Source of the DNA: Styela clava
Lineage: Eukaryota > Chordata > Ascidiacea > Stolidobranchia > Styelidae
Direction: 5' to 3'
Assembly (NCBI RefSeq): GCF_964204865.1
Contig: NC_135250.1
Span: 6,324,001-6,388,000, forward strand
Length of the DNA stretch: 64,000 bases
A program made the position numbers and the translations under genes. Position 1 is the stretch's first letter. Every line of letters starts with the position of its first letter. Positions 1-64,000 of the stretch are shown here, one piece after another. Below the pieces are notes generated by a model that was given only the letters and a program-made list of their open reading frames with translations, ran no database searches and was not told the DNA's origin.

Positions 1-582
1 GGAGAATTATTTTTTGTTGAAGATGAAACATCAGTACATCAAACAGTGCAGCAAAATAGAGATGCTCGAAACAAAGTAATTTGGCATTAGTAGGCCTAGT
101 TGACCTCTCAGCCAGGCTCCTATTCTTAATTGGAAAAACAAGACTTGGGGTTGGCCTTTTGTGGGTGGGATACACACTTGCCATTGCACAAATTTTGGGG
201 TGATAAAAGTTTTTATTTTGTTGTAAAAGGTTTGTTCTGCCATAATCTATAACTAAAGTTATACATTTTGCTAAATTTTTTTCTCTGGTTTGTTGTTGGG
301 AAAAAAAAATCTTTACTCCATATCTGATGGACAAGTTAATTTTGAATTTTCAGTGGGCCAACTCTATGATGGAAAAGTTGCTATTTTAATTTTCTCGGAG
401 TCCCTGATATTTCACCAAAATTTTAGAAAACACCTCCTGTTCTGTATTGCTTGACCCGCCCCTGTATTTCTTGTCTGCAAACTTGAAGTTCTCAGGCCAT
501 ACCATACTTCACAGATGCATGACCTCTGTATCTATTTATTTGAGCATTGCTGTCATCTTTGAAGTAATATATTTCTATACAG
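1..582. other. Sequence upstream of the first recognisable intu exon
   Basis: No exon could be supported here. Open frames on both strands are short and low-complexity. The polypyrimidine tract ending in AG at 581-582 is the acceptor of the first recognised intu exon, so this stretch is most simply an intron of that gene whose upstream exons lie outside the window. Confidence 0.5.
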
Positions 583-3500
583 AAATTCGACAACACATTG
601 TCAAGCACAGACCTGCACGGTACAGCATCAAACGCTCCATCCCATCGACAAACCCATTCAATTAGCGTGAATGAACGAAAAACAATAAGAGATGAATACT
701 TAGCTCATCGGAATCAGCAACAGAATAGACATAGGCAACACGATTCTTTCAGACTTCACTCGGATGAAAGCGACAATGAATTTAAAACTGTCTTTGTTTG
801 TGTGAACTCGGCGTCATCGTATGGATCAGGTTAGAGTTATTAAGGGATTAGTTCTGAAAGTCGTTCACCCCTGCCAGTGAACGGGCACCTCTTATTACTC
901 GTGTGGGTTAATTGATGGGTTCATATGTTTTTCTTAAGGGGGGCCTTTCACTCCAAAAAAGGCTCTGTACAGTGTATACTAATATTTTTTTATTAATGAC
1001 ATTTTTTGTTTGTTGAATAATTGATAACATGTTTGTTGGATTTTCATTTGTTCAATATCAATATATTTTACATTTTTTTTTAGGTGATTCATCTTTGTTG
1101 AAACAAATGCTCGGTATCATTTCTCTCAACAGTCTTAACGGAGGACAATATTTTGCGAAGACTAGCGATGATAAATCTATTATAATCAGTGCATTGTTAC
1201 CTGATGGGCCTGCTTTCAGAAGTGAAGCCATTGAAATAGGTAAGTTTTATAACTTGAAAATGCTATTTAACATGATTAATATTTTCAATTGGTCTCAGCG
1301 ATTCGGAAAAAAAAGTTTTGGATGCGTTTTAACTTTTTCATTTGGTAAAAGACTTGATGCCAGCAGTCCTTAATATGAAAGGAGCGCCAAATTGTTCATA
1401 TATATTTGGATATTTTACTTTTGACTGCCAATGTGTTATAATAAATGTTATCAGTTGCAAAGTTGAATTTTAATTATTTTCCAATTCCGAATTTTTTTTT
1501 CGAATAAAATTTTTACTGACTGAACGCCGATAATACTGTACTATTAAATGTATTATTTTTGGCCAACATAGAAATTTAGTAAATTACTCATAATTACTAC
1601 CTTTGAAGGTGATATTTTACTCGCCATTAACGATGTTGCTGTTTATCGATCTAATATAGAGCAAGTACTCAGAAGGATACCCCAGAGAATGGAGGTAGGA
1701 AAACATTTATTTTTCCATTAGTAATTTGATATTTTAATCTTTTTTGTTTTTTGGTTAAATATAAGGGATCTGAAATTCAGTAGTATGAGATATATCGTAT
1801 ATAGCGAAAGCTAAGATGGTATAATTTACTATTCTGAATTCTGAAAATCGAATAGGTTGAAAATAATGTTATATTCATCTCAGAAATTTGTACAAACAAT
1901 TATATTTTTATGTAGAAGGTTTACTTCAATTTGATATTATATACAGATTGTCAGATTTAAAAAGAAACTGAATATTATTTTTGTATGCGTGTCAAATGTC
2001 AATGACTCAGAATGAAGAAATTTTTAATAAACTTGTTCTAAATTATTCTTAATAAAATCCAGAATTACCTATATTCATTATACCCATTTTGAAATGTGTT
2101 CGAATATTGAATTCAGGTCCATCGGTTATTCAGCTTCAAAATTTTCAACCATATTTTTGACGATAAATTACAATATTATGAAAAGAAGTGAAAGCCTATT
2201 TTAATTTCAGCGATCATCTTCTTGTTTTTAGTTAAAATTGACAATACAATGTGAAAAAATAAATCTTACGACACCTGAATTTGGACTTGCATTGGATAGC
2301 AACAATTTGTTATCTGACAGTGAACCAAAATGTGTTCCTGTATCTGTTCAACATCTAAAGCCTTCTGTTACAAATGATACGGATTTGCAAATAGGTATGT
2401 CCAAGAGATCTATTATTAGAACTTTTTTTGGTGTTAGTCAGTGGTGCCTAACTTTGCAAGTGTGTCACAAAATACCAAACATTGTTTCCTATTTGCCCTA
2501 TTCGAGAACTGTTTGGTGGTGTGTTGTTCAGTTACTTCACGGATTACCAACTCTATTATATTCTTGTGATTTCAATGCAACTTAGGCCTAACTGTTGGAA
2601 ACGATTTTAGTACAACCAAACAAAGCAAATGGAAAAATAACATCAATTACTATGCAAGCACAATAATAGCATATCCCAATATGAACTTTGCATAAAATGA
2701 TCCATTCGGATAAAATTAGCACTGATAGAGAAGTATGACTGGCTATGTAGCTGTATCGTACGTTCATCTCCCAGTCTTCACAAAAATGGTAGCTTTTGGC
2801 AATTGTTGGATATGATTAGATTCTTGTCCTGGGCTTTGTTTCGAGTGGAGTAAAAAGCATTGTAAGAAAATACATCACAAATTTGAAAAGTTCGAAACCT
2901 TTTTTATTACTAATTAAAATGTTTCTATTCTAGGTCCTCACAATGCTGTGTTTTATCTAACGTTAAATGTTGATTCTGATACTGCGAAAGGAGAGGAAGA
3001 TATTTTATACTCTTTTCCCACGATAGATAATTCAAGTACCAGAAAATTGAAGTCTATTCGTGGAATTTTTACTACGCTTGCTGATGTAACAACAGACGCA
3101 TTTAGGAGTGAAATTTTAAGGTGAGAATAATATAGGTTTGTTTGTTAAATAAAAGTAACCAGCCAGCTTCAAACTTTTAAGTTGAGCAGTAATAATGGAA
3201 GTTTTGTTTCAAACAGCAGCAAAAATACTATTCGAACGATGAAAAAGAATTCCTGATTCGAACAGAAAAATATGAAATTTCAATTTAAAACACTGAAAAT
3301 GGAGATTCGATTTGTTCGTCAGTAATGGAAGCAACAGCAAAACCTCATTTTTGATTCGAACAGCAAAATTGGCAAATTCAATTTGAGTAATTGAAATTTA
3401 AACAGCGAAAATGGAAATTTCAATTTGAATATGAAACATGAAGAGTCGATTCTGTCTCAAAACCTGGATTTCACGAATAATCTAATTTCAGTACAAAAAT

Positions 3501-6500
3501 GCCTATTTCCAGTAAACAGTAACAATAACAGTAATTTTGATTCATGGTCCTAGGAAACTGGCTCCATTTACCGGTAGGTAGCTCAATTTTGAATTTACTA
3601 TTTATTCATCCTATTTTTAATTTCAGCTCAACCATGTTTGTAAATGATGAATTGGTTCACTGTGCTTATTGTCATCATAATTTAGAAGTTTTAATCATTT
3701 GTGTTCCTGCGTCTAAATGTTCTTTGAATGACTTGCATAAGACCATGTCAAAGATGGTTAGACTTTTCAAAATCATGTTCGGAACATTGTCCAGGTAAGA
3801 TCAGGGTTTGTTTATATACGGGCCATGTAGAGGACAAATCATTATGCATTTAGTTTTCTCATTTTTCTTGTTGTTAGTGATTCAAGAGTCTTGCCACACA
3901 TTAGATCTAATATCTTTCTGTAACGTTTCGTCTGACTGAGATCAGGCTTCCTCAGATATACTTAATTCAACAACACCTAGAACAAAAATTACATTTATTA
4001 CACTAATTTTCATTGTTACTAGGAAAAAATACCCTTTCTTTGCATTTGATAGACCAATTTATGGGACCTAGTCTTTCTCTTAGAATTTTCCCTATTTTAT
4101 TTTAATTAACTGAAGGGTAACACTTTCTAATTATGTATTGTTTGACGGCTTCTGTATTGCTTGTCCCCTAATCTTTTTGATTATTTTTAACAACAATTTT
4201 ACAAATTTATAGCTCCACTTTGTGTCCAATCTGATTTAAAAAAAATTATGATATACTGTAAAAATGACATATAATATACTGTATTCTAAATGTATACTCT
4301 AGTTAAGACATTTTATTAGGCACCAAAATGGTTGAGGCTGAATCAGATGGCACCAAAACTGGATCTCCTGAAGTATGCCCACCAAGATGGCGCACAACCT
4401 GAACTCAGGTTGTGTACTAGGTTAGGGTTCAGGCTGTGCGACATCTTGGTGTGCATACTCCAGGAGTACCCCAAAACTTGATCAAAATTCATGATTTTTC
4501 ACTACAAAGTCTCCTTTTTTTAATTTCTGAAGGAAATATTTTTTCTTTCCAGCGGTTTTCAAGAAAAGAATCACTCTCGACTTAATCACCTGTTTTATCT
4601 CCTATTTACGACAAATGCTTGGTTATCAAATTCTCAAGATACAATATCGAGACAATTCGTTGACGGGATTCGTTCTTTATCTCTACATGATGAAACAATA
4701 ATCGAAGTTGATAATGCATTGACTGAGTTTGAAGCTGCTGATTTTGACGATGGTGTAAGTAGTTTTGTTTCAAAATAAAATCTATTCTTATAGTTAGAAT
4801 GGGCTTGAACTTGAACTTTGAGGATGGTCAATATTGAATAATTTACTATTCCAAATATATTGTGTAACAATATATTGTAATATGGAAGATATTGTCCGGC
4901 ATTGTGAATTTTTTGCATTATTGGACAGGAGCGTAGAACAGGATTTTTACATTTATCAAGGAGAAACCGATATGGCAAATGAAAGCTAGTCATTCATTTC
5001 CCATTCAATGTTGGGTATAGGTGGATTCACCCAGCAGGCCAAGGCCATGGCAAGTATATTTCTAAAGCTTACGACTGTGGCATTTCAAAAGCATTTCTGC
5101 TTTTTATCACTCATATTACGTTCATTTTTTAGTATCACAGTCGAGGTTTAGCACGAAGACAATTTTCAATTCTTGGATCATGTCTATTTTACAAAGGATA
5201 TTTAATCTCTAATCATTTGCCGAATGATCATCTGAATGACGTCAACATTTATTGTCAAAGTTACTGTCTTCTAGGGAAGTTATGTGTCGGTGAGTATTAA
5301 AGTCTTTTATTGGAATAAATAACTTATATAGACCATTTTTGAAATTGATACTATGAAGATAATGTAAGGTTTGAAAGTTTCTAGATAATACAGGGATCGA
5401 GGGAAATTTACAGTCTACTTCTCCAAAATCTGATTCATTCAGAATCTGGGTTAGATTCTGGTTTGATAAAAGTGTTGACTGTGAGTAGAGCTTTGAAATC
5501 GGAGAAATCCGAATTTGATAAAAAATTTTGGAGTATATGTGCTCATTGTAAACTTGATGGTTTCATTTCTTTGATGAAATTTTGACTCAGATTATCGCAC
5601 AGTTGTATTAAATAGCTGTATATTATGACCCATAACTTCAGGGTCATTTGAAAATTTAGGTGTTCGAAAGACAAACTTATAGTTATCTTATACCTAATTT
5701 ATGGATAAATACAGTTTTTCACATTTGTCATGCTTTTATGTGGATCTACTTGACTGACAATACAAAATTTTAGGTCAACTTCTGATATGGAGAGAGATTC
5801 ACCCAATGCACTCCGGCAAAACTCCAAATACTGGTGATTATAAAGAAATCAGTGGGAAATATTTTTATCTTATCGTTGGAATTGTAAGAATGCATTTACA
5901 TTATAATATACTTCAGGATAATGTTTTCACATAATTAGATTTTCTGGCAAAGAATATTTCCCAAGCATCGACTTCCTTGTTTATTTCCCCAATAGTGACT
6001 AATCAATAAGAAGCCAAAGGTCAATTGAAAATTCAGCAACTGCTCAAACAATAATTTCTTGCAGACAGATTTTTAGGCATCGGCCTGTTTTCGTTTTTTT
6101 TTAAATACTTGTCAGTTTTTATTTGTTTTTCTGAAATTTAGTTATAAATAAAATAACAAAGTTTAAAGTTTGTTTCGTTTAGACATAGACTATTCAAAAT
6201 AGCAATTTAAAAAAAAAATTTTTTTTAATTTTCCCAAAACCAAAAATAAAAATATTTTTTTGCTTTCATAGAAAATTTTATCATTTATCACCATTGAAAA
6301 TATAAAATCCAACTCAACTTCGGGGAATTCAAACTTTCGATCGCAACTCCAGACTCGGGGAGTCAACCCTGACCCCAATGAAAACACACCAAACTCTGAC
6401 TCAACAACCCTGAATATATCACGAAAGTTTCAATTTTTTTTCTGATTTTCAGCGAAATAGTCTACTCTGTATATTACTCGAATCTGGAGGATGTACTCTG

Positions 6501-9500
6501 TCATCGGATGGCAAATCAGGACCTCCACCATTATATGTGAACCATGCTCGAGCAGCGATTCTACATTTGGAAAATATTAAAATTCCACAAAGAATTGATG
6601 AACATTTGTTCTCAAAATCTGTAATTTTATTTTATATTTTTTTTATATTCTGTACAAGATTTTAGAAAAATTTATTTCATCTTGAAATGTGAGAAAATTT
6701 TGGGTGACATTATTTTTATCTTGATTGAAATTTATTACCACTCGGACTTCTTATACAGTTAGCAATCCTAAATTTTTTTATTTGAATTTTTTTTAAGTTT
6801 TGATGTATGTTGCTTTCACTTTCTGGAACACAAACGCCCAACTGCCAGCTGGAGCCCAAACAGTGGTAGTAGCGGTATTAATGTAGTAAATAAGATAGAA
6901 TACTGAAAAGTGACCCCTTTTTATTTTATTATTTCATTCAATATTAACCAGTAATTGTTATTTACTTTCATCTTTTGATGATGTTCAATTTCCAGATTCC
7001 TGAAATATCCAGTGCAGACTCCATGAAAAAGAAGTCTGGAAGTTCGTTATTTGGAACTTCTGTTCATAATAAGCCTCCAACTGGATCTGGTGTTACTTCA
7101 TCGAGCGTTGTTTCAACGGTGAGTTGTTCATATTTAATAGTCATTGGTTTTTACAGACTTTTTTATATTGTGAAAGTCTTTTTAGCAGGAATTATTCAGT
7201 GTTGTATCTTTTGTGTCCTATTTTCTAAATATGTTATTGCTTTTCTAGAACCAAGGATCAATCAAATTCCCGTTTTCTTCTCCTAAAAAGTCGACAGCTG
7301 ATGGTAGCAGTCCATTAGGAAAGACTGCTCAAGGTGATATTTATGTTTGCAAGAAGAGAGAATCGCTGCGATTCTTCGTAGTGTGCGAAACAATAATTAT
7401 TTAGGATTTTCGAAATAGCCAAATGTATTAAAGGCTGCCGGTCTAAAGCATTATTTAGAGAAAGTGTATATTATAAAATAACTAAGATTTTTCATTTGGT
7501 TACATCTCATGCTGAGTTGAAGGAAAGACCTTGCTTCTGGTCCACTTTTCAGCAAACTCGCTGCTCTCAAGCAATTTCTCACTGGTACCAATGCATGCCT
7601 TTCATGTGTACGTTAGGCATTAACATAATTACATTTCATTATTATTTACATTGCCAACAGGAAGCCCAAAGTTGTTCAACAGATTGGGAAGCCAAAAGTC
7701 TACTGGATCGCAAGGTTCTATTGAAAACACAGAATCACCAGTAAAGGTATCATTTTTCACTTGATTTAAGAACATTAGCACTGGGTGCAACACCTTAGAA
7801 GGCCATGGAGACATTCTCTCGGGCCTTAATCAAAGCCTTTCACTGGATACCATTTGAAATGACTATAATGATACAAAGTAAATTGGTTGCTCCCATAGGG
7901 TGTGTACCAGGTTAGGGTTAGCTCGTGATATTATTCTGATTTTCCCTATTTTAGTTTTATTACGAGTTCTGGGACTGTCTGTGTTAGCCAAGTGAGTATG
8001 CCCTCTGCTCATAGGCTTCCGTCCCTTTTCACAACTTGATGAAAAGTAGGCGAACAAAATTAGTTACCTCCGTATTGGTACACGCACTTCTGGAGCACTC
8101 ACAAGTGGGCAACACATGACAAAAGCTTGAGAAACACTGGTGTAGTACTAAAGAATGGTAGTGTCGCAGGTTGAATTTTTTGGGTACTATCGCTATGCTC
8201 ACTACCTGACCCACGGTGGAATAAATTGTATGGGTCGGGTAGATTTTAGTTATGCCAAAAATCTAGCTCCTTACATGTTGGAAACTGCTCGTTCAGAGTC
8301 TTGTTTGGGGGGAATGTGAAAGCCTCTTATAGCCTATAAAAATTATTGTAACATTTCATTTGAATAGATGTATATTTTTTTTCAGGGTGTTAAATCGCTG
8401 ACATCAGCATTTTCCACTGGGAATTTACGCGATAATTTACCTCTTATTTCAAGTGGGGCAAAGAAACCGACAGAAAAACCAATAAGGTAGGTTTTCTGAA
8501 AAGTTTTTTCTCCAAAAACAACCTGTCAAATTTTATTACAATCCTGATATTTTTTAGACTGGTCGCAGGTGTCAACAACACATTATTTCATTTTGTCAAT
8601 TTGGATGTTGGTTCCGGTACAATACTATCATCGAGCGACCAAGCATTATCAAATTTCAATGGTCCTTTTCACAAAATAGTTTTGGAAAACTTTGAAAATG
8701 CAATGTCAATGTTGCACGAAAGATTATCTTCGAGATATCGAAAGGTAATATGATTATAATTTATCTCACAACATTTCATGTAGATGACTTTACCTTCGAA
8801 CTCACTGTGACTAAATATTATTGTTCTCTAGGGTCGCATTAACACAGTTTAAAATTTTTTGATATATTTGCTCTTTTCCTGTTTGAATCTCTTTATTTCT
8901 CCTTCACTATAAATAAAAACTTTTATTCAATCTTTAAAGAATCCTTATTTGGTGCGCAATGCGCGCAATCACACAGTGGCTTTTGCATAGTTTATGTGTG
9001 ATTAAATATAGATCACAATTCACAATAATACCAAATAGATACGAATCTAGACGAATACGAAGTAATATTTCTGTATTACCTTCATTCAACTCGAGTAATT
9101 GACTCAACCTCGAGGAATCATTGACTTAACCTTCTCGAGTCATTGACTCAACCATCTCGAGTCATTGGTGAAAGTAGTTATGTTCAACTTAATATTATAA
9201 CCCATTTTTGATCGTCTTGATTTCTCTAACTTATGAAATAGTTAGAGATGATATCTAAAACTTTAATTTTTCAAGAATGCAAACCAAAACTCTTATGAGG
9301 AAGGAACTTTGTTTCATTGTCAAATGCCTGATATAAATCCAGAAGGAAGTAAAAAATCTTTGTCATTTGTACAATACTGGGTTATCGGGTGAGTTTTTAA
9401 ATCATGTTTTATACGTCTTCCACTCTGAATAAGTCTGCGTACAAGCAACTACTTCTGGCTAAGGATCAACTATTTTGAAAGAAACAGGTTTTTCTGGTTC

Positions 9501-10079
9501 CGCATTGCCTACCAAATGAGTTATTTTATATTTTATGGGATTTGAAAGAGGTAGTTCCAATCTGCAATGCCAACATAGTCGAGTGCAATACTTCACAACC
9601 ACAAGGCAATCGGCCAATTTGCTCATTATCAGTATTTCTGTCCCGCGTTGAACTTGGGTGCACAATATCCTGACTAGTTTTGGCCAGAATCCAAAATCTC
9701 GAAGGTTGTACCAGTGTTGAGGAAACTCAACTCGAGTCGTTCATGCAATCAGAGTACTTGACCTGAGTCATTGACTCAAACTCGAGTTGCTGTTTGTGAA
9801 AGATTTAAAGTGACTCAAGTCATCTGAATGACGTGAACTAACTCTCAGTGAGACTCAGTGATTCAATTGTGTGGAGGAGGAATTTGAATATTTTATCAAC
9901 GATAATATGTTCTCCACTTTCATCTAAAACCTTTATTATGTGGTAAACGTAATCAATTTTGTTGCAGGAGATTGATGACGAAACCTAAATTACGAGAGTT
10001 TTATGTTTGCTATCATGATTCTATCAAACAGAATACAAAGGAAATGGTATTCCGACTAGGATTCGGAATTGCGGCTTGA
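583..10079 (+). CDS. intu: Inturned (INTU/CPLANE4) orthologue, 5'-partial, 17 coding exons
   Basis: Coding exons read 583-829, 1084-1239, 1609-1694, 2232-2394, 2934-3120, 3627-3794, 4553-4754, 5133-5289, 5774-5883, 6453-6620, 6996-7118, 7249-7333, 7661-7746, 8386-8486, 8558-8744, 9276-9388, 9968-10079 (TGA). All have GT-AG borders with matching phases; the total is 2451 nt, 816 residues plus stop. The first exon is polar and disordered. Exons 2-3 encode a PDZ domain ([34 protein letters not shown]). Exons 5-10 match the first longin-like region of the CCZ1/INTU/HPS4 family ([20 protein letters not shown]). Exons 11-14 form a Ser/Gly/Pro-rich linker, and 15-17 the C-terminal longin-like part ([21 protein letters not shown]). 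INTU proteins act with FUZ and WDPCP in the CPLANE complex at the basal body in ciliogenesis and planar polarity. Vertebrate INTU is about 900-940 residues, so roughly the first 100 are missing. Family call from sequence recognition, not a search. Confidence 0.82.
3185..3450. repeat. Degenerate intronic repeat
   Basis: In the intron between exons ending at 3120 and starting at 3627, a motif of the type ATTCGAACAGCAAAATGG-AAATTTCAATTTGA recurs about four to five times with many changes. It appears to be an old local tandem repeat; no coding role is visible. Confidence 0.45.
4365..4466. repeat. Hairpin MITE, YY1-motif family, copy 1
   Basis: About 100-bp palindrome inside an intu intron (between exons ending 3794 and starting 4553). 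The arms read CTCCTGAAGTATG...CCAAGATGGCGCACAACCTG and its near reverse complement ending CATACTCCAGGAG, with a central AGGTTAGGGTT segment. The same hairpin recurs at least ten times in this window. Confidence 0.8.
9087..9170. repeat. Tandem CTCGAG/TGACTCA repeat in intu intron
   Basis: A run of about four degenerate ~22-bp units built on CTCGAGTCATTGACTCAAC. TGACTCA, the AP-1 (TRE) consensus, appears intact in two units. Similar units reappear in the next intron at 9728-9850. Confidence 0.55.
9728..9850. repeat. Second TGACTCA-rich repeat cluster in the last intu intron
   Basis: Units related to those at 9087-9170, including the palindrome TGAGTCATTGACTCA and AACTCGAGT boxes. They lie in the last intron (9389-9967) of the intu gene. 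Confidence 0.5.
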
Positions 10080-10742
10080 ATCAATGATACTTGAACTTGG
10101 GGTCGATCAAACGTTCTCAGCAGTCCTATAAAAAAGGCTGGCATATGCCAATTTTTTTAAATTAACATATTTTATTCTACCTGAAAAAAAAATTGCTCAA
10201 TATTCTTTAAGATAATGTTTCTTTACTAACTAGCTGAATTTTTCCATGCATGGGAATAGTTTGTATAATAACGGCCAATGCATAGTACATTGTAGAAATC
10301 ATATATTTTTTTATATCTTTATACCTGATACATTTTTACAAGTATCGTATGAATTTGCTATTTACTTATTGCAACATATTAGATGCTGTGACTGAGGAAT
10401 AGAGAACAAAAATAATCAAATTGTAATAATCAAGTAATCCTGAATTGGGTTGCGCTCAGACTAACTCCCTTTCTGCTACGCCTTTGCGTATACTGCAAGG
10501 ATGCTGTAGCATGAATATACTATTCTATTCAATTAGAGTCCTGCTGCACACTTAAACAAATGTATTTCTGTAACGTTTCATCTGACTAAAGTCAGACGAG
10601 CAGTTTACAACAATGGCAAGAAAAGAACAATGAGATTTTATTATTGAAAAATATAATAGTATATATGACATGTGGTACATCATACAATTATAATTGTTAG
10701 GAACTAAAATTTACATTTATGTATAATGCGTCGCCGAATATA
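10080..10742. other. 3' flank of intu
   Basis: AT-rich non-coding sequence, presumably the intu 3' UTR followed by intergenic DNA. No clear AATAAA close to the stop. At 10566-10602 there is a TGTAACGTTTCATCTGACT / AGTCAGACGAG motif with a small palindrome; a related motif lies at 3920-3956 in an intu intron. Confidence 0.5.
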
Positions 10743-11284
10743 CCCTATTACAGTGGCGGCGCGTCAATTTCGGTATAATAAAAAATATTCGAAAAATACC
10801 TCGATATCGGTTGCACAGACTGTCTACACTAGCCATATTCTCCCGACATGGTTCATTTTTCGCTCGCAAAGCCTTCGCCGAACGTCGACGGGGCGACGCC
10901 GATTTTGCCCCGGTTGCTCATTGTATATCGTATTCTCTCTTATCTTCCACTCGCCGCGTTTGTTTTCTGTTTCTTTTACTAAATCATGGGGCTAGCCCCG
11001 AAATTATGACGACACAATGCCGACGTTTCTTACAACAACGTGTTGACATATTCACGCATTCCTTCTCGTTTGTTGGTTGCTTGAAGAGTTGATAGTTTCC
11101 TCGCCTTCGTTTTTGTCGCTTGTTTCGCTATTCGAATCAGTTAGAGACCTTTAGTCCATTTGCTTTCGATTTTCCACATTCCTTTACCGCTTGAAACAAA
11201 AGTTTGTCCACTTGAAACTGGTTCATCACACCATGAGCTCCTCACTTCTTTCCGGCCTCGCATTTCTTAGCCTTAGACCTCATA

Positions 11285-14200
11285 ATGAATAAGGTTGATG
11301 CACTACTTCGCACTCCGTTTTCGCAGCTCCCGCTGGAACAAAAATTAGAGGTACAACGTCTTGGGCCTTATCAACCAAAAAATTTTTCACTGGAACAATC
11401 CCATGACGGAGGAGAGCGTCGGCGTACATTCTGCGCAAATACTTGGTATAAAAAACACGAATGGTTGTGTTACAGCGAGGACAAAAATGCACTTTTTTGT
11501 TTTTATTGCCTACTTTTTGCTACCGCCCGTGACTCACGTTGGTGTAAATTTGGTTTTAGAGATCTTAAACATCTTTCCGAGCGTGCCAGGGATCATCAAT
11601 CTTCTATGGCATAGGTTCTCAAAGTGCTCCGCGAGAGAAGCCTAGGGGCTCCGCGAGCTATTTGATTATTTTCCAAAAGACTGACTTGGCTAATTTTGTA
11701 ACTGTTCAAGTAAGCAACAACAGCTTTAATAAAATTTGACAACAAATAGCCTCGAAATATGGCAAAGAGGCGGAATTAAAAAATGACATTATTTATAAGC
11801 AGGAGCGCAGCCAGGATTCTTAAGAGGGAGGGGGATCAAAATTGAAATCGGAAATTTCCGCGCAACATTATTCGCGATTAAGTAATTAAATTAAGCATTT
11901 AAAATGTCTTGTCATAATAATTTAATTGTGCTCGTCGTTACTCACGTTTGATTCAAGATGACTATGAGAATTACTTACATAAAAGATTACTATTCTAAAA
12001 TACCATAAAATACGTGATAAACTGACAACTATAAATAAATTGAAATGGTATTTTTGCGATCTTGGGATTAGTCAAACTTTTGTTTCTTTGCACTCGAGAT
12101 TATTTTTAAGCAAGATATCGCCGTTACAAAAATTCCGAGGTCGATGGTAAAACTCAATAAGTACAATATACAATTGTGCAATCTATGACCATTGCGGGCA
12201 TATTTGAAATGACTTGTTTATTGGGATAATTCTGTTAAACGTAACCCGCGGTTGTGTCACTCACAATAAAAAATCATTACTTCTCAAATAACCACGGCAA
12301 TCCGCGGACATAAAATGAGAAACAGTGAAACAAAGTTAAGTGAACGAAGTTCTTGTGGACTACTGTATATCCTGAACAACGCTGATATCATAAGATATTA
12401 GAAACGAAGTCATATTGCCCACAAAATAACATACATACCTACTACCGGTGCCAGAAGTTTGATAAGATATTTGTGTCCGTCCCGATCATAATCGTAATCA
12501 TGACTTATTGGTGGATTATAGCGATTTAGCGAATTCGACAACTTTGAGCCTTTCTTGCAACACTGACTCCACCCTATCGCAGGTCTGCCACTCAGATTCT
12601 TTGCAAGATATCATCGTCCAAAAAATAACAAGGTCTGGGCAAAATACGAACGATTGAAATTTATGTTATTGCATGCGGCTCCGTTGGTAGTTTCAGAATG
12701 AATAAAAGGTACATAGCGCGCACAATTGTGACTGTGTTTCTATTTCAGTTGCTAGGATGAATAACCAAAGAAAACCTAACATATCATCAAATATATATTG
12801 TCATTTGCAATGTCTAAAAAAGTGTCTGTCGTGTCGTGTCGTGAGTCTGCTGAAGCAAAACTTATAGTGTTATCTTCCGTTTTAAGTTTTAGTTTTAATA
12901 TTACATAATGCCGCTTTTCAATCAAGAAATTTGAGTTGCGGATTCACCGCCGATTCTTTATTAATTAATTTTAGCATTTCGTCGCCGATGACTATATTAA
13001 ATTAACATGTTCTTCACATCGAATTCATAATTCCCCACGAGAACAAAAAAGCAATTATCGTTGTCATTGTGGAACAATACACATATATGCCGGGGGAAAT
13101 TTTTGATTTAGGGAGAATAAACACCGACGTAAAGATGTTTAAGGTATAACGTTTCACGCCCTCGAAAACAGTCGCCAATGGACCAAAATACAATCGCGCA
13201 GCAACCTTTTAAGTCTTCCAAAAATATCAAAAGGAAAAAGATTCTACCTCTAGTTTGTTAATATGTTTGTCGAATGTCAAATTTACAGCCTTAATATATA
13301 TGATTTATCATTGAAATTTAGATTTATTTATGACTTGTATTAACCCTATTAAAAAGGATTAGCATTTAAATCAAGTAAAGTACTTTTAACATACTCAATA
13401 ATATTAATCGGAAAGTAACAATTTTAAAATTTGTTTTAGGGCTCCGTGAATAATGGTCAACCTCTTCACGGGCTCCGCAACACCAAAAGTTTGAGAACCC
13501 CTGTTCTATGGAGCATCTGGACAATGCAGTAAAATACCGAACATTCGGAAATGTTAATATTGCAGCACAGTTGGATGAAGGACGCGCGGTTTCTATTCGT
13601 CGGCACAACCAAAACGTCGAGAAAAACCGCCATGTTCTCGGTCGATTGATAGATGTTTTGAAGTTCATTGGTTGTCACGAGTTGTCCCTCCGTGGGCACG
13701 ATGAACGGGCTGGCTCTTCTAATAGAGGGGTATTTTTGGATATGGTGGAATACATCGCATCCCTAGATACAGTATTGAAAGATCATCTTGATGCCGCAAC
13801 TGTTTCGAAAGGGACATCTAAGGATATCCAAAATGATTTGCTCGACTCAATGTATAAAATTTATTTACAACATTTGGCTCTGGAAATTGAGAATTGCCAG
13901 TTCCTTTCGATTCAGTCTGACGAGACAACTGACATCACGTGCGTTTCCCAACTGGCTGTGATTTTTCGGTTTGTGAAAGATGGTAAACCTACCGAGAGAT
14001 TTCACAGCTTTGTACCAATCGTTGATCGCACGGCTTGCGGGATATCGGCTGTACTGAAAGAAGTGTTACAGCCTTACAACGCGAAGTCAAAACTGATAGT
14101 CAAACTTATGACGGCGCGGCAGTCATGAGTGGGTCGAAATATGGTGTTCAAGTTTATATAAAAGAAGATTTTCCTCGTGCGCATTTTTTACATTGTTATG

Positions 14201-15261
14201 CACACCAATTTAACCTCGTTATTAAAAATATGTGTCTGATACCCCTCTCGTCCGTAAATTTTTTGCAAATGTTTCGGGGTTTTCTTCATTTTTTTCCGTT
14301 TCGCCGAAGCGCTCTGACCTCCTTCGCCAGATATGTAGCCGCCGTCTCCCAGCTTGTGCACCAACACGTTGGAACTTCCAATCACGCGTGGTGCAGGGCG
14401 TGTCCGAAATTAGGTCTGAGCTCATTGGGTGTTTCAATGGCATTCATAGCTCTCCTGTTTGGGACGAACGCTCTGTGAGGGAAGCGGCAGGTCTAAAGCG
14501 TCTGCTAGAAGATGGTGAGTTTTCATTGTTTCTCCATAATATTCTATCACGTGGATGTATTATACGGCGCATTGCAGTCAAGGCTAATGGATGGAGCGTC
14601 TGTGCAGTCGTGTATTTCAGACTTCTGCGATGCTGTATCTCGTATCCGGGAAACAATAAAATACGACGACACATGGAGTGCTTCTTTACGCCGCGGGCAA
14701 ACAACGCAGCGTTTGATTTTGTCTGCAAAGGAATGCTGTGACATTCTGGTGAATCAAATAGGCGATCGTCTGCGCACTGAACACCTTGCCGCGTTCTCTT
14801 TGATGAACCCCAAAAATTTTTCAAAATTTGCACGTCAATTTCCCATCCATTTGTTGGCTACTGTCTCCAAATTTTACCCCATGATAAACGTGGGTAAATT
14901 GGAAAATGAATTGCGATGTATATACACCAATCAAACTTTTTTGAACATCACATCAACTTGCGCGCTCTATGGGTTCCTCATAGATAACACTTTAGTAACT
15001 ACCTTTGCGGCGTCCGCAAAATTTCTGGACATCATTTTGACGACGCCTATTTCTTCCGCCGACGCAGAGCGAACATTCAGCACGCTGAAGCGTATTAAAA
15101 CGTATCTCAGAAACACAATGAAGCAAAATAGATTAAATTCCTTGGCTGTTTTATCCATTCACAGAGACGTTATTTCTGGGATGCATGACTTTAATCAGCG
15201 CCTTATTGAGCATTTTGCTTCCAAGAAACCGCGGCGTGTTGCATATATGTTCAAGCAGTAG
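11285..15261 (+). pseudogene. hAT transposase (ZMYM1/TTF-zinc-finger type) with nested insertion and frameshifts
   Basis: From the ATG at 11285 a TTF-type zinc finger is seen (W-x2-HEWLCYSEDKNALFCFYCLLF). The frame is then cut by the element 11610-13503. It resumes at 13512 in the same phase and contains a DUF4371-like segment, the first catalytic Asp context (QSDETTDIT, 13913-13939) and, after a shift near 14090, the second Asp context (YDGAAVMSG) and the hAT CxxH motif (HFLHCYAHQFNLV). A shift near 14240-14340 and another near 14480-14560 are required to reach the C-terminal dimerisation domain, with the catalytic Glu context SSADAERTFS, ending at the stop 15259-15261. At least three frameshifts plus the insertion mean it is not functional. 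It resembles zinc-finger MYM-type 1-like transposases. No intron was needed to explain the breaks, but an intron in place of one shift cannot be excluded. Confidence 0.85.
11610..13503. mobile_element. Non-autonomous hAT element nested in the transposase gene
   Basis: The ends are CATAGGTTCTCAAAGTGCTC at 11610 and an inverted counterpart whose reverse complement reads CAGGGGTTCTCAAACTTTTG (ending 13503). The flanking 8-bp duplications TTCTATGG (11602-11609, 13504-13511) are identical. Removing the element plus one duplicate (1902 nt) restores phase across the host gene. The interior has no long open frame on either strand, so it is a deletion derivative mobilised in trans. Its GGGCTCCGCGA/TCCGCGAG sub-terminal parts are typical of this hAT end type. 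Confidence 0.93.
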
Positions 15262-15683
15262 AAGTCTAGCAGCATATATATCTATGAGTGAGCGACGCAT
15301 GTCCTTATCTTTGCATTACCTTTCCTTTCTTCATAGTAACGTTTTAAACCTTATTTTAGGTTTTGTCTGCTTTCCTGAAGTTTCTGTTAATATGTCATTG
15401 TATTTATCTGGGTAAATATTGCCTTTCCTTTTGAAAGAGGTTTCAAAATAAACTATGTCTATATTTATTAATCCCTTGACTTGGACCGGTTTTAAAGACA
15501 CTTTCTTATCGTTAAAAATTGTCGCTTTTGCCGATTGGTTGTTACCGATGGAATGGTTTTTATACTCATAAAATGATGGGAGAACTTACAGCGCTCATCC
15601 TGTCCCCGTAGATGGGGGTGACTTGGTCCCGCTGTAGCTTGCCCCGGTTGTCAAAATGACCACGCGCCGCCACTGCCCTATTA

Positions 15684-16070
15684 TATTCCATCAAAATCGG
15701 CGTTGTTCAAAAACAATTGAATTTTTACAATTGCGTGAAATTAGAAGAAAGCGCGCTATTAATTTCACATTGGTATAAAAATTGCATTACACGAAACGGA
15801 AGTGTTGGAAGTCTATTCGTCAAACCGAGAGCAGCACACTCTGTATATTGCTCTGTAGTGTTAAACTGAAATGAAAGACGTAACAGATATGTCAAAACAG
15901 TCCAGACTAGTGCAATGGTTCTCAAAGTGGCGTCAGATGTCGTTTAGTGGTCCGCAAGTGAACGAGAGGCAAAGAAAATATTTGATTCGATCCTGCAATC
16001 ATCAGTATTCGAAAATGCTCAGGCCTAGACTCTATACACAAGGACATACTTTTGATCATCAACAGTAGGT
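15684..16070. other. Intergenic stretch with a decayed hAT end
   Basis: No gene seen. At 15914-15935 the sequence CAATGGTTCTCAAAGTGG followed by TGGTCCGC resembles the terminus of the hAT family nested at 11610, but no matching right end or target duplication was found; it is probably a fragment. Confidence 0.4.
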
Positions 16071-16078
16071 TCCCTGGC

Positions 16079-16509
16079 CAAGACTAGATTAACCATAAAG
16101 CAAGTACTCGGGGCATTGGGCAAAAGGGGGCTTCACAGAAATTTACATGGCCGAGTGTTCAGTAGTGCCTCGGTGTTTAATGAAATGATTTGTGTTAGGG
16201 TTAGTCTGACGATTCGGACCTCAATAATAGCTGGTTGGAATGAATTCAGTTTTTTTTTCTCAATATCATAGTTAACCTCTCTAAAAATGTTAGCTTGAGA
16301 ACTATTTAAAAAAAAATGTAATGTAAATACCGTAGATCATAATTTGGCCCTCAGTCAGTAATGAATACTGAAACTTACTTATTCAATTTTATATAACACG
16401 GAACACTAGTTACATTCCCATTATTATTATTTTTTTTTATATTTAGGGCATCAAAGCTCTATTAAATTTTTAGGTCATCTAAACTTCTACAGGCCATGAT
16501 CCGGCCCTG
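16079..16509. mobile_element. Small non-autonomous hAT element (431 bp)
   Basis: The left end CAAGACTAGATTAACCAT and right end (reverse complement CAGGGCCGGATCATGGCC) are imperfect inverted repeats. The flanks are the identical 8-mer TCCCTGGC at 16071-16078 and 16510-16517. No open frame inside. Its ends resemble those of the element at 49451-50325 (CAG-GCCGGATTAACCAT type). Confidence 0.88.
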
Positions 16510-16572
16510 TCCCTGGCATACTAACGACGATGAAGTTTAACCATTTTCTTTCCTTGCAGTTTTTGTGTAGAA

Positions 16573-18038
16573 ATGTCGGATATTAAAAACCAAATCATTG
16601 TCGTCCTCGCGTTCTTTTTGATTGTGATTGTTTGTCATTGGGGTTTTACTTTGTTGTCGAATAGAATTAGGCAATACGATATGGAATACCGCGTGGAGCA
16701 AAGTATCATCAACAATAGTCGACAAGGTGATTATGTATTTCACATAGCAGAAGCCTATTTGCTCCCAAATAAGACGAAGAAAGATACAAATATATGTGCT
16801 CCAGAAGTATGCGTACCAAGATGTCGCATAACCTGAATCCTAACGGGTACACACATACTATGTTCAGGTTGTGCGCCATCTTGGTGCGCATACTTCTAGA
16901 GGACTCAAAATTATATATATATGGAATTCGTTATACATTTAAGTCGCTACCGCGTAGGCTCACAACTAACAGCATCTTGAAATCTTCTGTCGAAAAAACA
17001 AAATAAGGCCGGCTGCTGGTAGCGTTTAATATTACTATCTATAACAGGGTGGTCCACACCCAGGCCCGCAGCATCATTATCTGTGGCCCACGTCGCATTT
17101 GCTAGATAGGATAATCGAAAAATCGCATTTTGTGTTGTTTCGTCGTAAAAATAACTGAAAAATCTTGTTACATCACTAATGTCACTGAATTGACTAGTGT
17201 CACGACTAGATGAGGCAACTAGTGAAGTTGAATAAGGTGCTCGACTAGTCCAAATTGTTCATTGGCTTTCTATATTTTTTGTTGGGAATATATGCTAACA
17301 ATATAATAACTAAATATGATAACTAACTATTAATGTTATGGCCTAACAATATATATAATGCCTTCCAGTTATTTTTTGCAACCAACCCAAACAGTATTAC
17401 AAAAAATGCTTCCAATATGTCAGAAAAATCAGTAATTATACTCTCCTGTACCTCACATTTGGTAATCAATCAATCTGCAGTTGTGGCAAATATAATCTAA
17501 AATGTCATTTTGTAATCATGTGACCAATGAACATTTTCAAATTTTAAAGGATTTTGCTTTAATCGATGTTCGAAAGCACTTACATTTGCGGAAGCACTTT
17601 CTCCGCTATGATTAGTTTGATATCTTACACTGAATGTTGAAATATATTATAGAAAATGGCATTGAATTAACTAACTGTATTTACCATTTTAAGAAATATG
17701 AGTCATCATTATGAAATTGCTAAGAAACTTGACAATGGAAAATAATCGAGGAACATTTTATTCTAACACTGAATAAGAAGATAACATATTTTCTTTATCA
17801 TTCAGAATGCGATTTGCGTATTGAGAAACATTGCTACATCGCAGTGGTTTACACTGAAGCAGTAACGTATACTCAAGCGGTATCGATTTGCCGAGATAGT
17901 GATTCAAGTATCGCCCAAATACTCAACGAAAATACTTACAACGACATCGTGAAAAATATTCGTTCGAAAATACCAGTTGGCTATATTTCTACATCAGTTT
18001 GGATCAAAGGGCCAGTTACCGATGAGGTTGGGAAATAA
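16573..18038 (+). CDS. Type II membrane C-type-lectin-like protein, apparently partial
   Basis: Exon 1 (16573-16726) starts at an ATG and encodes a short polar N-terminus, a strongly hydrophobic segment (IIVVLAFFLIVIVCHWGFTL, residues about 8-27) without a signal-peptidase-like site, and a polar stalk, as in type II membrane proteins. It ends in a GT donor, phase 1. Exon 2 (17806 onward, phase matches) begins ECDLRIEKHCYIAVVY and continues EAVTYTQAVSICRDSDSSIAQI, which fits the start of a C-type lectin-like domain (Cys pair, then the Ala-x2-x-Cys helix and the SxxAxI strand), then STSVWIKG. It either stops at TAA 18036-18038 or is spliced at the GT at 18027 (phase 0). The remaining half of the fold (WxD.., final Cys residues) was not found downstream, so the gene is truncated, or its later exons lie beyond recognition. 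A pyrimidine-rich acceptor (CCTTGCAG, ending 16560) lies just 5' of the ATG. It could be a 5'-UTR intron or a trans-splice site. Confidence 0.6.
16799..16902. repeat. Hairpin MITE, YY1-motif family, copy 2
   Basis: Palindrome within intron 1 of the lectin-like gene. Left arm CTCCAGAAGTATGCGTACCA, right arm GGTGCGCATACTTCTAGAGG, loop region containing CCTGAATCCTAACGGG. Confidence 0.8.
17045..17530. mobile_element. Truncated hAT element, same family as 27449-28242
   Basis: Begins CAGGGTGGTCCACACCCAGG and continues with blocks shared with the element in intron 1 of copy B (GCCCACGTCGCATTTG; ATCACTGAATTGACTAG; GGTAATCAATCAATCTGCAG). The right inverted end was not found, so this is a fragment within the intron of the lectin-like gene. 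Confidence 0.7.
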
Positions 18039-19683
18039 AAATTTGTTTTATATTAGTATTGCTTTCCCCCGTTCTGAAATTGCTAGAAGCACGATTACGG
18101 ATCTTACATCCGAGTCATGGTGAGTCAGTATATATAGATGCAAGATCCAGGTACAATAGGCAGCAGAAATTGCGCACAAAGGTGAATCCATTTGGGAAAA
18201 ACTATTTAAGCCCCGAATTAAGATCCCAAACACATTCACAGAATTTCTTCAAATAGCTGAAACTGTTATCAGTCATAACCTCATTCAAACAAACTCAAAC
18301 AAAGAATTTCTTGAATATTTAATCCATGCGCAAAGTAAAACAGCATGGCTGATTATCACATTCTAAGAACTTCTAATCCATTGGTAGTAACCCATTGATA
18401 CGTGTCAGGGCCTGGACTATCTCAAAGAGGAAAGACCTGTTATTCGGTTATCACTATGCAACTCGCTACTTTATGCAATGGAATAATTCATACCAGAAAA
18501 TGAAACCCCACAAGTCTTTCACAAGTCCCCATTTTTTATGTTCAACACTCTTCATTTGCTTTTTCAAAGTTTATCAAATGGCAGGAGAGTCAGCTGAGAC
18601 AATCAATTTCAAACTGGCGGGAATTGTATCTAGTCGTGGATCGAGATCCAGGCTCCAACAAACAGGGTTTGCGAACAGGATTTGCTTTATCCGCTCTTCG
18701 AGGAGTCGTGTGCGAACGATGACAGTACATGTAAAGTTTACTGAAAGCATAGGCAGGTAAAACACTGGAAATCGCATTCAGAGGACAAACTACTTCTACT
18801 TCCACGCAGATAAGCTATTACTATACATACCAATTCTGCTGACTGAAATAACAATCAAAACAAAAACTGACGGCAGTTGTCGCCAAACTTATTTTCTAAA
18901 GTTCAGCACGAAATGCTATTTTGCAAAGTGCTATATACTTCTTATAATAATAAAATAAAATAATAAAAAAAATCATTTTGTGTCGCATCGCAGAATTCTT
19001 ATTAAAATAATAAAACAGAATAAGATTATTACCAGTAGGTTATGGCATCGGTCCATTTTTCTCCTGCCACTATGAGTGGATTTGAATACTATTATAATCA
19101 ACAACCGTTTTTTGCGGGCCATACGTCGCCCCGGTTTATAAAACGCACTGTTAATAATTTGCTTAGATAGTTTTCATTCACACATAAGGCGCAACCGGTC
19201 TCGGTACTGATTTTGAATGTAGACAACAAAGCACTACCTGATCCATACATTAGGCGCGCCGGCTTATAAGCGCACGATAATCTGTTCCCGACCTTTATTA
19301 AAGTACTAGAGAGGTTACGATGACAATTATTTATGGCATCCTTTCATTTATCCAAATACCGCATCCGTATAATTTGCATTCTTCTCAATATATATATTTT
19401 CAATATATATAATATTGCAAACGCCTAGAAATCACGTACAGGCGGTAACATTTTTTCTATGTATCCTGACAAATACATGTGTCGCATAAGGGGGTGACTG
19501 AAATATCTGGCTGTTTTTTTAATCTTGGAAAACTACAATGAAATTTGATATATATATATTGAAATAAAATTCAGAAAATACAGTTCACGATGTTTGATGA
19601 GGTTTTAATGTTGTCTAGCTAAGGTTAATGATGAGATTGACGTTGAGGTTAACGAGGATTAGCGGAGAGGTTGATGAAGCGCG

Positions 19684-19797
19684 ATGACGCCATCAAAATT
19701 AAAAGTGACGCTCCTACTGTGAAAAATATCATACGCGTACTACTTCGTCTTGGCTTTTGTGTTAATATATTTGAGCATTGCTCTCTTGTTTTTGTAG
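19684..19797 (+). repeat. Dispersed short repeat R1, copy 1
   Basis: Begins GATGACGCCATCAAAATTAA and ends TATTTGAGCATTGCTCTCTT. The same order of blocks (GATGACG-CATCAAAATT, ACTTCGT-TTGGCTTT-GTGT, TTGAGCATTGCTCTC) recurs at 21058, 48290 and 61909, and in inverse at 59162 and 63557. SINE- or MITE-like; no tRNA promoter boxes were recognised. Confidence 0.6.
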
Positions 19798-20400
19798 GGC
19801 GATGCAAAGCACCCTGAAATGTTGTAATGGTATTTCAATTACATAAACTTCAAATCAGCTATTGATTGAAATATCATGTAATGTAATAAATTGTTATGAT
19901 ATAAACATCATTCAGTGGCAAGCCTTTGTGATTTGCATGTTATATGCATATAACCAGACAAACAAATTCAGCCCTTTGTAATGCACGGATACCTATGATT
20001 TCATAAAGCCCCATGTGCCCATGTAAGTAACAATAGTTTGTTCTTAAACTTTAAGTTGATCAGCTCGTAGCCATAGTTTACTGCTAATCGCCATATAATT
20101 GTTAATATAAGAGATAATCCCATTTGGAATCGAATATCCATGTATTGAATGTATCAAATATTGCTTAACGAACTCCCACCAAAATATAGTCGACTAAAAG
20201 AGGAAGTCAAATTAATTTTCTAAAAATCTATTCCTGGAAATTTCCATGATGTATGGTAGTTCAATAATATAAAATGCGAATAAAACCATAGTTTGAACAC
20301 TATTTTTTATGTCTATATCACTATATGTATAACGAGTTGGTTTCATATCACGGACTGGAAGTTTCTATTTCCTGGAGTCACTATCATCAATGTAATATAG

Positions 20401-20660
20401 TTTTATGCATATGAAAAAGGCTATTGTAAAATGATGCAGTCATGTTGTTGAATCACTGAATGTCCAAAATGTTAAAAAAACGGTCCTTTCTCGCTTGGGT
20501 TGAAGTTTCGTCAAATAGTAATATATGCAATATCGATTTTTTTATGTCTATGGAAAAGGCAATTGTAAAATGATTCGTTTAGTTGTTGAATCATTGAACG
20601 TTGAAATGTTAAAAAGCGGTCTTCGTTGCAGTTTCGTCAAATCACGTCAAGACAAACAAC
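20401..20660 (+). repeat. Duplicated ~115-bp segment
   Basis: Two diverged direct copies, about 20408-20518 and 20546-20643, share GGAAAAGGCAATTGTAAAATG, GTTGTTGAATCA, TGAACGT-GAAATGTTAAAAA, CGGTC and AGTTTCGTCAAAT at matching positions. The second copy lies in a longer open frame, but no protein family is recognised. Confidence 0.6.
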
Positions 20661-21057
20661 ACGAACAATATCAAAACAAAACTTTTGATTTTCTCATGCT
20701 GGAACCCGATGTCAAGTAGATTACAACTAAAAATACTTGACAAGCTGCGTTCACACGTTTCACCAAGTTGTCAAGACTATTCCTTACTCTGGCCAATACG
20801 ATCATTCCAACCAATTAACAACGACACAAAAAACATTATTGGACACAATTTATACATATGGATCGTTTTGTTATTATGTTGTTGTTAGAATTCTTTTTCG
20901 TGTACTTGTTGTTCCCGCTTCTCTCATTATCTACTGGTCTAATTGCTCTAATTTTTATTGGATTAGGCCTGTATTATTTACTAGAAGGTTATTACTTTTA
21001 TATGTTTTAAAGATTTCTGTCGGCTATATGGGATTCGTTTTTTGTGCGTGCGTACTG

Positions 21058-21255
21058 TGATGACGCCATCAAAATTGAGAACTGCGCACCTTGTGGAGGC
21101 TCCGCCTTCGCCTCCACGATTGTTTCGTGGCTGGCGGTCACTCGGAGTCGCTGACACTACGCTAGCCCACCGTGCCGGTAATGAAAAAACTTAGATACTC
21201 GTACTGCTTCGTTTTGGTTTTCGTGTTTACATATTTGAGCATCGCTCTCTCACGC
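21058..21255 (+). repeat. Dispersed short repeat R1, copy 2 (long form)
   Basis: Starts TGATGACGCCATCAAAATTG and ends TTTGAGCATCGCTCTC. Compared with copy 1 it carries an extra GC-rich middle (GCACCTTGTGGAGG... GGTCACTCGGAGTCG) that is also present, diverged, in the copy at 61909-62085. This appears to be the fuller form of the repeat. Confidence 0.6.
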
Positions 21256-21416
21256 AGTGATACATTGCTTATGTACACCGCTTGAATGGTCGCTTATGTA
21301 GGCTATATCGAATGGGTTGTATATGATATTATTATTTGTAATGTATACATATGTAATTTGTTGTTATGGGTTGGTTGTATTCAGGCGACTCAATTTTGGG
21401 TCGCGAACCGTAGGGA

Positions 21417-22560
21417 ATGGGAAACACTCCCTTAGGCCTAGAAAAAGAGAAGAAGGAAAGTAAAATGGCCATTCCTCACACACGCACAGTGTATGCATGC
21501 TCTTTTGTTGTAAACGCAACGTTTGGTATCTATATGCCTTACTCCTTGTACAGAATTTTTGAAAAATTGGGTTTCTTCATCTTTGCTCCGGCATATTTTT
21601 GTACCCATGAACGTTCTCACCCACGGACATTTGTACAAACAGATTATTGCACTCAGATAAAGTTTGCTCACAGGACCACTTTCACCAATGAATATTTATG
21701 TGTTGAACAAAATTTTATTTGTTTTATTTCAATTATGATTCTTTAGGTTTAATTGGGGGTACTATGAGTCTACGACACTTTGCAACAGCTTGTAAAGTAA
21801 ACGAAACTTTACTGCCATTTGCCACTGTCATACGGACACAATTTGATGTAACTATAGGGAGAAAGAGAGAGATGTTGCTGATGTTGGGGATAAAGACTAT
21901 CGCCCTATATATTTAAGTTCGATTCCCGCATTATTGTTTTGACACGCGTTATGGAATGTGACTCCAATCTGGATTCTATCAGACGATAATAAGCACACAG
22001 TGTTGATGCTAATCGTTGTTGTATATTATAGGAAGATGCACAATCCAAAATTCCAAAACAGATAACATTGAAACACACTTAACTCTTAACACAGTAAATC
22101 AGGAGTGAACCAAAACACATCACACCTAACGCAGTAAAAACAGAAGTGAATCTAAACACAATATTATGCAGCCCTCTCGGCAAGCCGGAACGATACGTCA
22201 TCAAATTGGTCGATACGAGAAAGGCATTAGCCTACATGTAATCCAGTAATCAGTGTTGCTACAATAAAATGACCTATTGTGGGAAATGGAACACTAATAA
22301 AATGAAAGGGTTAAATACATTATAATTCATAGGTACACAATGCACATTTGCTACATAACAATGCAAAAAGCACAAGTGTCGTAAACAACTTTGTCTGAAA
22401 CAGAAATATTTGTGGGTTGAAAATGACTGTGGGTGTGATTGTCCATGGGTACAAATGGTCTTGGATGTATATATTCGTAGGTGCAAATTTCATGGGTGCA
22501 AATATAAAAGGGTAAAAATATCCGGGGGTGCGACCTACATACTAAAAGCTGTGGGTTCAA
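21417..22560. repeat. Foldback-like inverted arms upstream of copy A
   Basis: The segment around 21580-21720 (TTTGTACCCATGAACG, CACCCACGGACATTTGTAC) is an inverted relative of 22335-22560 (GTGGGTTGAAAATGACTGTG, CATGGGTACAAATG, GGGTGCAAATATAAAAGGG). Both arms consist of degenerate ~16-20-bp units GGGTGCAAATGTCCGTGGAT. The same pair of arms lies upstream of copy B (26050-26880), and the right arm alone upstream of C and D, so it duplicated together with the gene. Confidence 0.6.
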
Positions 22561-23004
22561 GTACCCTATGATACAAATGTGATGTTACCTGAAATCGTAA
22601 TATTCTGCCAATATCGTTTTCGCTGAATGCGATGCAAAATTCGGGAGTTAGCAATTTCGCTTCAGTTTTGTGGTCACACTCTATGCAGTGTCGGCAAACC
22701 AAGAGAGCTTATACAACGTATAAATTGCCGACATCACGCGCTATCTTCGTGCTCAGTGAATGATTTGCTAACCTGGGAAATTCCCTCAACTAATACCGAA
22801 ATATCCACTCGAATATTATAGGGATGACGTCTTCCGTGATGATCATGTGATGGTTTGTGGTTGAAAGGATGAAACGCTGATTTATAAACTGTTGAATGAA
22901 ACAATTGGAAAGCAATGATATTCTGAAATTTAAGGGTTTTACATCAACAGAGAAAGTACATCATTTCTTCATAGTTTTTATGTCATTCAAAGTTGAAGCA
23001 ATTT

Positions 23005-23155
23005 AGTAAAAAATTTCTGTCTGCTTTTCATAACGATAGTCCGCAATTTATAAGAGCCTTATAATCGTGCAACGTTGATAGCGAGGCATTCATTTTGGAC
23101 AACGCCCTTGCAGGAGTTTGTCCTTGCTATAGTTGTCGATTGATAAAGGGACTTG
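23005..23155 (+). promoter_or_regulatory. Proximal promoter/5' UTR of copy A, conserved in all four copies
   Basis: From AGTAAAAAATTTCTGT to the ATG this block is nearly identical in copies A-D, including GATAGTCCGCAATTT, a TATAA box (23060-23064, about 95 nt before the ATG) and CAACGTTGATAGCGAGGC-TTCATTTTGGACAACGCCC. Start of transcription near 23090 is inference from the TATA position. Confidence 0.55.
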
Positions 23156-25054
23156 ATGGCAGAAGAGCAGGTAAATGCATACAACTCTGCTATAAATTTA
23201 TGTATGTCGTGAATGGCTTCTTCTGTGTTACTTTCTCAAAAATATTTCAAGTCAAATTAGCACAGTTTAGATCAATGTTTTGATTTTTGTCAAATACTGT
23301 TTAGTTTCAGAACTGCTTGATCTGGTAGCAGTAAATTAAGTTAAAAATTTAAGTTTGAACGAAATAAATTCTTCATTTTGAAATAAATGAAACTTAGTGG
23401 TTGAATTTGTTTTTAAACGTTTCTCTGTTCATTTAAATGTAGGTCTATGTCAATTAAATTCGAAAGTAATTTTTGTAATTCTCTGACACTTTTTTATCAG
23501 TACTCCCACTGATATAGTATTAAACTTTATAATACGTTCAAGTAAACGTTATCAATGATGATTGAAGCCTATCGACTTTATTTGTTTCAACAGGCTAACG
23601 TGATTGCGACCATAACGGAAAACCGTGCTGGCATTGTTATCACTTTCACAAATTCCGTCCAACGTGACTTGAGACTGGAATGCAATGTTGACGGAAGATT
23701 ATTACCGGATCACGGGTTTCATATTGAACCCCACGATAGAATTCGTTTGGAGTTCAGGACCCTGGACGGCAATATGCAAACCCAATACGAATATCGGAAC
23801 GTCGCCGTCGCAGGTGAGCCTTTGAATCGGAGAATTGGTTTATAAAATCCAACTCAAATAAGCAATTTTAATAAAATACTATTGTGTTTTCTGCTTTGAT
23901 ATTTCAGTAAACTAACCAACGAATGTTAGTCAGCAATTTCTTTGTTGTATTTACGCTCACCCGAGCATGACGTTACAAAGCACAAGTGACTACTTCAGTG
24001 AATTCTTTCCTAATTGAATCGCGCTATATTTGATTTATATTTTCTAAATTGAATTTATTTAGCAAATTATGATGATATAATTCTTATTAATAAGGTTTGT
24101 ATAATTTCATCTGATTTCAACTCAGCCAACAAGGTGTCGCTAACACGATAGCTTACATTTTATACATTATAGTTATTCGCGGCCCCGCGGCAATTGCGGA
24201 AACGTTGTATGTTTGTTTATTTTATATTTTTATTATCATACATGTTTAATTTTGTCTGTACACTTGTACAGTGTTTCATGCACGACGAAATAAATCTGAA
24301 TCTGAAATGCCATTATTTCAGGTCAGCAAATATTGCGACATTCTCCATTTCCGATCCCAGTTGCCGTGATAAGAAGAGACAGTTACCATTTAATGAGATT
24401 TAGTATCCTCATCAACGACGTGGAAATCAACGGCGGCCCTGTCCAGCTGCGCCCACTCGGAGGTAGGCTGCTGATCTAATTATTTTCAATTTCAATGAGC
24501 AAAATTTGTAACTAAAACTAAAAGAAGTTATATAAACTTGACATGTATTATATCGAGGTGAAATTTTTTACCTGATATATATGTGTAAAAAACATTTAAT
24601 TATATTTTATTTTCACAGAACAAAACAGATTACTGGGCGGCGATCACAATTTCTTTATTGAAAGTGAGTGTTTAATGTTTATTTCTTGAAATGTCACATT
24701 CTCCTAACTTTACATTATGTAAAATATTTCTTCTTTTCAGATTTCCAAAGCACGAATGCATTCTTTGGATCAACTTGCCAAAGGTAAATAAGTTTAGATT
24801 TAAATTTTGGTATGTTCGTTATGATAAAATGTCCATTTTTGTGTAACAAAATGAAAAACAGGTATTTATCGCAATAACTATAACATTCTACAAAATTTAA
24901 TTATGAAAATTTTCTCTCTCTCTCTATCCATGTGGAAATTGTAAAATCTATTTTTCTATTTTATAGTTTGGCTCCGTCGAATCAAATGATTCCAGACGAG
25001 GATGGAAATGCGAGTGGTTGGTCGGGGGGTTCGGGTTCAAAACGACCTCCTTAA
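23156..25054 (+). CDS. Unrecognised beta-rich protein, family copy A (intact, 6 exons, 183 aa)
   Basis: Exons: 23156-23170 (MAEEQ), 23594-23813, 24322-24462, 24619-24663, 24741-24783, 24967-25054 (TAA 25052-25054). Every intron is GT-AG and the phases (0,1,1,1,2) agree; total 552 nt. There is no signal peptide and no membrane segment. Exon 2 alternates hydrophobic and polar residues (ATITENRAGIVITFTNSVQR; DHGFHIEPHDRIRLEF), suggesting several beta strands; exon 3 likewise (HLMRFSILINDVEINGG). The C-terminus is Gly/Ser-rich and charged, ending SKRPP. Only one or two Cys. I recognise no family. Four tandem copies with identical exon phases and 5' micro-exon show recent duplication. Conservation of exon 2 across copies (changes at few positions) suggests selection. 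Likely cytosolic or nuclear; function unknown. Confidence 0.75.
24120..24309 (+). mobile_element. Probable 5'-truncated LINE-like insertion in intron 2 of copy A
   Basis: Intron 2 of copy A is longer than that of B at this place and holds unrelated sequence ending GACGAAATAAATCTGAATCTGAA just before the acceptor of exon 3. A 3' end of AATAAA followed by CTGAAT repeats is typical of CR1/L2-type LINE tails. No reverse transcriptase remains; identity is inferred from the tail only. Confidence 0.4.
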
Positions 25055-25073
25055 AAAACTTTTTTTATCTGCC

Positions 25074-25513
25074 TACATCAACGTTATGCAAGTAGATTTC
25101 CTGTTATACAAGACCGGTCTAATGTCCGCCTCTGGATTGGTGACGGCTTCCGGTATTATCTCTTGTTTTTGTCTCACCACTAACTTCACGATATGTTTCC
25201 TTTGATTCTGTAAACACAGAATCGAAGGAAACATATCATGAAATTAGTGGCGAGGCTACCGAACTTCTTTTCGTGCAAGATTTCTTGCATTTGCATAATG
25301 TATACAATGCGTTCCTACAAAGTTGATGGCCCCGTGGGGGGATCTGGTGCCATCAACTTTGTATGAGCACATTTTATATTATACAAATACAAGGAAGTCT
25401 GCACAGAGTTGCTAATTTAACAAGAGCTATTTGGGTGAAGCCTTCACCAATCCAAAGGCATATACTATGCCAGTCTTTTATAACAAGAAATCCACTTGTA
25501 TAACGTTGATGTA
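25074..25513. mobile_element. Foldback element 3' of copy A with nested hairpins
   Basis: Terminal inverted repeats of about 36 bp: TACATCAACGTTATGCAAGT at 25074 and ACTTGTATAACGTTGATGTA ending 25513. Inside are two more hairpins: 25169-25256 (arms CGATATGTTTCCTTTGATTCTG / CAGAATCGAAGGAAACATAT) and 25317-25363 (ACAAAGTTGATGGC / GCCATCAACTTTGT). The same insertion position is occupied by a shorter palindrome in copies B and D and by the satellite array in copy C. Confidence 0.75.
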
Positions 25514-26049
25514 GACGCAATCAACGAGTTACGTTGCTTTTGTAGTTTATATTAGACTATTTATTGATACAATGCTCAATCTAGAAGCGTTCAAAGTGTA
25601 TTTCCTCGTTTTAGTGGATATAATTATTGATATTATCTCTTGTCTATTCGATCAATCTTACCTACTTCTTTTATATTGCCTCTTTTGTCATTACTATTCC
25701 AAAATCTATTTTTGTATCAATTTATTATTATTATGTGCTGCTATTCCTTATTGTACCTTTTTTACTGTCTTTCTAATGAACTATGAGTACCTTTTCATTT
25801 TTGGGATTCTTTCTGAAGACAGGTTTGAGCTGTGGGCTATAGTCTGAAGATGCGCATAATACATGGTTCAGTTGGGTAAAAACCTTCAGAGTCGGGAACA
25901 ATTAGTGAGAACTATAGATGATTGCATCACAAGTGGTTTCTCGGGAGTTTTATTAGCCACTAACATTGGAGTAGATGTTGCGATTAAATTTGAGTTTATG
26001 TGACAGGATGCCAAATCGCTCTTTCAGTGCTAATGTTGCCGATCCGTGC
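25514..26049. other. 3' flank of copy A
   Basis: Homologous to the sequence 3' of copies B (29932-30400), C (47589-48080) and D (57346-57740), starting at AATCAACGAGTTACGTTGCT. In B and D it carries AATAAA (30040-30045, 57453-57458), a candidate poly(A) signal, at a conserved position; in A the signal is changed to ATATAATT. Otherwise no gene. Confidence 0.5.
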
Positions 26050-26880
26050 CCTAGGTCTAGAAAGAGAAGACGCAAAATAGAACGGCTTTTCTACACACAT
26101 GCACTATATTTGCATGACTGCTCTTTTACTTTAAACGCAAGGTTGGTTTCGCACAGTCTGTGTTTGTCTTTCCTTGTACAGAATTTTTTTTAAATTGGGT
26201 TTTTTCATCTTTGCACCGGCATATTTTTGTACCCGAGATTATAGCACTCGGATACAGTTTACTCACATGACGACTTCCACCAATGAATATTTATATGTTA
26301 AACAAAATTTCATTAGTTTATTTTAATTATGGTCCATCAGGTTTAGTTTGGGTCACCATGAGTCTACGACCCTTTGCAACAGCTTGTAAAGTAAACGAGG
26401 CTGTACTGTCATTTTCCACCGGGGGTTGGACATTCTAATGCTATTACTTCGTAATGACTACCAATTTATTTCAAATCCGCACGCTATTAGTTTTGGATCT
26501 TTATTCATAAACTTACCGTAGTTCAAGCAAACCTCGGAAAAAGGTTAAAAACATTAAGCAACGGTAGACACAATTATGATGTAACAAGGCAAAAAGCACA
26601 AGTGTCGTAAACGTAAACAATGTAGAAATCTTGCTTTTAATAAAATTTTGTCTAAAACGGAAATATTTGTGGGTTGAAAATGACCGTCGGTGTGAATGTC
26701 CATGGGGACAAATGTCCGTGAATTTAAATGTTCGTGGGTGTAAATTGCATGTGTGTAAATGGCCGTGGATGTATATGTAGGTGCAAATTGCATGGGTTCA
26801 ATATATAAAAGGGTAAAAATGTCCGGGGGGTGCGACCTACATGCTAATCTGTGGGTTCAAGTACCCTTGGGTACAAATAT
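26050..26880. repeat. Foldback-like inverted arms upstream of copy B
   Basis: Diverged duplicate of 21417-22560: left arm 26050-26310 (CCTAGGTCTAGAAAGAGAAG; ACCAATGAATATTTATATGT), right arm 26575-26880 (AAAAGCACAAGTGTCGTAAA; GTGGGTTGAAAATGACC; TATAAAAGGGTAAAAATGTCC). Confidence 0.6.
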
Positions 26881-27182
26881 GCTGTTTTCACGCGCTGTCC
26901 TCGTGCTCAGTGAATGATATTACGATAAATCGTAACTTGCTAACCTGGGAAATTCCCTCAACTAATACCGAAATATTCACTCGAATATTATAGGGGTGAC
27001 GTGTCCGTTATGATCATGTGATTAGGAGGGTTTGCGGTTAGGAGGGTAAAACGCTGATTTTATAATTGGATAGACAAAACAATTTGAAAGCAATGTTACG
27101 CTGGAATTTAAGGGTTTTCTATCAACAGATAATATATGGAATTTCTTAATAATTTTTATGCCTTTTGAAATTGATGCAATTC

Positions 27183-27331
27183 AGTAAAAAATTTCTGTTT
27201 ACCCCTTATAAAGCTAGTCCGCAATTTATGAGTGCCTTATAATCGTACAACGTTGATAGCGAGGCATTCATTTTGGACAACGCCCTTGCAGGAGTTTGTC
27301 CTTGCTAGTTGTCGATTGATAAAGGTTCTTG
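27183..27331 (+). promoter_or_regulatory. Proximal promoter/5' UTR of copy B
   Basis: Same conserved block as in copy A, with the TATAA box at 27238-27242 and the ATG at 27332. Confidence 0.5.
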
Positions 27332-29839
27332 ATGGCAGAAGAGCAGGTAAATGCATACAACTCTGCTATAAATTTATGTATGTCGTAAATGGCTTCTTCT
27401 GTGTTACTTTCTCAAAAATATTTCAAGTTAAATTAGCATAGTTTAGATCAGGGTGGTCTAAACCCAAGCTCCGCTTCATTATCGGTGGCCCGCGTCGCAT
27501 TTGCGGGAAGGTAAAAAAAAATTGCATTTGGTGTCGTAACTGCGTTTCATAAAAATAACAAGAAAAATCTTTTGACATTTTGTTACATCACTATTATCAC
27601 TGAATTGACTAGCACTCGTGTTGCGGCTAGCTGAGTTGAATAATGTGCTTGGGTAGTCTAAATTATTAATTGGTTTTCTATATTTTTAGTCGGGAATTTA
27701 TGGTATCAAAATAGGCTTAATAAAAAACTAAAAATCGAATGAGAAATATATTAGCCTAGGTTGGTTATGCCTGATAATTAAATATTAATGTTATAGTCAA
27801 AAAATATGATTCCTCTCGGATGTTTTAGTACTGCCTATATGTTAGAACATTTAGTAATTACCACTTTGTATCTGAAATTTGGTAACATTCGGTAATCAAT
27901 CAATCTGCAGTTCTTTTGTAAACATGAATTTGAAAATAAAGCTGACGAATTCAAACAGATTTTTGACTATAGGCATGGGCCGGAAAATACCACAATGCTT
28001 TCTAAATATGTCTGTAAGGAATTATCTCATTATGACACTTTCTCTGGTATGAAATTGTACACCAAATGTAGATATATATATATATATAGTAATATATTAG
28101 TATATAGTATGGCATCACAAGTGAAAGGGTTTGATTTGTATTGCACTGTTTAGTGTTTACCTATCCCTGGCAGTATTGTAGCCCGCGAACAATACAAAAA
28201 TAATAGTGTGGCCCGCGAGACCGACAACCTTGGACCACCCTGGTTTAGATCAATGTTTTAATTTTTGTCAAATACTGTTTAGTTTTAGAACTGCTTGATC
28301 TGGTAGCAGTAAATTCAGTTAAAATTTAAGTTTGAACGAAATAAATTCTCCATTTTGAAATAAATGAAACTTAGTGGTTGAAGTTGTTTTTAAACGTTTC
28401 TCTGTTAATTTAAATGCAGGGTGGCGAACTACATTAGGTCCATGTCAGTTTTATTCGAAAGTAATTCTCTGTAACTTTTTCATCAGTACTCCCACAGATA
28501 TATATAATGTTAAACTTTATAATAGGTTCAAGTAAACGTTATTAATGATTGTATCGAATTAAACTATATTTGTTTCAACAGGCTAACGTGTTTGCGACCA
28601 TTACGGAAAACCGTGCTGGTATTGTTATCACTTTCACAAATTCCGTCCAACGTGACTTGAGACTGGAATGCAATGTTGACGGAAGATTACTACCGGATCA
28701 CGGGTTTCATATTGAACCCCACGATAGAATTCGTTTAGAATTCAGGACTCTGCGCGGCAATATGCAAACCGAGTACGAATATTGGAACTTTGCCATCCCA
28801 GGTGAGCCTCCAAATGGCTTCATGCCATCATGGCAATTGAAAATCGAGGTGTCAAGAATGTGATTTATAAAATCTATCTCAAACAATCAATTTCAATAAA
28901 TTACAATTTTTTGCGACTTTGATATTCTCAATAAATTAAATATCAAATTTCATTATCACAGGTGAGCGGATATTGCAACATTCTCCACTTCCGATCCCAG
29001 TTGCCGTAATAGGAAGAGACAGTTACCATATAATGAGGTTTAGTATCCTTATTAACGACGTGGAAATCAACCGTGGACCTGTCCAGCTGCGGCCACTTGG
29101 AGGTAGGTTGCTGATCTAATTATTTTCAATTTTCATGTCTTTTTTATCAACAAAAATCCTAATTCAAACTAAAAAATATATATGAATTAACGTAATCATT
29201 ACCACAAACGTATAGCTTAGCATGAATATTTCAGATGATCTTTGGCCTCAAACTTCTAATCATTACATTCTAAACGAAGTTCACATATTCCTCTTTACTA
29301 AGATAATCAGGTTGAAATTTTTCACTCAATAGAATAAAAACCATTTAATTATATTTTATTTTTTCAGAACAAAACAGAATACTGGGCGGCGATCACAATT
29401 TCTTTATTGAAAGTAAGTGTTTATTTTGTAAAATATCACTTCTCCTAAATTTACAATATGTAAAAATATTTCATCTTTTCAGATTTACATAGCACGAATG
29501 CATTTATTGGATCAACTGCCAAAGGTAATTACGTTTTTTTTCCTGGTATGTTTGTTATGATTTGTGTAACAAGATTTAAAAAATTTATTCACCGTAGTGA
29601 TTGTACATTCTACATTGTGGATATGATCACTCACAGAGAAATTGTGAAATGTATTTATAAAAAATTTTCTAGTCATTTCAGCTAATTGCTCCATCTTTCT
29701 GTGGAATTTGCCAAATCCCATATTTCTCTATTTTATAGTTTGCTTTCGTCGAATCAAACGATTCCAGACGACGATGCGAATGGTGGGTCGGGGGATTCTG
29801 CTTCGAAACGACCTCCTTAGAAAGCTTTTTATATTTTGA
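27332..29839 (+). CDS. Unrecognised beta-rich protein, family copy B (frameshifted C-terminus)
   Basis: Exons: 27332-27346, 28582-28801, 28962-29102, 29368-29412, 29483-29524, then from 29739. Exons 1-4 are intact and close to copy A. Exon 5 has 42 nt instead of the 43 in A, C and D: one base is missing in the GGATCAAC-TGCCAAAG segment (29509-29524). The last exon is therefore read in another frame, with a basic tail unlike the other copies and a stop at 29837-29839. The ancestral frame of exon 6 is still open to TAG 29818-29820. So B would make a full-length protein with a replaced, arginine-rich C-terminus, or is at an early stage of decay. Intron 1 holds a hAT element that is absent from the other copies. 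Confidence 0.65.
27449..28242. mobile_element. Non-autonomous hAT element in intron 1 of copy B (794 bp)
   Basis: Ends CAGGGTGGTCTAAACCCAAG and (reverse complement) CAGGGTGGTCCAAGGTTGTC. The perfect 8-bp duplication GTTTAGAT flanks it at 27441-27448 and 28243-28250. Copy A has the uninterrupted site (ACAGTTTAGATCAATG at 23262-23277), so the unfilled target is visible in the same window. No open frame inside; a TA microsatellite lies at 28074-28090. Confidence 0.95.
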
Positions 29840-29849
29840 CTATTATTCG

Positions 29850-29931
29850 GACATCTACGTTGAACATTTCGATTTATATGGATTAAAAGAAATCTTTTAT
29901 AACAGAAAATCCATATGTTTAATGTTGATGT
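29850..29931. repeat. Short palindromic element 3' of copy B
   Basis: About 80 bp; ACATCTACGTTGAACAT on the left pairs with ATGTTTAATGTTGATGT on the right, with ATATGGATT/AATCCATAT further in. It is a miniature version of the foldback element 3' of copy A. Confidence 0.65.
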
Positions 29932-31872
29932 AGTCGAATCAACAACGAGTTACGTTGCTTTTGTAGTCTATATTAGACTATTTATTGATACAATGCTCAA
30001 TCTAGGAGCATTCAAAGTGTAATTCCACGTTTTAGCGGAAATAAATATTGTTGTTATATATCCCACCAATCTTACCTAAGCCTTTTACATTGGCCTTTAT
30101 TATTTCTATAAAAAAGTATATTTTCTATCGATTCATTTTCATCATTACATTATGTTGCTGCTATTAATTATTGCACCTTTTTACATTGCTTTTTTTGGGA
30201 TTTCTATAACAAAATATATTTTTGTATCAATTTATTTCTCCATTGAAATAGGCTGCTATTCATTATTCTACCTTTTTTATTTTATTTTCAGTGAACTATA
30301 AATACATTTTTATTTTTGGGATTCTTTCTGGAGTCGTGACTCGTGACAGGTTTGCGTGTGGGTTATAGAAGTTGAGCATTATTACGTGGGTAAAAATATT
30401 CGGACGAGAGAGCAGGGAACAATTAACTATAAGTAGCGCACACCGCACCCTATGTGTCGATCTTTATTTAAAAACGTGTAAATTTTTCACTCGAGATATT
30501 GAAAAAAAGTGATAACATCGCGCGCATCCCGAGTATTATTAAAGTAATTTTAGTAAAATTATCGATGTAGTCCAGGGAAACATGGTTTTTCCTAATCTCA
30601 TATTTTTGCGGGGGCCTTGTACAAAACATCTCAAAAATGGGTAACAGGATCATGCGCAAGTATGTGGACACGGAGGAAAAAACGAAATATTTCATCACCA
30701 ATTCCCCGAAAATCATATGCGGTAACTTACCATTATCTGTATCGGGATATCGTGACGGTACATTGATCATCATAGCTTTTCCAGGTCCTAGATATATTTA
30801 TATCCCAGTGCTCGAAATAATTTAGTTCATGCGTTTATATATGAACCTATATAATATTACTGTTATTTGTTTCAATACAAAACCTAGGTGATGTTATATT
30901 GACCCGCGTTGAATGGGAGAGAAGCAAACGGCGCTCCCGTAGTATGTGCACCAAGATGGCGCACAACCTGATAATCCTAACCTGATTCAGATACTATGTC
31001 AAGGTTGTGCGCCATCTTGGTGCACATACTACGAGAGAACTCAAAAAATTGAAATAATTTCAAATTTTAGAATTACAAAATTATGGGTATAATCGACACA
31101 ACAACATGTGTATTGTGTTAATGTGTTTGTTGTTCAATTTTCAACGAACATACTATTTTGTTTTGAAATTTATTTTATATCGTTTTAGAACCGAGATCTT
31201 CAATTTTAAAACAGCATTTCAACGTTACCCTACCCAATTTGCAACTAAAAACTTCTGACACCAAATTTTCGGAGAAAATATGAAGCTATAAAAAGACTCT
31301 ATTACAAATGGCATAACTTTTGTTTCATCACAGATATTGCACAACATCGGCTTTCTTTCTCTATCAAATAGCCTACGGCAAAAGTTGCTAACTGCAGTGC
31401 TTCGATTGCCCAAGTTAAAGCAAAATAAGCTCGGAAGAATTCGTTTTACGTGGGTTGTGTGTGATTGATACGCAAAATAGACACAGCAGTACCTTCAGAA
31501 AACAAGACTTAAATTTGATTCTTCAACTGCAGTATATTTGCTTTACCCATCAAATGTAGAAATAGTTTTAAGAATTTATTTTATAAAAAACTCGACGTTG
31601 ATGATTGTTTTGTAATACGTTGTTCGTAGATTAGCCTACTGTTGAAAGTTTAATAGTATTTTGATAAGACTTGGAGCTGGAGGTTAATTTACCGCTTTGG
31701 GCAATTTGGAAATTCCCTGGTCTGATACAAAAGTTTTTCCAGTGACGTAAACATTAAATATTATATTATCAGGATATTGTTTATTTACTCAAACAAGGGG
31801 AGAATGCGGGTAGAAATTTAAGAAGACTTAACCTACGTTATTGTTGAGTTTTATGTCGAGGCGTGTCAAACA
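29932..31872. other. Intergenic region between copy B and the SRCR gene
   Basis: The first part is the shared 3' flank with AATAAA at 30040-30045. 30480-30900 is homologous to 48780-49180 downstream of copy C (e.g. GTGGACACGGAGG, TATCGTGACGGTACATTGAT type blocks), showing that the duplication unit extended past the gene. No coding region recognised. Confidence 0.55.
30934..31037. repeat. Hairpin MITE, YY1-motif family, copy 3
   Basis: Palindrome; left arm CTCCCGTAGTATGTGCACCA, right arm GGTGCACATACTACGAGAG; CAAGATGGCG present in both arms. Confidence 0.85.
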
Positions 31873-34800
31873 ATGATGTTGGTCTTTCGTTCGTTCGTTC
31901 TTGCTTTATTTATTTTCGAATCAACTTCTGGTGCTGCACAAGGAATATTTCAATGTAAAATGAAGACAGGATGCAATTTTCCTCAATGCGATCCTATTCC
32001 AGGGGCTTTAAATAAATTCGGTTTCAATATCGATGATTATCTACAGGTGCAGGAATTTCCAATTGTTTGTGAAGCAAGAGGTCAACAAAAAAGTGTCAAT
32101 GTTTTACCAGAAATTGTAAACGATAATAAGGAAATTGGTGTTCTTAAGCAAGGTAATAGATATGTGATTCGTTTTTGAAATAGGATCTAAACGACATACG
32201 TGCCCAAATAGATTTTAATGTACTTTCGGTTTAAGCATTCTGATATAAATATCCTTCTTGCAAAAAGGCTTACCGTTGTTTTTGCTTTTTGTAGAACTGC
32301 GACGCGTTGAAAAAACTGTCAAAGAACAAAACGAGCAACTAGTAATATTGAAGTACGAAAATCGTCAAACCAAAGAACGTAAGTTAATCGCATTTTATAA
32401 ATAATGTTAATTATGCCAAGACAGCATAATATTGTGACTCGAACCATGCTGTTGCTTGGCTATTTTAACAATGTTTTGGGTTATCACAGATATTTTTATG
32501 TGGTGACTAGCCTATATCTCAGTACACTTTCACAAAGTAACATAATTTATAAATTCCAGGTTGAATCACGTGTAAGATGGTGCACAACCTGAACATAGTA
32601 TGTGTACCAGGTTGGGGTTATCAGGTTGTGCGCCATCTTGGTGTAATAATAATATAAAATTGAATCGTCAGCATACATCACAAATGAATTCATCTACGGC
32701 GGCTGTAACTATGCTAGAATACAAATAAACAGTAAGCAGTATTGGGGCGTTAAATAAACTTCGATAACCCATCAAATATAGCACAGGGTTTGGAATTAAT
32801 AACATTTCGTGAATGCAAAAGCGAATATAATTACTTAACTGATGAGTAAGTGAAGCAATCCATAAGCTGAAGCTATTCAGGCTGATGGATGGTGAACACT
32901 GTTTTTCTGGTCTAACCTTTTTACACTACATTGCCATTTAAGTAGAACGGTGAATAAAAAAAACTACATTTCGACTGCAATGGGATCAAAAACTGCATGT
33001 ACTGCATTCTCAATTTGAATATTAAGTTTGCAATACAGTATTTTATAACGGTGTTTAAAATTAACGATCAAATCAACATAGGCAAGGTGAAGAACTGTTG
33101 AACTGAGAACTAAAAACATTAAAACCAAAGAACGTGAATAATGTGGAATTCATGTCAATATAAATTAGTGGAATATATAGAAAAAAAAGAAACGATTTTT
33201 TCACAACAGGATTATACCATTGTGATAACCAAATACACCAGCTTCAAAATGTATAGTAACATAGTATGCCGCACTTCATTGCAGAAATAGTATTATTGTT
33301 TGATGGTGCTTTACTAAACATTGTAATTTTAACTACTATTTTTATAACAAATGATTGAAAATTATATGACAGAAATTCAAGAGCAAAGTAAAGAACTTAA
33401 AATACTAAAAGACAGCTTACGGGCCTTAATGAAAGGTAATTCTAAGTACTGACATAATCATTTTTATCAAAATATTTATGAATGGGGAGAAGAATTGTGA
33501 TAGCGACACTATCGTCTCGTGAACAGACTGGTATTTTTATAGTTCACCTAAATTTATCAAGTGGAAAACTAATTTTGAAATGTCATTATTTTAAAATCAG
33601 CCATGATTGCAACGGAACATTTATTTATTTTTTCACTTTAAAATTCTTATCATTTCTTCAAATGAAAAGAAGGTGCAACACCAAAGCCCAGCCCGGTATC
33701 TAGAGTGAAACCAACAACCGTAGCAGGTAAGACATTTTGTACGTAAGACATATAATGAATTATGCCCAAATCAAATTTAATTTGAATCACACATATTCTC
33801 GAATAAATATTGCTATAAACGGTAAGAATGGCGTATATGCATTGAATTGACAATTTTCATAATTTCCGGAATTAATAATAAATACGAGAGCTTAATAATC
33901 GCGCAATTCAAGTTCCCTTGAGATCAAGTTAAATTTTGAAATTGTAATTTCAGACCTAAAAGCTGAGAGTCAGAGCTATTTCAGTCAAAATTCTGTACAT
34001 TAGGCCTTAAACCAATATTTTAACAAACTTAACTTAAGATAGTTTCAAACAAATTTTAAACCTCACTATAGAAATTAACCCGGTCGAATTTTTGGTGCCC
34101 CCGAAGTATGTGCACCAAGATGGCGCACAGCCTGAACATAGAATGTGTACCAGGTTAAGGTTCAGGATGTGCGCCATCTTGATGCACATACTTCCTAAAC
34201 GCCGATTTTTTTAGTTAAATAATTGTTTAAGCATCAATGTTTTTTTTCCCCGACACTTTCATATGTTATATGAACTGCAATGTATTTTAGATTTATAAAT
34301 GACTCAATATCGAACCATGGGAATAGCATAATGGATGCAAACAACCTGCATTGCCACATATTATATAACTGACAATTGTAAAAAAGATAAAAATCGTGAC
34401 TCAGTTGTGTCAATTTGGCCTCGATGTGGGTTTTTTAAATAAAGTACGGCAAGCATCGGTGGTCCCATCTCTCTGTGACTTAGGTAATATGCCAAAAATC
34501 AAGATAGTTCAACCTAACGAACGTTGCGTTACAACGCAATCTAATTCAAGATGGTGTAGTAAGTAGTTGATCGGCCGCCGGTCCTTCCGAAGTATATGTA
34601 TCAAGATGGCGCACAACCTGAACATAGTATGTGTGATTGGGGTTCAAGTTGCGCGCCATCTTGGTGCACATACTTCCGGAGCGCCCCCGGCCCGACAACT
34701 CTCTTTTTGGTTTGCTGACAGTCCGATGGTTGAGTGTTTCATTACTTGAAAGTGAGTTTCTTTCAATTTTGAATGAAACAGAAAGAAAGCAATGGTTAAC

Positions 34801-35242
34801 GGAAAATTTGCATTGAATTAAAAAAAAAATTTCGAATTTAATGCACGCAAAGCAACACTCTTTAACGTTGTAAATAAATCCCAATTATGGTAAACTTTCT
34901 ACAGAACACGAAGGCGCATTGAGGCTTGTTAACGGACGGAACAATAAAGAAGGCAGAGTGGAAATCTTCCATGCAGGAAAATGGGGAACAATATGCGACG
35001 TAAAATTCGAGATTGACGATGCGAATGCCGTTTGTTATACTTTGGGGTTTAGCGGAGCAAAGTTCGTTCTAGGGCGAGCACATTTTGGATCAGGATCTGG
35101 ACCTATATGGATTGCCTTCGATCATACCTGCAGCAAAACAAACACGGATTTTTACCTTTGCCATGGACCTTTTGGTGAAAATGAAGATGATAATGAAGAT
35201 TATTGCGGCCATGAGAACGACGTTGCAGTAGCGTGCAATTAA
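31873..35242 (+). CDS. Secreted coiled-coil protein with one SRCR domain
   Basis: Five exons: 31873-32152, 32295-32378, 33373-33435, 33673-33726 (an alternative acceptor three bases earlier keeps the frame), 34905-35242 (TAA). All internal junctions are phase 1; total 819 nt, 272 residues. Residues 1-22 are a signal peptide (MLVFRSFVLALFIFESTSG). Next come about 70 residues with four Cys and no recognised fold, then two exons of heptad-like, Glu/Lys/Leu-rich coiled coil (RRVEKTVKEQNEQLVILKYE), a short Pro/Thr linker and one SRCR domain (LRLVNGRNNKEGRVEIFHAG, KWGTICD, GSGSGPIWIAFDHTC, ending NDVAVACN) with six Cys. SRCR domains act in ligand binding in secreted or membrane immune proteins; phase-1 exons are usual for such extracellular modules. 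Probably an oligomeric, secreted recognition protein (inference). It lies between copies B and C, and its last exon is duplicated at 51354-51691. Confidence 0.85.
32571..32644. repeat. Hairpin MITE, YY1-motif family, copy 4 (shortened)
   Basis: In an intron of the SRCR gene; inner parts of both arms remain (AAGATGGTGCACAACCTGAA and GTTGTGCGCCATCTTGG) but the outer CTCCCGAAGTATG parts are lost. Confidence 0.7.
34099..34195. repeat. Hairpin MITE, YY1-motif family, copy 5
   Basis: In the last intron of the SRCR gene; left arm CCCGAAGTATGTGCACCAAG, right arm CATCTTGATGCACATACTTC. It has no counterpart in the distal block at 50650-50690, so it was inserted after, or lost since, the duplication. 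Confidence 0.8.
34583..34681. repeat. Hairpin MITE, YY1-motif family, copy 6
   Basis: In the last intron of the SRCR gene; left arm CCTTCCGAAGTATATGTATC, right arm GGTGCACATACTTCCGGAG. Duplicated at 51047-51131. Confidence 0.8.
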
Positions 35243-35336
35243 TGAGTTTGTACATCAAATTTAATATGTTAATCCCCGATTGTATCAAATCCAAAAAAAA
35301 AAGGTTTCATTTTGCAATATATATGAAATAAGGGTA

Positions 35337-35575
35337 CTCCCGAAGTATGCGAACCAAGATGGCGGACACCGGAACGTAGTATGTGTACCAGGTTAAGCCA
35401 TAATTTCAGGTACAAATACTACGGGAATCACCTGGCTAGTGCTCGAACTCGTAATATAACTTATATAAGGAATATTGGAATAAAATTATGGTCTAACCCT
35501 AACCTGGTAGCTGGTACATATAATATGTTCCGGTGTCCGCCGTCTTGGTTCACATACTTCGGGAGTACCGAAACG
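35337..35575. repeat. Long variant of the hairpin MITE (239 bp), copy 7
   Basis: Ends CTCCCGAAGTATGCGAACCA and TGGTTCACATACTTCGGGAG with inner ACCAAGATGGCGGACACCGG / CCGGTGTCCGCCGTCTTGG. It is flanked by TA on both sides (GGTA | CTCCC ... GGGAG | TACC), which may be the target duplication. Immediately 3' of the SRCR stop. Duplicated at 51786-52013. Confidence 0.8.
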
Positions 35576-36195
35576 AGTATAACACAGATTCTCCAGCAAC
35601 CATATCGTATGGTATAGATTTTCGTATTGTACAGCAACAGTGTAATTCAATGCATTTTCTTAAAGAAATTAGCAATCTTTAATAATTAGCAATTTAAGAT
35701 GTACAATTTTTTTGTTTTATTCATCATCTTCCATTGCGAGACAACACGACTATGGGTGACATAACTGCGAATTTGTCTTACCTATAGTTGACTAATGGAC
35801 CTTACTTATTGACTTGTGCACACAGAAAATATTGAACCATATTGTGTATATTAAGTAATAAACTTGTCTTTTGTGTACGTACAACTTTTGATTAGATTCT
35901 GAACTTAATATTTAAGAAATAGTCCGTAGTATTAATAATTATCAAGAAATTGAGTTTGAATGAATTTGAAAATGACATGTTTTAAGAATTAAGGGGATTG
36001 AAATTACTATTTTCAGTAAAAATGCAGCATCATACAGAGTCCATTTAATAACATAAAAATTCAATGCGTATTACAATCTTTCTGCTTATCCCATTATTTT
36101 ATAGCATTCAAATACATAATAAAAAAATTCTAAAATATCCACCCATTCGGACACGAACAATCCCTTGTATCTGTGTGTATACTTACAAAATAGGG

Positions 36196-36302
36196 CGCCC
36201 ACGTAGTATTCGTATCAAGATGACGCACAACCTGCCAACCCTGACCTGGTACGCATACTATGTTCAGGTTGTGCGCCATCTTGGTACGAATACTACGGGA
36301 GC
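36196..36302. repeat. Hairpin MITE, YY1-motif family, copy 8
   Basis: Left arm CCCACGTAGTATTCGTATCA, right arm GGTACGAATACTACGGGAG, loop CCTGACCTGGTACGC. Duplicated at 52646-52750. Confidence 0.8.
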
Positions 36303-38088
36303 ATATAGCGGCGCAAGATAAGTAGGCCTACTACAGATATAAATTACAAAGATAGTGGACCCCATACACATTTTTAACACCACATACGTGATGCAAATTT
36401 ATATTCACAAGTATTTTAACGCTATTACAAATAGATCAGAAATAAATCAAAATGCGTTATAATACAATACCCTAACCATTGATTTCAACTGGGTCTTTCA
36501 ACTGTGTTTTGTACTTTGGCACTCAGCCAGTCAAAATAATACACGAAAATTGCCAATTAGCATGTTCCCGATACAGTTGTTGCTGTTTAGCGTACCGGCA
36601 GCCTACTTACTGGTGCGGATGCGTGGTTTTGATTGTTTCGTTGTTTTATTTGCTACAATTTGTTACGTGTAAGCCCCGTATATCAAAGCTGTGCTTCACG
36701 TTAACGTAAATTCCTTTCTAATTTTCGAACTGAAACCAATATTAAGACAGACAGCGCGCGAACTCTCGATGACAATATGGTCAATGAAGACAGTCGGGAT
36801 GATTTTAAATGTAGGACCCTAATGTAAAATCGGTGAATTTAAAATTAAAAAACTACAGCTATGGTCTTTGGAGGCGTCCCGCTTTGAGGTCACAAAAATA
36901 TGGTATCCCTATGTTAAAATATACATACTCCCTAATTATAACATAGATTGCGTAGAGGAAATGTCACTACTTATGTAACTAATTAGTGTAACACATCAAT
37001 GATTGCGCTTGTCATTTGTATCGCATAATAGAACTTCATAATAGATTCTCAACGTGTAAGAGAATTTTACTTCCAACATCGTATTGGATGAACGCATTCA
37101 CACAGTATGATCTGATTAATGTTACAATTTTATTAAGCTTCTGTTACACAGATTTTCTAACAAATACAGATGGTATTCATTCGACTTCAAATAGGAAATT
37201 ACCACAAATTATTTTAAAATTTATTCTATGAATATGCCTAGTTCAACATACCTCGTAACATTCAGCTACCTCGTAACATTCAGAACAACGATAACATACG
37301 TTCAGTTGCAGTTACGCACAAGTTGCCAGACACAAAGGCTAAACGAATCACTTCCTCTGCCTTACGCGCGGTCAGCTGTGAGAGTCAAGTTTTGTTACAT
37401 TTATTCACCTTTAGCTACGCAGCAAGTCATTCACCTGTAGCAAATAATTGTAATACAAATTGTGCTAACCTAATGAATGTTTCCCCGAACATCGACATAA
37501 AATACTTTAATAATGGTTCAATCTAAAAGCTGGTATAATGTGCGAGTCGCACTCACGACTATACGCACAGTTTAGGTAGTTTATGTGTGCATCATAGTCA
37601 GAGATGGACAAAGGCGAATAATATAATATTCCGAATACATTCTAAAATAAATTTTCGAATATGAAAAATTAAATATATTCTGAAATGGGTCTGTTCCACA
37701 AACGATATTCTTCAAGACAATTGTAAACTTGTAGAAATTGAATTGGGATTAATATTTTTTAATTAGTATTCGCTATTTCATTCTGACAATGATCACCTAA
37801 TTTCTTGTCTATCATAAGATAATAAATGCCAAAAAATACATTTTCATACAAAATGATTCTAAATTAATCCTAAAATCAAGAATTTGCTAAATCAAACCAA
37901 TTTCGAATATATGATCCGTTACGAAGATCACTGATTATAGTAATAATAAAGAATATTAATATTAGTACAGCAAATGAAAAGTGAAATTCCTCTTCAAGAA
38001 TAACAAAATTTCCCCCCGTGGAGGAATTCTTTCCCAGGTTGGAAAACGTTGGACTACTTGGCTAAAATTAGCTACCAGTACTTTATAT

Positions 38089-38455
38089 CAGGGGTGTGCA
38101 ACCTGCGGCCCACAAGGAAAAACTGTGCGGCCCGCGGAGAAGTACCAATTTTGAATGGTGTGCCCGCGAAACGAGTTTTTAGTTTTGTTAATCTGGTACC
38201 TGCGAGTAATTCCAATCTATTTGCGTCGCAAAGCCTATACCCGTACCTGAGTGGCACTGTTGTATATATATATAAGCCAAAACGCTAGCCAAATCCTGCT
38301 GCAAAATACAAGATTTTATAAAAACGTGTTTCTCAATGAATTCGTTAAAAGTCGGTGTGACAAATTAAATTCAATTCTTCAGAAATTTCAAACCTGTACG
38401 CGATTAATTCTTTCTCTGGATCTTCAACCACAAACTTACGGACACAATTAGGATG
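38089..38455 (+). mobile_element. hAT element fragment upstream of copy C
   Basis: Starts CAGGGGTGTGCAACCTGCGG with GGCCCGCGGAG following, a typical hAT left end. It continues with sequence that can be read as a transposase-like fragment, but no right end or target duplication was found. The same fragment is at 53903-54270 in the distal block. Confidence 0.55.
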
Positions 38456-38985
38456 CAACAAGGCAAAGAGCACAAGTGTCGTAAACAAATATTTTCTAAA
38501 ACAGAAATATTTGTAGGCTGAAAATGACCATGGGTGCAAATGTCCGTGGATTTAAATGTTCGTAGGTACAAATTGCATGGGTGCAGATGCCCGTGAATGT
38601 ATATGTAGATGCAAATTACATGGGTGCAAATATAAAAGAGCAAAAATGTCCGGGGTGCGATCTACATACTAAAATCCGTGGGTTCATGTCCCCCTGTGTA
38701 CAAATGGGCTGTTATCACGCGCGTTCAGTGAATGATAATTCGTACCTCGCTAACCTAGAAAATTCCCTCAACTTATACCGAAATATCCACTCGAATATTA
38801 TAGGGTTGACGTGTTCCATTATGATCATGTGATGGTTTGTGGTTAGGAGGGTAAAACGCTGACTTTTTAACCAGTTAGATAAAACAATTGGAAAGCAATT
38901 TTATCCTAAAGTTTAGGGTTTTCCTAACAACAGAAAAAGTATAGCATTTGTCATACTTCTCATGCCTTTCAAAGTTATAGCGATT

Positions 38986-39137
38986 CAGTAAAAAATTTCT
39001 GTTTACTCTTTATAACGATAGTCCGCAATTTTTGAGAGCTCTATAATCGTGCAACGTTGATAGCGAGGCGCTCATTTTGGACAACGCCCTTGCAAGGAGT
39101 TTGTCCTCGTCTATTTCTTGATTGATAAAGGTTCTTG
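38986..39137 (+). promoter_or_regulatory. Proximal promoter/5' UTR of copy C
   Basis: Conserved block as in copy A; TATAA at 39042-39046; ATG at 39138. Confidence 0.5.
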
Positions 39138-42100
39138 ATGGCAGAAGAGCAGGTAAATGCATATAACACTATGTCTTGAATGGTGGCTTCTTTTGTGTTG
39201 CTTTCTCAAAAATGTTTAAAGTCGATTTAGCATAGTTTAGAACTTAAGTCTTAAGTTAAGATCAATCTTCTTATTTTTGTCAAATATAGTATAGTTTCAG
39301 AACTGCTTGATCTGGTAGCAGTAAATTCAGTTAAAAATTCAAGTTTGATCGCATCAAATTCTCCATTTAAAAAATAAATAAACAACAATAAGTGACTGAA
39401 TTTGTTCCAGATCTAGCCGGGTTGCAACTTAAACGTTTTGCAAATTATTCAAATGCAGGGTGACGAACTACTTAGGTCTATGTCAGCCATATTCGAAAGT
39501 AATTTTCTGAAATTTTTCATCAGTACTCCCACTGATATACTATTAAACTTTACAATACGTTCAAGTAAACGTTATTCTGTTATTAATGATTGTAGTCTAT
39601 CAACTTTATTTTTTTAAACAGGCTAACGTGATTGCGACCATAACGGAAAACCGTGCTGGCATTGTAATCACTTTCACAAATTCCGTCCAACGTGACTTGA
39701 GACTGGAACACAATGTTGACGGAAGGTTACTACCGGATCACGGGTTTCATATTGAACCCGACGATAGAATTCGTTTAGAATTCGATACTCTGGAAGGCAA
39801 CATGCAAACCCGATACGTATATCGGAACGTCGCCATTGCAGGTGAGTGATTTCATATGGCTAGGCCTGACATGTCAAACTATGTTCCGCGGGTCAAATCA
39901 GACCAGTTGGGTGATTCAATCTGGCCCGCCGGATGCTGCCATAAATTTATGCTTCTAACCAATTCTGCATGCACTACACTGTGGTTTTCATTTAAATGTG
40001 TATGGTGCAATAGGTTTGTTAGATTATGGTCGTAGTATGTGTAAGTTGTATTTTAGGTTGCCACCGAATTTCTTGTTACGCTACGTTTCGTTTTCTCGCT
40101 CACTCGATTCGACGGCGTGATTTTCACGCCCCATTCTTTCGCCTCGTGTGCGGTCACGCGCAGCCTTGAGTTTCAATTTAGTGCCGACAAAGTTTGTTAA
40201 GATCCCTATAACGCTCTCTTAACGTTCTTTTTTTGTTCGTAGCTTACGTATTCCTGCAAGGTAATTCAATCTATCGATTCCCAATGGTTTCTAATAATCT
40301 GTCGTCGCTGCATCCCTTTTCTGCGCCTTTATTCGTGGAGATTGATAGCTAAATAACATCGCCCGCAAGTCTAAATGGTCAAAATATTTGACCCCTAACC
40401 CAAAAACCTTGCTCACCCCTGTGCTAGGACCTAATAGCTAATGACAATTGAAAATCGCGGTGTCAAAAATGTAGTTTACAAAAGCAATTTTATTAATATA
40501 CAAGATTTCGCGATTTTGATATTCTCAGTAAATTGAATGATAAATTTCATTATTACAGGTCAGCAGCTATTGCGACATTCTCCATTTCCAATCCCAGTTG
40601 CCGTAATAGGAAGAGACGAAGACAACCATTTAATGAGATATGGTATCCTTATTAACGACGTGGAAATCAACGGCGGCCCTATCCAGCTGCGGTCACTTGG
40701 AGGTAGGCTGCCTCTCTAATTCTGTCCAATTTTCATGGACAAAAATCCTTACTTGAACTAAAAAAAGATATATGAATGAACTTGATCATTCCCACAACGT
40801 ATAACTTGCCATGAATATTCCAGATGCTCTGTGACCTAAAACTCGTAATAGTTAAATTCCAAACGAATTTCACATATTCCTCTTCACTGAGATAAATACA
40901 TGTATTATATTGAGGTGAAATTTTTCACTTAATATCAGTGAAAATCATTTAATTATTTTTTTATTTTCTCAGAACTAAACAGATTACTGGGCGGCGATCG
41001 CAATTTCTTTATTGAAAGTAAGTGTGCAAATTCTTTGTCACCAGTTTGTTCAATTATGTAGAATCTATTATTGTAGATTGTAGACGCTCAACCCAGTAGA
41101 CAATAGATAACAGCAGAAAATCGACAATTGCGACAATTCTTCTTTCGTTTATTGTACAGTAGAAAGAATTGTATAAGATTCTGATCTATAAATCGATACC
41201 CCGAATATTAAAATTGTTTATAATACTAATTACTCTCTGGTTACCATCGATCCAATTATTTTCTGGTTGACATCTGCTCTTCTAATTAAAAATTGACTTT
41301 TTATTGATCTTATTTTCAAATTGGAAGAATTTGGTGAATCCCCATATTCAGCCTTTTTCTTTAGCTTTTAGAAATGTTCGCCAAAATTACTAATTTTTCC
41401 CGATATAATACTCCCTACATTTTTAAATGGAAATCATGGGTTTTAAGACATAAGTATGGTGCCTATAGGTTCTAAAAAATTCACTATAAAACATGAAAAA
41501 ATGGCAAAAACCACATTTGAAAAATATACACACATAAATTCAAAAATATGGGACGAGAAGGAAATAGAGTATAGGAGATAAGAGTGTAGATTAGACACGA
41601 ACGGGCGTTTAGTGTTTTTTAAATTTGATTTCGACACATAAAAATGATCTTTCGATCCAATATAATTCGTTACACTGCATTACTGGTCGCTCATGTTTTT
41701 GAATAACCCTTATAGTCGGGTGAAAATAGCGCTTTGGAAGTTCGCTTGTTGCGATATGTTGATAATGCCAGCTTCGGACTTGGAAAAAAATAGCGCTAGC
41801 ACTAATAACCCTCTGGTTACCATTGCTCCAATTATTTTCTGGTTGACATCTGCTCTTCTAATAGACCTTATTGATTAAAAACCCATCCTACGTGCAAAAA
41901 TAAAAGTGATTTAAAAAAAAACAATTTTAACATCAACTCTTATGGGGAATGTGATCACCAGAGCAGAAATTTGCATTTTTTGTAATTTTTTAGATATCTT
42001 TCATTGTATACGTGAGCAGTTTTGAGGATAGAATATTTTTTACATCTTTTTTGATATTTTTATCATGATAAACATGGTCAAGATTTTTGATAATCGTTCA

Positions 42101-44672
42101 TTGAAACTTTAATGAGCGCGGTGTTTCCGATGACGTCATTCTCACTAGACCATGAGATTCTGCCAACGCGCCGTGCTCTGTGGGAACTGCTTGTGATAAC
42201 AGAATACTGGAATACCGGTACCGGGACCACAACTGGTGTTCAACGAAAGACCTATTTTGGTTTTTATTGGATGTTATATATTTCATGAATTCCATGCAAC
42301 TATGTACATTTCTGGTACACCTTTCAAAATCCAATGGCCTAACTCAGTTCGTATGTTGAGTCTTGTTGGCACCATGTACCTATCCCAGAATTGGTGATGT
42401 TCAGGGCTGGATTTAGACCATGAGAGGCCCCTTCATATTTTTGAGCTCAGAATTTCTCTCTAAACAACAACACATGTCATTGCTTAAAATTTAAAAATAT
42501 GAGTGCATTAAATTTTTCATTCTCCCCATTCATGGGTGTGAATTTTTAATTAAAGGAATAAAAATTTACTTGAGGCAGTTTTGCTTTCAATTTCTTTGAT
42601 CAAACAACCGCTACAGCCATACTTTAACATAGAAATTTCCAGCAGAATGCGCATAATAATAATTTCCCTCATTATGATGCTGTGGTTGAAACCAGTTGTG
42701 TACAGAATTTTCTACTCTGAAAAGCTTGATATATATATATATACGTTTCGTAGGGTTTAAACTCGTCAAGTTTTCAAAAGATTACAAATTTCGAAACCGA
42801 ATTTCGAGGCTCTAGGTTTCAGCCTGCCTAGCCTATTGGTAAATCCAGCTCTGGTGATGGTCCCTACAGCAAATTTCTGGCCCTAATCACTCAGCAGACT
42901 GAAATAAATGGTTTTCAGCATTTATTAGCAAAGATAGATATTTTAATTAAACATATAGTTCAACTTGAAGCCTGTATAATGATATTATAAACATATGTCC
43001 CATTATCACTGCATTGTGAGAAGGCTTTCCATACTATCAAGTCTATAAGGTTTTAGCGTCTTCCAATGTCTCAGATGGAAACTTCAGTCTTCGTTTCGCA
43101 TATTCTTTTCATTAATACCATTAGCATTTGAAGCTTGACTGATTCCAATGTATCTTTTCCATTGTTGTTTAATGTAATAGCCTAAACGTGACTTCAAATT
43201 TTTTTCTCACTTCAATCATCACATGTTTGAATACCCGAGCTGACTTCTACTGATTTGTTATTAATTTATAATTTTTTTTTATAAATTGTCGTACTTGCTA
43301 AGTGTCCACTAAGTGAAAATCTATAAAAAAAAAAAAAAAGTGGTTTAATAATGAACTACATGTTTAACCAAATCCAAAAATATTCCTTAACTTAGTCAAC
43401 CCGTCCTCCAAGAAGTTTTTGTTAAATTGTTCAAACATCTTAATTAACTGTTAATCTTGATAGCGAACATGGGGGGCAGGGGCTTTTTAACCTAGTAAGG
43501 AGACCGGTATTGTACCATTATAGGTTGGAGATATTCATCTTTTTTGTATACCGGTACTGTACAACTTATCCTGCCTATTGGCAGGCTGGGCAACATTTTT
43601 GTTCGTAGGCCTATTCCAGTATTTACTAAATAATTTAGTTTTCACCTCTTGCAGCCTTGGTACGGTACCGGTAGTTTAAATAACACGTCAGCATGCCTTC
43701 AGTAAATGATTGCTAGCGGTACAGGTATAAAGGCGTAAAACCAGTAAACAAACGTGATAGAAATGGTATGGGTTATAGATTGTCAATGTTAAACGCTTCC
43801 AGTACCGGTACCGTACTCAAAGCGACATTAGCGCCGCATTTGCAGCGCATATCCCACAGAGCACGGCAAGTTGGCAGAATCTCATGGTCTAGTGAGAATG
43901 ACGTCATCAGAAACACCGCACTCATTAAAATTTTAATGAACGATTATTAAAAATCTTGACCATGTTTATCATGATAAAAATATCAAAAATATGGTAAAAA
44001 ATATTCTATCCCCAAAACTACACACGTATACGATGAAACATATCTAGAAAATCTCAAAAAATGCAAACTTCTGCTCTGGTGATCACATTTCCCATAAGAG
44101 CAAATGTTAAAAAAAAAAATTTTACATCACTTTTATTTTTGCGCGTAGGATGAGTTTTAAATGACTAAGGTCTATTGAAAATGTGCTTTTATTAATCTTA
44201 TTTTCAAATTGAAAGAATTTGGTCAATACTAATATTCAGCCTTTTTCTTAGCTTTCAGAAATGTTCGCCAAAATTACTAATCGCTCCCTATATTGTCACA
44301 TTCTCCTAACTTTACATCATGTGAAAATATTTCTCTTCTTCAGATTTACATAGCACGAACGCATTTATTGGATCAACGTGCCAAAGGTAATTATGTTTTT
44401 TTACTGGTATGTTTCCTATATTAAAATGTCCATTTCTGTGTAACTAAATTAAAAATTAAAATTTGCCGTAGTAATTGTACATTCTACATTGTGGATATTA
44501 TTACTCACATGGAAATTGTGGAATGTATTTATTAATTTTTTTTAGTAGTCACTTCAACTAATTGCTTGCTTGCTAACAACCTAATGAGGTTTTCTCTCCC
44601 TCTTCCTGTGTAATTTTTCTATATTTCAAATCCTATATTTCTCTATTTTATAGTTTGCCTCCGTCGAAGTAA
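39138..44672 (+). CDS. Unrecognised beta-rich protein, family copy C (truncated C-terminus)
   Basis: Exons: 39138-39152, 39622-39841, 40559-40702, 40973-41017, 44344-44386, 44654 onward. Exon 3 has one additional codon compared with the other copies (DEDNH instead of DSYH). In exon 6 the TCG-AAT-CAA of the others is TCG-AAG-TAA, giving a stop at 44670-44672 and loss of the Gly/Ser-rich tail (about 22 residues); the tail sequence is still present beyond the stop. Intron 4 has grown from about 80 bp to 3.3 kb by nested insertions, and intron 2 holds a hAT element. The globular part is intact, so a shortened protein is possible. Confidence 0.65.
39866..40421. mobile_element. Non-autonomous hAT element in intron 2 of copy C
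   Basis: Left end CTGACATGTCAAACTATGTT followed by CCGCGGGTCAAATCAGACC; right end reverse complement CAGGGGTGAGCAAGGTTTTT. Flanks GGCTAGGC (39858-39865) and TGCTAGGA (40422-40429) are decayed copies of an 8-bp duplication (6 of 8 match). The same element is at the same place in copy D and absent from A and B. Confidence 0.82.
41213..41411 (+). repeat. Element E1, first direct copy
   Basis: A ~190-bp segment (ACTAATTACTCTCTGGTTAC ... GTTCGCCAAAATTACTAAT) repeated in the same orientation as two separated pieces, 41796-41862 and 44174-44287. The second copy was split by the foldback element 41863-44173. Confidence 0.75.
41863..44173. mobile_element. Foldback transposon with ~320-bp terminal inverted repeats
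   Basis: Inverted repeats 41863-42184 and 43851-44173 start AGACCTTATTGATTAAAAAC and (reverse complement) AGACCTTAGTCATTTAAAAC and stay alignable over about 320 bp to CCGTGCTCTGTGGGA. Inside lie unique sequence, CCGGTACCG-rich segments and a small hAT element (42402-42853). Its position inside element E1 is shown by the uninterrupted E1 copy at 41213-41411. No transposase frame found. Confidence 0.85.
42402..42853. mobile_element. Small hAT element inside the foldback transposon (452 bp)
   Basis: Left end CAGGGCTGGATTTAGACCAT, right end reverse complement CAGAGCTGGATTTACCAATA. Flanks GTGATGTT (42394-42401) and GTGATGGT (42854-42861) match in 7 of 8 positions. Contains GAGGCCCC and no open frame. 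Confidence 0.8.
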
Positions 44673-44755
44673 ATGATTCCAGACGGCGATGAGCATGCGA
44701 GTGTTTGGTCGGGGATTCTGGTTCAAAACGACTTCCTTGGACAACTTTTTATATT

Positions 44756-47588
44756 TTGACATCAACATGATGCAGGTGGGCTGTCATACACTACGTGATT
44801 GTCCCCTGTATAACAGTATGCAATTATTCGACATCAACATGATGCAGGTGGGCTGTCATACACCATGTATTTGCCACCTGCATAACGTGATGCAATTATT
44901 CGACATCAACATGATGCAGGTGGGCTGTCATACACCATGTATTCGCCACCTGTACAACGTGATGCATTTATTCGACATCAACTTGATTCAGGTGGGCTGT
45001 CATACACTATGTATTTATTTGCCACCTGTACAACGTGATGCATTTATTCGACATCAACTTGATTCAGGTGGGCTGTCATACACTATGTATTTATTTGCCA
45101 CCTGTACAACGTGATGCATTTATTCGACATCAACTTGATGCAGGTGGGCTGGCATAACTATGTATTTATTTGCCACCTGTACAACGTGATGCATTTATTC
45201 GACATCAACTTGATGCAGGTGGGCTGGCATAACTGTGTATTTATTTGCCACCTGTACAACGTGATGCATTTATTCGACATCAACTTGATTCAGGTGGGCT
45301 GGCATAACTGTGTATTTATTTGCCACCTGTACAACGTGATGCATTTATTCGACATCAACATGATGCAGGTGGGCTGTCATACACCATGTATTCGCCACCT
45401 GTACAACGTGATGCATTTATTCGACATCAACTTGATTCAGGTGGGCTGTCATACACTATGTATTTATTTGCCACCTGTACAACGTGATGCATTTATTCGA
45501 CATCAACTTGATTCAGGTGGGCTGTCATACACTATGTATTTATTTGCCACCTGTACAACGTGATGCATTTATTCGACATCAACTTGATTCAGGTGGGCTG
45601 TCATACACTATGTATTTATTTGCCACCTGTACAACGTGATGCATTTATTCGACATCAACTTGGTGCAGGTGGGCTGTCATACACTATGTATTTATTTGTC
45701 ACCTGTACAACGTGATGCATTTATTCGACATCAACTTGATGCAGGTGGGCTGGCATAACTGTGTATTTATTTGCCACCTGTACAACGTGATGCATTTATT
45801 CGACATCAACTTGATGCAGGTGGGCTGGCATAACTGTGTATTTATTTGCCACCTGTACAACGTGATGCATTTATTCGACATCAACTTGATTCAGGTGGGC
45901 TGGCATAACTGTGTATTTATTTGCCACCTGTACAACGTGATGCATTTATTCGACATCAACTTGGTGCAGGTGGGCTGTCATACACTATGTATTTGCCACC
46001 TGTACAACGTGATGCATTTATTCGACATCAACTTGATTCAGGTGGGCTGGCATAACTGTGTATTTATTTGCCACCTGTACAACGTGATGCATTTATTCGA
46101 CATCAACTTGGTGCAGGTGGGCTGTCATACACTATGTATTTGCCACCTGTACAACGTGATGCATTTATTCGACATCAACTTGATTCAGGTGGGCTGGCAT
46201 AACTGTGTATTTATTTGCCACCTGTACAACGTGATGCATTTATTCGACATCAACTTGATTCAGGTGGGCTGGCATAACTGTGTATTTATTTGCCACCTGT
46301 ACAACGTGATGCATTTATTCGACATCAACTTGATTCAGGTGGGCTGTCATACACTATGTATTTATTTGCCACCTGTACAACGTGATGCATTTATTCGACA
46401 TCAACTTGATGCAGGTGGGCTGGCATAACTGTGTATTTATTTGCCACCTGTACAACGTGATGCATTTATTCGACATCAACTTGGTGCAGGTGGGCTGTCA
46501 TACACTATGTATTTATTTGCCACCTGTACAACGTGATGCATTTATTCGACATCAACTTGATTCAGGTGGGCTGTCATACACTATGTATTTATTTGCCACC
46601 TGTACAACGTGATGCATTTATTCGACATCAACTTGATTCAGGTGGGCTGTCATACACTATGTATTTATTTGCCACCTGTACAACGTGATGCATTTATTCG
46701 ACATCAACTTGATTCAGGTGGGCTGTCATACACTATGTATTTATTTGCCACCTGTACAACGTGATGCATTTATTCGACATCAACTTGATTCAGGTGGGCT
46801 GTCATACACTATGTATTTATTTGCCACCTGTACAACGTGATGCATTTATTCGACATCAACTTGATGCAGGTGGGCTGGCATAACTATGTATTTATTTGCC
46901 ACCTGTACAACGTGATGCATTTATTCGACATCAACTTGATGCAGGTGGGCTGTCATACATTATGTATTTATTTGCCACCTGTACAACGTGATGCATTTAT
47001 TCGACATCAACTTGATTCAGGTGGGCTGGCATAACTATGTATTTATTTGCCACCTGTACAACGTGATGCATTTATTCGACATCAACTTGATTCAGGTGGG
47101 CTGTCATACACTATGTATTTATTTGCCACCTGTACAACGTGATGCATTTATTCGACATCAACTTGATTCAGGTGGGCTGTCATACACTATGTATTTATTT
47201 GCCACCTGTACAACGTGATGCATTTATTCGACATCAACTTGATTCAGGTGGGCTGTCATACACTATGTATTTATTTGCCACCTGTACAACGTGATGCATT
47301 TATTCGACATCAACTTGATGCAGGTGGGCTGGCATAACTGTGTATTTATTTGCCACCTGTACAACGTGATGCATTTATTCGACATCAACTTGATGCAGGT
47401 GGGCTGTCATACATTATGTATTTATTTGCCACCTGTACAACGTGATGCATTTATTCGACATCAACTTGATTCAGGTGGGCTGGCATAACTATGTATTTAT
47501 TTGCCACCTGTACAACGTGATGCATTTATTCGACATCAACTTGATGCAGGTGGGCTGTCATGCACTATGTGAGTGCCACCTACGTAAT
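44756..47588 (+). repeat. Satellite array of about 38 units of 72, 75 or 76 bp
   Basis: Unit: ATTCGACATCAAC-TGAT..CAGGTGGGCTG.CATA..CT.TGTATTTATTTGCCACCTGTACAACGTGATGCATTT. Counting AGGTGGGC gives 38 units. Three length classes: 76 bp (TGTCATACACTATGTATTTATTT), 75 bp (TGGCATAACTGTG...) and 72 bp (one ATTT missing). The first units are the most diverged. Each unit is an imperfect hairpin: CATCAAC.TGATGCAGGTGGGC pairs with GCCACCTGTACAACGTGATG. The array starts 84 bp after the premature stop of copy C and ends GCCACCTACGTAATGTTGAA, the expected right end of the miniature element found 3' of the other copies. Long frames through it (25-residue repeats) result from units of 72 or 75 bp and are not taken as genes. 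Confidence 0.95.
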
Positions 47589-48289
47589 GTTGAAGTAGTC
47601 GAATCACCAACGAGTTACGTTGCTTTTGTAGTCTATATTAGACAATTTATTGATAGAATGCTCAATCTAAGAGCATTCAGAATGTAATTCCACGTTTTAG
47701 TGGAAATAAGTATTGATGTTATATATTCCACCAATGCTATCTACGCCTTTTACATTGCCCGTTTTTGTAATTTCTTTAAAAAATATATTTTTCTACCAAT
47801 TTATTTTTATCAATAAAAGTTGTTGCCATTCATTAATCATTATTGTACCTTTTTACTTTGCCCTTTTTTGTCATTTCAACAAAATATATTTTTGTATCAA
47901 TTTATTTTTATCATTAAAATGTGCTGTTATTTATTAAGGTACCTTTTTTATTTTCAATGAACTATAAATATATTTACATTTTTGGGATTCTTTCTGGAGT
48001 CGTGACAGGTTTGAGTGTGGGTTATAGAAGTTGAGCAATACATGGTTCAGTTGGGTAAAAATCTTTAGACGAGAGAGTCGGGAACAATTAACTATAGCTA
48101 GCGCACTCTATGGGTCGACTTGTTGGACACGTAGTGGACATAACGATCGTTTCAATATTATGTTGTTGTTCTTGTTCTTTGACACGTTTTTAAAAAGTCG
48201 CTTTTTTCTTCGAATACTGGACCAATTGCTTTGAACTTTTCAGTGGTTAAAGATAAAAATTTTCTCCAGAAGGCTATTACTTTTTTTTC

Positions 48290-48352
48290 GCTATGACGTC
48301 ATCAAAATTATGTGACTCTACGTGTCCATATATTTTAGCATAGCTCTCTTGT
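48290..48352 (+). repeat. Dispersed short repeat R1, fragment
   Basis: CTATGACGTCATCAAAATTATGTG followed by GTGTCCATATATTTTAGCAT-GCTCTCTTG; shortened in the middle relative to 21058-21255. Confidence 0.5.
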
Positions 48353-48632
48353 AATTAAATAACGTGTGACAGTTTTAGTTGAATTTTAAAATAAAAATGT
48401 AATAACAGCACGCGCACCGATTTTTAAAGTATTGTTAAAGTAATTTTTGGAAAATCAATATATATTTTAGACAGATTTAGAGCGTTTATATAGTCTCAAA
48501 ATTTTTCATGTTTTTATTCTAAATTTTCCGGAAGAGCTCGTTATGCCGTCGTCTCATCATTAAATGAATAAATCTACAGGTCGATCGGAATTTAAAACGT
48601 TTGCGATTCAATCAGACAGTCAAGAATAAAAC

Positions 48633-48706
48633 GACGTTCGAAGTGTATTTAAAAAGGGATCATTTGTACGACGTTCGAAGTGTATTTAAAAAGGGATCAT
48701 TTGTAC
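48633..48706 (+). repeat. Exact 37-bp tandem duplication
   Basis: GACGTTCGAAGTGTATTTAA plus 17 further bases ending TTTGTAC occurs twice without change at 48633-48669 and 48670-48706, indicating a very recent event. Confidence 0.9.
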
Positions 48707-49450
48707 AAAGCCCTATCCAACGCCCACGATTAGTAATTATGCAGAAAGAGTTAGGAATGCAGATTGCGCTGAAAATTCAAATTTTTAAATCATTCCTAAT
48801 CCCAGTTGGATAATTACTAATTAATTGATTGAAAACATGGACGGGGGTGTTCTTCTCAATCTCACATTTTTGCATTAGTGACGGGGGCGTTTTACAAAAG
48901 AACCCCAAAAAGTGAAAAATAGGTAACAGGGTTATGCACAATTGCGTGGACACGGAGGGAAAAACAAAATATTTTATCATCATTTCTCCGAAAATCATAA
49001 GCGGTAACTTACCAGTATTTGTATACCGTGACAGTACATTGATCGTCATAGCTTTTCCAAGTCCTAGCTAGAACGATGATACTGAATATATATATATTCC
49101 AGTGCGCGAAATAATTTAGTTTTTGCGTTTATATATAAACCAATATAATATTACTGTTATTTGATTCAATAAAAAAGCCTAGCTGATGTATTATTGACCC
49201 GCGTTAAATGACATTGAAACAAAACTTGCACTAGTTTCAAATTTTAGAATCACAAAATTATGGTTATATCAACACAACAACAATAACAGAACGGAAAAGA
49301 AAATAGAAAGAAGAGTACCAACAAACGCCAATTCGAGAAACATATCCATAGGTGGATTTCGTGTCCAATAATGAATTACGTGCTACGACTTGTAGGCTTA
49401 CTGGGTATTACAAATCGAATCAAACAGTAAATTATTCGAATCGGTTCAGA

Positions 49451-50325
49451 CAGGGGTGGATTGAGCCCTTTTGGTGCCCTAAGCACTGAAGACTTTGGTG
49501 CCCCCCGATGTGTAATTCAAATATAAAAACAATAAACCACATAAGTGTATTATCCATTAAAAATAATCACAACCAATAGTAAATAAAATAACTTTTACGA
49601 ACATTTTTAGGTTTTCTTAACTGTTATATATAGCCGATATGATATATCGGTAAACACGCAATATCTGGCCGATATATCGATTGAGCTCTAATCCTAAGGG
49701 AGTGTGACAATAAAGATTCATGCCTCCAATCTCAACGTGAATCGAAATACCAAAACATACAAGTCACAACTGTAGATTGCAATTTTACCGGTACCTAGTA
49801 GTCTACCTAAGGGTGGTTCAAGAATGCTGGGTGGAAGGACCACAACACAAATATATACGCTAAAATTGTTTGGTGAGTCGCGCGGAATGTATCAGCATGA
49901 GAGGGTTTGGACCACCCTGGTCTACCTTATCAAAAAACTCCCGACTTCGCTGACCACTAGATCGTTGAAATGCGATCGTGGAATCACCACATAGTGTAAA
50001 CAGTTCATCGGTCCAATTGTTGAAGAGGAAACAAAATGCAGCAACAAGGAGAATACTAGAAGGAAAAAACAACAACAATTTAAGAAAACGACTCATATGC
50101 CCATTTCGAAGTTTCAGTGTTTATTTTTAATAATGAAGGTTAATATGGTACTTGAAGACGAAAAATAAGCGAACATTTTGAAGTTTGAGTCGTCTGGTGA
50201 ACTCGTAATATTTTAATAAACGGTGGTAAACTATATAAAATTCTGCTCTAAAATTTCTGTGGTGCCCCTCTCTGCTTGGTGCCCCAAGCACGTGCTTATA
50301 TTGTTTAATGGTTAATCCGGCGCTG
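49451..50325. mobile_element. Non-autonomous hAT element (875 bp)
   Basis: Left end CAGGGGTGGATTGAGCCCTT followed by TTGGTGCCCTAAGC; right end reverse complement CAGCGCCGGATTAACCATTA, with GGTGCCCCAAGC further in. The perfect 8-bp duplication GGTTCAGA lies at 49443-49450 and 50326-50333. It contains a TTTGGACCACCCTG right-end-like sequence of the family at 27449 (49907-49920), possibly a remnant of another insertion. It has no counterpart in the proximal block. Confidence 0.93.
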
Positions 50326-51046
50326 GGTTCAGAGCAAAATTTCGTGATTTTCTTTATTGAAGCCATATTTTTTCAACGCAATTCTGACATATGGACTCTT
50401 TTCTGTAGTGAGTTATTGACGAAAACGCATTTTTTATTGTATTTGAACGCTCATCAATCTGCCTGAAACTTGTATTCTATGTTCCCAATAAATTATGTGC
50501 TCAGGGGATTCAATACGAGGACCCAATGAGAAAGTTACATACAGTTATATATCTCCCAAGTATTCGAGATTCGAAAAAAAACACTTGGTCTCAAACCAAT
50601 ATTTTTACATACTTACCTTAAAATAGTTCCAAGCAAATTTTAAACATTACTATACAAACCAACCCGGTTGATTTTTTCAGTTAAATAATTGTTTAAGCAT
50701 CAAGCTATTTGTTCTCTGGCACTTTTATATGTTATATGAATTGCACAGTATTTTAGATTTATAAATGATTCAATATCAAACCATGGGAATAGCGTAATGT
50801 CCGCAAACCACCTGCTTTGCCACATATTATATAACTGACAATTGTAAAAAAGATTTAAATCTTTCAGTTGTGTCAATTTGGCCTCGATGTGTTTTTTTAA
50901 TTAAAGTACGGCAAGCATCGGTGATTCCATCTATCTGTGGCTTAGGTTATATGTCGTAAATCAAGATAGTTCAACCTAACGCAACGTTGCGTTATAACGC
51001 AATCTAATTCAAGATGGTGTAGTAAGTAGTTGATCGGCCGCCGGTC

Positions 51047-51131
51047 CTCCCGAAGTATGTGCGCCAAGATGGAGCACAACCTGAACATAGTATGTGTGAT
51101 TGGGGGGCCATCTTGTTTCACATACTTCCGG
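51047..51131. repeat. Hairpin MITE, YY1-motif family, copy 6' (shortened loop)
   Basis: Duplicate of 34583-34681 with about 13 bp lost from the right arm. Confidence 0.75.
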
Positions 51132-51353
51132 AACACCCCCCGCCAACTCTCTTTTTGGTTTGCTGACAGTCAAATGGTTGAGTGTTTCATTACTTCAAAG
51201 TAAGTTAAATTCAATTTGGAATGAAACAGAAAGAAAGCAATGGTTAACGGAAAATTTGCATTGAATTAAAAAAAAAAATTTCGAATTCAATGCATGCAAA
51301 GCAAAACTCTTTAACGTTATAAATAAATCTTAATTATGGTAAACTTTCTACAG

Positions 51354-51691
51354 AACACGAAGGCGCATTGAGGCTTGTTAACGGACGGAACAATAAAAAA
51401 GGCAGAGTGGAAATCATCCATGCGGGAAAATGGGGAACAATATGCGACGTAGAATTCGAGATTGACGATGTGAATGCCGTTTGTTATACTTTGGGGTTTA
51501 GCGGAGCAAAGTTCGTTCTAGGGCGAGCACATTTTGTATCAGGATCTGGGCCTATATAGATTGCCTTCGATCATACCTGCAGCAAAACAAACACGGATTT
51601 AAATCTTTGCCATGGACCTTTTGGTAAAAATGAAGATTATAATGCAGATTATTGCAGCCATGAGAACGACGTTGCAGTAGCGTGCAATTAA
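51354..51691 (+). pseudogene. Duplicated final SRCR exon with in-frame stop
   Basis: 338 nt, the same length as exon 5 of the SRCR gene, with intact acceptor AG (51352-51353) and terminal TAA (51689-51691). The Trp codon TGG of the GPIW motif is TAG (51557-51559). The Cys codon count is unchanged, but several residues in the acidic loop differ. No copies of exons 1-4 lie upstream, so it has neither start nor signal peptide. A non-functional duplicate, unless used as a terminal exon by another transcript. Confidence 0.9.
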
Positions 51692-51785
51692 TGAGTTTGT
51701 ACATCGATTTTATTGTCTTAATTCCCGATTGCATCAAATCCAAAATAAAAAGGTTTCATTTTGCAATATATATAAAATAAGGGTA

Positions 51786-52013
51786 CTCCCGAAGTATGCG
51801 AACCAAGATGACGGACACCGGAACGTAGTATGTGTACCAGGTTAAGCCATAGTTTCAGATACAAATACTACGGGAGTCACCTGGCTAGTGCTCGAAACGT
51901 AATATAACTTATACAAGGAATATGGGCATAAAATTATGGTCTAACCCTAACCTGGTAGCTGGTACACACACTATGTTCCGGTGTCCGCCGTCTTGGTTCA
52001 CATACTTCGGGAG
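51786..52013. repeat. Long hairpin MITE, copy 7'
   Basis: Duplicate of 35337-35575 with the same TA flanks and CTCCCGAAGTATGCGAACCA / TGGTTCACATACTTCGGGAG ends. Confidence 0.8.
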
Positions 52014-52645
52014 TACCGAAACGAGTATAACACAGATTCTCCAGCAACCATATCGTATGGTATAGATTTTCGTATTGTACAGCAACAGTGTAATTCAATG
52101 CATTTTCTTAAAGAAATTAGCAATCTTTGATAATTAGAAATTTGAGTTATACAATTTTTTTGTTTTATTCATCATCTTCCATTGCGAGACAACACGACTA
52201 TGGATGACATAACTGCGAATTTGTCTTACCTATAGTTGACTAATGGACCTTACTTATTGACTTGTGCACACAGAAAATATTGAATCATATTGTGTATATT
52301 AAGTAATAAACTTGTCTTTTGTGTACGTACAACTTTTGATCAGATTCTGAACTTAATATTTAAGAAATAGTCCGTAGTATTAATAATTTTCAAGAAATTG
52401 AGTTTGAAGGAATTTGAAACTGACATGTTTCAAGAATTAAGGGGATTGAAATTACTATTTTCAGTAAAAATGCAGAACCATACAGAGCCCATTTAATAAC
52501 ATAAAAATTCAATGCGTATTACAATCTTTCTGCTTATCCCATTATTTTATAGCATTCAAATACATAATAAAAAAATTTCTAAAATATCCACCCATTCGGA
52601 CACGAACAATCCCTTGTATCTGTGTGTATACTTACAAAATAGGGC

Positions 52646-52750
52646 GCTCACGTAGTATTCGTATAAAGGTGACGCACAACCTGCCAACCCTGACCTGGTA
52701 CGCATACTATGTTCAGGTTGGGCGCCATCTTGGTACGAATACTACGGGAG
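52646..52750. repeat. Hairpin MITE, YY1-motif family, copy 8'
   Basis: Duplicate of 36196-36302; left arm changed to AAAGGTGACGC, so the motif is broken on that side but kept in the right arm (GCGCCATCTTGG). Confidence 0.8.
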
Positions 52751-53902
52751 CATATAGCGGCGCAAAATAAGTAGGCCTACTACAGATATAAATTACAAAG
52801 ATAGTGGACCCCATACACATTTTTAACACCACATACGTGATGCAATTTTATATTCACAAGTATTTTAACGCTATTACAAATAGATCAGAAATAAATCAAA
52901 ATGCGCTATAATACAATACCCTAACCATTGATTTTAAAGGTCTTTTAAGGAAGGTCTTTCAACTGTGTTTTGTACTTTGGCACTCAGCCAGTCAAAATAA
53001 TACACGAAAATTGCCAATTAGCATGTTCCCGATACAGTTGTTGCTGTTTAGCGTACCGGCAGCCTACTTACTGGTGCGGATGCGTGGTTTTGATTGTTTC
53101 GTTGTTTTATTTGCTACAATTTGTTACGTGTAAGCCCCGTAAATCAAAGCTGTGCTTCACGTTAACGTAAATTCCTTTCTAATTTTCGAACTGAAACCAA
53201 TATTTAGACAGACAGCGCGCGAACTCCCGATGACAATATGGTCAATGAAGACAGCCGGGATGATTTTAAATGTAAGCCCCTAATTTAAAATCGGTGAATT
53301 TAAAATTAAAAAATTACAGCTATGGTCTTTGGAGGCGTCCCGCTTTGAGGTCACAAAAATATGGTATCCCTATGTTAAAATATACATATTCCCTAATTAT
53401 AACATAGATTGCGTAGAGGAAATGTCACTGCTTATCTAACTAATTAGTGTAACACATCAATGATTGCGCTTGTCATTTGTATCGCATAATAGAACTTCAT
53501 GATAGATTCTCAAGGTGTTAAGGAATTTTACTTCCAACATCGTATTGGATGAACGCATTCACACCGTATGATCTGATTAATGTTACAATTTTATTAAGCT
53601 TCTGTTACACAGATTTTCTAACAAATACAGATGGTATTCATTCGACTTCAAATAGGAAATTACCACAAATTATTTTAAAATTTATTCTATGAATATGCCT
53701 AGTTTAACATTTTCGAATATATGATCCGTTACGAAGATCACTGATTATAGTAGTAATAATAAAGAAATAATTAATATTGGTATAGCAAATAAAAAGCAAA
53801 ATTCCTCCCGAGAATAACAAAATTTTTCCCCGTGGTAGAATTCTCTCCCAGGTTGGAAAACGTTGGACTACTTGGCTAAAATTAGCTACCAGTACTTTAT
53901 AT

Positions 53903-54270
53903 CAGGGGTGTGCAACCTGCGGCCCACGAGGAAAAACTGTGCGGCCCGCGGAGGAGTGCCAATTTTGAATGGTGTGCTCGCGAAACGAGTTTTTAGTTTT
54001 CTTAATCTGGTACCTGCGAGTAATTCCAATCCGTTTGCGTCGCAAAGCCTATACCCGTACCTGATTGGCACTGTTGTATATATAAGCAAAACGCTAGCCA
54101 AATCCTGCTGCAAAATACAAGATTTTATAAAAACGTGTTTCTCAATGAATTCGTTAAAAGTGGGTGTGACAAATTAAATTCAATTCTTCAGAAATTTCAA
54201 ACCTGTACGCGATTAATTCTTTCTCTGGATCTTCAACCACAAACTTACGGACACAATTAGGATGCAACAA
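53903..54270 (+). mobile_element. hAT element fragment upstream of copy D
   Basis: Duplicate of the fragment at 38089-38455, starting CAGGGGTGTGCAACCTGCGG. Confidence 0.5.
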
Positions 54271-54804
54271 GGCAAAGAGCACAAGTGTCGTAAACAAATA
54301 TTTTCTAAAACAGAAATATTTGTAGGCTGAAAATGACCATGGGTGCAAATGCCCGTGGATTTAAATGTTCGTAGGTACAAATTGCAGGGGTGCAGATGCC
54401 CGTAAATGTATATGTAGATGCAAATTACATGGGTGCAAATATAAAAGGGCAAAAATGTCCGGGGTGCGATCTACATATACTAAAATCCGTGGGTTCATGT
54501 CCCCCTGTGTACAAATGGGCTGTTATCACGCGCTGTCCTCGTGTTCAGTGAATGATAATTCGTACCTCGCTAACCTAGAAAATTCCCTCAACTTATACCG
54601 AAATATCCACTCGAATATTATAGGGTTGACGTGTTCCATTATGATCATGTGATGGTTTGTGGTTAGGAGGGTAAAACGCTGACTTTATAACCAGTTAGAT
54701 AAAACAATTGGAGAGCAATTTTACCCCAAAGTTTACGGTTTTCTATCAACAGAAAATGTATAGCATTTGTCATAATTTTTATGCCTTTCAAAGTTAAAGC
54801 GATT

Positions 54805-54956
54805 CAGTAAAAAATTTCTGTTTACCCTTTATAACGATAGTCCGCAATTTTTGAGAGCTCTATATTCGTACAACGTTGATAGCGAAGCGCTCATTTTGGA
54901 CAACGCCCTTGCAAGGAGTTTGTCCTCGTCAATTTTTTGATTGAAAAAGGTTCTTG
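54805..54956 (+). promoter_or_regulatory. Proximal promoter/5' UTR of copy D
   Basis: Conserved block as in the other copies, but the TATA box reads TATAT (54861-54865) instead of TATAA; ATG at 54957. Confidence 0.45.
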
Positions 54957-57232
54957 ATGGCAGAAGAGCAGGTAAATGCATATAACACTGCTATAAAATT
55001 ATGTATGTCCTGAATGGTGGCTTCTTTTATGTTGCTTTCTCAAAAATGTCGATTTAGCATAGTTTAGAACTTAAGACCAATCTTCTTATTTTTGTCAAAT
55101 ATAGTATAGTTTCAGAACTGCTTGATCTGGTAGCAGTAAATTCAATTAAAAATTCAAGTTTGATCAAAACAAATTCTTCATGTAAAACATAAATAAATAA
55201 CACTCAGTGACTGAATTTGTTCCAGATCTAGCCCGGCTGCAACAAACGTTTTGCTAATCATTCAAATGCAGGGTGACGAACTACATTAGGTCTATGTCAG
55301 CCATATTCGAAAGTAATTCTTTAAAATTTTTCCTCAGTACTCCCACTGATATACTATCAAACTTTATAATACGTTCAAGTAAACGTTATTCTGTTATTAA
55401 TGATTGTAGCCTATCGACTTTATTTTTTAAACAGGCTAACGTGTTTGCGACCATTACGGAAAATCGTGCTGGTATTGTTATCACATTCACAAACTCCGTC
55501 CAACGTGACTTGAGACGGGAATGCAATGTTGACGGAAGGTTACTACCGGATCACGGGTTTCATATTGAACCTGACGATACAATTCGTTTGGAATTCAGGA
55601 CACTGGAAGGCAATATGCAAACTCAATACGTATATCGGAATGTCGCCATTGCAGGTGAGTCTTCGAATGGCTTCACAGAGCTAGGCCTGACATGGGTAAA
55701 CCCCGGTCCGCGGGTCAAATCAGGCCAGCCGGATGCAATCTGGTCCGCCGGATGCTGCCATAAATTTATACTTTTAACCAATTCTGCATGCACTACCTAG
55801 TTGTCATTATTGAAATTTGTATGATGCAATAGGCTTGTTATATTATGGTCGTAGTCTGTGTAAGTTGTATTTTGGGTTTTCACAAAATTTCATGTTATGG
55901 GGACGTCACATTTTCTCGCTCACTCGATTCGACGGCGTGCTTTTCACACCTCTTTCTTTCGCCTCGTTTGGTTGCCGTGTGCGGTCACGCGCACCATTGA
56001 GTTTCAATTTAGTGCTGACAAATTTTATTAAGTTCCCCATAACGCTCTCTTAACGTTTTTTTTGTTCGTAGGTTACGCATTCATGCCATCTAATTCAGTT
56101 TATCGATTCCCAATGGTTTCTAATAATCTGTCGCTAAATCCCTTTTCTGCGCCCTTATTCGTGAAGATTGATAGCTAAATTACATCGCCCGCAAGTCTAG
56201 ATGGTCAAAATATTTGACCCCTAACCCCAAAACCTTGCCCACCCCTGAGCTAGGTCATAATGACAATTGAAAATGACGTGGTATATAAAATTCATCCCAA
56301 ACAAGCAATTTTAATAAAATACAATTTTTTTACAATTCTCAGTAAATTGAATAACAAATTTCATTATTACAGGTCAGCAGATATTGCGACATTCTCCATT
56401 TTTGATCCCAGTTCCCGTAAGGGGAAGATACGATTACCATTTAATGAGATTTAGTATTCTTATTAACGGCGTGGAAATCAACGACTGCCCTTTCCAGCTG
56501 CGGCCACTTGGAGGTAGGCTGCTGATCTAATTATTTCCAATTTTCATGTATTAAAAAATCCTGATTCAAACTAAAAAAAGTAAATATATATATCAGATAC
56601 TCTGTGACCTCAAACTTATAACAATTAAATTCTGAACGAATTTAACATATTCCCCGTGAGTGCGGCCTCGTTACTAAGATAAATGCATGTATTATTTCAA
56701 GGCAGATTAATACTTCTTACTTGTTATGTGTATAATCATTCATTTATCCTTTATTTTCACAGAACAAAACAGAATACAGGGCGGCGATCGCAATTTCTTT
56801 ACTGGAAGTAAGTGTTTATTTTGTAAAATATCACTTCTCCTAAATTTACAATAATATGTAAAAATATTTCATCTTTTCAGATTTGCATAGCACGAATGCA
56901 TTAATTGGATCAACGTGCCAAAGGTAATTACGTTTTTTTTCCTGGTATGTTTGTTATGATGAAATGTCCATATTTGTGTAACAAGATTTAAAAAATGTAT
57001 TCACCGTAGTAATTGTACATTCTACATTGTAGATATTATCACTCACAGAGTAATGGTGAAATGTATTTATGAAAAATTTTCTAGTCATTTCAGCTAATTG
57101 CTCCCTCTTTCTGTGGAATTTGCCAAATCCTATATTTCTCTATTTTATAGTTTGCTTTCGTCGAATCAAATGATTCCAGACGACGATGTGGATGGTTGGT
57201 CGGGAGATTCTGCTTCGAAACAACTTCCTTAG
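54957..57232 (+). CDS. Unrecognised beta-rich protein, family copy D (intact, 6 exons, 181 aa)
   Basis: Exons: 54957-54971, 55435-55654, 56373-56513, 56763-56807, 56881-56923, 57151-57232 (TAG). Total 546 nt, no lesion. Exon 2 is almost identical to the other copies; exon 3 has more replacements (NDC for NGG, PVPVRGRYDYH for PVAVIGRDSYH) and exon 4 ends FFTG. The last exon is two codons shorter than in A and ends SKQLP. Intron 2 carries the same hAT element as copy C. A candidate AATAAA lies at 57453-57458. Function unknown; no signal peptide or membrane segment. Confidence 0.75.
55687..56247. mobile_element. Non-autonomous hAT element in intron 2 of copy D (561 bp)
   Basis: Left end CTGACATGGGTAAACCCCGG, right end reverse complement CAGGGGTGGGCAAGGTTTTG. 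Flanks AGCTAGGC (55679-55686) and AGCTAGGT (56248-56255), 7 of 8 identical. Same site as in copy C. Confidence 0.87.
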
Positions 57233-57261
57233 GAAGCTTTTTATATTTTGACAATTATTCG

Positions 57262-57345
57262 GACATCAACATTAAACATATGGATTTATATGGATTAAAA
57301 GAAATCTTTTAATCCATATAAATCCATATGTTTAATGTTGATGTC
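57262..57345. repeat. Short palindromic element 3' of copy D
   Basis: A nearly perfect hairpin: GACATCAACATTAAACATAT on the left and ATATGTTTAATGTTGATGTC on the right, with TGGATTTATATGGATTAAAAG and its inverse between. Confidence 0.85.
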
Positions 57346-60300
57346 GTTGAATCAACAACGAGTTACGTTGCTTTAGTAGTCTATATTAGACTGATTATTA
57401 ATACAATGCTCAATCTAGAAGCATTCAAAGTGTAATTCCACGTTTTAGTGGAAATAAATATTGTTGTTATATATCTTACCAACATTGTAACTATTTTGTT
57501 ATTTCTATAACGAAATATATTTTTCTATCAATTTATTTTCATCATTAAAATGTGCTGCTATTTATTGTTGTACCTTTTTTGCTGTATTTCTAATGAACTA
57601 TAAATCCTTTTTCATTTTTGGGATTCCTTCTGGAGTCGTGCCAGATTTGAGTGTGGGTTATAGAAGATGAGTAGCAATACGTGGTTCAGTTGGGTAAAAA
57701 TCTTCAGTCGAGAGAGTCGGGAACAATTAACAAGGTAGCGCACTTTATAGGTCGACTTCTATTTAAAAACATGTGGCAGTTTCAGTTTGATTGTTAACTA
57801 AATAACTGTGGTAACATCGCGCGCAGTCTCGATTCTTAAAAGTATTCAAAGAAGTAATTTTTGGGAAATAATTAATGCATCCTGGTTTTGGGGGTTCCAG
57901 GTTATTTCACATCCTTTTTTTAATTTCAAAATTCTTCATGTTTTTATTTTAAATTTTCCGGGAAAGCTCGTTATGCCGTCGCCTTATTGAATTAATTGAT
58001 CAGTCTCGTAATTTTATTTTTTAAGGGGAAGAATTGAAGGGAAAAATAACAAAGGACAAGAATTGAATTGATTCACACAAATGTGACCATGCGCACAGAA
58101 TACATCGCTATAATGTAGTGTTGACAAATATTATCACAGCGCTCGCGTGCGGAAAGGCTAACATTATCAAAATATGAATCATCTCGTATGCAGCATTGAA
58201 ATATTTCAAAAACATCGTATCTGGATTTAGAATGCCGCTGCAGGCATTTTCGACCTCTTGTAAAAAGAGAACAAAACTTGATACGGTCGCAAATTTTCGG
58301 AAGAATCCACTGTATGCGTATACACAAATAGAAATGGGCTGCGAACAACCTCAGGCAATCATTAATGTAAATGATACCTGTTGACATAAATTCAGCCGAT
58401 TACAATAGAATAATCGAACCACTACAGGGATTTAAACGTTTAGTATTTTCTTGGAGCTTACTTGAATGGAATCGAAAGAATGAAAGCTAAGTTCAGCAGC
58501 AAATTAAAGTTTCTTTGCAGATAAATTCTCCCAGAAGCAAAGCCAACGGACCTCTATTCATACATATTTGATATCAGACCAATTTGACTATATAATTACA
58601 ATTTTGAATTGAGATGTTATCTGTTTTCGACCGGCAGCGGTCGAGTGGAGAATCTTTTTTATATCAGATATTTTTTTTATGCAGTATATATATATAATAG
58701 ATTCTCTGATTGTCCGCCGTATTCATTCAAAATTTAACAAAGTTTTTGTGTCCTTTTTTAAGAGTGTGTTGATGGGAGTATAGAATCTTACATCATCATA
58801 TATATTGTGAGTTACTGCGTTCCGCGGCTGGGTTATTTGATCTGCTGAGATAATCTTTTAACGTAAACTGGAGTAATTTTTGCAACAGTGCATTGGATTT
58901 ATTGAAAAACAAGCTTAAGTGGGCAATTCAGTTTCGTCACAAGTACAATTATCTGAATTTTGGTGTATATCCGGTTTCATAGAAAGATAATACGGAGAAA
59001 ATTGGCAGCAGATGTACGATGCTAATAATAGTAATAAGAATAATAGAGAGAATAACAGTAATTCTCGCCGCAAACATCAAAATCCAAGATTTATTATTGC
59101 ATTTTCAGTTGAAGCTTAGCTTGTTATCTGCTTCATGAGTCCGTCCAACAGCACAGATTCACATAGAACAAGAGAGCAATGCTCAAATATATGGACACGA
59201 AAGAATTGATGTAGTAATTAACGTGAAACGCGATTTTTCATGACAACAAGGAAAGAATTCTAAGAACAACATATTAAAAATAAAAAAAACGATCCATCCA
59301 TAGGCACGTGTCCAATTTATACTTCATGTCGAGTATTGTAAATGTGTGGAGAAATTAGTTATCAGAAATAATCTTAGAATAATAACAACGAAGCCGTCAC
59401 TGCAGTTAATCCGTCCTGCGCTAGTAACAATACCAATTATGAGATAGATAAGAATTTTGGATTTACTTACTTGACTTCAAATCAGCTATAACCTATAACG
59501 ATGTATTGGCAATTATGAAATTCTGATGAATGTAACTGTTCATGATGCAACAAAGCTTATCGAGCAAAAATAGTTTGAAATTGCGTACGGAAGCGTTGCG
59601 ATGATTATTAGTTTGAGTTTTTTTCTAGATTTGTTTGCGAAAGAGCGAAATAGAAGTATTTTAAAACATAAGGATATTTAGTAATTTTGAGAATCGCAGG
59701 GAGAAAGAGCTTCCATTTTTATATTTTATAGACACCGACAACGTTCAATCGCTAATGATAAGCCTGTGTTTAAAATGTTTTTGTCGAGGATGTATATATA
59801 GACTATTATCTGCACCGCCGAGCTCAAGTGCAAGTACTTTGAATCGCCTTATAAAGATATCATGATTATTAAAAGAATTTAAAACTATTTTTTTAACAAC
59901 CTACTAAGCGAAAGATAACATTGCCTCATTGTCATTGAAAAATCTGTCTAAGTTTTTATAAGAGTATTAAATCGTGAAATTATCAATTGACAGAATTGTT
60001 AGGCTATTTTTATTTATTTATTTATTGCAGAAGAAAAGTACGTGACAAGTACTGAAATAGTTTAATATAGCCCGTGAAGTCATTTCATTCGTTTATTCTA
60101 GTAATTTCTAGTTGCACCTGGCCTAATTGTTTCTTGGGCGGCATTAAGAATCTCAACTGACTCTCCTTAAGTCGAACCTGCTGTTTATATAACATCATAA
60201 TAGCCCCCTTTAAAAACAACTATTCAAATAGCCACTGGTAACATTCTTCCATATATTAGTCGTAAATTTGATGATCAGAAATTATGAGTTTTGACCTTGG

Positions 60301-60729
60301 ATGACATTTCTGCAGAAAACGAACGCATTATTGCGGTTTTCGAACCGGCGTGACGTTCTGATAATTATCGTAAAAATGTAATTGTTTGTTTGTTTTCATT
60401 TTTAGATATACGTTATATTTCCATATTATCTCTAACCCTATCGTCACCAAATTGGGGCAATATTTTTCCATGAGCATGAACCATGAAGTGATATTGCCTT
60501 CTACAAATCTTTGACCCATGTTTGACACGAAAGACGGAAGTAGTGACCATTGTAAATCTAAATTTATATATAAACGTCCTTAGATGTCATCGAAATCCAC
60601 TGAGCTCTGTCACGATATTAGATGTTAAACTATTTTAACGACTTCTTAATAATTTCTTATTTAAACGTGCGTAAGTGTCAAACTGCAATAAAAGTGAACA
60701 GTCATAACATGTGTGCTATGTCACACACG
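57346..60729. other. Long intergenic region between copy D and the GPCR gene
   Basis: 57346-57990 is the common 3' flank of the family. Beyond that no similarity to other parts of the window was noticed, except an inverted R1 fragment at 59162-59215. Short frames such as 58196-58384 have no recognisable domain. Confidence 0.5.
59162..59215 (-). repeat. Dispersed short repeat R1, inverted fragment
   Basis: AAGAGAGCAATGCTCAAATA followed by TATGGACACGAA, the reverse complement of the end of repeat R1. Confidence 0.5.
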
Positions 60730-60757
60730 AACTGTATATTTATATATATATATATAG
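60730..60757 (+). promoter_or_regulatory. TATA-rich stretch before the GPCR gene
   Basis: TATTTATATATATATATATA lies 45-70 bp before the first ATG (60801). It could act as a TATA box but is also a plain microsatellite. Confidence 0.3.
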
Positions 60758-60800
60758 CATCATAGGATGATAGAAAAATTCAAAATTTTCATATCTTGTT

Positions 60801-63395
60801 ATGATAAAGGTATACCATTTCACTAATCGGAATTCAATGGATATCCACGGACTTTTGTTCAAATTATGTTTAGCTACAATTGTGTTACCGATGTGTAGAT
60901 CGGTGAACACCACAATCACCAACGTTGAGATAATAAACACGACGGGAACTTCTAGCAGAACAGCAGAATTTTTGGAAAATACTTGTACAAAAAACATAAC
61001 GGCACTTGCTTACAAAGAGGAATGTTGTGATTTTATAGTTGAGAGGTTCAGGTCATCATGGTATAAAGGCGGATATTATCTTACTGAGTATTTGTCAAAT
61101 CTCCAAAAGTTGGGATGTAAAGAGTTCGAAAGCGAGTGTCAAATTCCTGTTTACAATTTTACAAACTTCACCAAATTGGTATACGATCGTTTTTGCAACC
61201 GAAATGCCCTACTGGCAAAATGTACAGAGGAATTATATCAAATATTGCGTAACTACCACTTTCGCACCTCAGACATATGGATTGGGAAAAACCTTGACTT
61301 GAAAATTACTGAGGAAATATGGAATAATTTAACTACGTCTCTGGTACCTTATCAAATGAAAATGAAAGATTTAAACAATCCCTGTGTTGAAGTCGCACTC
61401 TTTGACAGAACCTCGGGGGGCGTAGGAAGATTTCACGAAATCGTTCAGGTGTACACACCATTTTGCACAATGCAATGGAATGGTTACGACATAGAAACCG
61501 CCATGACAAGGCACGTATCGCCGTGGACCAGCATGTCACTGTGGTAAATATTTGTTTTCAAATTATTAAGTAATTGTATGTATAGCAAAAATGTATTATT
61601 TTGTCAGTGCTAGTAACTGAAATTAGACTGGTTGAATGTGTCGACATTCAAGTACCGGTACGTTTCAGTCACCACCCATTTTTGTGACTTCTGAATTGCA
61701 ACCAAATCAACAGAACATAATTTTCAAAATAACCATTTTTTCATTGTCATCAACATTAACAAACAATTTTCAAATTACACCGCTATAAAATCTACCCGGT
61801 ATGTGTTTCGAAGAAACTAGACTAGAAGAATGTTATAGTTTATGTCGTCACAATCAAGTTCTTTTTGGTTAAAACCAATAACTGCAGTTGCAGCCAGCGC
61901 ACTGACGGATGTATAATTAAAAATGGGGCACCTTGTGGGGGTCACGAGTTCGTTGTGTTCTGGCCTGGTGGTCAGTCGAAGTCGTGAAGACGACGGTACT
62001 GGTGCTTTATTAAAAGTTAATATACGTATTACTTCATTTCGGCTGTCGTGTCCATATTTTTGAGCATTGCTCCCTTGTTATTCTGTCCTAAATCAAGCAT
62101 TTTCGAGGGAATTCCAAGTATGTAATCTATATTTTAGTCTGAAGACTTTGTCCTGACTGTCTATTTTTCACAGGTGCCGCGGCAGTGTAATTATTTGCCA
62201 AGTGATAATAGCAATCCTTGGATTTGCGATCATAGTTGCCAACGTCATTGTTCTTTCTGTATATATGTCATCACCCGAGTTGAGAAACAGTCAGGGCATT
62301 TATAAATTGTCCATTGCAATTGGCGATTTATTTTCTGGGATTATTGTTATGCCAAATATCATTGTGTTCCACTATTGGATGTTTGTACACGAACGCCTAA
62401 TGGGAAACATGATGGACGGAGAGTCCGAAAGAAGACATGCTGGAGGAGGTATTCGTTCATACATCCCTACTCCATACATCAACTTCGTCGGATTTTTCAC
62501 AACATTTTCATTAACATTGTCCATTTATACACTTATAGTGGCAAGTGTGGATCGGTTTCTAGCTGTTTTCCGACCATTAAAATACAATAGAAGCAATGCT
62601 AAACGACACGCCAAATATGCATGTCTGGGAGTATGGATATTTGTTATCCTAATTTCGATAATACCTTTGGTTTTCCCTACTCTTTCTTACAAAATTATTT
62701 TGGCGACGATGGTGACGTCCATAGGGCCAGCTGCACTTATTCTGGTATCAATCGCATTTGGAATTCCATTAATAATGCTGTGTCTAATCAACTGTTTCAC
62801 ATTTTATTCGGCGAAGCAACACGCCAGGGCACGTGAGGATTTAAACAGGAGCATGTTAAGAAGAAACTCCGATAATGGAATTGAGAATCGTTTAAGACAG
62901 ATTCTTGGACTCATGGTCAGCGTGTTTATTTCATGTGTTTTCCCGACATTTCTTCTTACCATTATGGCGATATTTTTTGGCAACATTCTCCACAGGAACC
63001 CAAACAAATTCAACTCTGAGGCAGCGACAATTTATCAATCAGTGCAGTACTGCGCCATTTTGTTATTGCTGAGTAACAGTCTTTGGAACTTTTTTATTTA
63101 CAATTCAAGAGGAGAGGATTTTCGTAAAGCAGTCAAATCTCTAAAAATTGTGAAAGTTGTAATTACAACGGCCGGGTGTATCACACATTCTGCTCGTAGA
63201 CTGAGTAAAGTTTCTGTGCATTACAGAAGAAGGAAAAGTCGGGGTTCTACTGATATCACCAGCGCGTCAAGGACGATTTCACTTCCGGAAGTGGAAACGA
63301 CAATCGTTATGGCTACAAACTCAAATACCACATCTGGGACTAATAAACCAAATTCTCACAATAAACATGAATATGTCAACGGATCATACACCTGA
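60801..63395 (+). CDS. Class A GPCR with long cysteine-rich ectodomain (2 exons, up to 654 aa)
   Basis: Exon 1 60801-61543 (phase 2) and exon 2 62174-63395 (TGA); the join gives 1965 nt. A second in-frame ATG at 60837 starts a better signal peptide (MDIHGLLFKLCLATIVLPMC) and is the more likely start. Exon 1 encodes about 225 residues with many N-x-S/T sites (NTT, NTT, NIT, NFT, NLT) and about a dozen Cys (KEECCDF, FCNRN, NNPCVEV). Exon 2 encodes seven hydrophobic helices: TM1 with Asn (IIVANVIVL), TM2 with Asp (SIAIGDLFSG), TM3 ending VDRFLAVFRPL (DRY replaced by DRF), TM6 with CVFP, TM7 ending NSLWNFFIY (NPxxY with Pro replaced by Phe), then a Ser/Thr-rich cytoplasmic tail. It belongs to the rhodopsin-like class by these motifs; the ligand is unknown and the ectodomain fold is not recognised. 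A phase-2 intron separates ectodomain and 7TM parts, suggesting exon shuffling. Confidence 0.85.
61909..62085 (+). repeat. Dispersed short repeat R1, copy in the GPCR intron
   Basis: From GATGTATAATTAAAAATGGG to TTTGAGCATTGCTCCCTTG, with the GC-rich middle (GGCACCTTGTGGGGGTCACG; TGGTCAGTCGAAGTCGTGA) also found at 21058-21255. It lies in the single intron (61544-62173). Confidence 0.6.
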
Positions 63396-64000
63396 ATATC
63401 TCCGTCTATATCTGATCCGTCGCGGCAACAATGGAAAAAATGGACTAAAGGAGTTGAAACATTGATAAAGATTTTATCAACTTGCATGTTTTTTTACACA
63501 TTTTATTTGAGATTTTGTTTCAGTTGTTTTCATTTTGTATATATAACGCTAATAACGAGAGAGCAATGCTTAAATACAGAGATACGGAGTGGTGTATTGG
63601 TATCGATAAGAAAGACCTTAGCCGACTGGATGAGCAGGGAGTTTGCTGAAATGATAAGACGGACAAGCGTAATGAGATAAACTGTTTTCATATTTCATAA
63701 ATATTGTTTCCTTGAGTTAAATATAAACCAAATATGAGGTCCCATAGTACTCCTGGGAAATAAAGTAAAATGATATAACCTTTTAGCGATCAACATTCGA
63801 AATAGATTGGTCGATTAGTTGAAAAGAGAGAACATATCGTCACGCTAATAACCGAATTGCGTAAGTCATTTTTAGCAGTTTTGAGAAAAACGTAAAAAAC
63901 TTCCTAATGATATTGTTATGCCATTGAGAGTCAATAATTTGCCATGGTTCAATTTTTTGATCGTAGCCGGATTTAAGTTAATTTGTATGACGCAGTTAAG
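63396..64000. other. 3' flank of the GPCR gene
   Basis: Likely 3' UTR up to the AATAAA at 63759-63764, about 365 nt after the stop. An inverted R1 fragment (GAGAGAGCAATGCTTAAATA) lies at 63557-63576. No further gene seen. Confidence 0.5.

Follow-up and report, generated by a model that had tools for sequence, protein, structure and literature searches.

Tandem arrays that have grown out of inverted-repeat DNA are known from several animals. For Drosophila virilis, the sections of PMC4079207 that deal with the Tetris foldback element and its TIR-220 satellite describe arrays of up to 66 copies, for which unequal exchange was proposed. Tetris itself is a transposon, flanked by target-site duplications of 8-10 bp, whose TIRs contain the ~220-bp repeats. 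The parts of PMC9659126 on MITE-derived satellites name Xstir and miDNA4 of Xenopus and HindIII and BIV160 of bivalves, in which an inverted repeat was tandemly amplified and homogenised, and trace them to mobile element families. Template switching makes and mends hairpins. Monttinen and Loytynoja 2022 (PMC8794818) treat microRNA and rRNA stems in which several bases of one arm have changed together so that they match the other arm's reverse complement, and pairing is restored.

The locus described here, in the ascidian Styela clava, resembles the first two systems in that inverted-repeat DNA became a tandem array with a homogenised interior, and the third in that one arm carries a multi-base change equal to the reverse complement of the other. 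Unlike Tetris, it is a single locus for which no dispersed copies were found, and the repeated unit is a whole palindrome. The satellites covered in PMC9659126 stem from mobile element families, whereas no evidence of mobility was obtained here. The hairpins treated in PMC8794818 are RNA stems, whereas this palindrome lies in the 3' flank of a gene and was then tandemly expanded in one gene copy. Our literature search returned these close precedents, but no description of this locus or of the same combination. The locus is a neat example of the start of a tandem repeat, not a new kind of thing.

The window, that is, the whole stretch of DNA analysed, covers 64,000 nucleotides (NC_135250.1, positions 6,324,001 to 6,388,000 of the forward strand), and all coordinates below count from its first letter. 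When one exon was used as a protein query against the whole genome, four gene copies were recovered in the window (A, B, C, and D), together with a fifth copy (E) on the other strand 3.7 kb beyond it and one weak match elsewhere (E-value 1.5). Three features frame the region of interest in copy C:

39619..39846, + strand: exon "2" of copy C, with homologues at 23591-23818 (A), 28579-28806 (B), and 55432-55659 (D) and a further one beyond the window
44654..44672, + strand: start of the last coding exon of copy C, with an early in-frame TAA at 44670-44672
47601..47725, + strand: conserved 3' flank after the element, with genome matches at the five paralogs only

Exon borders, read from the alignment of the five copies, showed GT/AG sites, and exons 2 and 3 were in frame in A-D. 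Length differences were seen in B, which lacks one base in a later exon, and in E, where exon 2 is seven bases longer and exon 3 lacks one base. With C and E left out, dN/dS was 0.23 for A-B, 0.23 for A-D, and 0.43 for B-D, and judged by these values the coding part of A, B, and D looks constrained. Two exon segments of copy A gave no Pfam match at E up to 1. The early TAA in the last exon of C lies 85 nt upstream of the array; the distance from the stop codon to the start of the palindrome is 18 nt in A and 30 nt in B and D. Trees of the paralogs were poorly resolved, with bootstrap values of 46-79. Copy D (54200-57700) looks mosaic, its 5' part being nearest C and its 3' part nearest B, which suggests conversion or recombination between paralogs. 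A segmental duplication (34204-37249 and 50670-53710) showed 94.5% identity, and the next stretch, which runs into copies C and D, is 89% alike. Elsewhere in the window, an ORF of 397 aa (62202-63395) matched positions 59-260 of the rhodopsin-type GPCR profile 7tm_1.

In each of the five paralogs, the interval from the last exon to the 3' flank contains a palindrome or, in C, the array. The first-pass annotation of this DNA had placed palindromes at the same 3' position in A, B, and D, and they were found there:

25073..25514, + strand: palindrome of copy A, 442 bp, with outer arms and two nested hairpins in the former loop
29851..29931, + strand: quasi-palindrome of copy B, with 30 of 40 aligned arm positions complementary and 2 more of G-U type
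57263..57344, + strand: perfect palindrome of copy D, with a 40-bp stem and a 4-nt loop

Folded as DNA, the A palindrome gave z −17.1 (0 of 100 shuffles as good) and the D palindrome z −15.2 (0 of 200); B folded more weakly (z −3.3, 2 of 200), and E was folded without a shuffle comparison. The two hairpins nested in A lie at 25173-25255 and 25273-25407, and no second copy of them was found in the genome. The ends ACATCAAC/GTTGATGT, proposed as common to all copies, held exactly over 8 bp in A and D, but one end differed by one mismatch in B (left, ACATCTAC) and in C (right, GTTGAAGT). In E, the palindrome occupies the same slot between the last exon and the conserved 3' flank and has inner arms homologous to those of A, and its ends are TAAATAGAC/GTCTATTTA, not ACATCAAC/GTTGATGT. 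Because E has a homologous palindrome in the same slot without those ends, the aligned copies suggest that the palindrome is probably ancestral to the five-member family and that its ends were probably not fixed.

In copy C the place of the single palindrome is taken by an array:

44758..47600, + strand: array of copy C, 38 head-to-tail units of 69-76 bp, with a genome match here only
44758..44829, + strand: unit 1, the diverged 5' edge, with 13 differences from the unit consensus
47532..47600, + strand: unit 38, the 3' edge, with 17 differences from the consensus and the right terminus kept

Tandem Repeats Finder reported 44758-47570 with a period of 76, 37.5 copies, and 95% matches. Splitting at GACATCAAC, the start of each unit, gave 38 units, in agreement with the number first estimated. 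Seventeen units were 76 bp long, fourteen 75 bp, six 72 bp, and the terminal one 69 bp, and together they represent 13 sequence types. The short form (69-72 bp) was seen in units 1-3 and 38, and also in 9, 17, and 19. The array lies between the last coding exon of C and the 3' flank common to A, B, and D, and unit 38 continues into that flank with the right terminus that had been expected. Directly 5' of unit 1 stands TTTTATATTTT, without the AATTATTCGGAC found in D.

The 36 units between the two edges differed from the consensus at 0-7 positions. When lags 1-13 were compared with the edge units excluded, units at lag 6 were most alike (mean 2.23 differences), followed by lags 8, 2, 7, and 1 (2.54-2.77), and the other lags gave 3.2-3.4. 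The longest exact repeats inside the array measured 306 bp; offsets of 454 and 449 bp were among those seen. Diverged edges around a homogenised interior are what unequal exchange or slippage usually leaves behind, and beyond this pattern we make no claim on the direction of growth. Each unit had been described as still a hairpin. Folding of three stretches of about one unit each supported this for the central stretch, a weak hairpin (z −2.9, 1 of 200 shuffles). The description does not hold for the edge units: neither the stretch at the 5' edge (z −0.2, 84 of 200) nor that at the 3' edge (z −1.2, 26 of 200) was clearly better than shuffles. ORFs of 150 and 238 aa are present in the array, but a coding function was rejected, as 76-bp units would shift the frame.

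Minisatellites consist of head-to-tail units of ~10-100 bp with a homogenised interior, and the array has both properties. The term satellite, used in the first-pass annotation, implies large or multi-locus arrays and is too strong for a single 2.8-kb array: further arrays were looked for, and the genome search with the array returned one candidate place, at copy C. The array is therefore a local single-locus minisatellite, probably from an inherited palindrome.

Unit halves were compared with the arms of A and D in 48 comparisons, each against 1000 dinucleotide shuffles. The left half of unit 1 matched the A arms at p = 0.001 and 0.002 and the right half of unit 2 at p = 0.001 and 0.003 (all p values uncorrected for the 48 comparisons). 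For the left half of unit 1, ACATCAACATGATGCAGGTGG, the counterpart at p = 0.002 was the reverse complement of the A right arm, ACATCAACGTTATACAAGTGG; the reverse complement of the right half of unit 2, CATC-ACGTTATGCAGGTGG, resembled the A right arm at p = 0.003. The right half of unit 1 gave p = 0.007 and 0.11, the latter with the A right arm, and the right half of the consensus p = 0.27 with the A left arm and 0.002 with the other. The right halves of unit 1, unit 2, and the consensus had no significant match to the D arms against dinucleotide shuffles. Most tested halves thus aligned to the arms of the A palindrome, as had been predicted for the sister element, with a homology of only ~20 bp per side. 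Shared position, shared arm sequence, and the expected right terminus support the reading of the array as an expanded homologue of the sister-locus palindromes. The first-pass proposal that a single palindrome passed into an array stands on the same position and arm sequence; of the unexpanded sister loci, the three it counted (A, B, and D) were confirmed, and E brings their number to four.

The unit junctions read CAATTATTC (after units 1 and 2) or CATTTATTC. These sequences equal the 5' flank of the palindrome in D (GACAATTATTCGG, GACAATTATTCGGACATC) and in B (GACTATTATTCGG, GACTATTATTCGGACATC), and therefore the duplicated piece was the palindrome plus a short 5' flank. The AATTATTC of D is kept in units 1 and 2. 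Before unit 1, copy C lacks this flank, as if it had been removed between two GAC triplets.

The perfect stem of D differs from the other palindromes in one block:

57311..57325, + strand: right-arm block of D, putative template-switch footprint, exact reverse complement of the D left arm; A, B, and E have TTTATAACA there

The block, AATCCATATAAATCC, occupies the place of ATAACAGAAAATCC in B, and the left arms of B and D agree at 14 of the 15 positions concerned. The alignment strongly suggests that one multi-base copying event from the left to the right arm would explain the perfect stem of D. Template-switch quasi-palindromes are recognised by a cluster of changes that makes one arm match the other in reverse complement, with the ancestral state taken from relatives; D is one clear case, its polarity being read from paralogs only. 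Some apparent template switches could instead be products of gene conversion between paralogs, and the polarity is uncertain because D looks mosaic and the paralog trees are weak.

The genome (376.6 Mb) was searched with the array, the palindromes of A, D, and E, and an arm motif; very common words were skipped, and the counts are lower bounds. The D palindrome found D and B only, the A palindrome A only, and the E element with its flank the five paralogs only, with alignment to A through its right arm (query 63-218, 80%). The positive control, a MITE-like repeat that also occurs in the window, gave 853 first-look candidates, of which 40 were scored. This control repeat is palindromic, with arms near CTCCCGAAGTATGTGCACCAAGATGGCGCACAACCTGAAC, and occurs at 13 places in the window, including 4365-4466, 16784-16916, and 30933-31046. 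The window also contains ORFs with DUF4371 and hAT dimerisation matches at 13508-15261, a hAT-type transposase. With up to 3 mismatches allowed, the arm motif ACATCAACRTTAWRCAWRTRGATTT had 20 sites in the genome, and its reversed control had 9. Five of the 20 were exact and belonged to A, B, and D; the remaining 15 all carried 3 mismatches, as no site had 1 or 2. Among these 15, L057 and L058 were rejected as relatives: they represent a single repeat, can be aligned with each other over 221 bp, and neither has an inverted repeat. One end of A matched L057 over 31 bp (E 3e-4), but these loci had been preselected for the arm motif.

The first-pass annotation took the element for a MITE. On such a reading, the ancestral palindrome, for example of Tc1/mariner type with a TA duplication, was inserted once before the family duplicated, its other copies decayed, and the array is MITE-derived; we consider this unlikely. 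A TA duplication at both ends is the rule for Tc1/mariner-type elements, and TA flanks CATCAAC/GTTGATG at both ends in A, at the right end in B and in the last C unit, and at the left end in E, but at neither end in D. Across A-E, in a comparison that included no empty site, no consistent target-site duplication was found. The compactness of the palindrome and the existence of MITE-to-satellite cases, as given in parts of the review PMC9659126, also favour an insertion, as does the end pattern ACATCAACN(45-75)GTTGATGT, with 8 places in the genome versus 1 for the reversed control, an excess without explanation. One of these places is D; in the six tested among the other seven (the seventh lies on C6), the interiors were unpaired, with inner arms matching at 5-12 of 24-37 positions. 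With a spacer of 10-40, the pattern had 8 places versus 5 in the control, none of them at these loci. The confinement of the exact arm motif to A, B, and D also argues against a dispersed family, as do the seven of the 15 three-mismatch sites that were examined, none of which had an inverted repeat within 700 bp (BLAST E 0.001). A MITE has many dispersed copies, and here none were found, compared with the 853 candidates of the control; its ends are conserved, and here they are shared by A and D, altered by one mismatch each in B (one end) and C (right end), and absent in E. Three observations, the failure to find dispersed copies, the lack of a target-site duplication common to the copies, and the different ends in E, leave the MITE reading of the palindromes unsupported by the sequence.

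Selection for an RNA hairpin in the 3' UTR, acting in message stability or as a small-RNA precursor and multiplied by the array, would account for the presence of the palindrome in all five paralogs, a short way behind the stop codon in copies A, B, and D, and would suit the apparent constraint on their coding part. Moreover, at 7 of 26 consensus pairs both bases were altered in one sequence or more. However, the covariation term was unfavourable (+1.72), Rfam assigned 0 families in the window at the gathering score, the edge units of the array folded no more clearly than shuffles, and the copies are unlike in arm sequence, in their ends, and in size, which ranges from about 80 to 442 bp. Stem mismatches in A, B, and E were not biased to G-U, with 11 of G-U type and 13 of A-C type (6/12, 2/0, and 3/1 by copy), counts that depend on the chosen arm boundaries and leave out the C units; therefore there is no sign of pairing kept at the level of + strand RNA. 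A selected hairpin thus appears improbable, and a DNA-level, non-functional explanation of the palindromes is preferred. Misassembly is a common risk for long near-identical tandem repeats, and the length or existence of the array might in principle be such an artefact. The 13 unit types in non-periodic order, the diverged edges, and flanks continuous with the paralogs on both sides make this highly implausible.

The best explanation, to which we assign a probability of about two in three, is an inherited 3' palindrome in a five-member local gene family, re-perfected by template switching and tandemly expanded in copy C, and not an active mobile element. According to this explanation, the palindrome would have been present in the 3' flank (probably the 3' UTR) of the common ancestor of the five copies, as their shared position and homologous arms suggest. 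Its arms would drift by mutation and at times be recopied by short-range template switching during replication, which is strongly suggested for D and which we infer for E. In copy C, the palindrome and ~10 bp of its 5' flank were duplicated head to tail, as the flank remnant in the unit junctions shows, and unequal exchange or slippage would then have brought the array to 38 units, a mechanism suggested by the homogenised interior and diverged edges. Palindrome and array most likely have no function of their own. Against this explanation stands the fact that the polarity of the changes is read from only five paralogs.

As the array stands beside four unexpanded homologues (A, B, D, and E), the passage from a single palindrome to an array can be seen. 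The locus also carries a warning: compact inverted repeats shared by paralogous sites should not be called MITEs on that ground alone; here, where searches gave no dispersed copies, an inherited palindrome and template switching suffice. We tentatively suggest a wider picture, rather less probable than the explanation of this locus itself, in which a short palindrome may be an inherited, non-mobile, self-correcting feature that survives gene duplications, each copy rewriting itself in place by template switching, and in which the same instability can seed an array without a transposon. If confirmed in sister species, the locus could time the palindrome, the quasi-palindrome, its repair, and the tandem growth.
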